Source of the DNA: Selaginella tamariscina
Lineage: Eukaryota > Streptophyta > Lycopodiopsida > Selaginellales > Selaginellaceae
Length of the DNA stretch: 64,000 bases
Assembly: GCA_003024785.1 (NCBI GenBank)
Contig: PUQB01000098.1
Coordinates: 295,672-359,671, forward strand
Direction: 5' to 3'
The notes below the pieces were generated by a model that worked only from the letters and a program-made list of their open reading frames with translations, had not been told where the DNA came from and ran no database searches. Positions 1 through 64,000 of the stretch are shown piece by piece. The translations under genes were made by a program, and so were the position numbers. Positions within the stretch are counted from its first letter, which is position 1. Every line of letters starts with the position of its first letter.

Positions 1-505
1 GGTAAAGATAACGAGCTTAGTCATGATCCTCACTACTACATACTCTACCTTATTTATGTGACGAACCACCCCCCCCCCCCCCCTCTTTTCCTAAACGTGT
101 AAATGGGCTGGCACGGAATGCCAACCCCTTAGATAAATGAGATGAGTTTAGTCTAACCTAACTCCTACCCCTAAACCCTACCCAATCTAGAGGGGTTTTA
201 GGGAGTGGGGTTAGGGAAACCCTAGGGTTAGGTCAACCCTAGGTGGTTCCTACAAACTCATCTAAGCTTACTGAAAAACCTAATTTGGGTGTCAAAATAG
301 GGGGTGGGGATTTTCTAGACGGTAAGTTCTAGCTTTGCCTAAAGTTTCCTGCAAATGTATAATGACACTTGGCCGGATCATCACCAGATACCCAAATACA
401 CTAAGCGGGCATGTTTCCTATACATCTAAGGGCCGAACAACATAGTACAGTAGGTAACAACAATCAACCTCCAAGTAAAAACGAGTCATAATAAAAACTA
501 TGACA
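1..505 (-). repeat. Partial 3' LTR of copia-type retrotransposon
   Basis: This stretch matches 5220-5764 and 19930-20460 almost throughout: the 'ctctaccttatttatgtga' block, a poly-C run, the 'actcctacccctaaaccctac' block, and the terminal 'aaaactatgaca'. On the minus strand the LTR starts TGTCATAG at 505 and runs off the left window edge. A purine-rich tract adjoins it at 506-520, as expected for a 3' LTR read on the minus strand. Confidence 0.8.
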
Positions 506-520
506 CACTCTCCGCCTTTG
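506..520 (-). other. Polypurine tract of the LTR element
   Basis: On the minus strand the sequence CAAAGGCGGAGAGTG lies directly before the TGTCATAG start of the LTR. Plant copia elements usually have a similar purine-rich tract ending in TG just before the 3' LTR. The position fixes the element as minus-strand oriented, in agreement with the primer-binding-like site at 4138-4153. Confidence 0.6.
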
Positions 521-3500
521 AAAATGTCAAAGTCCTCATTGACGTCCAACTCCAAAACTAACACTAATCACTCTCTCTATGTAGAGTCAGCTAAAAGTTC
601 AAATAATCTTCATTACCCCCCTTGCATTACGCAAAGCCAAGTACTTCGGAACCGCATTTACTAAGTTATTAACTTAGCTGCCAAGGCACCACCTACGACC
701 ACAAAGTCACTTAGAGACCTTTGCACATTTGCAAAGTCTGTCACCCAACACAACAACAAATTAATTAATTTTCTTTTTCCTTAACTAAAATTTATATTGG
801 AGGCCTCTAATTAATATTATTTGTCGGCCCCTAGGTTACTAAGAAATAGAGCTTTGCTTTATTCTTTAACTTTAAACGCACTTGATGACCTTGCCGTCAT
901 GCACACAACAAGCAATTTGAATCTATCTTAAATGTTTAATTCAATGCCTTTACATTCCTTTGACTTTCCAACAATTCCACATCTCCACATGTTACAGTAT
1001 TATAGCCTTAGATTGTATAGATGCGCTAGACTAGGTATGAGACTTTATATCAAAAACAAGCTCTTTTATATATAAGAGTACTATTCTCGAAACCTTGTTC
1101 TCTGTAGACATGCCAATCTAGCTAGAGGTGATCCCAGAGGCGCATAGTTATACACATGTATACAACAAGGTCTCGTCAACCTTAAATTAACCCATTCACT
1201 TGGTGTGTCATTAACATAAATTCATTCCCGATGAGAATCAAATTCAAGTCAAATTTGCTACCAAGTGCCATACCACTAACATTCATCTTTTGCAACCGAC
1301 TTGTATTCTTTCACAACACCGACTAATTCAGGAAGCAGATTTAGGCTAGGATACCTTTTAACCAAAACGATGTGGAAATTAGGAAACTCAACTTATATTT
1401 AACAATCTCTAGATATCACGTGTTTCAACTAACATGTTCTCATTGTATTCATTCCCCAAAGAGCACAACATACTAGATGTCATTCAATAATTCTTAACTC
1501 CTTATCTCACTAAGTTTAAATATCAATTTCAAAACTTAGTTTTTATAATAAGAGTCTCTGAACTCGTAATATTACTCACTTATAACATTATATCCATTTT
1601 CAACTCTCAAACTGACCACATAAATATTTGCACTAATTCGAGCAATTAGTGTTTGACAAGCTTCTTCAAACTAATCCTCATTCCATAAACAGTTGCACAT
1701 TTGACATTGATACATTCAAATTAATAACGATCACTTAACTTTCCAATCTCGAATTTTTTGACAAGTTGTTACGTTTGCGGATATAACTATATAAATGTAT
1801 CAATTCATCAAAATGCGAGAACTATAATATAAACTTGGACTGAGCTAATATGAACGAACTTTAGTTTGGAATGAAAATATAATGTTACTTCAATATTTCG
1901 AGGAACTTGTTCAGGGACTAAGAAGAATCATGAATCAGCGTTTGGTTCATCTAACTGATTTAATAAGATACTAACTTTCACACTAATGTTATCATGACAC
2001 CGAAATGCCATATTAACTTCATGTTTTTAATTATATTTCATAATTCTGAATAAGATACTTAGTTCGGTACTTTGAACTAAGATACACTATTCATTTCGGA
2101 CATTTAGCAATCCCACAAAGTACAACATTGCTCCTCAAGCAATGTAATGAGAAAATTCTTTCTCATTTCTCAATTAACTTAAAACGTTTAAGTTACCACA
2201 CTAAGGTACTGCTTTGCCAAAATGTCAGACTCAGATCTACTTGAGTCCTTTTTTTTTTATCCCACAAGTATAGCCACTTCATGTGGTCCCAATTGCATTG
2301 CAATATTGAGTGCTCCTGTCGCAATATTCTTAAGATATTATACATCATTTATAACTAATCTTAAAAAAGACTGTCACAAATACTTTTAAAGTTAAAATAT
2401 AAATATCTCAATAGTTGAGGTGATAGGAAACCTCATATTTTTGAACCAAATATTAAACCGTACGTTAGGGACTGGATCATGATTGTCAAGAAGGGAGACC
2501 ATCTTCTTGAGTTATCTTCAACTCACATCGTACTCTCATGGATTTGACTCAAACTCAAGGAACACCATTAAACCTTGAGATAGAACTGGCAACAAACCCA
2601 AGGAACACCATCAAACCTTGAGTCAAGAAAAATTCTAGTTTTTAATGTTTTAAGGATTAAAGATATATACTTTATATGTTTTCTATGTGTTCATATTTGT
2701 GACCATAATGCAAAGTCAAGAAACCGACTTTTTCGAATAACCGTATTTAAACCTTAATTCATGCTCTTGTTAACTAAAGAATCACCCTTGTTCAAGAGCT
2801 TTAACTATCGATCCCATGGTGCAAACAACATTACAACTTTCAACCTTAAAGAATTATAATGAAAATGCATAAGTGTGCGTTGAATGCCTTCATTATACAA
2901 GTTTTCCTATACTCATTAAACAAAAAATGTAAACTATGTTTTCAACATTTTTGTTTCTAGTAATCACACCATCTACCCCCAAAACTACACCGATATGAAT
3001 GCCCCCTTACTACCATAAACCATTATTTTATTCTGTCCTTCTCATGATTTCCCATGAGACAACTCTAGCTAATTTGAACATAGAGTGTGCGCTTACAACT
3101 AAGGTTTTATATTATATATGTCAAATTAATAGATTTGAACTCAACAAACCATTCCACCTTATATTATTTGTAGCTAGTGTCATCAAAATACTGTGAACAT
3201 CGAACACTACATTGCATTTTTTAACCAACTGCTTAACATATTGATTATATGTTAATACCCGACTTTCCGTATCATAAGTTCACCATAGCTTGCTTATAAA
3301 GTTACACTCACGAAACATGTGTTATAATGTGAACGCATTTCGCACTTCCTATTAAAATGTAGTGTTCATCCTTATGTTTAAATATGTCCCCTTTTCCGAA
3401 GTCAAAATGCACATTCGAACATAAGTCTTTCCCCGTTTGAACATTGTTGCCGAAACCGATATTAAATCTTGACCTAAGCCAAAACTCAATGGACATTGTC

Positions 3501-4137
3501 ACGTTCTAGAATCATGTGTTATCCCAATTTCATACACCTTTAAAAAAAAGAAAAATTTTAATAACGTGTAGACTTAACATATCACATAATCCACTTCACA
3601 AACTTAGTTTATAAGCCAGAACAAACTAACTTGCCATGTCTTGTGGAAGTGTTTGGTAATTTAACCTGCAGAACATAAGGTAAGGTAACATGGCATGCAA
3701 CAAGGAAGTTACTTTCCGAGTGCTACTTTGGCATTATAGTCCATAACTCACATCCACTTACAAGGCAAAGAGTTATATATCTCAAGACCAACTCTCTGCC
3801 GCAGAATTCAAAACTAAAATGGGAATGTCTATAGTCTCACTTTCTTAATAATTAATAATCTTAATTATTTAATTAGTATTTTTTAATATAAATTTTTTTT
3901 TAGAATAATATATGTTTAAAGAAAGAATATTCTTTAAAATGTATATTTAAAATATTAATAATTAATAAATAAGTATTAATTAAATTTTTTTTTATATTCC
4001 CATTTTTATGTATCATTCCCGTTTTAGTTACAACATTCATTTGTTACCTAAAAGCCATAGAGTACTTCAAGAATTTAGAACTAGCTAAACCCTAAAATAT
4101 ACTACAACTTTAGGCAGTCTTACTGATCACAAAGAAT

Positions 4138-4153
4138 AGGCTTCAATACCAAT
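4138..4153 (-). other. Primer binding site (tRNA-Met-like, degraded)
   Basis: Read on the minus strand, the LTR ends CCAACA and is followed by ATTGGTATTGAAGCC. The usual plant copia primer site is TGGTATCAGAGC, complementary to initiator tRNA-Met. This copy keeps TGGTAT and has changes after it. Its place immediately beside the 4154 LTR boundary supports the assignment. Confidence 0.6.
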
Positions 4154-5764
4154 TGTTGGAGTTTTTACCCGAAGGGCCAACATGTGGAAACACGTGGCTG
4201 CCAAGTGGCCATCCAATGTAAATACCCTGTGTGAGCAACGTTAAGTCTTCCAAGACAACCCCGAAGCCTAACCTAGTACCCAAATAGGCATGAAACTTAG
4301 GGTCCAACCCTATGTCCCCAAGAATGACTATCCCCTGAACCTTAAAAGATAACCCGAGTATAGAACCCCTTTAGGGTGTCAAGAGGTGCCTTGAATCACA
4401 ACTAACCCCTAAGGGTTTGAGTGGCCAAGTCATATCCTAAACTTAGGGCTAGTACTTAGTGAGGAAATGAGTGGGCGTCGTAGATGGACATGAGTGTTTT
4501 ATTAAGCAAACTTCCTAAGGCTAGATTTGGATAACCCTAAATACATGGCTTTGCGAGTGCCCCTTAAAAGGGCTCCTGCTAACGATCTTAGGTTGTTCAA
4601 CCCTTGGAACCCAAGGAGAACACCCCTTAACCGAGTGTGCCAATAGCACATTCAGTTACGAGACCTAACCCTTCCCTTGAGTAGATGCCCAAGGCTTAGC
4701 ACCCTAATGTGAGCACAAGCATGCCTGCTTACTAGAGTATCCAACCCCTTGGCATTAAACCCATGACACAACCTCAAAGGGCGTGCCTCGAGTGTTGTAC
4801 CGTGTGACATGTAGCCTAGTGTCACATGTCCATGTGACACTATTTCCTATGATGTGGGCTATCTTGCCATAACCCTCAGACTCAAGAGTTACACATAGTG
4901 CCATGAATGTGACTTGCAAATGCCAACTCTAGAACCCCTATCTATGGACCTCGTAAAGAGAACCTGTCAGCCAAGATCCCACGCCCACAGTTGGACAAGG
5001 ACACAAAGGTACCTGCCTAGCCGTGAGTGCTGCTCTTAACTTGACGTGGAGAAAGGAGGCTGGAGACAAGCCTCAACTTCTCTCTGACCTGACCTTCTAG
5101 GCACGAATTTGCAACCTTAAGGGTAGGCTACCCCGAAAGTGGGACGTACCTCTATCATTTGAAAGTTAAGGCGGCACAACAAAGAGTTGTGCCTTGATGA
5201 CACAAGCTAGAGCTTGCATCGGTAACAGGATAACGAGCTCAATCGTGAACCCAGGAATCCTCACTACTACATACTCTACCTTATTTATGTGACGGACCCC
5301 CCCCCCCCCCGATCCCCGTACCCCCTCCCCTCCCCTCCCCTTCTCTTTTCTTAAACGTGTAAGTGTGCTGGCATGGAATGCCAACCCCTTAGATAAATGA
5401 GATGAATTTTAGTCTAACCTAACTCCTACCCCTAAACCCTACCCAATCTAGAGGGGTCTTAGGGTGTGGGTTAGGGCAACCCTAGGGGTGTTCCTAACCC
5501 AATCAACATGCTGAACTCATCTAAGCTTATTAGAAAACCTAATTTGGGCATCAAAATAGGGGGAGAGTTTTTTAGACAGTAAGTTCTAACTTCGCCTAAA
5601 GTTTCTTGCAAATACCTAATGACACCCGACCGGATCATCACTAAATACCCAAGTGCACTAAACGGGCCTGTTTCTTACTATATTTAGGCCCAACAACATA
5701 GTACAATAGGTAACAATAATCAAGCTCTAAAGTAAAAAGTCGAGTCATAATAAAAACTATGACA
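4154..5764 (-). repeat. 5' LTR of copia-type retrotransposon (about 1.6 kb)
   Basis: In plus-strand reading it starts TGTTGGAGTTTTTACCC and ends AAAAACTATGACA, so the LTR has TG...CA termini. It is homologous along its whole length to the solo LTR at 18630-20460. The minus orientation follows from the primer-binding-like site on its left. No 5-bp target duplication can be checked because the other end of the element lies outside the window. The sequence just right of it (5765 onward) is an inverted piece of the same LTR rather than host DNA. Confidence 0.8.
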
Positions 5765-6075
5765 TTAGGGGTAGGAGTTAGGTTAGACTTAAATTTCTCC
5801 CATTTATTTAAGGGGTTTGCCAACCCAATTACACATTTAGGAAAAGAGGGGAGGGGAGGGGAGGGGAGGGGGGGGCTCTGTCATATAAATAAGGTAGAGT
5901 ATGTGTAATGAGGATTCCTAATTTAAAGAGAGAGCTTATTATTCTCCTACCGGTATAAGTCAAGCTTGTGTCGTTAAGACACAACCCTTGTTGTGTCGCA
6001 CTAACTTCCATACGACAAGGGTACGTCCCACCTTCGGTTAGACTACCCTTATCATTGGCAGGATTATGCCCTTGA
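5765..6075 (+). repeat. Inverted LTR fragment
   Basis: This stretch is the reverse complement of about 5110-5437 in the neighbouring LTR. It includes the 'taggggtaggagttaggtta' block, the poly-G run, the complement of the 'ctctaccttatttatgtga' block and the 'acgtcccaccttcgg' block. Together with 4154-5764 it forms a large inverted repeat with a spacer of about 330 bp. Sequence from 6076 to about 6300 may be further element-derived DNA but I cannot match it. Confidence 0.7.
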
Positions 6076-7013
6076 GACCGAGTACATCGCATTCAGGGAG
6101 TTAGCTTACTCCTTCTGCCTGATAACACACTCTCAAGCTTGAAAGGCATTGCTCAAGTTCACATTTTGCGATCCTAGTGGTTAAGGCCTTGCTCCAGCCA
6201 CCTCATCCACATTAAACTAGAAAAGGTACTTGCAGCTTGGCTAGCACACACACCCTACTTCACGAGGTGAGCATTGTATATGGACTTAGTCAATTGTGGG
6301 GTTGAGTTCCTAAGTGAGGGTTTTAATAAAGGTTATTTTACCAGATTCCATGGGGTTTTCCAAAAAGATTCTAGGGTTGGCATTTGGCGAGCCACATTTA
6401 TGGCACCAAGTAAAAACTATGACATTAAATTTTAAACCCATATGGTTCCATGTTAAGATTGATATCATATATATATATATACACACACACATATATAAAT
6501 TTAAACCCATCTTCCTATCACTTTAAATCTTAAACCTATGTGGCCCATCCAACAGATATATAAGTAAAAATAAAAGATAAATATATTGTATTTAAGTAAA
6601 TAAAAGGTGAAAATTAAAAATACATAAAAAATAATAAATACAAACACATATTTGAATTCTCATTTAAATTTAAATTTATATATGTATTACTTATGTCAAT
6701 GCATATTGTTACTTCTTAGTGAGTTGAGTTTAACCGTGCTACTGGTTTAGGGTTTAGGGTTTATAGAATATAAACTTCGACATACTGGATTGGTCGCTGT
6801 CGCAGGTCGATCGAGCCGCAGTCGAGGCCCATTAAGAGCAGTCAATTGAGAATGGACCTGAATGAAATCGATGATGTTAAGGCTCACTGATCATTTTCAT
6901 CTCTGTTTTCTCGCGCAGCCTCAATCCATTTCCTTTCAGCATATTCCCTTCTCTCGAAAAAAACAATCCATTTCCTTTCAGCATATTCCGCTTCTCATTT
7001 CCTGGAATGATTC
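6076..7013. other. Intergenic, no gene seen
   Basis: AT-rich spacer with an (AT)n(AC)n tract near 6465-6497 and two TTTAGGG units at about 6745-6765. There is also a short direct duplication of 'caatccatttcctttcag' (6921 and 6963, 42 bp apart). Open frames here are short and unsupported. Confidence 0.6.
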
Positions 7014-9239
7014 TCAGAGAGAGGAGGATGCAACCTGTTCCACAATCTTGGTCTTCAGCTCGGCCTTCGTATCTTTCTGAGAAAACTCGACCTTCTGAAA
7101 TTTGGCAATGGCCCGAAGCATATCCCTACTGAAGAACATTCCACTCGAGGACCTGAGCAACGGTTGAGCCAAGTGTAGAAGACCCGGTTCCTTGATTACC
7201 CTGAGGAGCTGCAACAGCAGGTGCCGGATTCGCACTATCACGCTTTGCTGCGATGACGTGCAAAGTGTGTCTCACGTCATCAGAAAGTAAGCCGTGAAAT
7301 GCAGAACCGAAGGAAACGACATGGAGCCGATAACCCACTGTACCGTAGTAACCGCCACTACAGAGCGGCTTCAGGTTCTCCTGAACATCCTTGGCAGACT
7401 CGTCTCTGAGACAGAGGAACATGTAGTGCAGAACCCATTCGCTCCGCACTTCCTCAGGTATCCACTTCGTGATAGTCTCCCAGGCCATGAATTCGAGTGC
7501 GCTGTGCCGATGAGCAGCATCGTTGACCGTGACCTGGATGGCTATGAAATGCAGCTTGCCCCCAGTCTGTAGGACCAACACCCCATCCACAGAGCCGTAG
7601 TTGTACTTGAGAGGTAGAAAGAACAGCACTCGTCCATCTTTCACCCCCGTAACCCAACTGTCGTACTGGGGAACAGTACCAAACCTTCGTACCTGAGCTT
7701 CAGAGATCTTGAGGCCGTCCTCGACCTGAAGGCCCTTCAAACTGATCACCTCCGCTACAAAGTTCTCACAGAGCCACCCCATCTCAGACCAGTTGACAGT
7801 CGTAGCATTCTCGAGGAGGTGCTTGCAATAGGGTGCCCAGGCTCCTCCTTGGTAAAGTCTCTTTCGCTCGGCGTTCCTCATCTCTTCCACGTACACTCTC
7901 TCTATGTATTTGTTCACGTAGCATGGTGGTTCGTCGAAGTCGAGGTCCGGATCTCCATACACAAATCGCAGATCCAGCTTCATCATGCTCGTGGCTGTAT
8001 GGCAGGCTCCGGAGCCTTCCTTTGCTGCTGCTTCCTGAGCCAGAAGTCGCACCCTTGTCAGCTCTTCACAAGATACGTACAATTGGAGAACCTCCTCCCA
8101 ATCTTCATCTTCTTTGAGCTCCCACAGCACCTCTTCTTTCGTAAGTTGCAGATTGGTTCTCTTAAAGGCCACCACGGCTTCCATGCGACGAGAAGCACCC
8201 TCTGCTGTATCAGCGAGCCTCCTCCTTCTAGCCAGTAGCCAGCAACAGTTGTTGAGAATAGCCAGCGACAGCGGATGTGATCCAGCATAATACTTGACAT
8301 CTTGCACACGGCGTTTCGAGTCTTGCATTTGGACAACAAAGCCCAGCAGGGAACTGGTCCAAGTAGACTTCACACTCAAGCTACACGAACATAGGGAGCA
8401 GAAATTAAAAACAGAGGAAAAAAAGAAAAATGAAAAAGAGCTCACCTTAAAGAACCCGTTGCTTACGTTGAACCAATCAGACTCGGCCTTCCGTTTGCGG
8501 CTCCACCTATCCGCCATTGGAGAAAGGCAGATAACACTGACCAGAGACTTGTTCATCAAATTATCGAAGCTGTTTAGCACCTGGGCTCTTTCTGGATCTC
8601 GCAAGTCTGCACGCGGGTCAAAAACTTCCCCTCCATCAACAATGAAGCAGAATTCTTCCTTCATCTTGATTCGCTCGTCCATAAATTGCTCAACATCTGC
8701 CAATGACTCAAACTTGCCGATACTCTCCAGGATTCCCTCATGCACAGCGTACGTGAAGCAGAAGGCCGACTTGATCTCCCTCAAGAAATTCAGCAGCACC
8801 GCTTCCGCTTCCGTATTCCAGATGCAAACGATCCTCACGCACCGCTGTCCTTGACCAGAAACACCGCAAGCTGGCGCAGCAGGACGGTCTTACCAGAGCC
8901 AATGGGGCCAGAGACGTATATTCGAGATCCTGGCGACTTTGCTTGCTGCACATCCATAAAGAGGTCGTACAGAGACTCAAGGATGCCCCTGCCCACTGCA
9001 ACGAGATCCCCACCCGGCCTGGATGGGGGAGCACCAATGCCTGTGAATGGGACCTCCACCTTCACTGGCTCGCCCAGATTCATTACGTCCATTTCCGCAA
9101 TCTTACCATGTGCCTGCTTTGCTCTCGCTAAGTCGTAGACGACTCCGTCGGCAGATCGAAAGCGCCTTGTTATGCTTGTGCCACGACGTGGTAGCACCAG
9201 ATGATGGGCTGCGCTCTGAATTTCTTGATTTGCTGACAT
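7014..9239 (-). CDS. Crinkler/RHS-type protein: P-loop NTPase plus REase-like domain
   Basis: I place this gene in the Crinkler-RHS class of NTPase-nuclease proteins, known mostly from protist and oomycete effectors and trypanosome RHS proteins and thought to derive from mobile elements. What I see: a start at 9239 (a possible earlier one at 9278), then a Walker A motif GPIGSGKT near 8890-8915 and a Walker B-like FCFIVDGGE near 8625-8660. The C-terminal half has a REase-like core: SVDGVL followed by IQVTV (about 7510-7600). Last comes a SAP-like helix pair (RDMLRAIAKFQ ... KAELKTKI, 7014-7135). A short GT-AG intron lies near 8368-8445. Two single-base frame changes are present (about 8835 and 7130), so as written the frame is broken. 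The N-terminal Crinkler targeting domain was not recognised. The function in the plant is unknown. The family call is fairly firm; activity is not. Confidence 0.65.
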
Positions 9240-9279
9240 AGACCCTCTAAACCCTATCGGCTGCAGCATAGTCATCATC

Positions 9280-9700
9280 CGACGGCCACGGTGCCATGGG
9301 ACTCAGACACAATAATGTGAAGAAGCAATCTGATAGCTCGCAGGCTCCAAAATTTAGGACAGACTACTCGTGAGCTACAAGTCTCCAAGTCGACTGCACA
9401 GGCCACTAGTCCTATGCTACAACAAGTACTGCTATTACGTGAGGTAGGGAGTCGCTATGGAACCTGGTCCCAGAAATTGCAAGGGCTTCACCGCGGGCTG
9501 CTCTGTCCTTGGCTGTATATTGCTCCAGCTTTGGTGGCGATGATGGCGCGCGACAGTTTCTGTGGTGGTGCCGCTAATTTGAGGAGGCATAGCTGTTTCG
9601 CAATCAATCCGTAAGGTTCCACATCATCGCATGCAGTTAGCTGTGGCAGTCTGGTCTATCCGTCAGATGCCATCGCATGTTCTCGTCTGTTCCGAAGTAG
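9280..9700. other. Upstream region of the RHS-like gene, no gene seen
   Basis: Moderately GC-rich sequence with only short frames. It ends near 9700, where homology to the flank of the PQQ gene (33411 onward) starts, so a duplication or insertion junction lies here. Confidence 0.5.
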
Positions 9701-9714
9701 CTTGTGCATCTGAC

Positions 9715-11545
9715 TCCTTATTAGTACTAAATCTTATATAAATATAATAGACAATAGATTTTAATAGCTATATGCGATCCAGATGGTGAAAAATTATGTG
9801 CTTAATAATACTAATATTTATATAAATTTAATTTTAAAACTTTAATCGTAAACTTCATCAAAAGATTTTTAAAATTAGGTTATCCATGAAAACGAAGGAA
9901 ATCTCGATATTTAAGAGAATAAGGTCTGAGTAGAATTACGCTATTTTCATTTTAAGTTTAATATTTATTTCACGTACATATATCTGAATAAAATAATAAA
10001 ATAATATTTTCTTTTTCAATTTTTTTCATTGTATAAAAGTGTATTTTAATTTTAAAGCTCAGCACGTATATATTAAGGTATATACATTTTAAATTCATCT
10101 TTAATTTTAATATGCATTCAGAAAGTATAAAAACAAGAAATTATTATATTACTAAGAACATACATTACTTATTTATTAACATATACAAACTCACATTTTG
10201 AAGTTCTTGAAAGCATATATAATTATTGAAAATCCCAGTATTTGTATAGTAATTTTAATTGAAAAAATTAAATTAAAAGCTAAAGAAAAAAATGTATTTA
10301 AAGAAAAATATACAGATGGACTCTTGTTATAAAGAAAAACATACAGATGAGAGCAAGTAGACAAATACGTATTGATGTGCATGTACATTTTAATATGCCC
10401 AATATATATAAAAATTCATATAAATATAGTTTTAATACATGCATATTTTAAAAGTTTTTGTAGAACATCATATATCGTAATATTTTTTTGTCAATGTGCA
10501 ATATATTTCATAGTATTCAACTAGCAAAAGGAAAATTTTATTTTGTTTATCTATGTAAACATAGACACGCATACACGCACACGTATGTGCATATACGTGT
10601 ATAAACAATTAGGTACTGACATAGAATTCTGTTTTCATTACATGTTTTAGATACACATGAATAAGTATATAATTAAATATATAGCACTGATATTTTACAG
10701 GTGTAGCAGGATGTGTGTTTGCATGCTGTGGCAGAGAGACATGCTTATGAAATTACTAATAATGTACATTATATTGCATATATATTATGATGTTATCGTC
10801 TGTTTATTGTTATTATCCTAGATGATTCTGCCACATGTAAGAAAAAAATACTATTATATGATTATTTTAATATATATAATTTTTTATTTTAAACCCAATT
10901 TAAAAATATGATATTATATTGATTTTTCGATTTTAAACCATATGCTGCATAATTTAAATTTAAATAGTATTACATAATTATATATACATTACATTGCATG
11001 AACGTATTATAAACTACAAATTGTTAAAGATATTAAAACCACATTGTTACTTTCAATTAAATGTATAAATTATAAAGCTTAATTAAATTAGTGTGGTTTT
11101 AAATATAAATCTTATTAGTGAATTAAAATTAAAAAATATTAAATTTTCAATTTTCAATTTATTAATGAAGATTGGTTTATAAATTTTATATTATGTTACG
11201 ACATCAAACTTGATTTCAAAATTTTAATCATTAAGTTATTAATAAGATTAATGATCTTGTAAGCTTTGTGAATATACAACAATATTAATAAAGATTCATT
11301 TAAAAGTCTAATATATCATTAAATTATGAAAATAAATAAATAAATAAATATTACTCTAGTATATTCTTTAAGTTGCTTGTACATAAGGGTACTCCGGATA
11401 GAGGTTTGGATGGGTTATTTGAGTCCAAGCAGGAACCCTGTGATTTCTCCTGAAAACAAACATAGTTAACATTAAACCCATCTAATATGTACACAATAGA
11501 AAGTTATCCATTATATTTTGTTCTGAAATAAGGTTAATATATATT
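9715..11545. repeat. AT-rich duplicated flank, copy 1
   Basis: Non-coding AT-rich DNA collinear with 33415-35330. Shared landmarks include 'caatagacaatagatttt' (9748 and about 33461), the 'acgcatac(a/g)(t/c)gcacacgta' block (10567 and 34217) and 'gtgtagcaggatgtgtgt' (10702 and 34363). In copy 2 this flank follows the PQQ gene directly. In copy 1 the PQQ gene is absent. Confidence 0.75.
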
Positions 11546-11547
11546 TT

Positions 11548-14441
11548 GCACCTTTATCATCACAAAGCTCCTTGATTATCTTCTTGTCACCAAAGATGAC
11601 TGCCCAGTGTAAAGTTGTCCGGCCGGTGCTATTGCCCACATTGTTGGGATAGCCCTCTAACACCACCACATCTTTGCCTGTGTCTTTAGTCTGGTTGCTG
11701 TTCTACTCCTCTCTAGCTTCTGGTTCAGTTAGTGTTGATGTATGAAGTACTTCTGCCTTTTGCTCAACTCAGTAGAGACGTGCCATCCAGTAAGCCTGAG
11801 GTACATCATACACCATATGAACTTATCCATTGACCTCAGGTTGTTTCATTTATCCTCCGTTATCTTCTTTAGCTCAGAGTTGTCAATCATCGTTCTAAAG
11901 ATAATTCAGCTTGCAACAAATTATGTACCTGAGATGATCGCATGTGACTCATCAAGCGTCTTGCAAACTCTAAGCCTTTTTGTCCCCACTCTGTAGCACT
12001 CTTTTGAAACTGGACTCTAGTTGCTTATGAAGTTCCTCATTTTCTTCCATTACTGCCAAAAAAAAATCTTACCACACCGGCCTACTTTGGTCAGCATTGG
12101 CACTCATAGCAGCAAATTCCAACGGTCGAGATCGATGCAACAACTCCTGCACAAAATGTTTACCTTTTGTAGCTCATCTGCAAGTTTTGAAGATGTGGTA
12201 GCATTACCATAGGGAGACGAATCTCAGCGCACTGCAAGATCCAAAAGTTCGTCATCGAGATTCAAATGATCTTCAAGCAACTTCTGGATGTCATCTGTAA
12301 ATGGATTCAATACCCAAAAAGAACGTTCCTTGTTGTCAGGGTGATGACCTAGAACTGACCAGAACCAAGGCGCCAATTTTTCCTGTCTTTTACTTCCAAA
12401 TCAAATCGGTCCTTGTTGTTCTTTTCTAGTAACCAGTCAATAGCAGATGGGTTGGCATTCCATGCTGCATAATGTAAAGGACTAAGACTAGCCAAGCCCA
12501 TTAGCTTGTTGACATTGTAGTCGGTTCCAAGTGAATCACTTATGAGTCGTAAAACACCTTGAGTTGCACTTCGAGCAGCAAAAAATGTCACGCCTGCATT
12601 ATCACCTTTTTCTTAATTAAATATTGAACCAGCTCGTAGTGATCTAAAGGTGTTGCCCGTACCAATTTTTAACTTTGTTGACGTCGTTGCATGATGACAA
12701 CATTGTTTAAAAATATAAAGATCTCCTCCAATTGCAGCTGCATGAAGAGCAGTGTTACCTATGAACAATTCGTCAGGTGCCATAATATCTTTGATTTTGA
12801 CAGCTTCTTCAGTATTTTGATGGAGCAAAGCCTCCACCAAATACTTGTTTCTTACTTCACAAGCAATGTGCAGAGGCAACCCTTGTCAAGGATATCTGTA
12901 AAGTAATCTTATGAGCATCATTTCTAAATGGTGTAGTCAACATTTTAAAAATGTTTGTCACCACGTACAGCTGCACGAAGAAGAAAAAGGGTCTAGTTTC
13001 GTTTATCTTTCTTAAGAATCTCTTCTTTTGCTCTGTCACCAAGCTTCCATGAGCGTATTGAATACATTTCAATTGCTTTATGAAGTACCGTTTTACCTGA
13101 GATTTCTTCGTCAAGTATTCCATCTCGGGCATGTCCAGTTAGCTTCTATACATTTAATCTCAGGCATGTCCACCTAGCTTTCATAAGATTAAATTTACAA
13201 TGTCAACTCTACGACCATAAACGCTACATGAAGAACTGTCTCTCCCTACCTATTTTTCTCATTGATTGCTTGACGACCTAGCTTAGTCGTTGCAACCTTA
13301 TAATGTCAAGCTGACCATCGTGAACAAATTTATGAAGCACTGTGTCACCTTCAGAATCCTTCTCACATATCACACGCTATGCTTCGTTTCCAAACTTGCC
13401 AAACTTGCCAAGCAATACTAAGAGAATATCCTTCTCTCCATGGTAGGCAGCTACATGAAAACATTGCTGTCGTCCTTGTTTTTCTGCTGGTTTGCATCTT
13501 TAGAACCTTCATCTCCTAGTCTCTCTAAGAGAAACTCCAGAATGCTAACACCACCATTCCTAACAGCTGTAAGAAGGATGTGTTAACATAAATGTCTTTC
13601 TCACGATGAATTTCATAGTCATCACTCAACCTAGACATTCCTCACCTGTAGCAGCCAAATAAAGGACTGTTCTACCAGACTTATCTGTTTGAAGAATTTC
13701 ATCTTTGGCTTGATCGTGAAATTTATAGAGGAAGATCTCGATAGCCCTTAAATTACTGGCAGCGTGATGTAGAACTGTCATGTTTTCATCGTCCCCTCTG
13801 AAAATCACATCCTCAAGTTGATCCTCCAGAAAGTCATAAGCATCTCCACATCTTTCCTCAAAACAACCGTATGCGGCCAACTGCATCTGGTTGAAGGACT
13901 TGCTCGGTGGTGATAAGGTCAAAACAAAAATATGGAAGAATAGGCGTCGTACGACTTCAACGTGGTTATGTTGGTCCCAGTCATCGATTTGATGAGGTCG
14001 AGGTGTGTATGTAAGCTTGTAAACTGTGGAGCACTTTGTCGTACGATCCCTGTTTCGTCAAGCTGCACCGCCAGGTAAATTCTTCTAGTTCACCCGTATC
14101 TCTGTTTGCTTTTACAATAGGCTTTAACCGGATTGGAAAAGAACAGGAGGGATATCCTCGGATTGATCTCTATTTCCTGGTGGACTGTATTGTGGAGATT
14201 ATCAGTTGCAAACTTGGCAGTATCACCTAACTCGTGCTGGCAACATGAAGAACCGTGTCACCCCATACCAAATATCTTTGTTTTGACATTATCACCACCA
14301 AGCAAGTCCTTCGCCAAGCTTACATTGCTTGCACGGTCCAATGCCAACAGATCTGAAGAGTGGTTACTCTTAGTAAATATAAATGTTATATATGAGTAAT
14401 TAAATTATGGATATATTACCTTCTGAAATGTGGAGCATCAT
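11548..14441 (-). pseudogene. Ankyrin-repeat gene copy A, truncated
   Basis: This is a copy of the ankyrin/PGG genes at 24.8-29.0 and 35.3-39.4 kb. Its likely start is the ATG at 14441, next to a short first exon ending at a GTAATAT donor. Ankyrin signatures are visible in several frames: LHHAASNLRAIEIFLYK near 13720-13790, NTALHAAAIGGDLYIFKQC near 12700-12750, LSPLHYAAWN near 12460-12490, and the TALHWAVIFGDK-type block near 11580-11640. The PGG/transmembrane part is missing: homology stops near 11548 where copies B and C continue for almost 1 kb. Several N-terminal repeats are shortened and many frame changes occur. No continuous protein can be read. Confidence 0.75.
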
Positions 14442-14660
14442 GTGATTAATGAATTTGCAAAACGAGAGAATGTAACAAAACACTCTGATGAGAGACAAAT
14501 TGTTGCAATGAAACCTACTGATTATCACTGATGTGAAATTTTCAATAAGTTTAATTACCTCTCCACTATATCCCAATTTAAACTTCAAAGCTACTGTTGA
14601 ATCTCAAAGCACTGTTCAATGTCCAAATCTAAATTTCAAAGCTACTGTTCAAGATCTTTT
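14442..14660. promoter_or_regulatory. Conserved 5' region of ankyrin gene A
   Basis: This stretch is homologous to 28975-29230 and 39386-39625 upstream of copies B and C. Shared features are 'ttatcactgatgtga', the A/T-rich 'aataagttta' block and two 'aaatttcaaagctactgtt' motifs. It probably contains the shared promoter and 5' leader. I could not pick a TATA box with confidence. Confidence 0.45.
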
Positions 14661-14810
14661 ACCTTTTTTTTCTTAAAGTCTAGGACCCACTTTTATTGGG
14701 TGGTTATTTCTTTTCTTAAAGTTCTTTCTTTAAAAGTCTAAGACCCACTTTCCACTGGTACTGTGGTTAATACCCAATTTTCACTAGTTATGTTATTTGG
14801 CCCTTATATT

Positions 14811-15219
14811 ATTGCATATGTCCAATCAAGATCTTATGTATGCTCGTGTGTTTATTTAATACGCATACGAACATGTTTCTATTTACATAAGCAGATGCAT
14901 ACAGAATATTCGTTTATGTGCCACACACAGATATAGCTAGATAAACTATATAATTTACATTTACTGTATAAACTATGCGCTATATATAAAGTATCAAATC
15001 TACCCTGTTGTGCTATCTACTTGAATAATAATAGTTAAGTAAATAAAATAAAATCTATCACTCCTAATGAATTAATTGGCTCTCAACCTAGTTTAATTAA
15101 GAAAATTTCAACAATATAAATAATATATAAGTAAATCTCTGAGTAGACTTGTATATAAAATATGAAGCTAATATGACATTTATTTTTTTTTAATGGAAAA
15201 CGAAAACCCACAAGGCAAC

Positions 15220-15259
<40 letters not shown>

Positions 15260-15935
15260 CATAATATACACATATACATACATATAACATATCAACAGCA
15301 TTTTAAACTAGGTTGAGAGGCAATTAACATACATTTTAATATGCATTTTATATTATCAAAACAATATGTTAACAAAACAAATATATGTAGTGTGAAATAT
15401 CTACATGTATCCATGTACTACACATAGCATTCACACACACACATATAAACTAAACAATACGTAAACATATAAAATGTAAGCCTACACATATAGTGGACAA
15501 ACTAAATAAAATGTATATATTTACTTGCATATGTCCAATCAAGATATTGTTATGCTTGTGCGTTTATCTAATACGAATACGTACTGTACATGTTTACATT
15601 TACATAGGCAGATGCATGCATAATATTCGTTTATACACACAGATATAAACTATATAATCTGTAACTATATAGTTTACATATAGCTATATATAAAATATGA
15701 AATCTACCTGTTATGCTCTCTATTGTTGAATATTGCTTGTAAAAGTGCTATCTCATATAGCAAAAACTGTGTAAATACCTAAATAAATAAATAAATAATA
15801 ACTAATTAATAAATCAAAATTTTACTTTTGAATCAGGTGGTCGTACGAGCCCAAAGTTTGCAATAGTTCCCATTGAATTGATTGCCTCTCAACCTAGTTT
15901 AATTAAGAAAATGTCAACAATATAAATAATATACA
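14811..15935. repeat. Dispersed direct duplication (about 14811-15130 and 15526-15935)
   Basis: Two imperfect direct copies of the same AT-rich sequence. Both contain 'gcatatgtccaatcaagat', 'acataggcagatgcat' (first copy acataagcagatgcat) and 'cctagtttaattaagaaaat'. No gene is visible in either copy. The surrounding 14.66-16.39 kb is AT-rich and otherwise featureless. Confidence 0.7.
15219..15253. repeat. (AC)n microsatellite
   Basis: An uninterrupted run of about 17 AC units. It continues into short alternating AT/AC stretches to about 15290. Confidence 0.95.
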
Positions 15936-16865
15936 AACATATATAACGTAAGTCCATGACTAGACTGTATATAATAAATATGAAACTCACAAGTCAACCA
16001 AAATACAACCGTATGCTGGCAAAACTTAATAATTTTTTGTAGTAATCTATATATGACTAGACTTGTCCATAATATATAATGGAAAATGAAGGGTGTTTGC
16101 TAGCAGAAATTGAAACAATTAAATTTTATTTTATTTATAACATTTATAACATATGAATATTTGTAATGATATCAATTAAAGTATATATAAATTTCAGAAA
16201 ACTTAGTAATTTTGGAGATAGAACACATTCTTACGTAATTCTATGTTTATGTTTCTATTTATATTATTTTAACCTTTAATTTAAAATTTAAATATATTAG
16301 CATACAACATGTCAATGTTTATGCATATAGCTATACACATGTATGTGTTATCATTTTGTGTACATACGGTTGTATTATGTATTTGTATACAACTTACTGT
16401 ATTTGCTGGGTTTAGGACTTGGGGTGGCTGGTACTGTACTTGAAGTATTTGTTGTAGGGGGACTACAGAACAATAACTATAGTTATCACAATAATAAATT
16501 ATATATAGGAGAGAGAGATGTTATTCTATAACTTGATCAAAGTATATCCTAGTTTCACACGTTGATAACCATATGAAGACATAACACAAGTATACACTCA
16601 TACATAGGATACAATGTTTTATATTATGCTTTCTATATACATGATATATAATAACTGTATCGTTATATTAGCATAAACGACTGCCAATAGGAATGGATTC
16701 TGAGGAAACGAGTTGGCAGGAAATCTGCGTAATGATCCGGAATCTCACCAGTTAACTGGTTGTCTAAAACATTAAAGTCTCAATGTAAGAAGCCTCTCAA
16801 TGTAAGAAGCCTCTGTGAGAGTAAAGATGGAACAGTCCCTTCGAAGTTATTATGTGAAAAGCTTA

Positions 16866-16902
16866 CTGCCTTATTATATGGAATTATTTGCACCGGTTTT
16901 AT
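16866..16902 (+). repeat. Harbinger left TIR
   Basis: The first 36 bases match the complement of 23951-23986 with about five mismatches. Weaker similarity goes on to about 100 bp and includes a shared TTGTGCCACAT block. Confidence 0.9.
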
Positions 16903-17195
16903 CTCTCATCAAAAACCTTCCAAAAATCAGCAACGTGGACATAAGTTTATAAAAATTGTGCCACATCAAAAAGATTCTTTCACCATATAATAAGCACCAA
17001 CAGATTTATGCCGGTTTTTTAGTAGTCCTAATTATTTACTACCCGCTCTTCATCAATGCATTGACTCAACCTACAACTGACCACAATTCACAGCTTGAGG
17101 GAAAAAGCTTAGCAACAAGTGCGACACTTGAGGAGCTGACGCCGTGGTAGTGTGCACATGCAACTCAGATTTGCTGGGATAGAATAGTAGATGCA

Positions 17196-18546
17196 ATGGG
17201 TACCCCATGGCCATTTGAAGCTACATTCAATGTTGAAGAGGAAGAGAATGATGTACCTCAGCATCAAACACTTCATATGTTGAGCTCTAACCGACAGCGA
17301 GCTGCAGCAGTCTCTGCTAGTATGTTGTGCGGGTTGGCTTTGGAAAACGTACTCCGAATTGCTATCGTAGCAGATGCCACTTCAGGGCATTTGCGAAATC
17401 AGTGGGTTCGAGACAGGTTGTTACTAAACACGGGCTCATGGGAGAGAGATGTCTACCCTTTCTATAGTGCAGAGGAGTTTTGGATGATCTTCAGGATGAC
17501 CAAAGACACGTTCGAATGGTTTTGCATGGATGTGTTCAAGTCATTTGGCTTTGAGGGCCAGAAGGGCCCGAACTGGAGGGTGATGTCTCTTCAAAGGAGA
17601 GTTGCCATCTTCTTTGCTCGACTTGCATCTGGTGCTTCTGAGTCCACCATTGGCCAGCAATTCCATTGTGATCAAAGCACTGTCAACGTGATAGTGCACG
17701 AGGGGTTGCGCATCATCAAAGAACATTGGTCAGACTTGTTCCTTGCATGGCCAGTTGGTGAGGAGGCCAGAAGAATCAGTGAGGCTTTTGAAGAGTATCG
17801 TGGCTTCCCAAATGTAATAGCTGCAATTGATGGCACGCACATCCCCATCCAAAAGCCAAGTTTAGGGGACATGAGTACTTTAACTATAAGCAGTTCCACT
17901 CAATCAACTGCTTGGCTGCGGTGGACTTGTCAGGTCGTTTTCTTTCCTTAGACATCGGGGTATGTGGCTCATTTCATGACAATCGTGTTTTGAAAATGTC
18001 CAACTTGGGCCGCAGGATTGAAAGCGGACAGCTCCAACAACAAGGATATTGGCTACTTGGTGATACAGCCTTTCATCCTCCAAAGTCCTGGATGATGTGT
18101 CGTACAAGAGGGAGCGTGGACAACTTTCTCCACAACAAAGGCACTTCAACTATGTGTTGAGTGCAACACGAATTATCGTGGAGAGAACTTTTGGACAATT
18201 GAAGGGAAGGTGGCGCATCCTATTATCAAGGATGCAGTCAGATTTGGACACTATTGTGCAAATGGTTGGTGTGTGTTGTACCTTGCACAACATGCTTCTC
18301 CATAGGAATGAGCCAGTGGACATGTGCTGGATTGAGCAACAACGAACTGTCCTTGCTGCAGTAAGAGCTGCTCGAACTGGCCAGAGTTCAGAGCAAGTCA
18401 TTGCAACTGCTGGGTTAAATGAACTAGATGCTGCTGCCATTAGGACAGAGGCGGAGTTCCTAGCACGCTTCAACAACGATGAGGATAACAATGCACAAAC
18501 TGGATGGGACAACAATGCACAAACTGGATGGGACGACGGATCATAG
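17196..18546 (+). pseudogene. Harbinger transposase (DDE_Tnp_4 / HARBI1-like), frameshifted
   Basis: This is the transposase that would cut and paste the surrounding element. An N-terminal helical segment (RDVYPFYSAEEFWMIFRMT) is followed by a helix-turn-helix-like region (SESTIGQQFHCDQSTVNVIV). The catalytic triad is visible: AAIDGTHI (first Asp, about 17820), LLGDTAFHP (second Asp, about 18060) and IIVERTFGQLKGRW (Glu, about 18180). The C-terminal VGVCCTLHNMLLH block is typical. The frame changes twice, near 17868 (after IQKPS) and near 18090 (between AFHPPKSW and YKRERGQLSPQQ). The start at 17196 is the best ATG. A direct repeat near the C-terminus duplicates NNAQTGWD. The protein would be about 450 residues, normal for the family. 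Confidence 0.88.
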
Positions 18547-18629
18547 GAGACAGCAGAGCACATAAGGATAGCCTTTCTCAGAGTTTTTGGGAGCTGAAAA
18601 TGATGCAAAATCGTAACTGTTGAGGTGAA

Positions 18630-20460
18630 TGTCAGAGTTTTAACCCAAAGGGCCAACACGTGGCAACACGTGGCTGCCAGATGGCCATTTGGCGTCATCA
18701 CCCTGTGTGAGCAACGCTAAGTTTCCAAGAACAACCCAACGACCCCTAGTTTAGACTCTAATGCCCAATGGACAAGAGACTTAGGGTTTAGCCTAAGTCT
18801 CCCTAGAATGTCTGCCCCCAGAACCCTTGAGGGATAACCCTAGTTGACTTAGGGTTTAGCCTAAGTCTCCCTAGAGTGTCTACCCCCAAAACCCTTGAGG
18901 GATAACCCTAGTTGACTTAGGGTCTTTGCCCTAGAAGACCTAGACAGGCTCATGCCCTAACCCCCATCAAGGAGACGTGTGTTCCACACATACCCCTGGA
19001 CAGAGCTAAGGCATTGTCACTTACCCCTTGAGGAATCACCCTCATCCAAGAGTACAACCCTTTAGGGCGACAAGGGCTACCCTGAACCACGACTAAACCC
19101 TAAGGGTTTGAGTGGCCAAGTTATACCCTAGACCTAGGGCTAGTACTTAGTGAGGACACGAGTGTGCGCCGTAGGCGGACACGAGTGTTCTGTTAAGCAA
19201 ACTCCCTAAGGCTAGGTTTGGGATAACCCTAAGCACATGACCTTGCGAGTGCCTCACAAAAGGGCTCCTGCTAACACGCTTAGGTTGTTCAACCCTTGAA
19301 TTCTAAGGAGAACACTCCCCTAGCCAAGTGTGTCAAAGCACACCTAGTTATGAGACCTAACCTCCCTTGAGCGGATGCCCAAGGCTTAGCACCCTAGTGC
19401 AAGCACAAGCATGTCTATTTACTAAGGTATCCAACCCCTTGGCGACAAGCCCATGACATAACCCCAAAGGGCGTGTCTCAGGTGTTGCACCATGTGACGT
19501 TTAGCCCAGTGTCACATCTCCATGTGACACTGCCTTCCCGATGTGGGCTATCATGCCATAGCCCTTAGATTCAAGAGTTGCACCAAGTACCACAGACGTG
19601 GCTCCTAAATGCCAACTCTAGAACCCCTCAATGAACCCTCAGGAACCAGGTAACATGAACATGTCAAACAAGATCCCACGCCCACAGTTGGACAAGGACA
19701 CGGATGTGCCTTGCTTGGCCGTGAGTGCTACACCTAGCTTGACGTGGAGGAGGACTGGAGACAAGCCTCAACCTCTGCCTCTTGGAACGTGCATTGCGAC
19801 AAGACCTCCCAGGCATGGATTCGCCAACGTTAAGGGTAAGCTACCCCGAAGGTGGGACGTACCCCTGGCATCTGGAAGTTAGGGCGGCACAACAGAGGGT
19901 TGTACCTTAACGACACAAGCTGAAGCTTGCACCGGCAGAAAGAGCAACGAACTCATTCATGAACCCAGGAGCTCTCCTACGTATACTCTACCTTATTTAT
20001 GTGACGGAGCCCCCCCCCCCTCTTTTCCTGTTTGTATTAGTGGGCTGGCACTGAATTTAGCCCCTTAGACAAATTAGCAATATGAGCTTATAACTCACCC
20101 TTACTCCTACCCCTAAACCCTACCCAAGGGGGTGGGGTTTTAGGGCGTGGGTTAGGGCAACCCTAGGGTTAGGTCAACCCTAGGGGTGTCCTAACCCTAC
20201 TTAACACGCCGAACTCATCTACAAAGACCAATCAGCCTATTCGGGACGTCAAAATTGGGGGTGGGTTTCTAGAAGGTAAGTTCTAGCTTCGCTTAGAGTT
20301 TCCTGCAAATACCTAATGACCCGGCCGGACCATCACCAGATACCCAAGTGCACTAAGCAGGCTTGTTTCCTACTACATCTAGGGTCCATCAACATAGTAC
20401 AATAGGTAACAACAGTCAACGTCCAAAGTAAAGGGTCGAGTCATAGTAAAAACTATGACA
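18630..20460 (-). mobile_element. Solo LTR nested in the Harbinger element
   Basis: An 1831-bp LTR of the same family as 4154-5764. Its plus-strand termini are TGTCAGAGTTTT and AAAACTATGACA, and it is flanked by a perfect 5-bp target duplication GTGAA (18625-18629 and 20461-20465). No internal region is present, so this is a product of LTR-LTR recombination. The orientation is minus, by comparison with the element at the window start. Confidence 0.93.
18781..18916. repeat. 68-bp tandem duplication inside the solo LTR
   Basis: Two adjacent 68-bp units (18781-18848 and 18849-18916) start TTAGGGTTTAGCCTAAGTCT and end ACCCTAGTTGAC, with four or fewer differences. They explain part of the length excess over the LTR at 4154-5764. 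Confidence 0.9.
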
Positions 20461-21045
20461 GTGAAGCTAGCTATATATGCTATAAAATATAAAACCTTAA
20501 GATAATTCGAGAAAAGGGTTTATTATATTTGTAAAATGCGTTACAATGCCCTAATTATGAAGAAGCAGGGAATATGTGAAGAAGACGCCTTCGACGATGT
20601 GCAGAAGAAGAAGAGGGAGAATTCAGAGAAGCAAGCAAGAAATCCTTAGATTTTAAGGAATCCGGAAATAAGCGGCAAGGGATATTGTCGGGCATTTGTG
20701 CGCTCTTCCTTGAGTGTGGAGTAAATTCAACTAGATTACAGGTTTTACACAATTCTTTAGATGTACATGTATTAATTTTACACAATTCTTTGGATGTATA
20801 CATGTATAACTTTATACAATCATGTATATACATGTAGATATAAACTGCTTATATGAATATGTATGTGTATATGTGTGTAGATGTGTATGTATCTACATAA
20901 ACAGATTCTTAAGATTTCAAAGATGGACCAGCACATGTGTGTATATTTCACACACACACACGTGTGTGTGTGTGTTGTGTGTGAGTGTGTGGGTTTGTGT
21001 GGGGGGGTTTGTGTGCACTAAGTTCTATTTCTGTTTTTATATAGC

Positions 21046-21550
21046 CATCAGTATCTATTGGCTAGACTTGTACAAGAACTACGGAGAACACAATTTGTTG
21101 TAGATGGACTTCACGTTGATGAAAACGCTAGAAAGGTAATATCATATGTTAATTTAATCACTAATATCAGTATTTATATACTATAATAATCAATTAAATA
21201 TAATTTATTTTAATATAATCCATTTGTTTAATAACATAGATGTACAATGTTATATTTAAACAGGGAGGTACACAACCGACATGTTTATGGGAATATGCCA
21301 TCTTCAAGACCGGCCGTACAGAGAATAGACATCAAGGTGAGTCATGTGGTATGTATACGTGCATACACAAGTATATTATTAATTTTTTTTTTTCAGGTTT
21401 ATCCAAGAAATGTATATGCTTTTGCTCTACTTGCTTTCACGGGGAATGATGTTCTCAATAGAAAGTAAGTTAATAATAATAATAGTAAAAATAATAATAA
21501 TATATGTTCTATATAAATTGCAGGATTAGATTTTTGGCTAGTATGTATAC
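21046..21550 (+). pseudogene. Captured DNA polymerase lambda-like fragment
   Basis: Four short exon-like segments resemble the C-terminal part of plant family-X DNA polymerase (Pol lambda). They are LARLVQELRRTQFVVDGLHV (21046-21136), YGNMPSSRPAVQRIDIK (to about 21333), VYPRNVYAFALLAFTGNDV (21397-21464) and IRFLAS (from 21524). The RIDIKVYPR and TGNDVLNR blocks are hallmarks of the family. GT-AG introns between the pieces are retained, so this came from genomic DNA, not from a cDNA. The palm active site and the N-terminal BRCT domain are absent. It lies between the solo LTR and the Myb-like gene, within the Harbinger TIRs, and is best read as transduplicated host sequence. Confidence 0.75.
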
Positions 21551-22190
21551 GTGCAGCTCGTTGTCTCTTCTTGTACTCCGGTACCGGAATGCCGGTGTCC
21601 GAGATAAAAACCATACAAGCTGGAAGCTACAGAAGCACCGTTTCGGAAGACTCCACTCATGGAAGTGTGAAACTCGGTGACTTGTACGCTGATGAGGAAC
21701 GTGATATACTGATGGAGCTCAAGCTTCCATTACTGGAACACGAAATGGATACTGGACGTCGGATGTACGTACACAGATCCAGTCCACCATCAGATACACA
21801 CTGCTTCACGGAAGCTTGCAGTGTCTCGGCCTGTATTCGTGAGTGCCAAGCCTTCAGAAGTGAGCCTTGAGGTAGACAGACAGATAAACAGGTTAGCGGC
21901 CGGTAAGGCGATTACGGACTCCGGTTCACTAGCGAAACCGGCGATATTGAGTCGGCCAGGAACCTGTTGAACTCGTGCCAGAGTTTGATACGAACTCGGC
22001 TGCAGTAAGGGCCGGGGATAAGCTCTCTAAGGCGCTCGAGGAGGAGCTGGGAGAGATACAGACTAGGCTAGAGAAGCAGGCAGATGTACGAGTCGTCGGT
22101 AAGGCGTATATCTTATCAGCACAAAGCTCGCACCTTACACAGAGGGCTACTACCAGAGGATACTCTATTAAGTTTTTTGAATATAATACA
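21551..22190 (+). pseudogene. Captured WAV3-like (RING/VWA E3 ligase) fragment
   Basis: This matches the C-terminal region of plant VWA/RING proteins of the WAV3 type, putative ubiquitin ligases. Blocks seen in order: IQAGSYRSTVSEDSTHGSVK then LGDLYADEERDILMELKLP (21610-21735), SLEVDRQINRLAAGKAI (about 21870-21915), and ELGEIQTRLEKQ leading to YILSAQSSHLTQRATTRGYS (22040-22170). RING and VWA domains are missing and the frame changes between blocks. It follows the polymerase fragment directly, although the two belong to unrelated host genes. This indicates joining during or after capture by the transposon. Confidence 0.75.
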
Positions 22191-22310
22191 ACAAACAATG
22201 TGTTAATCTCGAATGTCTTCCTTTATACTTAAAATTATTTACGAACTATGGTACCTACAAGCAGCTATCATAGTGAAACTATTCTTTTACTTCTTCCTCC
22301 TGAAGCATGA

Positions 22311-23845
22311 TTAATTGAGCTGCAATCTTTCTTGCTGGTCCAATTGGTAGTCCAAGGCCCTCACAACGTCTTCTTCCTTTAAATAGCGAAGATTATCCCA
22401 ATTCACACATCCAACAGCGAAGTTCTTTGCCCACTCTTTCATCCCCAGAGACTCCAGCCACTGTTCCACCCTCGTGTCACAAGGATTCTCCATTGGAGTC
22501 TCTGTTATTACAAATCACCGATTAACTTTAATAAATGAGCACCTTGTACATACCTAGACGTGATGAGCCTCCAGAGGATAGTACCTCAAGAATCTGCTTC
22601 TGGAAGGCCTGGTTGCTCTCATGGACGTCTTGCAAAGCCTGCTGAAGGGGGTTGAACTCTTCATTGAATCTAGAACCAGACCGGCGCATTCGCTTCCCGC
22701 CCAATCCTGATTCCTGGCCTGCTGTCTTAGTAGAACAAGTTGAACCACGTGCTCCTCCAGAATCACTTTGGTACCGACTGTGACAGACAACTTTTGGTTG
22801 GTGGTGCATGACTTGATGGATCTCCATCATAATAGGGTCGTCAATAGCTATGGTTGTCACACCTTCGACTTCATTTCCGTCTCCAAATCCACTCTGGCTT
22901 AAATGCTTCTTCAACTCCAACTGGTAGCGCTTGTACTCGTTGTCCCACTTATCTCTGTAGCTCTGCCATTCTCGTCGTGGAAAGCCCTTCGCAACCATCT
23001 TTGCTTGTATCCGCACCCAAAATTCTTGATGTGGACTGTTCCTTGTGAATTTGGAATGCATCTCTAGGCGAAACTGGACTAGCTGACTTAGCTCTTCTTC
23101 GGTGAACCGCCTCCAAGCAACTGCCTCTTCCATGTTGTTCCCGGCTCCTTGCTGCTCAGCTGTTCTTCATGGCCTGTTGAAGTCTGTTTTCGTTTTCGTG
23201 TTGTTGTGGTCACACGTCCTCGGCCACGTCCTTTTCTTGCCTCTGTCCCTCTTCCTTGGCCACGACCCCTTCCTCTTGATGCAATCGGACTAGCCTCATT
23301 AGGCGCCATTGCTACTGAGTGGAAGGCTGGGATTGACTCAGAGTTTAAAGGAGAGAATTGGTAGCAGGTGCTGTGAAATCTATGGCTGATGCCATAGTGC
23401 TTCCAGTTGTAGCAATATTGTTGGACCTGTTGTTGTCCTAGCGATGCCATGGTGTTCACTGTTGTTGAATGGAGGCAAACGTTTGATGCTCTAGCCCAAG
23501 AACCCAGCAAGTCAGTGGAGCTAGAGGTCATTGCTGCTGCTTCTCCTGCCAAAGGAATGTATGCCATCTGTTGCACACTTGCATACCTGCATATGATGGT
23601 GAAGCTGCTCGTGGAGAGCTAGGTGCCATAGATAGCAATGAAGGGCGGTATGGTGGTGGAGGCGATGGAGTCCACTCACCAGCTTGTGTCTCGATTAGAT
23701 CTTCTTCCATCTCCTCTGAACTCTGGCACTCTAGGGTATTGGTCAATGTTTTCTGGTCAACTTCATAAATATCGTGAAAGAACAAGAATCCCTTCTCTCT
23801 CGACGCCTCAAGGGCGTCGAGAATGGGATGATTTATAAGGTGCAA
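22311..23845 (-). pseudogene. Harbinger ORF2: Myb/SANT-like protein with C-terminal SAM domain
   Basis: This is the accessory DNA-binding protein expected in PIF/Harbinger elements, where it helps the transposase bind TIRs and enter the nucleus. The core is a Myb/SANT-like (trihelix) domain: WRRFTEEELSQLVQFRLEMH through EFWVRIQAKM to YRDKWDNEYKRY (23110-22925). Upstream lies a basic GRGRGQGRG stretch and a Ser/Pro-rich N-terminus (EMEEDLIETQAGEWTPSPPPP) split by frame changes near 23570 and 23115. After a GT-AG intron (22502-22553) a last exon encodes a SAM-like domain: VEQWLESLGMKEWAKNF, then YLKEEDVVRAL, stopping at 22311. The splice keeps phase. It points toward the transposase gene (convergent), the normal Harbinger arrangement. 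The SAM fusion is not the usual form. Confidence 0.78.
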
Positions 23846-23949
23846 TTATTGCAGAGAGAAGGTGTCACATAAGCCTTCACTCTCCTAATCAGCATTGCCT
23901 ATGTGGCACAAGAATTCTTTACAAATCCCTTACACATACGTCAACTTTT

Positions 23950-23986
23950 GAAAAACCCTTGTAAATACTTCCATATAATAAGGCCG
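23950..23986 (-). repeat. Harbinger right TIR
   Basis: The complement reads CGGCCTTATTATATGGAAGT and pairs with 16866-16902. It is followed by the TTA target duplication at 23987-23989. Confidence 0.9.
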
Positions 23987-24067
23987 TTAGTCTCCATAAG
24001 TGTACCATATCTGATATGCTTGCAGGAAGTCCACCTGTTAACTAATAATAATAAATAAACACAAACA

Positions 24068-24069
24068 CA

Positions 24070-24110
<41 letters not shown>

Positions 24111-24248
24111 GTTATCTTACATGTTACCATGTTGTATATATATAACATATGCATCTCATGGGATGTGTTAGTTATTGCATATATAACTGATAATACACCA
24201 TAAGTTGTCTCTCTCTCTCTCTCTCTCTCACACCACACACACACACCT
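24068..24248. repeat. Inverted compound microsatellite pair
   Basis: A (GT)n(GA)n run at about 24068-24110 is mirrored by a (CT)n(CA)n run at about 24209-24247, about 100 bp apart. The two are reverse complements and could fold into a long hairpin. The pair lies within an intron of the split LRR gene, directly after the donor at 24247/24246. Confidence 0.8.
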
Positions 24249-24809
24249 GAGAAGTTAGATACAAAGCCCACATGTTCCTCCAATTACTAAGATCAGGTAA
24301 ACTTCCACTAAACAAGTTCCCCCCTTCGAAGGTCTTGTATAGCAGTAAGGGCCTACAATCTACAATTAATATGTATCGTATATATACAATATACATACAC
24401 ATATATAATTTTCAACGTAGACACTACATAGTTACATCATATAGTAAACTGTGGGTATATAATGTATACACACACATACATATAGTATATATATTTACCG
24501 AGATGGGACCGGTTAAGTTCACGACCATTGGCACAGAATATTCCGGTCCAGTTGTTTGGTACATGGCCCCCACGTTGTTAGCTTGGCGCTTGTCGGATCT
24601 GACGTGGCTTTGAACACTGAATTATGATGATTTCCAAATAAATAAATGTCATAAAATATAATGTATACTCTAGTATATTCTTGACTTGATTTAACCCATT
24701 ACCCAAGTCATTACATTTAAACTAAAATTCTTCTCAAATGTAACATATAGTAATTATATTCAGCTAATATATCTTTATTAAACTTTATTATGCACTGTGA
24801 CATCCTCTC

Positions 24810-27800
24810 TCAACCCTCACTTGAAATGTCGATGCGGCTCTCCTTCTTAGCAAACGGTTCCTCCCACAAGCCATCGTCCCATCCATAGTACCGAGGAACA
24901 TAGCCATGCAAGTCAAAGTCATAGTACTGAGAAACATAGCCACCCGAATCCAAAATGTGGGATCGGATTGAGTTGCGTTTGATAGCTTCAATGATAGGTT
25001 GATCCACTACAGACTGTTCTGGTTCTATCATGTCCTCTAGTTTACCATTCCCCGTAAAGTAGCAACCATGAAGTTCAGTGTAAACCAAAGCCGACGAATG
25101 AGTGGATCCACATGACGTCTCCACAAATTGTCAGGTGTAAGAGCGTTAACAGCCTTGCCAAATTTCCAGAGCCTGTATACGCAAAAGGATCCTCCAAGGA
25201 CTGTTGTGACTATCATGTTAGCTTGTAGCTTGCACCTTTGGTAACACCGCCAAGCCAGCCGATGCAAAAGCAGCAAGAACAAAGATTATGGAGATGACAA
25301 GCAAGATAGCAGCTCGGACTAACAGCCTCCTAATATTCTCCACCAGATTGTAAATCGAAAACTGCAACGTTCGGTAACACCCGGTGACCCCAGCCAGAGC
25401 ACTGCCATGCTAAAAAGAAGGACAAGCTGTTTAACACCCAAAATGTCTGTACGTCCCCCCTGTTGATGGCCACATACTTAATAACTGAATTTGGGTGGCG
25501 GTCGCTCATGGGATACTGAAGTGGGGGCTGTAAACACCAGAAAATGTGACGGTTGCAATCAATGCAGCTCCAACCAGGATCGCATTGAGTGCATCAACGT
25601 ACCAGTCCCGATCCCTCTGCAGGTTCTCGTAGTACTTATCCCACTTGAGGTAGTCCAGCATATCATCGTATTTAGTCGAGTGCAATGTTGTATACCAGTA
25701 AGGTGGCTTTCCAGACTTGTCAACCACATCCCGTTTGCACCTTTTGTCGTCACAAAGCTCCTTGATTATCTCCTTGTCACCAAAGATGACTGCCCAGTGT
25801 AAAGCTGTCCGACCAGTGTGTTGCCCACATTGTTGGGATAGCCCTCTAACACCACCACATCTTTGCTTGTGTCTTTAGTCTGGTTGCTAGTAAGCTCCTT
25901 AATGAATGTTATGATGTTGGCTGTCGACTCTGTGGATCTTGTTTCTACTTCCTCTCCAGCTTCTGTTCAGTTGATGTTGATGTATGGAGTACTTCTGCCT
26001 TTTGCTCAGCTCGGTGGAGACGTGCCATCCAGTAAGCCAGAGGTACATCATGCACCAAATCACCCTTGAACTTATCCACTGACCTTAGTTGTTTCGTTTA
26101 TCCTCCATTATTTTTAATCAGAGTCGTCGTCATCATTCTAGAAGATAATTCAGCTTGCAACAAATCATGTACCTGAGACGGTCGCATGTGACTCACCAAG
26201 CGTCTTGCAAACTCTAAGCCTTTTTTGTCCCCACTCTGTAGCACTCTCTTGAAACTGGACTCTAGTTGCTTATGAAGCTCCTCATTTTCTTCCATTACTG
26301 CCAAAAATTTCTCTGCCACACCCACCCTACTTTGGTCAGCATTGGCACGCATAGCAGCAAATGGTCGAGATCGATGCAACAAGTCCTGCACAAATGTTTT
26401 GTTGTGTACCTTTTGTAGCTCATCTGCAAGTTTTGAAGATGTGGTAGCATCACCATAGGCAGCCGCACATGAAATCAAACTCGGACTCAATCTCAGCTTT
26501 CCATCATAGACTCCTTGCACTGTCTCCTGGCATGCAAGATCCAAAAGTTCGCCATCGAGATTCAGATGATCTTCAAGAAACTTCTGGATGTCATCTGTAA
26601 ATGGATTCTTTCCTTTGCTAATATGGGCAATCAGCAAAGCTTTCAATACCCGACAAGAGACGTTCCTTGTCGTCAGGGCAATGACCTAGAATTGACCAGA
26701 ACCAAGGCGCAATTTTTCCACTTTGTCTTTTACTTCCAAATCAATTTGGTCCTTGTTGTTCTTTTCTGCTCCCAGTAACCAGTCAATAGCTCTTCATTTC
26801 CATTCCATGCTGCATAGTGTAAAGGACTAAGAACCAGCCAAGCCGTTAACTTGTTAACATTGTAGTCCGTCCCAAGTGAATCATTATGAGTCGTAAAACT
26901 TCTTCAGTTGCGCTTCGAGCAGCAAAATGCAATGGTGTCACGCCTGCATATCCTCTTGAGCTGGATTAGCACCCTTTTCCTTAATTAAATATTGAGTCAT
27001 CCTGTGCTACAGCAAAATGAAAAGGTGTTTGCCCGTACCAGTTTTTAACTTTGTTGACGTCGTTGCATGATGAACCAACCACATCCAACAGTTTTTAAAA
27101 ATATCAAGATTCCAATGCCTTCCAATTGCAGCTGCATGAAGAGCAGTGTTACCTAGGAACAACTCGTCAGGTGCCATAATATCTTTGATTTTTTGACAGC
27201 TCCTTCGGTATTTTGATGGAGCAAAGTCTGCACCAAATACTTGTTTTCTTCACAAGCAATGTGCAAAGTGCGACCCCTTGTCAAGAATATCTGTAAAGTA
27301 ATCTTGTGAGCATCATTTCGAAATGGTGTAGTGTAGTAAACATACCTTTCATTTCTTGCACCTTGATATTCATTAGCTGTAATAAACTTTCGAGTTTGTC
27401 ATCCTCCCACCAATAAGCAGCAGCTACGTGTATGGGTGTTGCATTCTCGTGATTGCGTTGAAGTAGAAGGTCGGACCACATAGCTCAACAATCTCCTTGA
27501 TCATGGGTTGCTAATCTCGACGAAACAGTAAAGTGAAGAAGGTTGTTACCATTCTCATCTACCTGTCGAATTGCATTCTCCGCTTCAGCACCCAAATTCC
27601 AGCATCAACATTTTTAAAATGTCATTTGTCGCCACCACGTATAGCTGCACGAAGAAGGTTGTCACCATTCTCATCTATCTGTCGAATTACATTTTCAGCT
27701 TGAGCACCCAATTCTAGCATCAACATTTTAAAAATCTCATTATTGCCACCACGTATAGCTGCGTGAAAAAGAAAGGTCTGGTTTTGTTGTCTTTCTAAGA

Positions 27801-28974
27801 ATTGCTTCCTTTGCTCTGTCACCAAGCTTATCCATGAGTGATTTGAATACACCCACATCGCCTCTTTCAATCGCTTATGAAGGACCGTTTTACCTGAAAT
27901 GTCTTCTTCAAGTATCCATAAGATTAAATTTACAATGTCAATGCTACCATAACGAACGGCTACATGAAGAACTGTCTCTCCCTGCTTATTTTTCTCATTG
28001 ATGATACTGGGTGCTTGACGACCTAGCTTAGTCATCAACTTTGATAATGTCAAGCTGACCATAACGAACAAATGAATGAAGCACTGTGTCCCTTCAGAAT
28101 CCTTTCACATATCACATACTTTGCTTCGTTTCCAAGCTTGCCAAACTTGCCAAGCAATACTAAGAGAACATCCTTATGGTAGGCAGCTGCATGAAGAACA
28201 TTGCGGTCGTCGTTGTTTTTCTGCTGGATTGCATCTTTAGAACCTTCATCTCCTAGTCTCTCCAAGAGAAACTCCACAATGCTAACACTGCAGCTCTATG
28301 AAGGATTGTGTTACCAAAATGTCTTTCTCACGATGAATTTCATAGTCATCGCTCAGCCTAGACATTATCTCCTTGAAAACTTGTATGTCCCCACCTTGAG
28401 CAGCCAAATTAAGAACTGTTCTATCAAACTGATCTGTTTGAAGAATTTCATCTTTGGCTTGATTGCCCAATTTAGAGAGGAAGATCTCAATAGCCTTCAA
28501 ATTACCAATCCAGGCAGCAACATGTAGAGCTGTCCAGTTGTCATCGTCCACTCTGAAAATCACATCCTCGAGTTGATCCTCCAGAAAGTCAATCAACACC
28601 ATAAGCATCTCCACATCTTTCCTCAAAACAACCCTATGGAGCACTGTGCGGCCATATGAGCCATCTGGTTCGCAAATTCCGTCTTTGGCAGTGTCACCTA
28701 GCTCATTCAAAAGAAACCTCAAAACATCAGCATTGCTGGCAACATGAAGAACCATGCTACCATGGCTGTCCTTTTTAAGTATTTTTCTTTTGACATAATC
28801 ACCACCAAGCAAGTCCTTCACCAAGCTTAAATTGCCATCCTTACTTGCACGGTGCAATGCACGTTCTGAAGAGTGGATATGTCAATTAGTTTTAACAAAT
28901 GTATAGTAAATAGAAATGTTACATCTGAGTAATTAAATTATGGATATATTACCTTCTGCATTGTCGAGCGCCAT
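24810..28974 (-). CDS. Ankyrin-repeat/PGG membrane protein copy B (ITN1-like), broken frame
   Basis: This is a large ankyrin protein of the plant ANK-PGG-transmembrane type, a family linked to membrane signalling and stress. Exon 1 starts at 28974 (MALDNAE) and splices at GTAATAT (28952) to 28865. About ten ankyrin repeats follow. Clear ones are DNWTALHVAAWIGNLKAIEI (about 28500), QGETVLHVAVRYGSIDIVNL (about 27970), GNTALHAAAI (about 27150) and LSPLHYAAWN (about 26800). A helical segment 26098-26646 (VAEKFLAVMEENEELHKQLE) precedes TGRTALHWAVIFGDKEI. Then comes the PGG-like segment DALNAILVGAALIATVTFSG (25540-25600) and a second hydrophobic part (NMIVTTVLGGSFCVYRLW). Several single-base frame changes break the reading. 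It is the fullest of the three copies with A (11.5 kb) and C (35.3 kb). Confidence 0.75.
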
Positions 28975-29230
28975 GTGATTAATGAATTTGCAACTTCTCT
29001 AATTCTCTAATTAGAGGAACGAGAGAATGTAGCAAAACACTGGATGAGAGACAAATTGTTACAACTATTGATTATCACTGATGTGAGTTTTCAATAAGTT
29101 TAGTTACCTTATTTATAACACTCGACTATATCCGAATTTAAACTTCAAAGCTACTGCTGGAATCTCCCAATCGGAACGTCAAAGGCACTGTTGAGTGTCC
29201 AAATCTAAATTTCAAAGCTACTGTTCTCGT
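28975..29230. promoter_or_regulatory. Conserved 5' region of ankyrin gene B
   Basis: Closely matches 39386-39625 and, less well, 14442-14660. It holds a direct repeat of 'cttctctaattctctaatta' character near 28993-29013 and two 'tcaaagctactg' motifs. It is the probable promoter/leader. Confidence 0.4.
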
Positions 29231-29517
29231 TCTTTTACTTTTTTTTTTAAGTGAAGGGCAATTCCCACTCACCATTAAATTAATTTAAATGGGATTCTTC
29301 TTTTTCTTTTACCTTTTTTCTTAAAGTCTAAGGGGCATGCCCAAAACCGTTAAATTAATCTCTTAATTAAATGGGTTAATTTAATAAAATTTGTTTTCCA
29401 TTGCAACCAATTTAAATTAGACTAATGAGCAACTCTAATGAAAAGAAGTTTCCGTAATAGTCGATATCTTCGTGCTCCATTGGCTACCGTACAGGACTGC
29501 TGCTAAAGGAGTCTGTA

Positions 29518-30390
29518 TTAAACCCCGCTGTCGTGTAACGGCATGACGTCATAATCTGGCAGCCACTCCCATTCCTCCGCGTCAGCAAGACCTCCGATAG
29601 ATTTGAGGCAAAACCATCGTGAGTACGATCCAAAGGTGAACTTACGGACACCCTCAGCTGGCAGAAGGGCAGAGTCTGGTGCATGCGTGAACGGCGAGGA
29701 AGAGCATGTACCTTGTTCTGAAGAAGAACAACTGAGTGATGTTTTGGAGGCGTTGCCGGATGAAATACCAGGTATATATAAGTTTGTGTGTTGTGCGTGC
29801 GTGTAATTGTGTACACACACATATTATGTATCTTCTGTATGGAAACTATCGTACCAGGGTTTCCTGTCTCATGAGATGAACAGGATAGATTACGAGCCTT
29901 CTCTCTCTCAGTTTCCATTATGACAGTGGTACTCGTAACCAGAGGTAACTAAACGGTCGCGGGTATTGGCAAGAAGTTATCAGGCCGAACATCTAACCAG
30001 GAGTTTCTGAAACTTCTCGGGCTGCACTCCTCACTGCTGCTGGGACTTAGGAAATAATCAACGGACCTCACCGAAGACACCACCCGAGATGTGTAGTCGT
30101 TGGCCAAGTCCAATAGGGAACAGTTACTCTCCGCCAGAATCTTCTTCATACAGCGTGTCTTCGTCTCTGTAGACCTGCCATTCCAGTAGCTGAAGAAAAT
30201 CAGATTCAGTTGCAAAAGTATGCCTGCAGTTACCATGCGTGTAATGAAAACTTACCAGGGGAGCTCTTGCGGTGGGTTTCGATTTGTTTCGCTTCCCTGA
30301 CATACTTTCAGCACTCACAGTAAGCACAGGAATTAGAAACCTACTTGGACAGAGCAGGGGGATAAGCATATTCCTGTAGAATCTGCACAA
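29518..30390 (-). CDS. Unrecognised gene X, copy 1
   Basis: I do not recognise the family. Pieces with coding character on the minus strand: MSGKRNKSKPTARAPL (about 30300-30255), a GT-AG intron, then an acidic stretch VYRDEDTLYEEDSGGE. Next is LLDLANDYTSRVVSSVRSVD (about 30130-30060), then SPSSSEECSPRSFRNSWLDV. A final segment, GVRKFTFGSYSRWFCLKSIG then ADAEEWEWLPDYDVMPLHDS, ends at the stop near 29518. Frames change at least twice. A second copy at 41.9-42.87 kb preserves the same blocks, part of it inverted. Ser- and acid-rich segments suggest a soluble plant-specific protein. Function unknown. Confidence 0.4.
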
Positions 30391-30974
30391 CGGTCCATTC
30401 TCCATATATATCAGAAACTATTGAGAGAAGAGGTCAGTTAAATAAACTAGCTTCTTCGTATTTCCCTATACATAGAAAACAAAAATGTTCCAGTTTAGCT
30501 CTTTTTATTTAGCAATTTACAAACCACAACCGTCCCCTTTTCAATGTCAGCTCATTGCAAGCGACCTGAAATTGAAAGTATGTAATATAATATACATACA
30601 CATGTATATATCTGCCATGCCTAATGTTATAACGATAGTTATCAAAATAATAAATTATATATAAGAGAGAGATAACTTGAGACGAGAACCAAATTAGTGT
30701 TAGGTGGGATCCAGTCCCAATATCCTAAGAATAATCTTCAACACTATTGAAGGACAATGATATTATAATTATACTCGCTTTTATATGGTACGTTTATTCT
30801 ATAATGATATGTAAACTAATAAATAATAATTATATAAAAATGTTTTTAAATGATTTATAAGAGCACGATATGGCGTCGTTTGAGGAATGATTTACAAGTT
30901 GAGTATAGAACAAGAGAAATATTTGCCATTCTTGCACGATAGAACGAGGAATCATATCACGATTAGAGTAAATT

Positions 30975-30976
<2 letters not shown>

Positions 30977-31050
<74 letters not shown>
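30977..31050. repeat. (CT)n(AT)n microsatellite
   Basis: About 18 CT units followed by about 18 AT units, then a GT-rich stretch. The corresponding site in the duplicate is at 40455-40525, with different unit numbers. Confidence 0.95.
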
Positions 31051-31052
<2 letters not shown>

Positions 31053-31587
31053 GTGTGTGTGTTTGTGCGTGTGCATGTGTATCATGTGTATGTATAGAGC
31101 TCATATCCTTAGATAGGGCATCCCTTGCCAATCAACGGTCTGGGTAAACCCAGCTACAAAAGTGATATTATATTTTAAAACAGATTTTATTATAATTATC
31201 TAAAGTAACTCTATTTTTTTCCTATGGTGATCTAACACGTCCGTGTAAGAATGTATAAATATAGTATACGCATGTGTGTGTGTAATTTAGTGTATTTGCA
31301 TGTACATAGCCCGTTAATTTATTGTTGATTATTGTTGATTTTTTAATTAAATGTTGATGTTCCTTTTTTTCTTTTCAAAATAAATGGAGCAATATATTCA
31401 ATAAACATCACATTGCTAAAGTTTTATAATTGAACCAGCTAAACCATGTACTATATATAAAAATGTAAAATATAATTTATATATTAAATATTACATTTAC
31501 ATGATAATATATGTGAAAAGCCCTTGAACGAGGGTTTAAAAATCATAAACTATAAGCATGAGAAATTTGCTTGCACACGTCTTGCAC

Positions 31588-32055
31588 ATGTCGAAGAAGT
31601 TCATTCTATTGTTACTCGTTTTAGTGGTTTGTACAGATAGAGTCCAACTACGGGGTAATCTCCTGCGTGAGTGTGTGTGTGATTATATATACTTTGTGTG
31701 TACGTAAGAGATCTTACTACTTGGTGTACTTGGTATCCCTTAGGTTTTATATTCCGTGTAAAACTTGTGTGTGTGTGTGTGTGTGTTATATCTCAATATG
31801 TAATATAACATTTTCTACACAAAAATTTAAATATATAAATATATGAAATCATACAGATATTTATTCAAATTATACATACAAATTATATTATATTATTAGA
31901 GGAATAGATGGATCAATCATGGAGGAGACCTGGAGAACCGTCGATATGCACAAGACCGTGAGATCAACGTCCTCACGGTAGACCGATTAAGCCTACGGTG
32001 GAGATAGCCGACGCTGTTGCAGTTTCAGTATTAACAGGTAAACGATTAAAACTAA

Positions 32056-32087
<32 letters not shown>

Positions 32088-33410
32088 CTACTGCATCATA
32101 TTAACTTAATTGTTTTGTTCATGATTAAATGGTCTAAGCTTTGAAAGGATTTCATCTGTGGAGAGTGAGTTTACCAGTTATAACGGGATACAATGGAACA
32201 ATGGCTAGGACCGTCTAAATGGGTACCATGCATGGACGTCCGATGAACTTGATCCACATCCTTTGTCCCAGATCACAACTTACCAAGGGTAAACGAACAA
32301 AAAAACCCTAATCCCTACACTGCAGTGCTTTCTTGGTGTGTCGTCTAGAGAGGAGCTCACAGAGGGGCAATGCACATTCCAAGGGAGTTTTCATAAACTC
32401 GACCTCAGATCTGGTAGAACAAAATGGAGAACTTTGATGGTACCCGAAAACAGTGGATATCCAGGAGCTGCAGTATGGGGTAGCAGCCCCTGTATAGATA
32501 CACGAAGAAACCTCATATTCGTTGCCACAGGAAACCTCTACATGGTACGTGTGTGCGTGTGTGTTAAGAATAGCACATATACAGGTACCGCCGGAGGTAC
32601 AAAACTGCCTGAATTCAAATGGAAATGCAACAGACTGCATACCGGAATCGGTCTGCCGAGCTTCAGTGGTGGCGATGAATTTGAGGGCTGGCTCAATGAA
32701 ATGGTGGTGGGATTGACATCTGGAGGCTGGCATGCGTTACACAAATGCCTAGGCCTGCGAATTGTCCCAATAGTCCAGGTGTGTATGTGTGTGTACGCAT
32801 GCGTGTGTATATGTATTGAACCTTTTTATTAGGACGTGACTATGACTTTGGGGAAGCACCTATGCTTGTTACTCTCCAAAATCAGTCGTATTCATATAAA
32901 GATATAGTTGTCAGTGGTATTAATCTGGGCTACTGGACAAGTTATATGGGAAACAGTAAGTATATTAATATATTAATCTATTTAAATGAAAATTTAAATA
33001 TGCCGGACCAGGTGGAAACTTTGGGGCAATATGGGGAGCAGCAACTGACGACCGTAGGATATACACGAACATAGCAAACACATTGGCACTCCCATTCCAG
33101 CTTACTCCTTTGCAGGAATATACCACCAGAGGTGCCTGGTAGCAATAGATTCCGCCTGTGGGGAATATTCTGGACGACCGGTCACGTGGCTTATGGACTT
33201 TCTAGTTGGCTCGTTTTGACCGGTGACGGTCATGTGTACGGGCTGAGCACGTATGACGGACGGGTAGTATGGCAGAGTACGACGAGTGCTACGGTGTACG
33301 GAGGGTTCTCTGTGGCTTTTGTTGGGTCGGGATATTCCGTGGCACTTTTTGGTAGCACTCCTGGGAAATCTTTGTTTGCGTTCTGTGCTGGTTCTCCACG
33401 GTGTTATTGA
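31588..33410 (+). pseudogene. PQQ beta-propeller (polyvinylalcohol dehydrogenase-like) gene, copy 1
   Basis: This encodes a secreted PQQ-type beta-propeller protein like the plant homologues of bacterial polyvinylalcohol dehydrogenase. A signal peptide starts at 31588 (MSKKFILLLLVLVVCTD). Exon 2 has the conserved WINHGGDLENRRYA (about 31910-31950). Later blocks are CTFQGSFHKLDLRSG and GAAVWGSSPCIDTRRN to VATGNLY (32370-32545), NCPNSPG, then YDFGEAPMLVTLQNQS (about 32840-32890). These are followed by GPGGNFGAIWGAATDDRRIY (about 33010-33065) and TTGHVAYGLS to GDGHVYGLSTYDGRVVWQST (33175-33280). Introns are short GT-AG. The propeller lost about 90 bp after LSLRWR (about 31998), creating an early stop, and other blades are missing. 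The duplicate at 41.5 kb keeps some of that lost part. No catalytic claim is made. Confidence 0.8.
32058..32087. repeat. (TATC)n microsatellite
   Basis: Seven or so TATC units in an intron of the PQQ gene. The duplicate has (TA)n at the same place (41657-41691). Confidence 0.9.
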
Positions 33411-35335
33411 CTAAACCTTATATAACTATATTTTGATATGCATATATACACAATAGACAATAGATTTTAATAGTTATATGCGATCCCATGGTTAAAAACT
33501 ATGTGTATAAAAAAAGTTATAAATTCTAATAATTTTAATTATGTATGTTTTGACACAATTATTTTAAATTTTAATTGTAAACTTCATGAAAAGTATTTTA
33601 AAATTAAATTATCATATTAAGGAGGTTCACTATAAGGAAATCTTAATCTATTAGGTTCACATTGAACACATACACTACTTACATATATTTTCTTGTCAAT
33701 TTCATATTGAATTGTATAAAAGTATATTTTAATTTTAAATCTTGGCACGTATATAATAAGATAAATTCATTTTAAATTCATCTTTTAGATTTAATATTGC
33801 ATTCAGAAAGTACGAAAAAAAACAAAAGAACGGACATTATTTACTTTCAATTTATAATATATACAGACTCTATAAAACACACGCTCTAGAGCAAGTAAAA
33901 AGTTAAATTAAAAGCTAAAGGAAACGAATGTATTTAAAGAAAAAAAGTATATAGATGGAATGCTTCTCTTGTTATAAAAAAAGATATACAGATGCATTTA
34001 CTTTATAGAGCACGTAAACAAAAATGTGTTGATGTGCATGTACATTTTAAGATATATATATGTTCATATATAAATTCATAAATATAATCTTAAATACATG
34101 CTTCTAATATTGTATATTTTAAGAGTTTTGTAGAACATTATATTTTTTTGGTCAATGTGCAATATATTTCACGGGGATTCAAGAATTTTTTTAAATTCTT
34201 TGATGTAAACAAAGACACGCATACATGCACACGTATGTGCATGTAGTACAAACAATCACATAGTGACGTAAAATATTTCTTTTAATCATGCACTTTCATT
34301 ACATGTTTTAGATACACGTGAATATGTAAATAATATATGTATAGACATTGATATTTTATAGGTGTAGCAGGATGTGTGTACGTCCACGTGTGTGTGAGAG
34401 ACATGCTCGTGAAATTACTAGTAATGTATATTGTACTGCATATATATTATAATGTTTTTACCAGCATATTGTTATTATAATAGATGTTTTGCCACATGTA
34501 AAAAAATATATTATTATATTTTTTAATTTCATAATTATTTTGATATATATTAATTTTCTATTTTAAACCATATGTTATAAATTAAATACAATATTATGTT
34601 ACATTATTTTTTCTATTTAAATCATATGTTGCATAATTTAGGTTTAAATAAAATATTACATTACATAATATATATATTACATTGTATGAACATATTATGA
34701 ATTACAAATTGTTAAATATATTAAAATCACATTGCTAATTTGTATTAATTAGAAAGTTTAATATTTCAAATTTAATTTTAAATCATTAGTGGTTTTAAAT
34801 ATAAATCCCATTACTGAATTAAAATAAAAATATTAAACTTTAAATCTATAATTTTTAATTTAAATTTAAATTAATATGGTTGATGTCCCGGTTGAAACTG
34901 TGTACTTGTTTTTTGTCTCAATTTTACTTTGTAATGAATTTATTAATGTGAATATATAAAGATTGATTTATAAACTTTATTAAGAATTATGTTACCACGT
35001 AAAACTTGATTTTAATATTGTTAATCACTAAGCTATTAATAAGATTAAAGATCTTGTAAGCTTTGTGAGTCTTTTAATGTACATATATACAATAATACTA
35101 ATTAAGATTTATTTAAAAGTCACTGAATTATGATGATTTCCAAATAAATAAATGTCGTAAAATAAATAAATTGCTTTTGTATAAATGACAAATCAACCGT
35201 ATTTAAGGCAAAGAATCGTATCGTTACACAGAAAGTTCCCATTACATTTTGTTTATATGAAGCTGAAATAACTTGTTTAACTCAAATGCAACATATAGCA
35301 ATTATATTCAGCTACTATATGTTTATTAAACTTTC
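33411..35335. repeat. AT-rich duplicated flank, copy 2
   Basis: Non-coding, AT-rich, collinear with 9715-11545. It separates the PQQ gene from ankyrin gene C. The last part (about 35110-35160) also matches 24615-24665 beside ankyrin gene B, so all three ankyrin copies share remains of this flank. Confidence 0.75.
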
Positions 35336-35337
35336 TC

Positions 35338-38300
35338 TCAGCCCTCACTTGAAATGTCGATGCGGCTCCTTCTTAGCAAACGGTCCCTCCCACAAGCCAT
35401 CGTCCCAACCATAGTACCGAAAACATAGCCATTCAATTCCCTGTCATAGTATTGAGAAAACATAGCCATCCGAATCCAAAATGCGGGATCGGACTGAGTT
35501 GCGTTTGATAGCTTTAATGATAGGTTCATCCACTGCAGACTGTTCTGGTTTTTATCATGTCCTCTAGTTTACCATTCCACCATAAAGTAAGTGTAGACCA
35601 AAGGTGACGATCAGTCTCCAAAGGTGACGAATGAGTAGTGTAGACCGAAGCTGATGAATGAGTGGATCCACATGATGTCTCCATAAAGTGTCAGGTGTAA
35701 GTTAACAGCCTTTCCAAATTTCCAAAGCCTGTATACGCAAAAGGATCCTCCAAGGACTATTGTGACTATCATGTTAGCTTGTAGCTTGAACACCTTTGGT
35801 AACACCGCCAAGCCAGCCGATGCAAAAGCAGCAAGAACAAAGATTATGGAGATGACAAGCAAGATAGCAGCTCGGACTAACAGCCTCCTAATATTCTCCA
35901 CCAGTTGTAAATGAAAACTGCAACGTTCGGTAACACCCCGTGACCCCAGCCAGAGCACTAGCCATGCTAAAAAAGAAGGACAAGCTGTTTAACACCCAAA
36001 ATGTCTGTACGTCCCCCCTGTTGATGGCCACATACTTAATAACTGAATTTGGGTGGGGTCGCTCATGGGATACTGAAGTGGGGGCTGTAACACACCAGAA
36101 AATGTGACGGTCGCAATCAATGCAGCTCCAACCAGGATCGCATTGAGTGCATCAACGTACCAGTCCCGATCCCTCTGCAGGTTCTCGTAGTACTTATCCC
36201 ACTTGAGGTAGTCCAGCATATCATTCGTATTTAGTCGAGTGCAATGTTGTATACCAGTAAGGTGGCTTTCCAAACTTGTCAACCACATCCGTTTGCACCT
36301 TTTGTCGTCACAAAGCTCCTTGATTATCTCCTTGTCACCAAAGATGACTGCCCAGTGTAAAGCTGTCCGACCAGTTGTTGCCCACATTGTTGGGATAGCC
36401 CTCTAACACCACCACATCTTTGCTTGGTCTTTAGTCTGGTTGCTAGTAAGCTCCTTAATGAATGCTATGATGTTGGCTGTCGACTCTTTGGATCTTGTTT
36501 CTACTTCCTCTCAGCTTTGGTTCAGTTATGTTGATGTATGGAGTACTTCTGCCTTTTGCTCAGCTGGTGGAGACGTGCCATCCAGTAAGCCAGAGGTACT
36601 TCATCACCAAATCACCCTTGAACTTATCCACTGACCTTAGTTTATCCTCCATTATTTTTAGCTCAGATTATCAATCATCATTCTAGAAGATAATTCAGCT
36701 TGCAACCCAAGACGGTCGCATGTGACTCACCAAGCGTCTTGCAAACTCTAAGCCTTTTTTGTCCCCACTCTTAGCACTCTCTTGAAACTGGACTCTAGTT
36801 GCTTATGAAGCTCCTCATTTTCTTCCATTACTGCCAAAAATTTCTCTGCCACACCCACCCTACTTTGGTCAGCATTGGCACGCATAGCAGCAAATTCCAA
36901 CGGTCGAGATTGATGCAACAACTCCTGCACAATGTTTGTTGTGTACCTTTTGTAGCTCATCTGCAAGTTTTGAAGATGTGGTAGCATCACCATAGGCAGC
37001 CGCACATGAAATCAAACTCGGACTCAATCTCAGCTTTCCATCATAGACTCCTTGCACTGTCTCCTGGCATGCAAGATCCAAAAGTTCGCCATCGAGATTC
37101 AGATGATCTTCAAGAAACTTCTGGATGTCATCTGTAAATGGATTCTTTCCTTTGCTAATATGGGCAATCAGCAAAGCTTTCAATACCCGACAAGAACGTT
37201 CCTTTTGTCAGGGATGACCTAGAATTGACCAAACCAAGGCGCCAATTTTCCACTTTGTCTTTTACTTCCAAATCAATTTGGTCCTTGTTGTTCTTTTCTG
37301 CTCCCAGTAACCAGTCAATAGCTCTTCTTCCATTCCATGCTGCATAGTGTAAAGGACTAAGACCAGCCAAGCCCGTTAACTTGTTAACATTGTAGTCCGT
37401 CCCAAGTGAATCACTTATGATCGTAAAACACGTTGAGATGCGCTTCGAGCAGCAAAATGCAATGGTGTCACGCCTGCATTATCCTCTTGAGCTGGATTAG
37501 CACCTTTTTCCTCAATTAAATATTGAACCATCATAGTTCCTGTGCTACAGCAAAATGCAAAGGTGTTTGCCCGTACCATTTTTAACTTTGTTGACGTCGT
37601 TGCATGATGAACCACCACATCCAACAGTTGTTTAAAAATATCAAGATCTCAATCCCTCCAATTGCAGCTGCATGAAGAGCAGTGTTACCTAGGAACAACT
37701 CGTCAGGTGCCATAATATCTTTTTTTGACAGCTTCTTCAGTATTTTGACGGAGCAAAGTTCACCAAATACTCGTTTTTAATTCACAAGCAATGTGCAAAG
37801 TGCGACCCTTGTCAAGAATATCTGTAAAGTAATCTTGTGAGCATCATTTCGAAATGGTGTAGTGTAGTAAACATACCTTTCATTTCTTGCACCTTGATAT
37901 TCATTAGCTGTAATAAACTTTCGAGTTTGTCGTCCTCCCCAATAAACAGCTTGTGTATGGGTGTTGCATTCACATGATTGCGTTGAAGTAGAAGGTCCGA
38001 CCACATAGCTCAACAATCTCCTTGATCATGTGTTGCTACACTCAAAACAGCAAAGTGAAGAAGGTTGTTACCATTCTCATCTACCTGTCGAATTGCATTC
38101 TCCGCTTCAGCACCCAATTCCAGCATCAACATTTTTAAAATGTCATTATTGCCACCACGTACAGCTGCATGAAGAATGGTGCGGTTTTGTTTAAGAATCG
38201 CTTCCTTTGCTCTGTCACCAAGCTTATCCATGAGTGATTTGAATACACCCACATCGCCTCTTTCAATGCTTTATGAAGGACCGTTTTACCTGAAATGTCT

Positions 38301-39385
38301 TCTTCAAGTATTCCATCTCGGGCATGTCCACCTAGCTTCCATAAGATTAAATTTACAATGTCAACGCTACCACGATCAACGGCTACATGAAGAACTGTCT
38401 CTCCGCCTGTTTTTCTCATTGATGATACTGGGTGCTTGACGACCTAGCTTATCATGCAACCTTGATAATGTCAAGCTGACCATAACGAACAAATGAATGA
38501 AGCACTGTGTCACCTTGAGAATCCTTCTCACATATCACATGCTTTGCTTCGTTTCCAAGCTTGCCAAGCAATACTAAGAGAACATCCTTCTCTCTATGTA
38601 GGCAGCTACATGAAGAACATTGCTGTCGTCCTTGTTTTTCTGCTGGATTGCATCTTTAGAACCTTCATCTCCTAGTCTCTCTAAGAGAAACTCCACAATG
38701 CTAACACCCTTCATAGCAGCTGTATGAAGGATTGTGTTACCATAATGTCTTTGTCACGATGAATTTCATAGTCATCGCTCAGCCTAGACATTATCTCCTT
38801 GAAAACTTCTATATCCCCACCTTGAGCAGCCAAATGAAGAACTGTTCTACCAACTTATCTGTTTGAAGAATTTCATCTTTGGCTTGATCGCCCAATTTAG
38901 AGAGGAAGATCTCGATAGCCTTCAAATTACCAATCTTGGCAGCAAGATGTAGAACTGTCCATGTCGTCGTCCCCTCTGAAAATCACATCCTCAAGTTGAT
39001 CCTCCAGAAAGTCAATCAACACCATAAGCATCTCCACATCTTTCCTCAAAACCCTATGGAGCACTGTGCGGCCAGTCACCTGGTTCGCAAATTCCGTCTT
39101 TGGCAGTATCACCTAGCTCATTCAAAAGAAACCTCAGAACATCACAGTGCTGGCAACATGAAGAACCGTGTAACCATCTGTCCTTTTTAAGTATTTTTGT
39201 TTTGACATTATCACCACCAAGCAAGTCCTTCACCAAGCTTAAATTGCCATCCTACTTGCACGGTGCAATGCAACTCATCTGAAGAGTGGATATGTCAATA
39301 GTCTTAACAAAGTGTAGTAAATATAAATGTTACATATGAGTAATTAAATTATGGATATATTACCTTCTGAATTGTCCAGCGCCAT
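35338..39385 (-). CDS. Ankyrin-repeat/PGG membrane protein copy C, broken frame
   Basis: A close relative of copy B. The start MALDNSE is at 39385, followed by a GTAATAT donor and exon 2 from about 39280. Ankyrin blocks include VKDLLGGDNVKTKILKKD (about 39230), GGETVLHVAVDRGSVDIVNL (38400-38340), LSPLHYAAWNGRRAIDWLLG (37365-37300) and TGRTALHWAVIFGDKEIIKE. The PGG-like segment DALNAILVGAALIATVTFSG (about 36160-36100) ends GVLQPPLQYP. A strong hydrophobic segment, AAILLVISIIFVLAAFASAG (about 35875-35810), leads to NMIVTIVLGGSFCVYRLWKF. It ends at 35338 (RIDISSEG). The 36869-37183 segment is the same protein sequence as in copy B, so the duplication is recent. Single-base frame changes prevent one continuous reading. 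Confidence 0.75.
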
Positions 39386-39625
39386 GTGATTAATGAATTT
39401 GCAACTTCTCTAATTAGAGGAACGATAGAATGTAGCAAAACACTGGATGAGAGACAAATTGTTGCAATGAGAACTATTGATTATCACTGATGTGAGTTTC
39501 AATAAGTTTAATTACCTTGTTTATAACACTCGACTATATCCGAATTTAAACTTCAAAGCTACTGTTGAATCTCCCAATCGGAACGTCAAAGGCACTGTTG
39601 AATGTCCAAATATAAATTTCAATGT
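39386..39625. promoter_or_regulatory. Conserved 5' region of ankyrin gene C
   Basis: Near-identical to 28975-29230, including 'gaacgtcaaaggcactgttg'. Homology ends near 39625. Confidence 0.4.
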
Positions 39626-40010
39626 ACATACGATACGTTATATTGGTAATACACAACAGCCCAACAGATAATTCAGTACAATGCATATATCAATCAAGAG
39701 CCCTAGAAGAGCGAATGCGAACAAATCATATGAAGGAATGCCTTTGGGAGATCGAATCGGCGCTAAACACGGTTAAACATAGCTAATCCCGGCTAAAAAC
39801 CTGCTTAAACCCACGGCATTGCGAACAACACTGAACTAAACTGCAGACATTCGAAACGTACCTCAGATTTGGTGCAGCGCGTGGTCCCCCTGTTCGTCAG
39901 AGCCACACAACAAAATACACACAGCGTCGACAGTCCTAAACTCCGTCAGAAGAATTTGCTAACAGAATGTACTTTTATAACGTCTCTCCTTCAATGCAGT
40001 TGCACAAACG
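39626..40010. other. Spacer, no gene seen
   Basis: Unique sequence between ankyrin gene C and the second PQQ copy. It contains 'aaacacggttaaacatagct' type low-complexity repeats but no supported frame. Confidence 0.5.
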
Positions 40011-40016
40011 GCGTTA

Positions 40017-40290
40017 GGTGGGATCCAGGCGCAATATCCTAGAATAATCTTCAACACTATACTAACCAGACCATGTGAAAAGCTGGCAAACTGTACTGGA
40101 GGACAATGATATATTATAATTATACGGTATGTTTATTCTATAATCTAATAAATAATATTCGGTGGGATCCAGTCGGAATATCCTAATAATAATTTGCCAA
40201 CCAGACCATTGAAAAGCTGGCAAACTGTACTGGAGGACAATGATATATTATAATTATACTCGCTTTTATATGGTATGTTTATTCTATAAT
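40017..40290. repeat. Tandem duplication in PQQ copy 2 flank
   Basis: Two adjacent units (about 40017-40160 and 40161-40290). Each starts GGTGGGATCCAG and carries 'aaaagctggcaaactgtact' then 'ggaggacaatgatatattat'. Copy 1 (30703-30780) has a single unit. Confidence 0.85.
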
Positions 40291-40477
40291 GATATATATT
40301 TGGTATATAAAAATGTTTTTAAATACTTTGTAAGAGCACAATGTGGCGTGGTTTGAGGAATGATTTACAAGTTGAGTATAGAACAAGAGAAATATTTCAT
40401 TGTTGCACTATAGAATGAGAATCGTATCATGATTACAGTAAATTGCTTGCTTTCTCTCTCTCCTCTCTCTTCTCTCT

Positions 40478-40514
<37 letters not shown>

Positions 40515-41180
40515 GGTGTGTGTGCGTGTGTATCGTGTGCATTTATGTTATATAGAGCTCATATCCTTAGATAGGGCATCCTTTGCCAATCAACGGTCTG
40601 GGTAAATCCAGCTACAAAAGTGATATTATATTTTGATATCAATAACATTCACACTTGCAGAAAAACGAGCTAAAACAGATTTTATTATTATTAACTCTTT
40701 TTAAGAATGTATATATAGTATACACATATGTGTGTGTAATTATAGTGTGACATTGTATGTATATAGCTTATTGATTATAGTTGATTTTTCAATTAAATGT
40801 TGATGTTTCTTTTTTCCTTTTCAAAATAAATGGAGCAATATATTCACATTGCTAAAGTTTTATAATTGAACCAGCTAAACCATGTACTATATATAAAAAT
40901 GTAAAAATATAATTCATTACATTTACATGATAATATATGTGAAAAGCCCTAGAACGAGGGAAAAATATAATTTATAAAAATGTAAAAAATAATTTATATA
41001 TTATATATTACATTTACATGTGAAAAGCCCTAGAACGAGGGAAAAGATGTTTAAAAATCATAAACTATAAGCATGCACACGTCTTGCACATGAATCTTTT
41101 TTACCACCTAAACAACGAAGAAAAAATAAGCTCCAAAGAGGAAGAACAAGTGTTTGAATATTGAAACATCAACGCCTGTC

Positions 41181-41652
41181 CAAGAAGTTCATTGGTACAG
41201 ATCGAGTTCAACTATGGGGTAATCTCAGTGTGTGTGTGATTAAATATTGTGTGTGTACGTAAGATCTTACTAGGTGTACTTGGGTTTTATATTTCGTGTA
41301 AAACTGTGTGTGTACGTAAGAGATCTTACTAGGTGTACTTGGGTTTTATATTTCGTGTAAAACTGTGTGTGTGTGTGTGTGTGTGTTGTTATATCTCAAT
41401 ATGTAATATACAGTTTGTATGCCTACACAAAAATTTAAATATATAAATCATACAGATATTATTCAATTATGAATTATATTATTTAGAGAATAGATGGATC
41501 AATCATGGAGGAACCGTCGATATGCCCAACGGTGGAGATACCCTGCCGGAGCTGATATCACGTCAACACCTGCAAATACGGCTGTGTAGTATACGCTACT
41601 TCATGGGACGGCTTTGTATTTGCAGTTTCAGTATAACAGTAAACGATTCAAA

Positions 41653-41693
<41 letters not shown>

Positions 41694-41877
41694 ACTGCAT
41701 CATATTAACTTAATTGTTTTGTTCATAACTTCGTAAATTAACTTTACAAAAATAAACTAGTACAACCAACACCACACCACACACACACACAATACTAATG
41801 GTCTAAGTTTTGAAAGGATTTCATCTGTGGAGAGTGAGTTACCAGTTATAACGGATACAATGGAACAATGGCTAGGG
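41181..41877 (+). pseudogene. PQQ beta-propeller gene, copy 2, truncated
   Basis: Only the 5' end of the PQQ gene survives. The signal-peptide exon (about 41183-41215) is cut down to 'aagaagttcattggtacaga'. Exon 2 begins WINHGG at about 41495 and then loses about 45 bases that copy 1 keeps. It goes on to RYPAGADITSTPANTAV and YATSWDGFVFAVSV (about 41540-41630), which copy 1 has lost. After the next intron (with a long TA run at 41657-41691) the gene stops abruptly at 41877 and passes into sequence homologous to 29335, the 3' flank of gene X. It is non-functional. Confidence 0.8.
41238..41370. repeat. 64-bp tandem duplication
   Basis: Two units carrying 'gatcttactaggtgtacttg' and 'gttttatatttcgtgtaaaa', separated by GT runs. 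The equivalent in copy 1 (about 31700-31785) is single. Confidence 0.85.
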
Positions 41878-41969
41878 CAACGCAAAGGCAATGTCCAAAA
41901 CCGTTAAATTAATCTAGTCATTACTTACTTAATTAAATGGGTTAATTTAATAAAATTTGTTTTCCATCG

Positions 41970-42876
41970 CAACCAATTTAAAATTAGCAACTTTAATGAA
42001 AAGAAGTTTCCGTAATAGTCGTCCTCCATGAGCTCCAAATGGACTGCTGTTAAAGGAGTCTGTATTAAACTCAGCTGTCGTGTTATGGGATGACGTCATA
42101 ATCTGGCAGCCACTCCCATTCCTCCGCGTCAGCAAGACCTCCAATACCGGCGACCGAGTTTATTCCACCTCTGGTTACGAGTACCATTGTCATAATGGAA
42201 ACTGAGAGGAGAAGGCTCATAATCTACCTGTTCATCTATGAGACAGGAACCCCTGCTACGATAGTTTCTATACAGAACTGTACTTTGTGCGTACACAATT
42301 ACACGCACGCACAACACAAACTTATTTCAGCCGGCAACGCCTCCAAAACAGCACTCTTCGTCAGGCAGTTGTTCTTCTTCAGACAAAGGTACATCTCTTC
42401 CTCGCCGTTCACGCATGCACCAAACTCTGCCCGGGTGTCCGTAAGTTCACCTTTGATCATACTCACGATGGTTTTGCCCTTTGTACCAGCCGAACATCTA
42501 ACCAGGAGTTTCTGGGCTGCACTCCTCACTGCTGCTGGGACTTAGGAAATAATCAACGGACCTCACCGAAGACACCACCCCAGATGTGTAGTCGTTGGGC
42601 AAGTTCCAACAGGGGACAGTTACTATCCGCCAGAATCTTCTTCATACAGCGTGTCTTCGTCTCTGTAGACCTTAGCTGAAGAAAATCAGATTCAGTATGT
42701 CTGCATGCAAAAGTATGCCTGCAGTGTAATGAAAAACTTACCAGGGAGCTCTTGTGGTGGGCTTCGATTTGTTTCGCTTCCTGGCATACTTCAGCACTCA
42801 CCAGTAAGCACAGGAATTAGGAAACCTACTTGGACAGAGCAAGATGAACTGGGGAATAAGCATATTCCTGTAGAAT
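41970..42876 (-). pseudogene. Gene X, copy 2, with an internal inversion
   Basis: Homologous to 29440-30382. The outer parts are collinear with copy 1 on the minus strand: the LLTRRNGSGCQIMTS-coding block near 42090 and TETKTRCMKKILADSN near 42640. The segment of about 42142-42483 is inverted relative to copy 1 (about 29597-29965), and here its coding sense is plus. Homology to copy 1 stops exactly at 'cctgtagaat' (42876), where the ParB/methyltransferase transposon begins. The function of the family is unknown and this copy cannot make an intact product. Confidence 0.6.
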
Positions 42877-43075
42877 GGGTCTCGGCGAAAAGGAGGCTCC
42901 GGCTCAGGAGGCTTCATATTATTCTAGTATATTCGCGGATATTCTAGGGTTATTCTAGCATATTCTAGCATATTCTCAAGAATATTCTAGAATATATAAG
43001 TTTTTTTAATATGCCGACTGGTTTAATATACGCCGACTGGCTTAATATATGCCACTGGCTTAATAAGACATTATC
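42877..43075 (+). repeat. Left terminal and subterminal repeats
   Basis: The terminal GGAGGCT/CAGGAGGC blocks are followed by five or more TATTCTAG-type motifs (42920-42995). Then come three spaced motifs: TGCCGACTGG, CGCCGACTGG and TGCCACTGG (43012-43060). These directly repeated subterminal motifs are candidate transposase binding sites. Confidence 0.75.
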
Positions 43076-43091
43076 CTAAACCCTAAACCAT

Positions 43092-46000
43092 TTATCCTTG
43101 TAGCACCGGTGGGTCATGAACTCTGTTGCAATTCACCAGCAAACGGTGGACCTCCATGTCACTGAGCGATCGCCTTTGTAGAAAATATGTGACTTCCGGG
43201 TTCAAGCCAAGCACACGGCTATAGACGAAGTACATGTGTACACATGGGCTCCAACTTTTGCTCTTCTGAAATGTAGAACAACTGCATGAAGGATAAGTAT
43301 TAATAGTCACCTTTGCAGAGTCATTTCCTGCCGACACAACGAAAGCCTCCTTCCGTCCTCTAGCTGTCACTTCAACATTTCGCACACAACCTAAAAACGT
43401 CTTGGCCTTGCGGAAATTCTTCTCTTGTTCCTTAGACATTTTTGTTGGAGTCCGAACCATACGTCCTTCGAAAGGTGGAATTGTTGTAGATCCAGCTCCA
43501 CGTGGTGGCGATGGTGTTTTGTCCTTCTGACCCTCATCTACTCTTCCTGCCATCCCCTGTAAACCTTCCAGAACAAAGCCTGCATCCTGTAGTTCTCTGA
43601 CCTCCTCACTTGTCAGCTTCGTTTCCTTGAGCACAGGCCAAACCGTTGGTGGTGTTGGAATCGTGACCGAAGAATTTTGCCGTTTGGCCGCGTGAAACAC
43701 CCTGAATCTTTTGGGCAGAACCACATCATCTGTTGTACATACTCCTCATTCCCCAAGGCATCAATGTACATTCGTTTTCCATAGAATCCTGGTGCTGGCA
43801 CTCTGCTTGGATAACCGATTGGTTTTCCACACAGAGCAGTTCCTTCCTGATTCATCCCCAAACACTTAACCTTACTGGATGCTCCGATTCGTCTGATGGC
43901 CCACTCTGTTTGAGCAATCTCTCTCTCCGAAACCTCTTCGAACCTTAACCTCTTTCTCCTGTTGTTTTGGACCACCCGCTCTGTGTACTCTACATCATGT
44001 CTGTGTGAACGTCGAGCATCAGACTGTTCTGTTCCTGTGACTGTTCTCCTAACAGTTTGCACTCGAACGTTAGTGGTACGTGAACTCCGGGCTGGTCAAG
44101 TGTTCCTCGCCTTCCACCAGATTAATAATTGTTGATGGAGATACACTTTTCCCCTCAGAGAGTTTGCGTTGCACTCGTTTCAACAGAGTTTCCTTCGAAG
44201 GCCCTGACCCTGTATACCTCCCTTCTATTGCCGCTTTCACCTTCGCACTCTGCATAACTGCATCGGTGAGGTCTAACATTGTCGCCTCCAGCAGTGGTAC
44301 TCTTTTGGCCAATCTTGCTCTTCTTGCTCTAGCGTGAATCACTTCAGCATTGTTTGTAGTTGGAACGCTCGCGAGTCCTTCTTCTGTCATGTCTCCCAGT
44401 TCCGCCATGGAGATGTGGTCCTCATGCCTGATCCACCAAGACAGCCATGTCTTCAAAGCTCGAATGTTTGACGCTCGTCCTTCCCAGAAAGACTCGAGAA
44501 TTGCCAGTTGTTCTTTCTTAGATTGTTCATTCAGTGCTGCAGGCCAGGCACGAGCAAGCTTCATGTGTTCTTCGCGATGTTCTTCTGCGATCCATTTCTT
44601 TGTCACCTGACGCACAGATTGCATAAAGTGAAACAGACAGCTTCTTTCCCTCCCTTTCATCTTTGCTCCGTTGTTGAATACTTGGCGCAAGGCTATCCAT
44701 ATCGCTCCAGCCTCATCCGACATGAAACCAGCAAAGTTGACATTCTCCAAACCCTGCTTCTTACAAACCTCTAGCATTGTGTTCAAGAACTTCAGCACTG
44801 CAACATTATCTTCGCGGCACATATCTGCGTAAGCTATAGTCACCATGGATCTGACACTGCAAGAGAGCGTTAGATAACGAAGATTAGAAAGTGTTATGAA
44901 GAGTTTTACAACTTACAATGGGTCATAAAGGTGTATTCCAATTGTCGCCCAGTCTGGTATGCGGTGCGTGTGGTCCAGAACAACCCATTGATCATGAAGG
45001 TCTCCTCCACTTTGACACCTTCTGATGTACTCAACTCCTGAACCCGGTCCCTCAACTGTCATTTTGAAGATCAGAGGCTGCTCCTCAGCACCATGCAGTT
45101 CCATCCCTGGAACATGTATGACGTGAATGAAAGGTATTGGCAGCTTTGTCTTCAGCTCCAGAAGACCCTCGTAACCCTCTCTAAAGTGTGTCTCCTTCTG
45201 TCTTGATTGTGTAATCCAGTCCCGAGTCCTAAAGAAAAGGTCACGTCAGTGTGTAGAGATCTAAAAAAAATACCTTCGATGGTTTGTTAGAGGTTCAAGT
45301 TTTGAGAGTAAACCAGTGTACGAGACTTCTCCTTCTTCCTTGAAAAGTTCTTCAAAGATGAGCTCACGCGGCTTGAAACTCAATCACTCGTTGATTGGTT
45401 CGCGGACTGCTCTTTACCACGTTGCTGACACTAGATCTGGCTCGCTGAACGTTTGAAGCTGACACTGAGGGGCTGACTGGATGCTGATGAACACCTCTGT
45501 GAATGAACACCTTGTAAAAGAAATGTCGTCTGGCAGAATGTAGTACACATAAGCCGGACAAGTGTGCACCAGCAATGGCTCCTCTCCACAATGCTTACAT
45601 TTTATGCCTATTACTTTGCCTGTCTCAGTTGTCTTTGCCTTCTCCACAGCACCCTTGAAGTGACATTCATTTGCTTTCTTCTCAAAAGCCAAGTAGGGGC
45701 AGTAGGATTGATGCATTGGAGATGTCCGACACATGAACTTCGACTGACTCGCGCCGGAACATGCCAGTGTGTTGTGCTCGGGTGTGTCCAATGGTAGCAG
45801 CCATCCTTGCGATTCATCCCCGAGTACTTCTCTGTGCTTTCTGTCTTAGGGGGAAGTTCGAAAATGACATTTCCATTGTATATCTGCGGTAGTTCAGAGA
45901 CTCGTTTAACTTCAGACGAACCAATGAGATCCTTCCCTATCCTACATTTGTCTGCTCTTAGAAGACACACCAGCATGGATTCCTCACGCTCCTCTGTCCG

Positions 46001-46249
46001 CAACCTGAACAACGGGCCCTTTGCCGGGCACAATGTGTAAAAGACAAACTGGTTTGATGCATTGCCTTCTGGTAACAACTCCACATCTTCTCCAGAACTC
46101 GCAGAAACTGACATCAATTGAACCACATGTATACTGAACCAACAAGGAATGTTGAAAGCAATGTGAAGATCATGTTCAAACACAAAAGCATTTCCATCTT
46201 CATCGACTGGGAAATCTTTGTCAATGCCTTCATAGGTAACTCTGGCCAT
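43092..46249 (-). pseudogene. MULE-like DDE transposase with SWIM zinc finger, frameshifted
   Basis: This is the likely transposase of the element. It starts at 46249 (MARVTYEGIDKDFPVDEDGN) and has a Cys/His-rich N-terminal module (CPYLAF, IKCKHCGEEP, about 45700-45560). The DDE core follows: VVLDHTHRIPDW (first Asp, about 44975), FAGFMSDEAGAIW (second Asp, about 44715) with SCLFHFM, and TTNNAEVIHA (Glu, about 44350). Next is a basic region, a CxxxC-type stretch (VKCLGMNQEGTALCGKPIG) and a SWIM finger (CSCSTFQKSKSWSPCVH, about 43285-43235). Two small introns are clear (44857-44915 and 45229-45273). The frame changes near 45795, 45500, 45375, 44090 and 43690. It would be about 1,000 residues. 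Its closest superfamily is MULE; a KDZ-like origin is an alternative I cannot exclude. Confidence 0.78.
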
Positions 46250-46799
46250 GACAACACAAGGAGAAAGCTCGGTGGTTTAGGAAAGCAAAGCAAAAGATTA
46301 AACACACTTTCTCTTACCAAAAAAAAATTACAATCGTTAACAATAAACGTGAATACACGTTTGTATATAATTAATTCTATGCTGCCCAGTTCACAGTGTT
46401 CTTAATGATGTCCTCTCTAGTATCACCGATTTAATTTAATTTCTACCTTTTATGATTTGAAATATCTTCACATTTACCAATTATTCACATATTTTAAAAT
46501 AAACCCTAAATATTAATGTCACATTTATTCCGTAGGGTTCACTGTTTTCATTGCGGCTAGGGTTTTTTGGTAGATAGGGTTTACTGTTTCCATTGCGGCT
46601 AGGGTTCTTTCAATCTCAGATCTGTTTCCACTGCGGTAGATCCAGAGGGTTTCTTTAATCTCAGATCTCAGAGTTACGGTTTCCACTGCGGCGCCATCCA
46701 TTTCGACTCGATTCGTGCAGCGCCCAAGTATAACAATGGAGATTTCTGTGCCGATTTAGATTCTCGGCACCATCCTGCTCAGCCGGCGGCCACAAGGTA

Positions 46800-47720
46800 T
46801 GTGTAATTTCTGTATTTTATGATTTGCTGCTCAAAGTATTTCTTTTTCCAGAGATATAGGGTCTTCTTATTTGTGCCGACTGAGAGCAACGGCACCATCC
46901 TGGTTCAGTCGGCAAACACAAGGTATCGTCGATTTATTTATTTTTTTCCTTGCGGCTCAAGTATACGTGTCACAATGTTTTTTTTTCAGAGTTAATGGGT
47001 CTTTCCATTTGTGCCGACTGAGAGTGACGGCACCATCCTGGTTCAGTCGGCAAAAACAAGGTATTTTCGATTTGTTTTTTTTTGCTTTCTGGCTCAAGTA
47101 TTCGTATCACAAGGTTTTTTTTTCAGAGTTAATGGGTCTTCCCATTTGTGCCGACTGAGAGTGACGGCACCATCCTAGTTCAGTCGGCAGCCACAAGGTA
47201 TGTTCGATATATTTATTTTTTGCTTTCTGGATCATGTATTCGTATCACATTGTTTTTTTTCAGAGTTAATGTGTCTTCTCATTTGTGCCGACTGAGAGTG
47301 ACGGCACCATCCTTCTTCAGTCGGCAGCCACAAGGTATTTTGAATTTGTTTATATTTTGCTCTGCGGCTCAAGTATCCGTATAACAATGTTTTTTTTCAG
47401 AGTTATAGTGTCTTCCCATTTGTGCCGACTGAGAGTGACGGCACCATCCTTCTTCAGTCGGCAGCCACAAGGTATTTTGAATTAGTTTTTTTTTTCTTTG
47501 CGTCTCAAGTATTTCTTTTAAAACAGTTAATGGGTCTTCCCATTTGTGCCGTCTGAGAGGGACGGCACCATCCTATCTCAGTCGGCACCATTATCTCTTC
47601 TTGCCGTCTGACAGAGTCGGCACAAACTATCTCAGTCGGCAGGTTTTTTCTTCTACATCTCTCTGCCGACTGAGAGGGTCGGCAGCATCTAGCTTGAGTC
47701 GGCAGCCACAAGGTTAGTCA
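46800..47720. repeat. Tandem hairpin array (about 137-bp units) in divergent promoter
   Basis: Six units start TGCCGACTGA or a close variant at 46874, 47012, 47149, 47286, 47423 and 47547 (spacings 138, 137, 137, 137, 124). Two shorter derivatives follow to 47710. Each unit has TGCCGACTGA, about 20 bp, then the exact complement TCAGTCGGCA, so it can form a 10-bp-arm hairpin. Between hairpins each unit has a donor-like AAGGTAT and an acceptor-like TTTTTTTCAG. Each unit thus also looks like a small exon with a 65-bp intron leading toward the start at 47790. Confidence 0.88.
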
Positions 47721-47789
47721 TCTTTGTTTGTTTTTTTATTTTGACTCCTCATCAATTGACTTGTGTGTTTACTTTCCAGAGTTCCCAAA

Positions 47790-50700
47790 ATGGTGAGAGC
47801 TTCAAAACGTCTACTAGAGACTGCGCCTGATGAAGAGCCACGGGAAGAGAAGAGGATATCGAAGCAGAAGCGAGGCAAGAGAGGAGAACCATCTAATGTA
47901 CCAAAGGAGGATCCTCCAGTGACTCAGTCTGGAGTAGTAGCAGTTGAGCAAGAACAGCCTCCACCAACAATCACAGATTTCCCGGAGAGCTCGTCGCAGT
48001 TGCCTCCTTCATCCGCTGAGGTTGCAGTCCTGAACGAGCAAGTGCAGATGACAGAGGCAGCTGAAGCTAGCGAGGACGACTTGGAGGAGGCAGTCAGCAA
48101 AAAGAGAGGCCGCGGGAAAGCTGATTCAAAAGGCAAGAAGGCGAAGAGCGATAAGGAGCCGAAGGAGTTATACAGCATACCGGCGAGCCTGCATTTGGAG
48201 AGCTCAGCAAACCTGCTCGACAAAATTACTATCAAGGGACTTGGTGATCCTCCTGATGTGCCCATCTGCAGAATACATTCCAACGAGGTGGTTCGACGAG
48301 TGAACCCAGGGGACTTGGACAGGCTGGTGTCATCGTTGAAGAAGGCTGGTTATCTACGCAACACGGCCTTGTTCATTCTGTCCATCGGAGATCGACTCAC
48401 TGCTGAGGAGCTATCGGAGCTGTCGAAGGACACGATTCAGTACGAGCAGCACCGGTCTTTCGAGCAAGCTCTTACTCAGCCGGAGTACAAACAGTGGGCT
48501 TCAAGGCTCTCAAACAGGAAGTTTAGCTGCTGGGACGGGAACCATAGGCTACAGGCTTTGCAGAAGCTGTACCGAGAGGATGCAGAGGACAACCAGCGAT
48601 GGGCTATTCGCGTTCGATCGAGTTTCATCTCCACGGAGAACCTCGACATTCTTCAACTGGTTTCGATGTTCCAATCGATTAACATGTGAGTATTTTCTTT
48701 TCTTTTTGTTAAGAGTTTAGACTTACAGTTTCGTTGAACAGATCTTCAGCAACATCTGTGGAAACAACGCTACCACATATTCTCCTCGCTGTAAAGGCGG
48801 TCTGCACTAGTACAGAAGGAACTCAGAAAATCCTCGAGTCACTCACGGAGGTTGATCGTCTTGAGGTGCGGAAGTGGAAGGAGAGTTCATCAGGAAAGAC
48901 GGCTTGGCATCCTCTTCCGAACCTGATCTGCGCAAAGATACTTTTCAAGGTAACCTCCGATTTAATTTATAGGAAAGAAATTTTTAACTTGTTCTATGTG
49001 CAGAACGAGATCGACGATGATCTCGACAGAGCAGTCACCAGTGCTAAGGGCAATCCACAGGTTGAGGTGAACCTAAGCAGCTAGTATACAAGAAGCATGA
49101 CAAGCGTATGCACAAGTTCCTCTCCATCATAGACCCAGACTTGGGGGAGGAGTGGTTCCAGAAGGTGACAAACATCTCTCATAAGCAGTGTCGCTGGATG
49201 GGCATTGAGAAGCTGTATGCGATGTCAAGGGCGAAGATTCCAAACATGCTGCGACTCCGATACCTCAACAAGCTCACCCGTCTCGAATCCAAGGCAGAAC
49301 AACAGACACTTGGGCTACCGGGCATGCAGGACAAAGAGTGGATCAAGTGGTTCACCTTGGACTTATATTGGAAGGCTGTGCGCGAGGAAGCCATTCAGAT
49401 CCTTAAGGGGTTGCGAGAGGATGGTGAAGAAGTTGGAACGGATGTCGACTTCATGAGCTGGTTTGACGAGATGAGAATTCGGAGCAAGTGCCTGGTCTTT
49501 CAGCCCTTCCATGACTGCATACGGTTCACTTATTCGATGGAGCCGAATGAGTTTCTGGAGCGTGAGGAATCTGCGCGTCGGATGATATGGAGGTAAGCTT
49601 TCAATCCAGCATTGCTACTGTCTGACTTTGTGTTGCAGGTTCATACTGGCGAAGCAAATGACACCGTCCCATACGATGAAGCTGTGGACAGATCATACAA
49701 GCGAGCCTCACATGTGGTCGAAGAGCAGAGGAGCTCTAACACCGTTCGAACGGGAGCATGTTCCATTCTGGCTCGACTGTCCGTCGCAACAGCCACCAGC
49801 TTGGGAGAGCACACTATTCGACATGCACGCCAATGATCTACCAGCGATTGTTTGGGAGCCAGAAGAAGTAGAGGCTATCAAGAAGAGCAAGATGAAGAAG
49901 ACGGTGCGGAAGACAACTACACCTGCAAAGGGATCGGGAGCGGGACCAAGCTCTTCTACAGCACCTCCGCCGGCATTCGACTTTACAATCAATGAGGTAC
50001 AGCCACTTGTAGCTAGTTTGGACATCAAGGACGACCTGATGACCTTCATCCCGACCCTGGCTGCATCCCGTGGATCCTACGACCTAGCTGTGTGCGACAT
50101 GGAGGAGATGAGCAGGTCTTTCTTCGAGCCAGGTGCTTCCCAGACAGAGGTGTACACCAAGCTCCGAGAACAGGTTGACAGACTACATACGGTTGAGTCA
50201 CAAACGTTGTTCCAGGAAGTGGTAGGTGAATACGGCTTCAACCTCATCATCCTCGACTTGCCCAATGAGCTTGTATATGGAGGTGCTAGCATCAACAAGG
50301 ACATTGTGCAGCTAGATCCGGTGAAGTTTGAGGAGGCCTTGCAGTTCAGTGGAATGCACTTGGCAGCGAGTGGTTTCATGGTCGTCTTCGCGAGTTCTCC
50401 TTCTGTTTCGGCGGTGATTCAGGCGGCTGCAGTAATCAACTTGGAGGTTGCAGGGACTTACAGCGTCTACCGTGCACGAGGCTGGGGATACCGTGACAAA
50501 ATTAAGGTAAGCTAGCTATTCAAGTTCAAGTTTAACTTGGTCTATGTGGCAGGATAACTTGTTAGTTCTCTTGGTGCTGCAAAGCTCTGAGAAGAAGTCG
50601 AAGAGGCCAAACCCTCTGGCGTTGACGAACACGATCCTCGTCGACACTGCCGACCGTTATCAGGAGGCTTGGTAAGGAAGTGCTTTGCTATGTTTATCCT

Positions 50701-51015
50701 AATGGAAGATTGTGCAGGATTATGATTCAACCGAAGAGTGTTCGACTCATGCAGCTTTTGATCGAGCGTCTCAGTAGACCTGGCGACCTAGTCTGGGATA
50801 TTGGTTCCGGAACCGGGTCATCATTGTTAGCTGCCGTCGAGCTCGGAAGGAATATTATAGGAACCGAGAAGAGTTTCGAACTCTCTAGGTTGGCAACAAA
50901 CAAGCTTGCAGAGAACATTAGACCAGAAGAGTTACCTACTCAAACACCTCCACGTCCAAGCGTAACTGGTGGTTCGAGAACTGCAGCTTTACTTAAGATG
51001 AAGAAGAAACTTTAG
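47790..51015 (+). CDS. ParB-like / amino-DNA-methyltransferase fusion protein
   Basis: Six exons: 47790-48685, 48742-48949, 49004-49592, 49639-50506, 50553-50671, 50718-51015, all with GT-AG introns of 46-56 bp. Total length is 2978 bases; adding one base near 49075, where a single-base loss sits, gives 992 residues. Residues 1-130 are charged and disordered-like. A ParB/Srx-type domain follows: VCRIHS-type strand PICRIHSNEVVRRVNP, DLDRLVSSLKKAGY, and the hallmark CWDGNHRLQALQ (about 48525-48560). The C-terminus is a beta-class N4/N6 DNA methyltransferase: NLIILDLPNELVYGG at the catalytic motif IV site (about 50240-50285), then IQPKSVRLMQLLIE and motif I LVWDIGSGTGSSLLAAVELG (about 50785-50845). 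The order IV before I is typical of this class. DLPN replaces the usual DPPY, so activity is uncertain. Its partner is the divergent transposase gene. Confidence 0.85.
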
Positions 51016-51089
51016 CTAATGTATATTGAGTAATAAATTAAGCTAATATAAAAAAAAATTAAAAAGAAATACAACAGTTTTAATAGAAT

Positions 51090-51211
51090 TCTTTTTTGCC
51101 GACTGAGGCCAATACTGCCGACCAGAAAGAATATTCCAAAATATTCTAGAATATTCTTGAATATTCGAGCCCAGGCCTCCTGGGCCCCAAGCCTCCAAAA
51201 TGGCGACACTC
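51090..51211 (-). repeat. Right terminal and subterminal repeats
   Basis: TGCCGACTGA (51097) and TGCCGACCAG (51116) are followed by GAATATTC motifs, then CAGGCCTCCTGGGC and GCCTCC up to TGGCGACACTC at 51211. These mirror the motifs and order of the left end. Confidence 0.75.
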
Positions 51212-52912
51212 AGTTACAATGTAAAAAACTCAATTGTGCATAACACAAATGTGAGTTACAGTGTAAAAAAAAAGCATGAAATGATAATTAATACTCTTAA
51301 AAGGGAGGGTGCATGTGGGTTAAAAGATCCATTAACTAATAAAATATTATTAAATAATTAAGCTCACCAATGGTGAGCATATCTACTAGTTTGTATATAA
51401 TTATATATTATATAAATCCATATGTCTTTATTAATATATATATATATATATTTATAAAAGGCCGTTTTAATGCAACTAAAATAAAATCTGAAAAGTAAAT
51501 AAATTTATTCAATCTCAACTTCAAAAACTAGAGAATCTTAAAGCTTCTCCTAACCCACAAAACATAAGTTTAGAATTAAAATAGAATGTTAATACATTTT
51601 AACATTAATTCCTTATTTCTCCACATTGATAATTACTAATGAACATGTTATAGTAATACATAAAATGTTTAAACACGTCATCAAGAGTTCGAAGATGCAA
51701 CAATACAGATTATGTATTTGAAATTCCCTTAAGATTTGCTGATGCATATACTCCTTGTGTATAACATCTGATATAATCACATACAAATCGAGCATCTTCC
51801 ATGTAATTGACTTAAATAAACAACATATACCAAAACAATCTGAACCTAATATTCAATCTTGACCGTTACAGTATACCTTTATATATGTTCATATATACTA
51901 TCTACGTAATTCTAAATAAGATCTATAATGTCTGCTCTTTTAATTGTAAATTTGGTTTTAAGGTATATATTATCAAGGAGCTAAGAATATTGTTTAAATA
52001 TAAAAAGAATCGTATATATCTATAAATTATAATAGATATATATGAATTAGTGATAAATGCGTATCAAGCTTGTCAAGATATGACAATGCGTCTGTGATTA
52101 TAATTACACATACTGAAGTTTTATAATCTCTATTAGATAATTATTCTAATTGGCAAAACAAAATTGATTAAATATTAAATTAGAAGCCTTCAACAAATTC
52201 TTCAAAAATATTAATTTAGCTTGTAGTAGTATTTCTAAAATTTAATCCATATAAATTAATTCTTGTTAATATTAAATTATGTATATCAATTTTTATTAAT
52301 GTTTCACGGTATTAAGGATTTTAGAGAGCCTACAAAACCACTAATTTGCTTGTATAAAAATCAGGAAAAAATTCTTAAGACTTAACACATTTAAGTTGTA
52401 TGGAAGAAATAAAACTTCACGTATGCACAAAACATGTAAATATACACATATCTTTGTAATGTAGTCTGCGTCTTATATTCACTCTCATTCTCTCTCACTC
52501 ACTCGTTCCTCTCTCTATCAAAAACACACACACACACATATATATATATAGGAAAATGATAATAACAATCTTGAAAATAGAGAAGTTTAATGACAAATAA
52601 TCTTTGGTATTTCACCAAAATAGATTATAATCTATTTTAAGCTCATTATGTAACTTAATAAGATGATGTGATTTATTTGTTTTAATGTAAATTTAATTAG
52701 GGTTTGTGTATATGGAAAAAAAAAAAAAAAAAAACGAACACTTAAATAACAAGATAGTTTAGCGCTTCTTACATGTTTTAGATCTGATATATTTAAGCTT
52801 ATGCAATGTAAAACACATACAGTTATGTTCACACGCACATGCACAAGACATGTAAATTATACACATACGTCCATAGTACGTCTTTATATTCATAATAAAA
52901 CTTAGGAGTATG
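51212..52912. other. AT-rich spacer, no gene seen
   Basis: Contains an (AT)n tract at about 51437-51451, (CT)/(AC)/(AT) runs at 52480-52550 and a run of about 20 A at 52715-52734. No frame with coding character is visible. Confidence 0.6.
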
Positions 52913-54644
52913 TTATGCCATCTCCACAGAGAACACCTTCTCCTCCTCCTCATTGCCAAAGTTGAGGCGCTTAGCACTCACCTCAATACTTGACCTCCCA
53001 AAATACATAGTTATACACACGGCACGGGACCTTCCACGCTCTATACCATCAGAAATGTCCACCTTGAAACTCTCCTCCAGCTTGCAGTTTGCCTCAGTCG
53101 CATATTTTGGATCTATCTCCTCAGAACTGTATAGCTCCAGCGGCAGATAAGCCTGTGTTCCTCTAGAAGGAGAGTAAACCTTCTCAACCTTCTCAACTGT
53201 GAAATAACACGCGCGCGCGCGCACACACACGCCTACCTTGAAATCGTAAGGTACTTGCGAACAAACACATCAAAAACCTTGCTGCAGTGCAAAACACCTT
53301 CTTCATTCAGAAATATGTACTGCAGTGGATCACCAACTTCAAATACACGTGCATATTCCATTCCATAAGTAAGCTTGGAAATCCTCGAGAGCACTAAGCC
53401 AGAGTCAAACCCGAGCATCACAGCCCCGTTGCATATGGCACTCCCCGGATTTGGTGGTACAAAGACCTTCTTCACCTTCTTATCAAATGCTTCCCTAATG
53501 CGGCTTACCAGATACAAGTTGCTGGAGAATCCACCAACTAGGAACATGTACTTGATCTTGTTCTGCGTGTGAGCCAGCTGATCTTCAACAAGCTGAATAA
53601 CTTTGTCTACCTCCGGATCAAAGATTGCCTTCATATCTCCCAAGTTAAGATGAATCTCCTCATACTCAGACTCCTCTCGTATGATGCCGTGTTCTTGGTC
53701 GTAAGCCTTCCAAAGAATGGAGAGCGTCTTTGGAATGATCCAGGTCGTGGTAAAGCCTGAAGATCCGTCAAAGGAGCATTTTGCTGCTGACCACATTTCA
53801 TCAGGCCGGCAACAGAGCTGTCACTTTTGAGATACTCGTGCAAGCATCCAATCTTCTTCTCCAGCAGGCTAAACATGTTCTCATCTACAAACGTCCCTCC
53901 ACCCAATGCTCCTGAACAGATTGAACTCTCATGTACCTTGACACCAAACTTGTATGCCTTCTCATGCATAATGATGTCAATAGTCCCTCCTCCAATGTCT
54001 GCCACGAGGAAAGTGTCTCCCCTCTTGAACTTGACTTGATCACGGAGGATCCTCTGGCAGTAGAACGAGGCAGCTTCTGGCTCAAGCACGATCTTGAGAG
54101 GGAAGTAGCCACTCTTCATGCCGGCAGCTTCTGCAAAGCCCTTCATCTTCTTCTTGGTGGCATCATCCCAGAGAGCAGGAACAGTGATGCACCACTGGAT
54201 GTCATCCTCACTCAAGAACTTACCGTAGCGCCTCATCTCGGCCTTTGCAAAGTCAGAAAGGCACCTGAGGTAGTCTGTCACTAGGGTCTCCACATTGAGA
54301 TTCAAGGGAAGATCTGTGCCCTCAGCTGAGGACGAACTTGAGGCAAGAAGAAGCTTGAACTTGGTTGCAAACACACCGTTCAGATCTTGTGACTTGTTCA
54401 GGAAAGCATTCCATCCCCAATGTTTGAGTGCATAAGTGGATGAAGAAGAAGAAGCGGATGCACTAAAGTAGAACAGGCTTGTCTGAGTCTTGCAGTACGG
54501 AATTGCTCCAGCTTCCGCTTGTCCCGGCCATTCGTAGAATGAGTGGGCATCAAATGGATCGGAACGGTGGCCGAATGCAAATCCGGAGTATGTTGTGCCA
54601 AAATCTACACCAACAACAACCTTGGGAACTTCTGAACAACTCAT
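52913..54644 (-). CDS. HSPA12-like Hsp70-family ATPase
   Basis: An atypical Hsp70/actin-fold protein most like HSPA12A/B. It starts at 54644 with MSCSEVPKVV then GVDFGTTYSGFAFG (phosphate-1 loop). Further landmarks are WCITVPALWDDATKKKMKGF (about 54200), LVLEPEAAS-type KIVLEPEAASFYC, FLVADIGGGTIDI (phosphate-2, about 54010), and KYMFLVGGFSSNLYL (adenosine motif, about 53540). VFVPPNPGSAICNGAVMLGF comes after that. A short intron (about 53163-53236, containing a GC/GT run) leads to the last exon (GTQAYLPLELYSS to FSVEMA, stop 52913). There is one frame change near 53800 between SDSSVAGL and EMWSAAKCSF; otherwise it is complete (about 570 residues). It lacks the canonical EEVD end and SBD of cytosolic Hsp70, as expected for this subfamily. 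The role is probably regulatory or chaperone-like. Confidence 0.82.
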
Positions 54645-54980
54645 ATTGTACGCTATGCTAGAACTTTTGTGTACAGGCTAACACAGACATACGCACGTAT
54701 ATATATGTATCTATCTGCGTTTAAGATGGTACAAACAACGTGAAAGCAAGTTTACTATATATAAAGAACGTGCAAACAAGCAAGTTGCATTAATAATCTT
54801 CATTTTGGCCAAGGGTTCGTTTATAATGGTACTTGGGAATGATAGATTTAGAGTAGACACTGGACTTGTGCGTGCGTGCATATGTGCATTAAGATTTGAA
54901 ATGATTGAGAGAAAGAGAGGGAGTTTCAATAGACGTGTATGACCAATCTTAAACAACATGTGTTGTTTATCTTCTTTTTA

Positions 54981-55105
54981 GGGAAAATTGTTAAAAGCCC
55001 CTCTAAAGATTATAATATTGTAAAAAGGCCCTTTGAAGTTTTGAAATTGTCAAAATGTTCTTGTGAAGTTTTTGAATTTGTCAAAATGCCCTGTGAATAG
55101 TCGAA
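54981..55105 (+). repeat. MULE left TIR
   Basis: Pairs with the complement of about 57035-57156. It holds two internal copies of a 'gtcaaaatg' / 'gaagttttgaa' motif. Confidence 0.88.
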
Positions 55106-55127
55106 AAATAATATAAAAGAGAAAAAT

Positions 55128-56988
55128 GTGATTGTTTTGGGACAGCGCTACGCATCTCTATTTGAGCTTAAGCAATTGGTAAAAGATGTTGTTGTAGCTG
55201 AAAATTTTGAGTTGAGAAAAATAAAAAATGATAAATTTCTATATACACAGTTGGATGTAACAGAGAGGGGTGTTCTTGGCATTTGCACGTTTCACTCATT
55301 GATTAGGGCCCTACCTGCTCAATCAAAACATTCATCAGTGATCATTCATGTGGTGGGATTGATCATTTCGGGAACAAAGAAGCTTCATCGAGCTGGATTT
55401 CAGACAAGTTTCAAAACAAGGTGAGGGATGAGCCACACGTGACTCCCAAGAGTATAATGGCTGAAATTAGACGAGATCATGGAGTCTCTGTCTCTTACAA
55501 CTTGGCCTGGAAAGGGAAGGAGAGAAAGATGTTTTAGTAATTCATGGGATCATGAAGCTGCATACTCTAACCTAAAAGGTTACAAGATGTTGTTTTTGAG
55601 AAATAATCCCGGCTCTGTTCTAGATATTCAGCAAAATGATACATGTCATTTTTAAAGGCTTTTCTTAGTGTATCATGCTTCCATCTTAGGCTTTCAATAT
55701 TGCAAGCCTCTGATTAGATTGGATGGGACGCACATCAAATCCAGATACTTGGGATGCCTACTCGTGGCAACTATTGTGGATGCAAAAGGGCAATTGTTTC
55801 TATTGGCATTTGTGGTTGCAGATGTTGAGAATTGTGAAAACTGGATCTGGTTTTTGGAGCATTTGAAGAGGCTCATCAACACGAATCACCCATATGCTTC
55901 AACCTACACATTCCTCTCAGATAGACAAAAAGGTGTTCTGGACGTTGTATCTTTGATCTTTCCAAATGCCTATCATGGGTTTTGCATGAAACATTTCTCA
56001 GAGAATTTTCGAAAAACGTTTAAAAATACTGAGTTGGTTCATCTTCTTTGGAATGCTGCTTGAGCATTGACTCATTGTGATTTTGAAGAAGCTCTAGCAG
56101 CCATTCGAGAGAAAGATAGAGCTACTGCTGATTGGATTCTGGCTGCTGCTGAACCAAAGTTTTGGGCATTTGCATGGTTTGAGAGAGACCGGTTTCGGCA
56201 TTTAACCACAAACGTCTCTGAGTCTCTAAATGCTTGGCTTTTGGAAGCTCAAGACAAGCCAATCCTCGCTATGCTGAACATATCCGACAAAAGTTGATGA
56301 GCTAGTTTTATGAACGGAGGACAGAAGGTTTATCAAGCAAATGCAAGGTTGATGAGTTCAAGCTAGTTGACACAGTGGAGAAGATCATTCATGATGCTCT
56401 TTTACATGCAAGATATTATGTTGTCTCACCATCTGATGCAAATGTTTTCGAGATTCAAACAGAGAGTGGTGAACATATCTCAAAGAAGTTGCAGTTGTTG
56501 TTCATGGCAGAGATTGGGATTACAATAGAACCTATATAAATTAAAACCCTCTCTAAATTAAATAAAAATTATGGTCTCACTATATATATTATTATTGTAT
56601 TTTATTATTTTTTACCCTCCCTTATTTAAAACCCTCTCTAAATTAAATATTATCTCTAGTCCCAACATATTTAATTTATACAGGTTCTACTGTACCATGT
56701 ACCCATGGGATTGCAATCATCCTATGGAAAAGGGAGCGTGTTCAGAGTTATGTTCATCCCAGTTTTTTTGTGGATTCCTATTACAAATCATACACGGAAG
56801 TCATTTATCTAATGAATCTTCAAGAGTTGGAAGATGATGATTTGAAGCCTCCAAACACTCGCAAATCTCCTGGACGTCCAAAGAAGAAGCGAGTTTGCAT
56901 AGAGAATGAAGAAGAAAAACGAGCATTTCATTGTAGTCGGTGTGGACAATGTGGCCACAGCCGTTGCACTTGTACCGCAACAATTTAA
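55128..56988 (+). pseudogene. MuDR/MURA-type transposase, broken
   Basis: An N-terminal MuDR-like segment (GQRYASLFELKQLVKDVVVA then ENFELRKIKND) starts near 55128. The MULE DDE core has PLIRLDGTHIKSRYLGCLLV (first Asp, about 55725), STYTFLSDRQKGVLDVV (second Asp, about 55915), HGFCMKHFSENFRK and HLTTNVSESLNAWLLE (Glu, about 56215). A SWIM zinc finger follows, split by the MITE: left half CSCCSWQRLGL, right half PCTHGIAIILWKRE. Then come VQSYVHPSFFVDSYYKSYTE and a C-terminal zinc knuckle (CSRCGQCGHSRC, about 56935). Defects are an in-frame TGA at 56061-56063, frame changes near 55430, 55650 and 56290, and the MITE. No intact product is possible. Confidence 0.87.
56523..56692. mobile_element. 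170-bp mariner-like MITE
   Basis: The termini are CAATAGAACCTATATAAATT at left and CAGTAGAACCTGTATAAATT on the complement at right, with TA on both sides (56521-56522, 56693-56694). Such CAGTAGAACC-type ends with TA targets are known from plant Tc1/mariner MITEs. It has no coding capacity. An internal 'aaccctctctaaattaaat' motif is repeated. Removing it with one TA rebuilds the SWIM finger in frame. Confidence 0.9.
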
Positions 56989-57034
56989 ATTTGAATTTTA
57001 TGTAATTTAATCACAAAAATAGATTTTCTTCATT

Positions 57035-57156
57035 TATTTATATTGAAAAGGGCCTTTTTTTTGACAAATTGAAAAACTTCACATGGGCCTTTTGACAATT
57101 TCAAAACTTCAAACGGCAATATTGCAATCTTTGGAGGGCTTTTTAACAATTTTCCC
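57035..57156 (-). repeat. MULE right TIR
   Basis: Complement of the left TIR. Landmarks are 'gggccttttgacaatttcaa' and the terminal 'aacaattttccc'. Confidence 0.88.
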
Positions 57157-57433
57157 TTTTATTAATCTTAGAAATTATTAAACATAAATATGAATCAAAT
57201 GTTTACTGTCCTTCACATTGCCCTTTAGTTGAAAGTCACTTAAAATTTTTGGTGCAAGACGGTGTGAAAAACTCTAAACCCTTAACTTAACATTCAAGGG
57301 ATTACACAATTTCCTTAAAAGACCCTTAGGTGGCTTAATGTCAGTGTAAATGCCTCCTTAATCTAATTAACTTGTGTAATTCAAATTGATATTAACTTTA
57401 CATTGCAAGAGGATGAGTGAGACATCTACAATG

Positions 57434-57465
<32 letters not shown>

Positions 57466-60400
57466 GCATAATAATAATGAAGAAGAAATCTTTTATTGTT
57501 TATTATTAACAACGTTATTTATGGGACTTACTATAGGAAAGTGTTTGGGACTCGTATGGAATAAAAACAATCCTCCATCCGTGAAAGAAAATTCCATATT
57601 TAATAATACTTGAAAAGTTTAACTATGTTCATTTAAATATTTTAACTAAAACTTAACGGAAGTGCTTGTGAATTTTCCTACGTCATAAATCTCTTTTTTT
57701 ACCAAAAATGTGAAGTTCAAATGATTCTATAAATCTTAGTCAATAGTATATATAAGTAAAATATTTTATGGTTAATTTAAATCACATAATGTATATAATT
57801 GTTTCTTTTTTAATATGAATGAATAAGAATTTAATAATATAAATTTCATTATAGCATAATTATCATCAAAGATACTATTTTAACTTTTTTTTCTTATGTC
57901 ATTTCTCATGCCATATAAAATAATATATACAATCGAAACCTTAAAAAGTTGCAACCTGTATGTAAATTCTATATCTACTTTCTTTATGCATATATAACAA
58001 AAATATTAAAATGCTATAATTTACACATTTATTCTATTTACTTGTTAAAAAGTCTATATCAAAATATTTGTAAATATTAATTTAATAAAGTTCATGTCTT
58101 ATTTAATTATGACTTAAACATTACAACTTTTATTTTTTAAATATTTACTCTCAATTTAAATGCTAAAATATTTAAATGTTGTTACATATTAACATATGTA
58201 TGCTATAATAAAATTACATTATATCATATAAATATAATAATACCACAATTACTTTAAACAAGGACCACCACCCTTTTGTATTAACCAACTATGTAATCAA
58301 ATAATATATAAATTAAATAAAATTAAAGTTAATAAACATTTTTGATGAATTTTTAAATTATAAAATATTTAAAAATAATGACATAATCCTAATATATAAA
58401 CAAGATAAAGTTAAAGATAATTGATATTCTTAATGAATGTTTATTTTAAAAAATAATGACCGAGACAAGAGTTTTTTAGTAAAATCTTACCGTTATATAT
58501 CGTAAAGCATATATACTTTTATATTTTTTATTACTTTTAAGTTTGTTATATAGAAATATGTTATATGCCTTTTAAAATTTATAAAGTAATTATTTTTTTT
58601 TGTTTTAGTCATAAGAATGTGCAATGTTATTAATTAATTAATAATATAATGTTCAAAATAAAATTCAATTTAACCATTAACACGTCTTTAGCCCATTAAA
58701 TAAACTATTTTTTTTAAAATAATAGTTAATATTTTAAAAATAAATAAGGTATCATCAACGTTATATAATTATATAATAATTATCACCAACTTTGTGAACT
58801 ATATTGCACTTAATTCATAACTTAGGTAATTTATTTTTTAATGCTTTTTCACTATATAGAACAACATTTTAAGCACTATTCATAAATTATTTTATTTATA
58901 ACTCATTCAAGTTTATTATTTTTACGTCATTCATTTCATGTAACACAAATTAATTTAACTTCTTCAATTATCAAACATTCTTTCTTTATTAACACATGCA
59001 TTGATAAATTTAATTATAAAAAAATATCATAGTACAAAATTATTTTAAATACTGCTTTTAGTCTTCATATAATTATATTTGATTTTTAATATTATGTTGT
59101 TGAATCATTTTTAAAAAATTATTAAATAAATATTATATTGTATATATAGCATCATTTCTTAAACTTAATCAAAAAACATTTATCATAAATGCATATGAAC
59201 TTATTACCGTATACTCATGTTGTATTAAACTTTCATAATACATAATTTATGAAATGTTATAACAACTTTTTTAAAACATATTATTCACAGTTATTAATTG
59301 TCGTTACAAGGTATTAAATTAAAACTCATTGTGTTTTTTAACTATAGTTTTATAAATAAACATTTATATATGTAATTGAGATTATAATGGTAAGTGTTTT
59401 GAGTTAGATAAGTTTCTTTCATTTAATTATTAAAATTTTCATTAAAAATAATATAAATATATTTAAAAACATAATTTATAATGTTATGTCTTCATCAATA
59501 TATATAACAAATGAAAGTTTAATAATTCTGACCAACAATTTACACAATTATAAATAATTAAATAATATCATTGAGAAAACAAAATAATTTTTCACCAAAG
59601 TTATTTTATATTGTAGAGTAACTTCATTATTAATTATAAAGAGCTCACACTTATGTAATTGTTTTAATTAATAAATTACTACAACGTTATTAAAATCTTT
59701 TATAAATATTATATCACTCTCATGGTTATATCATTTCACATCATTTTTCAAATAATTATATGGACATTGCTTATCATATTTAAAAGAATTAAATGTTAAT
59801 ATGGTATACAATGCATTATTATAAATATCAATTCATAAGACAAATTAAATTGCATTAAAAGAAATTTATTTTACTTTACGTACTCACTTAAGCTAAACTT
59901 GTATAATACAAATATAATATTATAGAAAGACATATTTAATCCCTTCTAAAAAATATTGGAATAAAAGGGGCCCTACTCATTAATTTGAAATATTATGAAT
60001 TACTAATTATATAAACCGCTAAATCGATATATAAATCGAGCTTGTTTAATAAATATTTATTTAATTTTAAACTAATTAAATTGAGTCCATTTTAATAATT
60101 TAATTAGTTTTAAGCCTATTTAATTAAATATTTCATAATAAAATCAGAAACATATATAAAAATTAATTTTTTGTTATAAACTACAATATTGATATATAAA
60201 TCAAGCTTGTTTAATTAGTTTATTCATAATATTTTAAATTGAATATTTTTTAGTTAATATTGTTATTTTAAAAGTCAAAATATTATAATTGAAGTTTTTT
60301 AATGATATATATATGTAAATTTAAAACTTTTAAGAGGTATATATATAATATAAAACTTCTCGGATATATTGATAAATATAGTAAATTTTAGGGATATAAA

Positions 60401-61800
60401 TGTAATTTTCCCAAATATTAATTATATGAACAAATATATATTGATTAAGAATTTTTTATATTACATTTATTTAACATGTTTTATTACTTATTCTATATGA
60501 CTCATCTATTTTAAAACAATTATAACAAGTGCATTTATAACTTCAGCCAAATCTATAAGTCTAAATCATATGTGCATGCTAATACTACAAATATTTACAT
60601 TTATGCATCTAACCTATGATATACATTGAAAAGCATTTTAATCTTATTGTTATATTTGTATAACTAATAAATTTTGTATATGTTTGTATTTGTTTGTTTG
60701 TATATCATTATAAAAGGACATACAATTAATGATTAGATAATTCATATTAATATACACGATATTTATATTTAATATTTATTTATTGTGTTTAATTTTAATT
60801 AATAATTAAATTATAAATTGTTATTTTTAATATTTGAAATTCATAAACCATATTAAATTCTAATTAATAATTAAACATTGATATTCATTAATATATCTAT
60901 TAATAGTTATTTATTGTGTATTAAGGTTTTTTTTAATTAGAAATAATTGCTAATTATCTAGTAAGAAACGTGATTCCAAAAGAAAATTATATTATTATTT
61001 ATTAAATTATAATTATATATTATTAATATCAATACCTTAAATTATAATCTTCACAAACTAGCCAAACTAAAGACAAACTTAAAAAAGAGAAGACAATTTG
61101 TCCTTGATATTCTATGAAATAAATTACAATTTATTTTAAATAACAAAACTTTTACTTAAACATGATTTAAGCTCGTGTTATAACCTAAAAAGAAGATATA
61201 ATGTGATTCTCCGTTCCAATGTAATTTTACTATAAAGGATATACGTAAAGAATTTTTCCAATATACAATCTCCACCGTTCTAACGTACACGGCGATTAAT
61301 CAGCTGTGAGCAAAAATGACAGAGAAAATCGTTAATCAAGTGTGTATATGTATACACATGTAAACACCTACATTTAATTGCAACAACGAAATGCGTTAAA
61401 CTGTCTAAAATAGTTATATTAAATATATAAATTTAGAAATCAAAACGGTAAATGTAAACTTTCAAAATCCTCAATCAGTTATATCAGGTATGTAGATCCT
61501 ACGCTTGTTAGGTGCAACTTAGCAATTTCTACTGGGTCCCTGAATAGACAACCTTTCCCCGTCAAAGAAGGTATAATCTATACAAATGTCCGATTTGCGC
61601 GTGCGTGAGTACGTCTACGTGTATGTGTGTGTGTGTATCGTATATCTGGTTGGTACACTCGTTCTTTCTTAGACATGAAAATCCACCAACTTACATTTCT
61701 CTTTACTCGCACTCTAATGACTCCATGATGCTACAAAGTTAGGAACAAGAAACAAAATCTAAATTTGGACCATTGATTAAACAAAACATATAATATTTAA
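57157..61800. other. Extended AT-rich gene-free region (4.6 kb)
   Basis: Very AT-rich DNA with a (TA)n run at 57438-57465 and no frame of any length on either strand. I see no transposon termini or RNA gene. It may hold the promoter of the kinase gene at its right end. Confidence 0.6.
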
Positions 61801-61849
61801 GCAGCTTGTTGTTTGTTCCTTCGAGCTTGTGGGGTAGAATGTCTCTGTC

Positions 61850-63817
61850 GCGGACATAGCCAGAGATCCAGTGGATTTATTTCTGTTTCGACCCGGAGGA
61901 GCTTCTCAATGATGCGCTGGCTGTCATCTGTGTGCCCACCTCTTTACTCATGCTGCAATCTTTAAATGCATATGAAAATGGTTTAGTTCTCATTTAAGCA
62001 TTCCTTTATTCACTTTCAGGTGTCTGCACAAGAGAGCGGTACATTCCTGGAGGTGAGTAGTTTAAAGTTCAGCTACATGGCAGTAGAGACGTGCGCACAC
62101 ACGTAGCTCCATGGTGTTCTTCTGGCCAGTCCGTTGGAGGAAATCAAGGAGGAAAGAGAAGGCAGAAGCATTACAGGAGATACCCAGTGTGCCAAAGGAC
62201 ATCCCGGAGGTGAAGATGTCGATCAATGCCAGAAGGCAGCAGAGCTTTGACACTTTCGAGTACTCGTTCCGCCGTAATTCGAGCAGTTTCAGTGTGTTCA
62301 AGCACGAGGATGCCTCGGACAGTGTCGATTTGTCAGGAAGCGAGTCGAATTCTACGGTTCTGTGAATTATCCGCCTCTCCCACACCAGTTGTCCTCCGGT
62401 CTCGGATGGGGCAACAACTGGTTCAGCTTTGGTGAACTCGAAACCGCTACCAACGGTTTCTCGGACAAGAACATAATTGGTGAGGGTGGTTACGGGGTTG
62501 TTTACAAGGGATTTCTACCAGACGATACAATTGTTGCTTGCAAGTACCTCACAAACAAGTACGTTCATACCCTTCTTTTCCCCTTAATGGAGAGGGTTTA
62601 GTGCTAGTTTAGTGACAAACTCGGGTTTCATTTTCCTGCAGACGTCAGGCTGAAAGAGAGTTTCTCGTCGAGGTGGAGACCATTGGCCGCGTGCGACACA
62701 AGAATCTTGTCAGATTGCTTGGATTTTGCGCCGAGGGAGAACACAGGTTTTGACTATACATATATGTATATATAGATAATACAAGATACCCACGCGCACG
62801 TGTCTGTTACAGGATCCTGGTGTATGAATATGTCAACAATGGAAACCTTGAGGAATGGCTTCATGGACCGACTTCGAAAGCTCGGACTCCGAGCTGGGAT
62901 GCACGGATGAAAATTGTTCTTGGGACAGCAAAAGGGTGTGTATTGTATATATGTATAGTGTGTGTGTGTATATATGTATATACACACACACTGTTTTTAT
63001 ATATTTATGTATATCAGATTGGCGTACATGCACGAGGCTTTGGAGCCAAAGATTGTGCACAGAGATATAAAAGCAAGCAATATCTTGCTCGATAGCAGGT
63101 GGAATGCAAAGGTATCCGATTTCGGGCTTGCAAAGTTTCTTGGGTGTGAGAATACACACGTGATGACCAGAGTCATGGGTACATTTGGGTATGTATTCTT
63201 AACACATACATATTGTTCATACATACATTCAGTTATGTTGCTCCGGAGTACGCGAACACAGGATTGCTGAACGAGAGGAGTGATGTATACAGCTTTGGAG
63301 TTCTTCTAATAGAAGTTGTGACAGGAAGAGATCCAGTAGACTATTCAAGACCACCGGGAGAGGCAAGTTTGTGTGTGTGAGAGAGAGATTAGTGAGGGGT
63401 TTAACAAGGGTTTAGTACAGGTTAATCTTGTGGACTGGCTTAAGCTAATGCTAACGACCAAACGTATGGACGACATTGCTGATGCACGGCTGGAGGAGAA
63501 GCCATCTCCACGAGCACTTAAGAAGGCATTAATCACAGCTTTGCAGTGTGTTCATCCTCATGTTTCAAAGAGGCCCACTATGGGACACGTTGTACATCTT
63601 CTCGAGGCCGAAAACTTTCAACTCCCAGAGGTAAGCTTTGTATATTTTATAATACAATATTAACTGTTATATGTGGCAGAACTGGAGAGCAGTTAAGGAG
63701 ATGGGATTAACAAAATTAATAGAGAGCCAAAACCAGAAGAGATTAGTACAAAGCCTGTCAAAGGAGCTGCAAGAGTATACAAAAGAAAGCTACGACAACA
63801 GCAAGAGATATGCTTAA
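61850..63817 (+). CDS. Receptor-like protein kinase (At2g42960/TMK-related extracellular-less RLK type)
   Basis: A plant serine/threonine RLK. The kinase begins [20 protein letters not shown] at about 62420, with G-loop [11 protein letters not shown] and invariant Lys in VACKYL. Exons are about 62368-62558, 62642-62746, 62813-62935, 63018-63188, 63233-63362, 63421-63630 and 63680-63817. Catalytic motifs are intact: [14 protein letters not shown] (about 63050), [10 protein letters not shown] (about 63115), [14 protein letters not shown] across an intron, and [13 protein letters not shown]. The C-terminal lobe has [16 protein letters not shown]. The last exon is Lys/Gln-rich (stop 63815-63817). 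The juxtamembrane part ([20 protein letters not shown] to [14 protein letters not shown], 62170-62363) is in another frame, offset by one base at about 62365. The N-terminus and membrane helix (perhaps [16 protein letters not shown], about 61920) are uncertain. The intron at 63363 is GC-AG. Confidence 0.83.
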
Positions 63818-64000
63818 GAATATACCTAAGGAATATGTACATATCCCAGTCAACTGTGATTAGTGGTGACGGGCTGGTCAAGCCCATCATTTGACTGGAT
63901 GATTGGTCCCACGTGTGCAGTCCACATCACCAACATAAGAAGGTCAAGATTGATGGCCTGTGATTTTTTGAAATTAGGCTTATTTTAAATAAATTTTACG
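63818..64000. other. 3' flank of the kinase gene
   Basis: Short AT-rich end of the window. No polyadenylation signal stands out. No further gene. Confidence 0.5.

Follow-up and report, generated by a model that had tools for sequence, protein, structure and literature searches.

A MULE-like transposon of Selaginella tamariscina with an integral methyltransferase-like gene and arrays of a conserved nine-base motif

A 64,000-nucleotide stretch of the Selaginella tamariscina genome (here called the window) contains a transposase-like gene and a methyltransferase-like gene lying back to back, and raises the question of whether the two form a single transposon and what the second gene would do for it. 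A gene that matches plant CP24 accords with this host. A sequence-only reading had enclosed both genes between matching terminal inverted repeats and proposed that the element brings its own DNA modification. The features of the copy in the window, which belongs to what we call family A, are as follows.

42877..51211, no strand: family A transposon, whole copy, 8,335 bp (boundaries from 20 further copies, genome-wide exact-end counts and target duplications of sister copies)
42877..42996, + strand: left terminal inverted repeat (GGGTCTCGGCG...GGAGGCT...CAGGAGGC, then GAATATTC-type repeats)
43012..43058, + strand: three subterminal TGCCGACTG-type motifs, left (one exact, two degenerate; spacing about 19 bp)
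43092..46249, - strand: MULE-like transposase gene (exons 46249-45274, 45228-44917 and 44856-43092; 1,019 aa in open copies)
46747..47714, no strand: intergenic array of about 137-bp tandem units with inverted TGCCGACTGA...TCAGTCGGCA, holding 13 of the 15 exact motif sites
47790..51015, + strand: methyltransferase-like gene (exons 47790-48685, 48742-48949, 49004-49592, 49639-50506, 50553-50671 and 50718-51015; 992 aa in open copies)
48123..48685, + strand: putative ParB-like region with the motif DGNHRLQAL, conserved in family B
50084..51012, + strand: methyltransferase region (motif IV variant DLPN at 50255-50266; SAM-binding motif I WDIGSGTGSS from about 50794)
51097..51122, + strand: two subterminal TGCCGACTG-type motifs, right (one exact)
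51129..51211, - strand: right terminal inverted repeat (GAATATTC repeats; terminates ...AAAATGGCGACACTC)

The left edge, which had been read as exact to the base, holds at that resolution: the left flank is homologous to a paralogous stretch at window positions 30014-30382 as far as 42876 and no further, and of 40 long matches to the left 1,124 bp, counting that of the window itself, 36 begin at base 42877. On the other side, the last base, 51211, is reached by 19 of 20 further aligned copies. Other genomic copies were sought by their ends, and the exact left-end pattern was found 190 times and the exact right-end pattern 123 times in the 300.7-Mb genome, the reversed-pattern control giving 0 in both cases. 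The terminal inverted repeats are present and imperfect; the blocks that had been noticed at the matching ends (GGAGGCT and CAGGAGGC) are borne out, as GGAGGC and CAGGAGGC pair between the ends with an alignment score of 26 against a maximum of 22 in 300 shuffles, and GAATATTC repeats are common to both ends. Alignment of ends and flanks revealed target duplications of at least 8 bp in 10 of 21 copies (9 bp in 8 of these), compared with 1 of 420 mismatched flank pairs. That sole mismatched pair involves the window copy, whose own two flanks disagree and whose right flank matches the left flank of copy L028, which points to recombination or a misjoin between copies. Both genes of the window copy contain small indels that are absent from most of the other 20 copies, and the window copy as assembled is therefore not open, though some others are: the transposase reading frame is open in 3 of 21 copies and the accessory gene in 3 of 21, and one copy has both genes open. 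Family A is a high-copy transposon with terminal inverted repeats, and its transposase and methyltransferase-like genes belong to one unit. Its recent amplification, as part of our whole best explanation, is evenly balanced between true and false; the 20 fetched copies, being the best-scoring after the window's own, overstate the youth and uniformity of the family, and relatives extend down to 80% identity in a methyltransferase-exon search (135 of 1,920 candidates scored).

The linkage of the two genes, claimed from the single locus, is upheld by a second family, B, which has the same layout and proteins 57-63% identical to those of A. The divergent gene order was found in 3 of 3 family B copies fetched, and a transposase homologue of 1,015 residues was recovered from the three-copy majority. 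In codon comparisons of A with B (majority sequences standing for B throughout and, in A, for the transposase), positions 1, 2 and 3 are identical at.67,.75 and.38 in the accessory gene (851 codons; four-fold sites.28) and at.72,.79 and.39 in the transposase (1,004 codons; four-fold sites.31); dN is.34 and.29, respectively, and dS is saturated and not computable, and in the methyltransferase region dN is.37, with dS again saturated. A shared layout at such diverged protein identity, together with saturated silent sites, indicates that both genes have travelled together under purifying selection. Within the genome, 47 of 115 methyltransferase-exon copies have an exact right end at the expected distance (115 of the 136 exon matches were used; of the others, 20 lie on contigs past C1145, where the listed right ends stop, and one is the second fragment of a split exon), and 34 of 68 have an exact left end there (the 68 of the 115 exon matches on contigs up to C681), the end positions being the 100 listed of the 190 left ends and the 100 listed of the 123 right ends; reciprocally, a scored methyltransferase exon stands at the expected distance for 34 of the 100 listed left ends (190 in total). 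The methyltransferase gene may therefore be missing from many copies, whether never present or since lost, though 135 of 1,920 exon candidates were scored. Judged by these sequence comparisons, the methyltransferase-like gene is an integral accessory gene of the element and not a chance neighbour of its transposase.

In the transposase, putative DDE residues and a CxxH between the second D and the E are read directly and are conserved in families A and B, while the SWIM-like C-terminus gave E 0.011 (A) and 0.026 (B), both short of the curated cut-off; a SWIM zinc finger is common in MULEs, not universal. The Pfam MULE model PF10551 matched neither the A nor the B transposase and matched 113 times elsewhere in the genome, so that the model works there. 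A profile of the A and B transposases, itself thin, compared with the genome's recognised MULEs gave a probability of 0.1, against 0.1-1.6 for 20 shuffled controls, and did not confirm the reading of DDE and CxxH. Target site duplications of MULEs are 8-11 bp long (PMC6446971), a range that includes the 9-bp duplications seen here. With PF10551 giving no match, we use MULE-like, as in the earlier assignment, as a provisional label suggested by the 9-bp duplications, the putative DDE and CxxH residues and the sub-threshold SWIM match.

The six-exon structure proposed for the accessory gene is confirmed, all splice sites being GT/AG in 21 of 21 copies, except that a single copy has a gap at one donor. 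The protein matches Pfam PF01555 at residues 898-953 (E 1.1e-8; 35.8 bits against a cut-off of 26.7), in the region of SAM-binding motif I. The catalytic motif IV of N4/N6 amino-methyltransferases is (D/N/S)PP(Y/F/W); here a spliced reading of the 21 family A copies gives DLPN in 12 of the 12 that are in frame there, DLPN is found also in 6 of 12 related loci (the 6 whose frames cover motif IV) and in family B, and there is no alternative motif-IV-like site elsewhere in the accessory protein. Since both families have DLPN in place of DPPY, N4/N6 methylation cannot safely be deduced, and catalysis may be lost; the earlier assignment to amino-methyltransferases is sustained for motif I and not for motif IV, and the adenine or cytosine N-methylation suggested for the element is a tentative reading. 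As to the ParB-like domain read in the same protein, profile searches against Pfam, NCBIfam and PHROGs and a PDB sequence search of the accessory protein returned no ParB match, and ParB_N (PF02195) or related models gave 0 candidates in the genome (positive control 11 of 14). The ParB label is an unconfirmed one, suggested by a reading of the motif.

Families A and B also share a nine-base motif, TGCCGACTG, with 15 exact sites in the window copy, none elsewhere in the 64-kb window, and 21 in family B, the coding spans holding 0 in both. It is the top word common to A and B (the next shared word occurs 5 times in A and 8 times in B), and in 200 random versions of B that keep its dinucleotide make-up the best shared word reached at most 4. 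Allowing one mismatch brings the totals to 22 sites in A and 28 in B, of which 2 and 1, respectively, fall in the accessory-gene span. The array units of A and B are unrelated, although each family carries TGCCGACTG arrays in its intergenic region and close to its ends, and array length differs among copies. A 22-bp palindrome of family B has 1,092 genomic occurrences, against 0 for its control. The subterminal copies at both ends are also compatible with a transposase site.

We hypothesize, with about as much confidence as doubt, that this is a MULE-like cut-and-paste transposon with an integral accessory gene, in which an element-encoded protein binds TGCCGACTG and the methyltransferase half acts on the element. 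The binding protein would most likely be the accessory protein, acting via its N-terminal region, and binding at the TGCCGACTG sites would single out the protein's own element; the methyltransferase half, with its conserved SAM-binding part and variant catalytic motif, would act on the element's DNA or chromatin, either by genuine N4/N6 marking or as a non-catalytic SAM-binding effector, and the element would be kept expressed or primed for transposition, functionally like VANC of VANDAL elements. It is unlikely, in our view, that the arrays form a putative parS-like cluster of palindromic sites served by the element's own ParB-type clamp fused to the methyltransferase, a protein that would use CAGTCGGCA/TGCCGACTG palindromes as its loading sites, spread over the element and mark that DNA only; if true, this would be a transposon-borne self-marking system, made from prokaryotic partition and modification parts and maintained in a vascular plant.

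The TGCCGACTG sites might instead be bound by the transposase, at subterminal and promoter positions and with autoregulation, while the methyltransferase-like protein acts otherwise, for example by marking newly replicated DNA or aiding transposition, which is a possibility of some weight, if short of an even one. TnpA of En/Spm has subterminal and promoter binding sites and autoregulation, and motif copies do lie just inside both ends and in the shared promoter region, the usual places of transposase binding; the transposase is also conserved as well as the accessory protein. However, 13 of the 15 exact sites of the window copy are in the intergenic array and not at the ends, array length varies among copies as it does for VANC targets (PMC5735166), and the accessory protein would still require a separate means of finding its target. 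The accessory protein might also be a catalytically dead SAM-binding scaffold, a tentative reading that we find credible without favouring it, in which DLPN would entail no N4/N6 methylation and the domain would be a folded targeting or dimerisation module. The replacement of DPPY (in the 12 of 21 family A copies in frame, the 6 of 12 related loci and B) and the continued conservation of motif I and its surroundings are consistent with such a scaffold, but purifying selection covers the whole methyltransferase region, and the motif's first D and second P are retained, so that altered activity is possible.

That the methyltransferase gene is incidental and without a role, through chance neighbourhood or Pack-MULE-style capture, seems very improbable. 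MULEs often carry extra genes, host gene pieces included (PMC6446971), but the same divergent pair recurs in family B, where the proteins are about 50-60% identical and silent sites saturated, and a free-standing phage or bacterial origin was not traced: scans of viral and of prokaryotic contigs, each made with two short peptide patterns, confirmed no relative. Chance neighbourhood was rejected on the A/B codon comparison, with its purifying selection and saturated silent sites. We give hardly any credence to a unit made by collapsed or misjoined repeats in the assembly: the flanks of the window copy derive from two insertions, and more alignment columns across the copies show indels than substitutions, a pattern that long-read errors would produce, but matching target duplications flank the unit in ten copies and family B shows it independently, and a pure assembly artefact was rejected on these grounds.

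The pairing of a transposase with a methyltransferase-like gene is not new in kind. A ParB-methyltransferase gene in a DNA transposon of the alga Ectocarpus has already been published. Compared by description, the Ectocarpus element has a Sola-1 transposase, whereas the present one is MULE-like, has a vascular plant host and the variant DLPN motif, and carries conserved 9-mer arrays. VANDAL MULEs of Arabidopsis have VANC anti-silencing proteins (PMC5735166; PMC10398659), with a nine-base motif in noncoding tandem repeats as the precedent (PMC5735166). By analogy, the TGCCGACTG arrays resemble VANDAL/VANC self-recognition, since in both a MULE-type element bears an additional gene and its noncoding tandem repeats hold arrays of a short motif. 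These reports (PMC5735166; PMC10398659) do not describe VANC as a methyltransferase, whereas the element here encodes a methyltransferase-like protein, and here the 9-mer is conserved between families with differing array units. TET/JBP-carrying DNA transposons in fungi and SET-carrying MuDR and HarbingerS elements in Phytophthora (PMC12730594) are alike in bearing an enzyme that modifies epigenetic marks, but the enzyme families and hosts differ. The motif I region matches MboIIA, DpnA and CcrM (PDB 1g60, 5hek, 6pbd) by profile, weakly (E 0.0008 to 0.003), and departs from them in having DLPN for DPPY, a long N-terminal extension and eukaryotic introns. Phage ParB-methyltransferase fusions (PMC12704722) have the same proposed domain combination, ParB being putative here, and in the 20 listed of 82 phage records found by tblastn, the match to the methyltransferase half lies around motif I and spans 22-33% of the query.

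If the accessory protein does read its own arrays and modify the element, this would be a complete targeting-plus-modification module with a 9-bp address in a plant transposon, and would permit direct tests of two questions: whether silencing is escaped or exploited by transposons through DNA marks of their own, and whether vascular-plant transposons bear N4/N6-type modification. Because its TGCCGACTG site is short and known, the module could be put to use as a tool addressed by sequence. Even with a dead enzyme, the two families, whose unrelated array units are built around the same 9-mer, make a clear example of selection acting on a self-recognition site.

Genome-wide alignment of copies identifies window 42877-51211 as a single copy of a repeated DNA element (8,335 bp; hereafter family A). 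The left edge set by an earlier, sequence-only reading of this DNA is exact: homology of the copy's left flank to window 30014-30382 stops at 42876, and 36 of 40 long matches to the left 1,124 bp, including the window's own, start at that reading's first base, while its last base is reached by 19 of 20 further copies. Searching for other copies by their ends, as that reading had proposed, gave 190 exact occurrences for 33 nt of the left end and 123 for 36 nt of the right end in the 300.7-Mb genome, with 0 for each reversed-pattern control. Ten of 21 copies are flanked by target duplications 8 bp or longer, which in 8 of the ten measure 9 bp; the comparison uses the best-scoring copies, and relatives as low as 80% identity exist. 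Among 420 mismatched flank pairs, a single one carries a matching duplication: the right flank of the window copy pairs with the left flank of another copy (L028). The window copy must therefore either have recombined from two insertions or have been misjoined. A rearranged repeat is common to the left flank (41192-42876) and window 29362-32209.

The element carries two divergent genes, which were read as follows:

Accessory (methyltransferase-like) gene, plus strand: six exons, with introns of 46-56 bp by exon coordinates; 992-aa reading in 3 of 21 copies
Transposase gene, minus strand: three exons; 1,019-aa reading in 3 of 21 copies

Both genes are open in one of the 21 copies. Indel columns outnumber substituted columns among the copies, and the apparent damage, that of the window copy included, may thus be partly long-read error in a young family.

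The claim that the two genes form one unit is upheld by a second family, B. A genome search with PF01555 scored 150 of 739 candidates, all 150 of which exceeded the cut-off; 12 loci taken from the top of the list comprised eight relatives of family A and four of family B, and a 106-aa open frame of family B is common to many other entries. The divergent gene pair is present in all three family B copies fetched whole; their ends, read by eye, show duplications of their own in two of the three. Between A and B, the transposases share 63% and the accessory proteins 57% identity over aligned codons; four-fold sites have diverged to chance level while codon positions 1 and 2 are conserved, so both proteins have been under purifying selection since the families split. 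No other observation ties the methyltransferase-like gene to the transposon as strongly as this joint conservation.

Linkage was also counted within family A. On contigs with listed right ends, 47 of 115 methyltransferase-exon hits are accompanied, at the distance expected, by an exact right end, and on those with listed left ends 34 of 68 have an exact left end, counts in which exact matching underestimates diverged ends. Conversely, a scored exon lies at the expected distance from 34 of 100 left ends among those listed, a number bounded by the scoring of 135 of 1,920 exon candidates; on this count, gene-less or truncated copies may be common. One exon hit (G000:C913:36287-37027) is reported within a 3,141-aa open frame, all other listed hits having at most 364.

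The transposase was described as a MULE-like DDE/SWIM protein. DDE residues read directly from the sequence are conserved, with CxxH lying between the second D and the E; together with the 9-bp duplications and a SWIM-like C-terminus that scores below the cut-off, they make the protein MULE-like. PF10551 does not match the A or B transposase, though it matches 113 places in the same genome. Profile comparison was uninformative as to MULE membership, and we class the protein as MULE-like rather than as a confirmed MULE.

The accessory protein matches the SAM-binding part of N4/N6 methyltransferases in Pfam (E 1.1e-8), and across that part a two-family profile picks out the PDB entries for MboIIA, DpnA and CcrM (E 0.0008 to 0.003). 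The catalytic motif of these enzymes is normally DPPY. Here it is DLPN, in all 12 A copies (of 21) that are in frame there, in family B, and in 6 of 12 related loci, those whose printed frames cover the motif; the first D and second P are kept and the aromatic residue is lost, so that methylation activity is putative. The proposed ParB-like domain was not recovered: searches of Pfam, NCBIfam, PHROGs and PDB sequences gave no ParB match in the protein, nor does PF02195 (ParB) match anywhere in the genome, and the label is a by-eye reading of G-x-H-R and the residues around it, a stretch that family B conserves as well.

The element holds 15 copies of the 9-mer TGCCGACTG, and the rest of the 64-kb window none. 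Over all 9-mers it is the top word shared by A (15) and B (21), the runner-up having 5 and 8, and the best shared word reached at most 4 in 200 random B versions of the same dinucleotide make-up. The coding spans of A and B contain no exact site; allowing one mismatch gives 22 sites in A, two of them within the accessory gene, and 28 in B, of which one lies there. The family B array differs, with 39-40-bp units carrying a palindrome, CCCAGTCGGCATGCCGACTGGG (1,092 occurrences genome-wide against 0 for the control), yet has the same 9-mer, one more exact copy of which is found in flanking DNA retrieved with L041. Array length varies from 14 to 21 exact sites in 21 A copies and from 13 to 25 in three B copies, and TGCCGACTG lies just inside both A ends and both B ends, in B in exact form at the right and in degenerate form at the left. 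The A array units of about 137 bp (46792-47790) resemble repeated noncoding exons, with CAG before and ACAAGGT after most units; they may make up a reiterated 5' leader for the accessory gene, and could also fold as hairpins.

In Arabidopsis, VANDAL21 elements carry noncoding tandem repeats with a nine-base motif to which their own protein, VANC21, binds, and targets of this type evolve through tandem duplication (PMC5735166). The array anatomy is alike here, a likeness of DNA arrangement that is not known to extend to the protein. The best-supported account is an autonomous element with a self-recognition module, in which one element-encoded protein would bind the arrays. The accessory protein is a better candidate for this than the transposase: nothing else evident would guide it to its target, and in the Arabidopsis precedent, too, the binding protein is an accessory one. 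The methyltransferase half of the accessory protein would then act on the element, and the effect may be anti-silencing.

A ParB-methyltransferase gene in a DNA transposon is already known, from algae, as a kind of system. The accessible portions of PMC12704722 and PMC12730594 make no mention of a transposon-borne gene of this type; a survey of MULE groups lists extra genes (PMC6446971, as far as accessible), its main text containing neither "methyltransferase" nor "methylase" by word count. Placement in a MULE-like element, a vascular plant as host, the conserved 9-mer arrays and DLPN found no mention in the literature searched, mostly papers free of subscription. The host genome has light-harvesting genes, one of which matches plant CP24 (E 8e-111).

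The terminal repeats contain GAAnnTTCnnGAAnnTTC runs (42980-42995 and 51144-51166), the heat shock element consensus. Runs of at least four units are found at A's right end and B's left end; the remainder of the window has no run of that length, but two of three units. From the motif, the element ends could be heat-responsive. Neighbouring sequences, the first three read by eye, are:

7129-9302: ORFs resembling a Crinkler-type or ATPase-nuclease protein
17151-18543: ORFs resembling a PIF/Harbinger-type transposase
53236-54677: ORFs resembling a divergent Hsp70-type ATPase
55713-56006 (C1370:351384-351677): fragment of another MULE transposase, this one recognised by Pfam, some 4.5 kb downstream of the element
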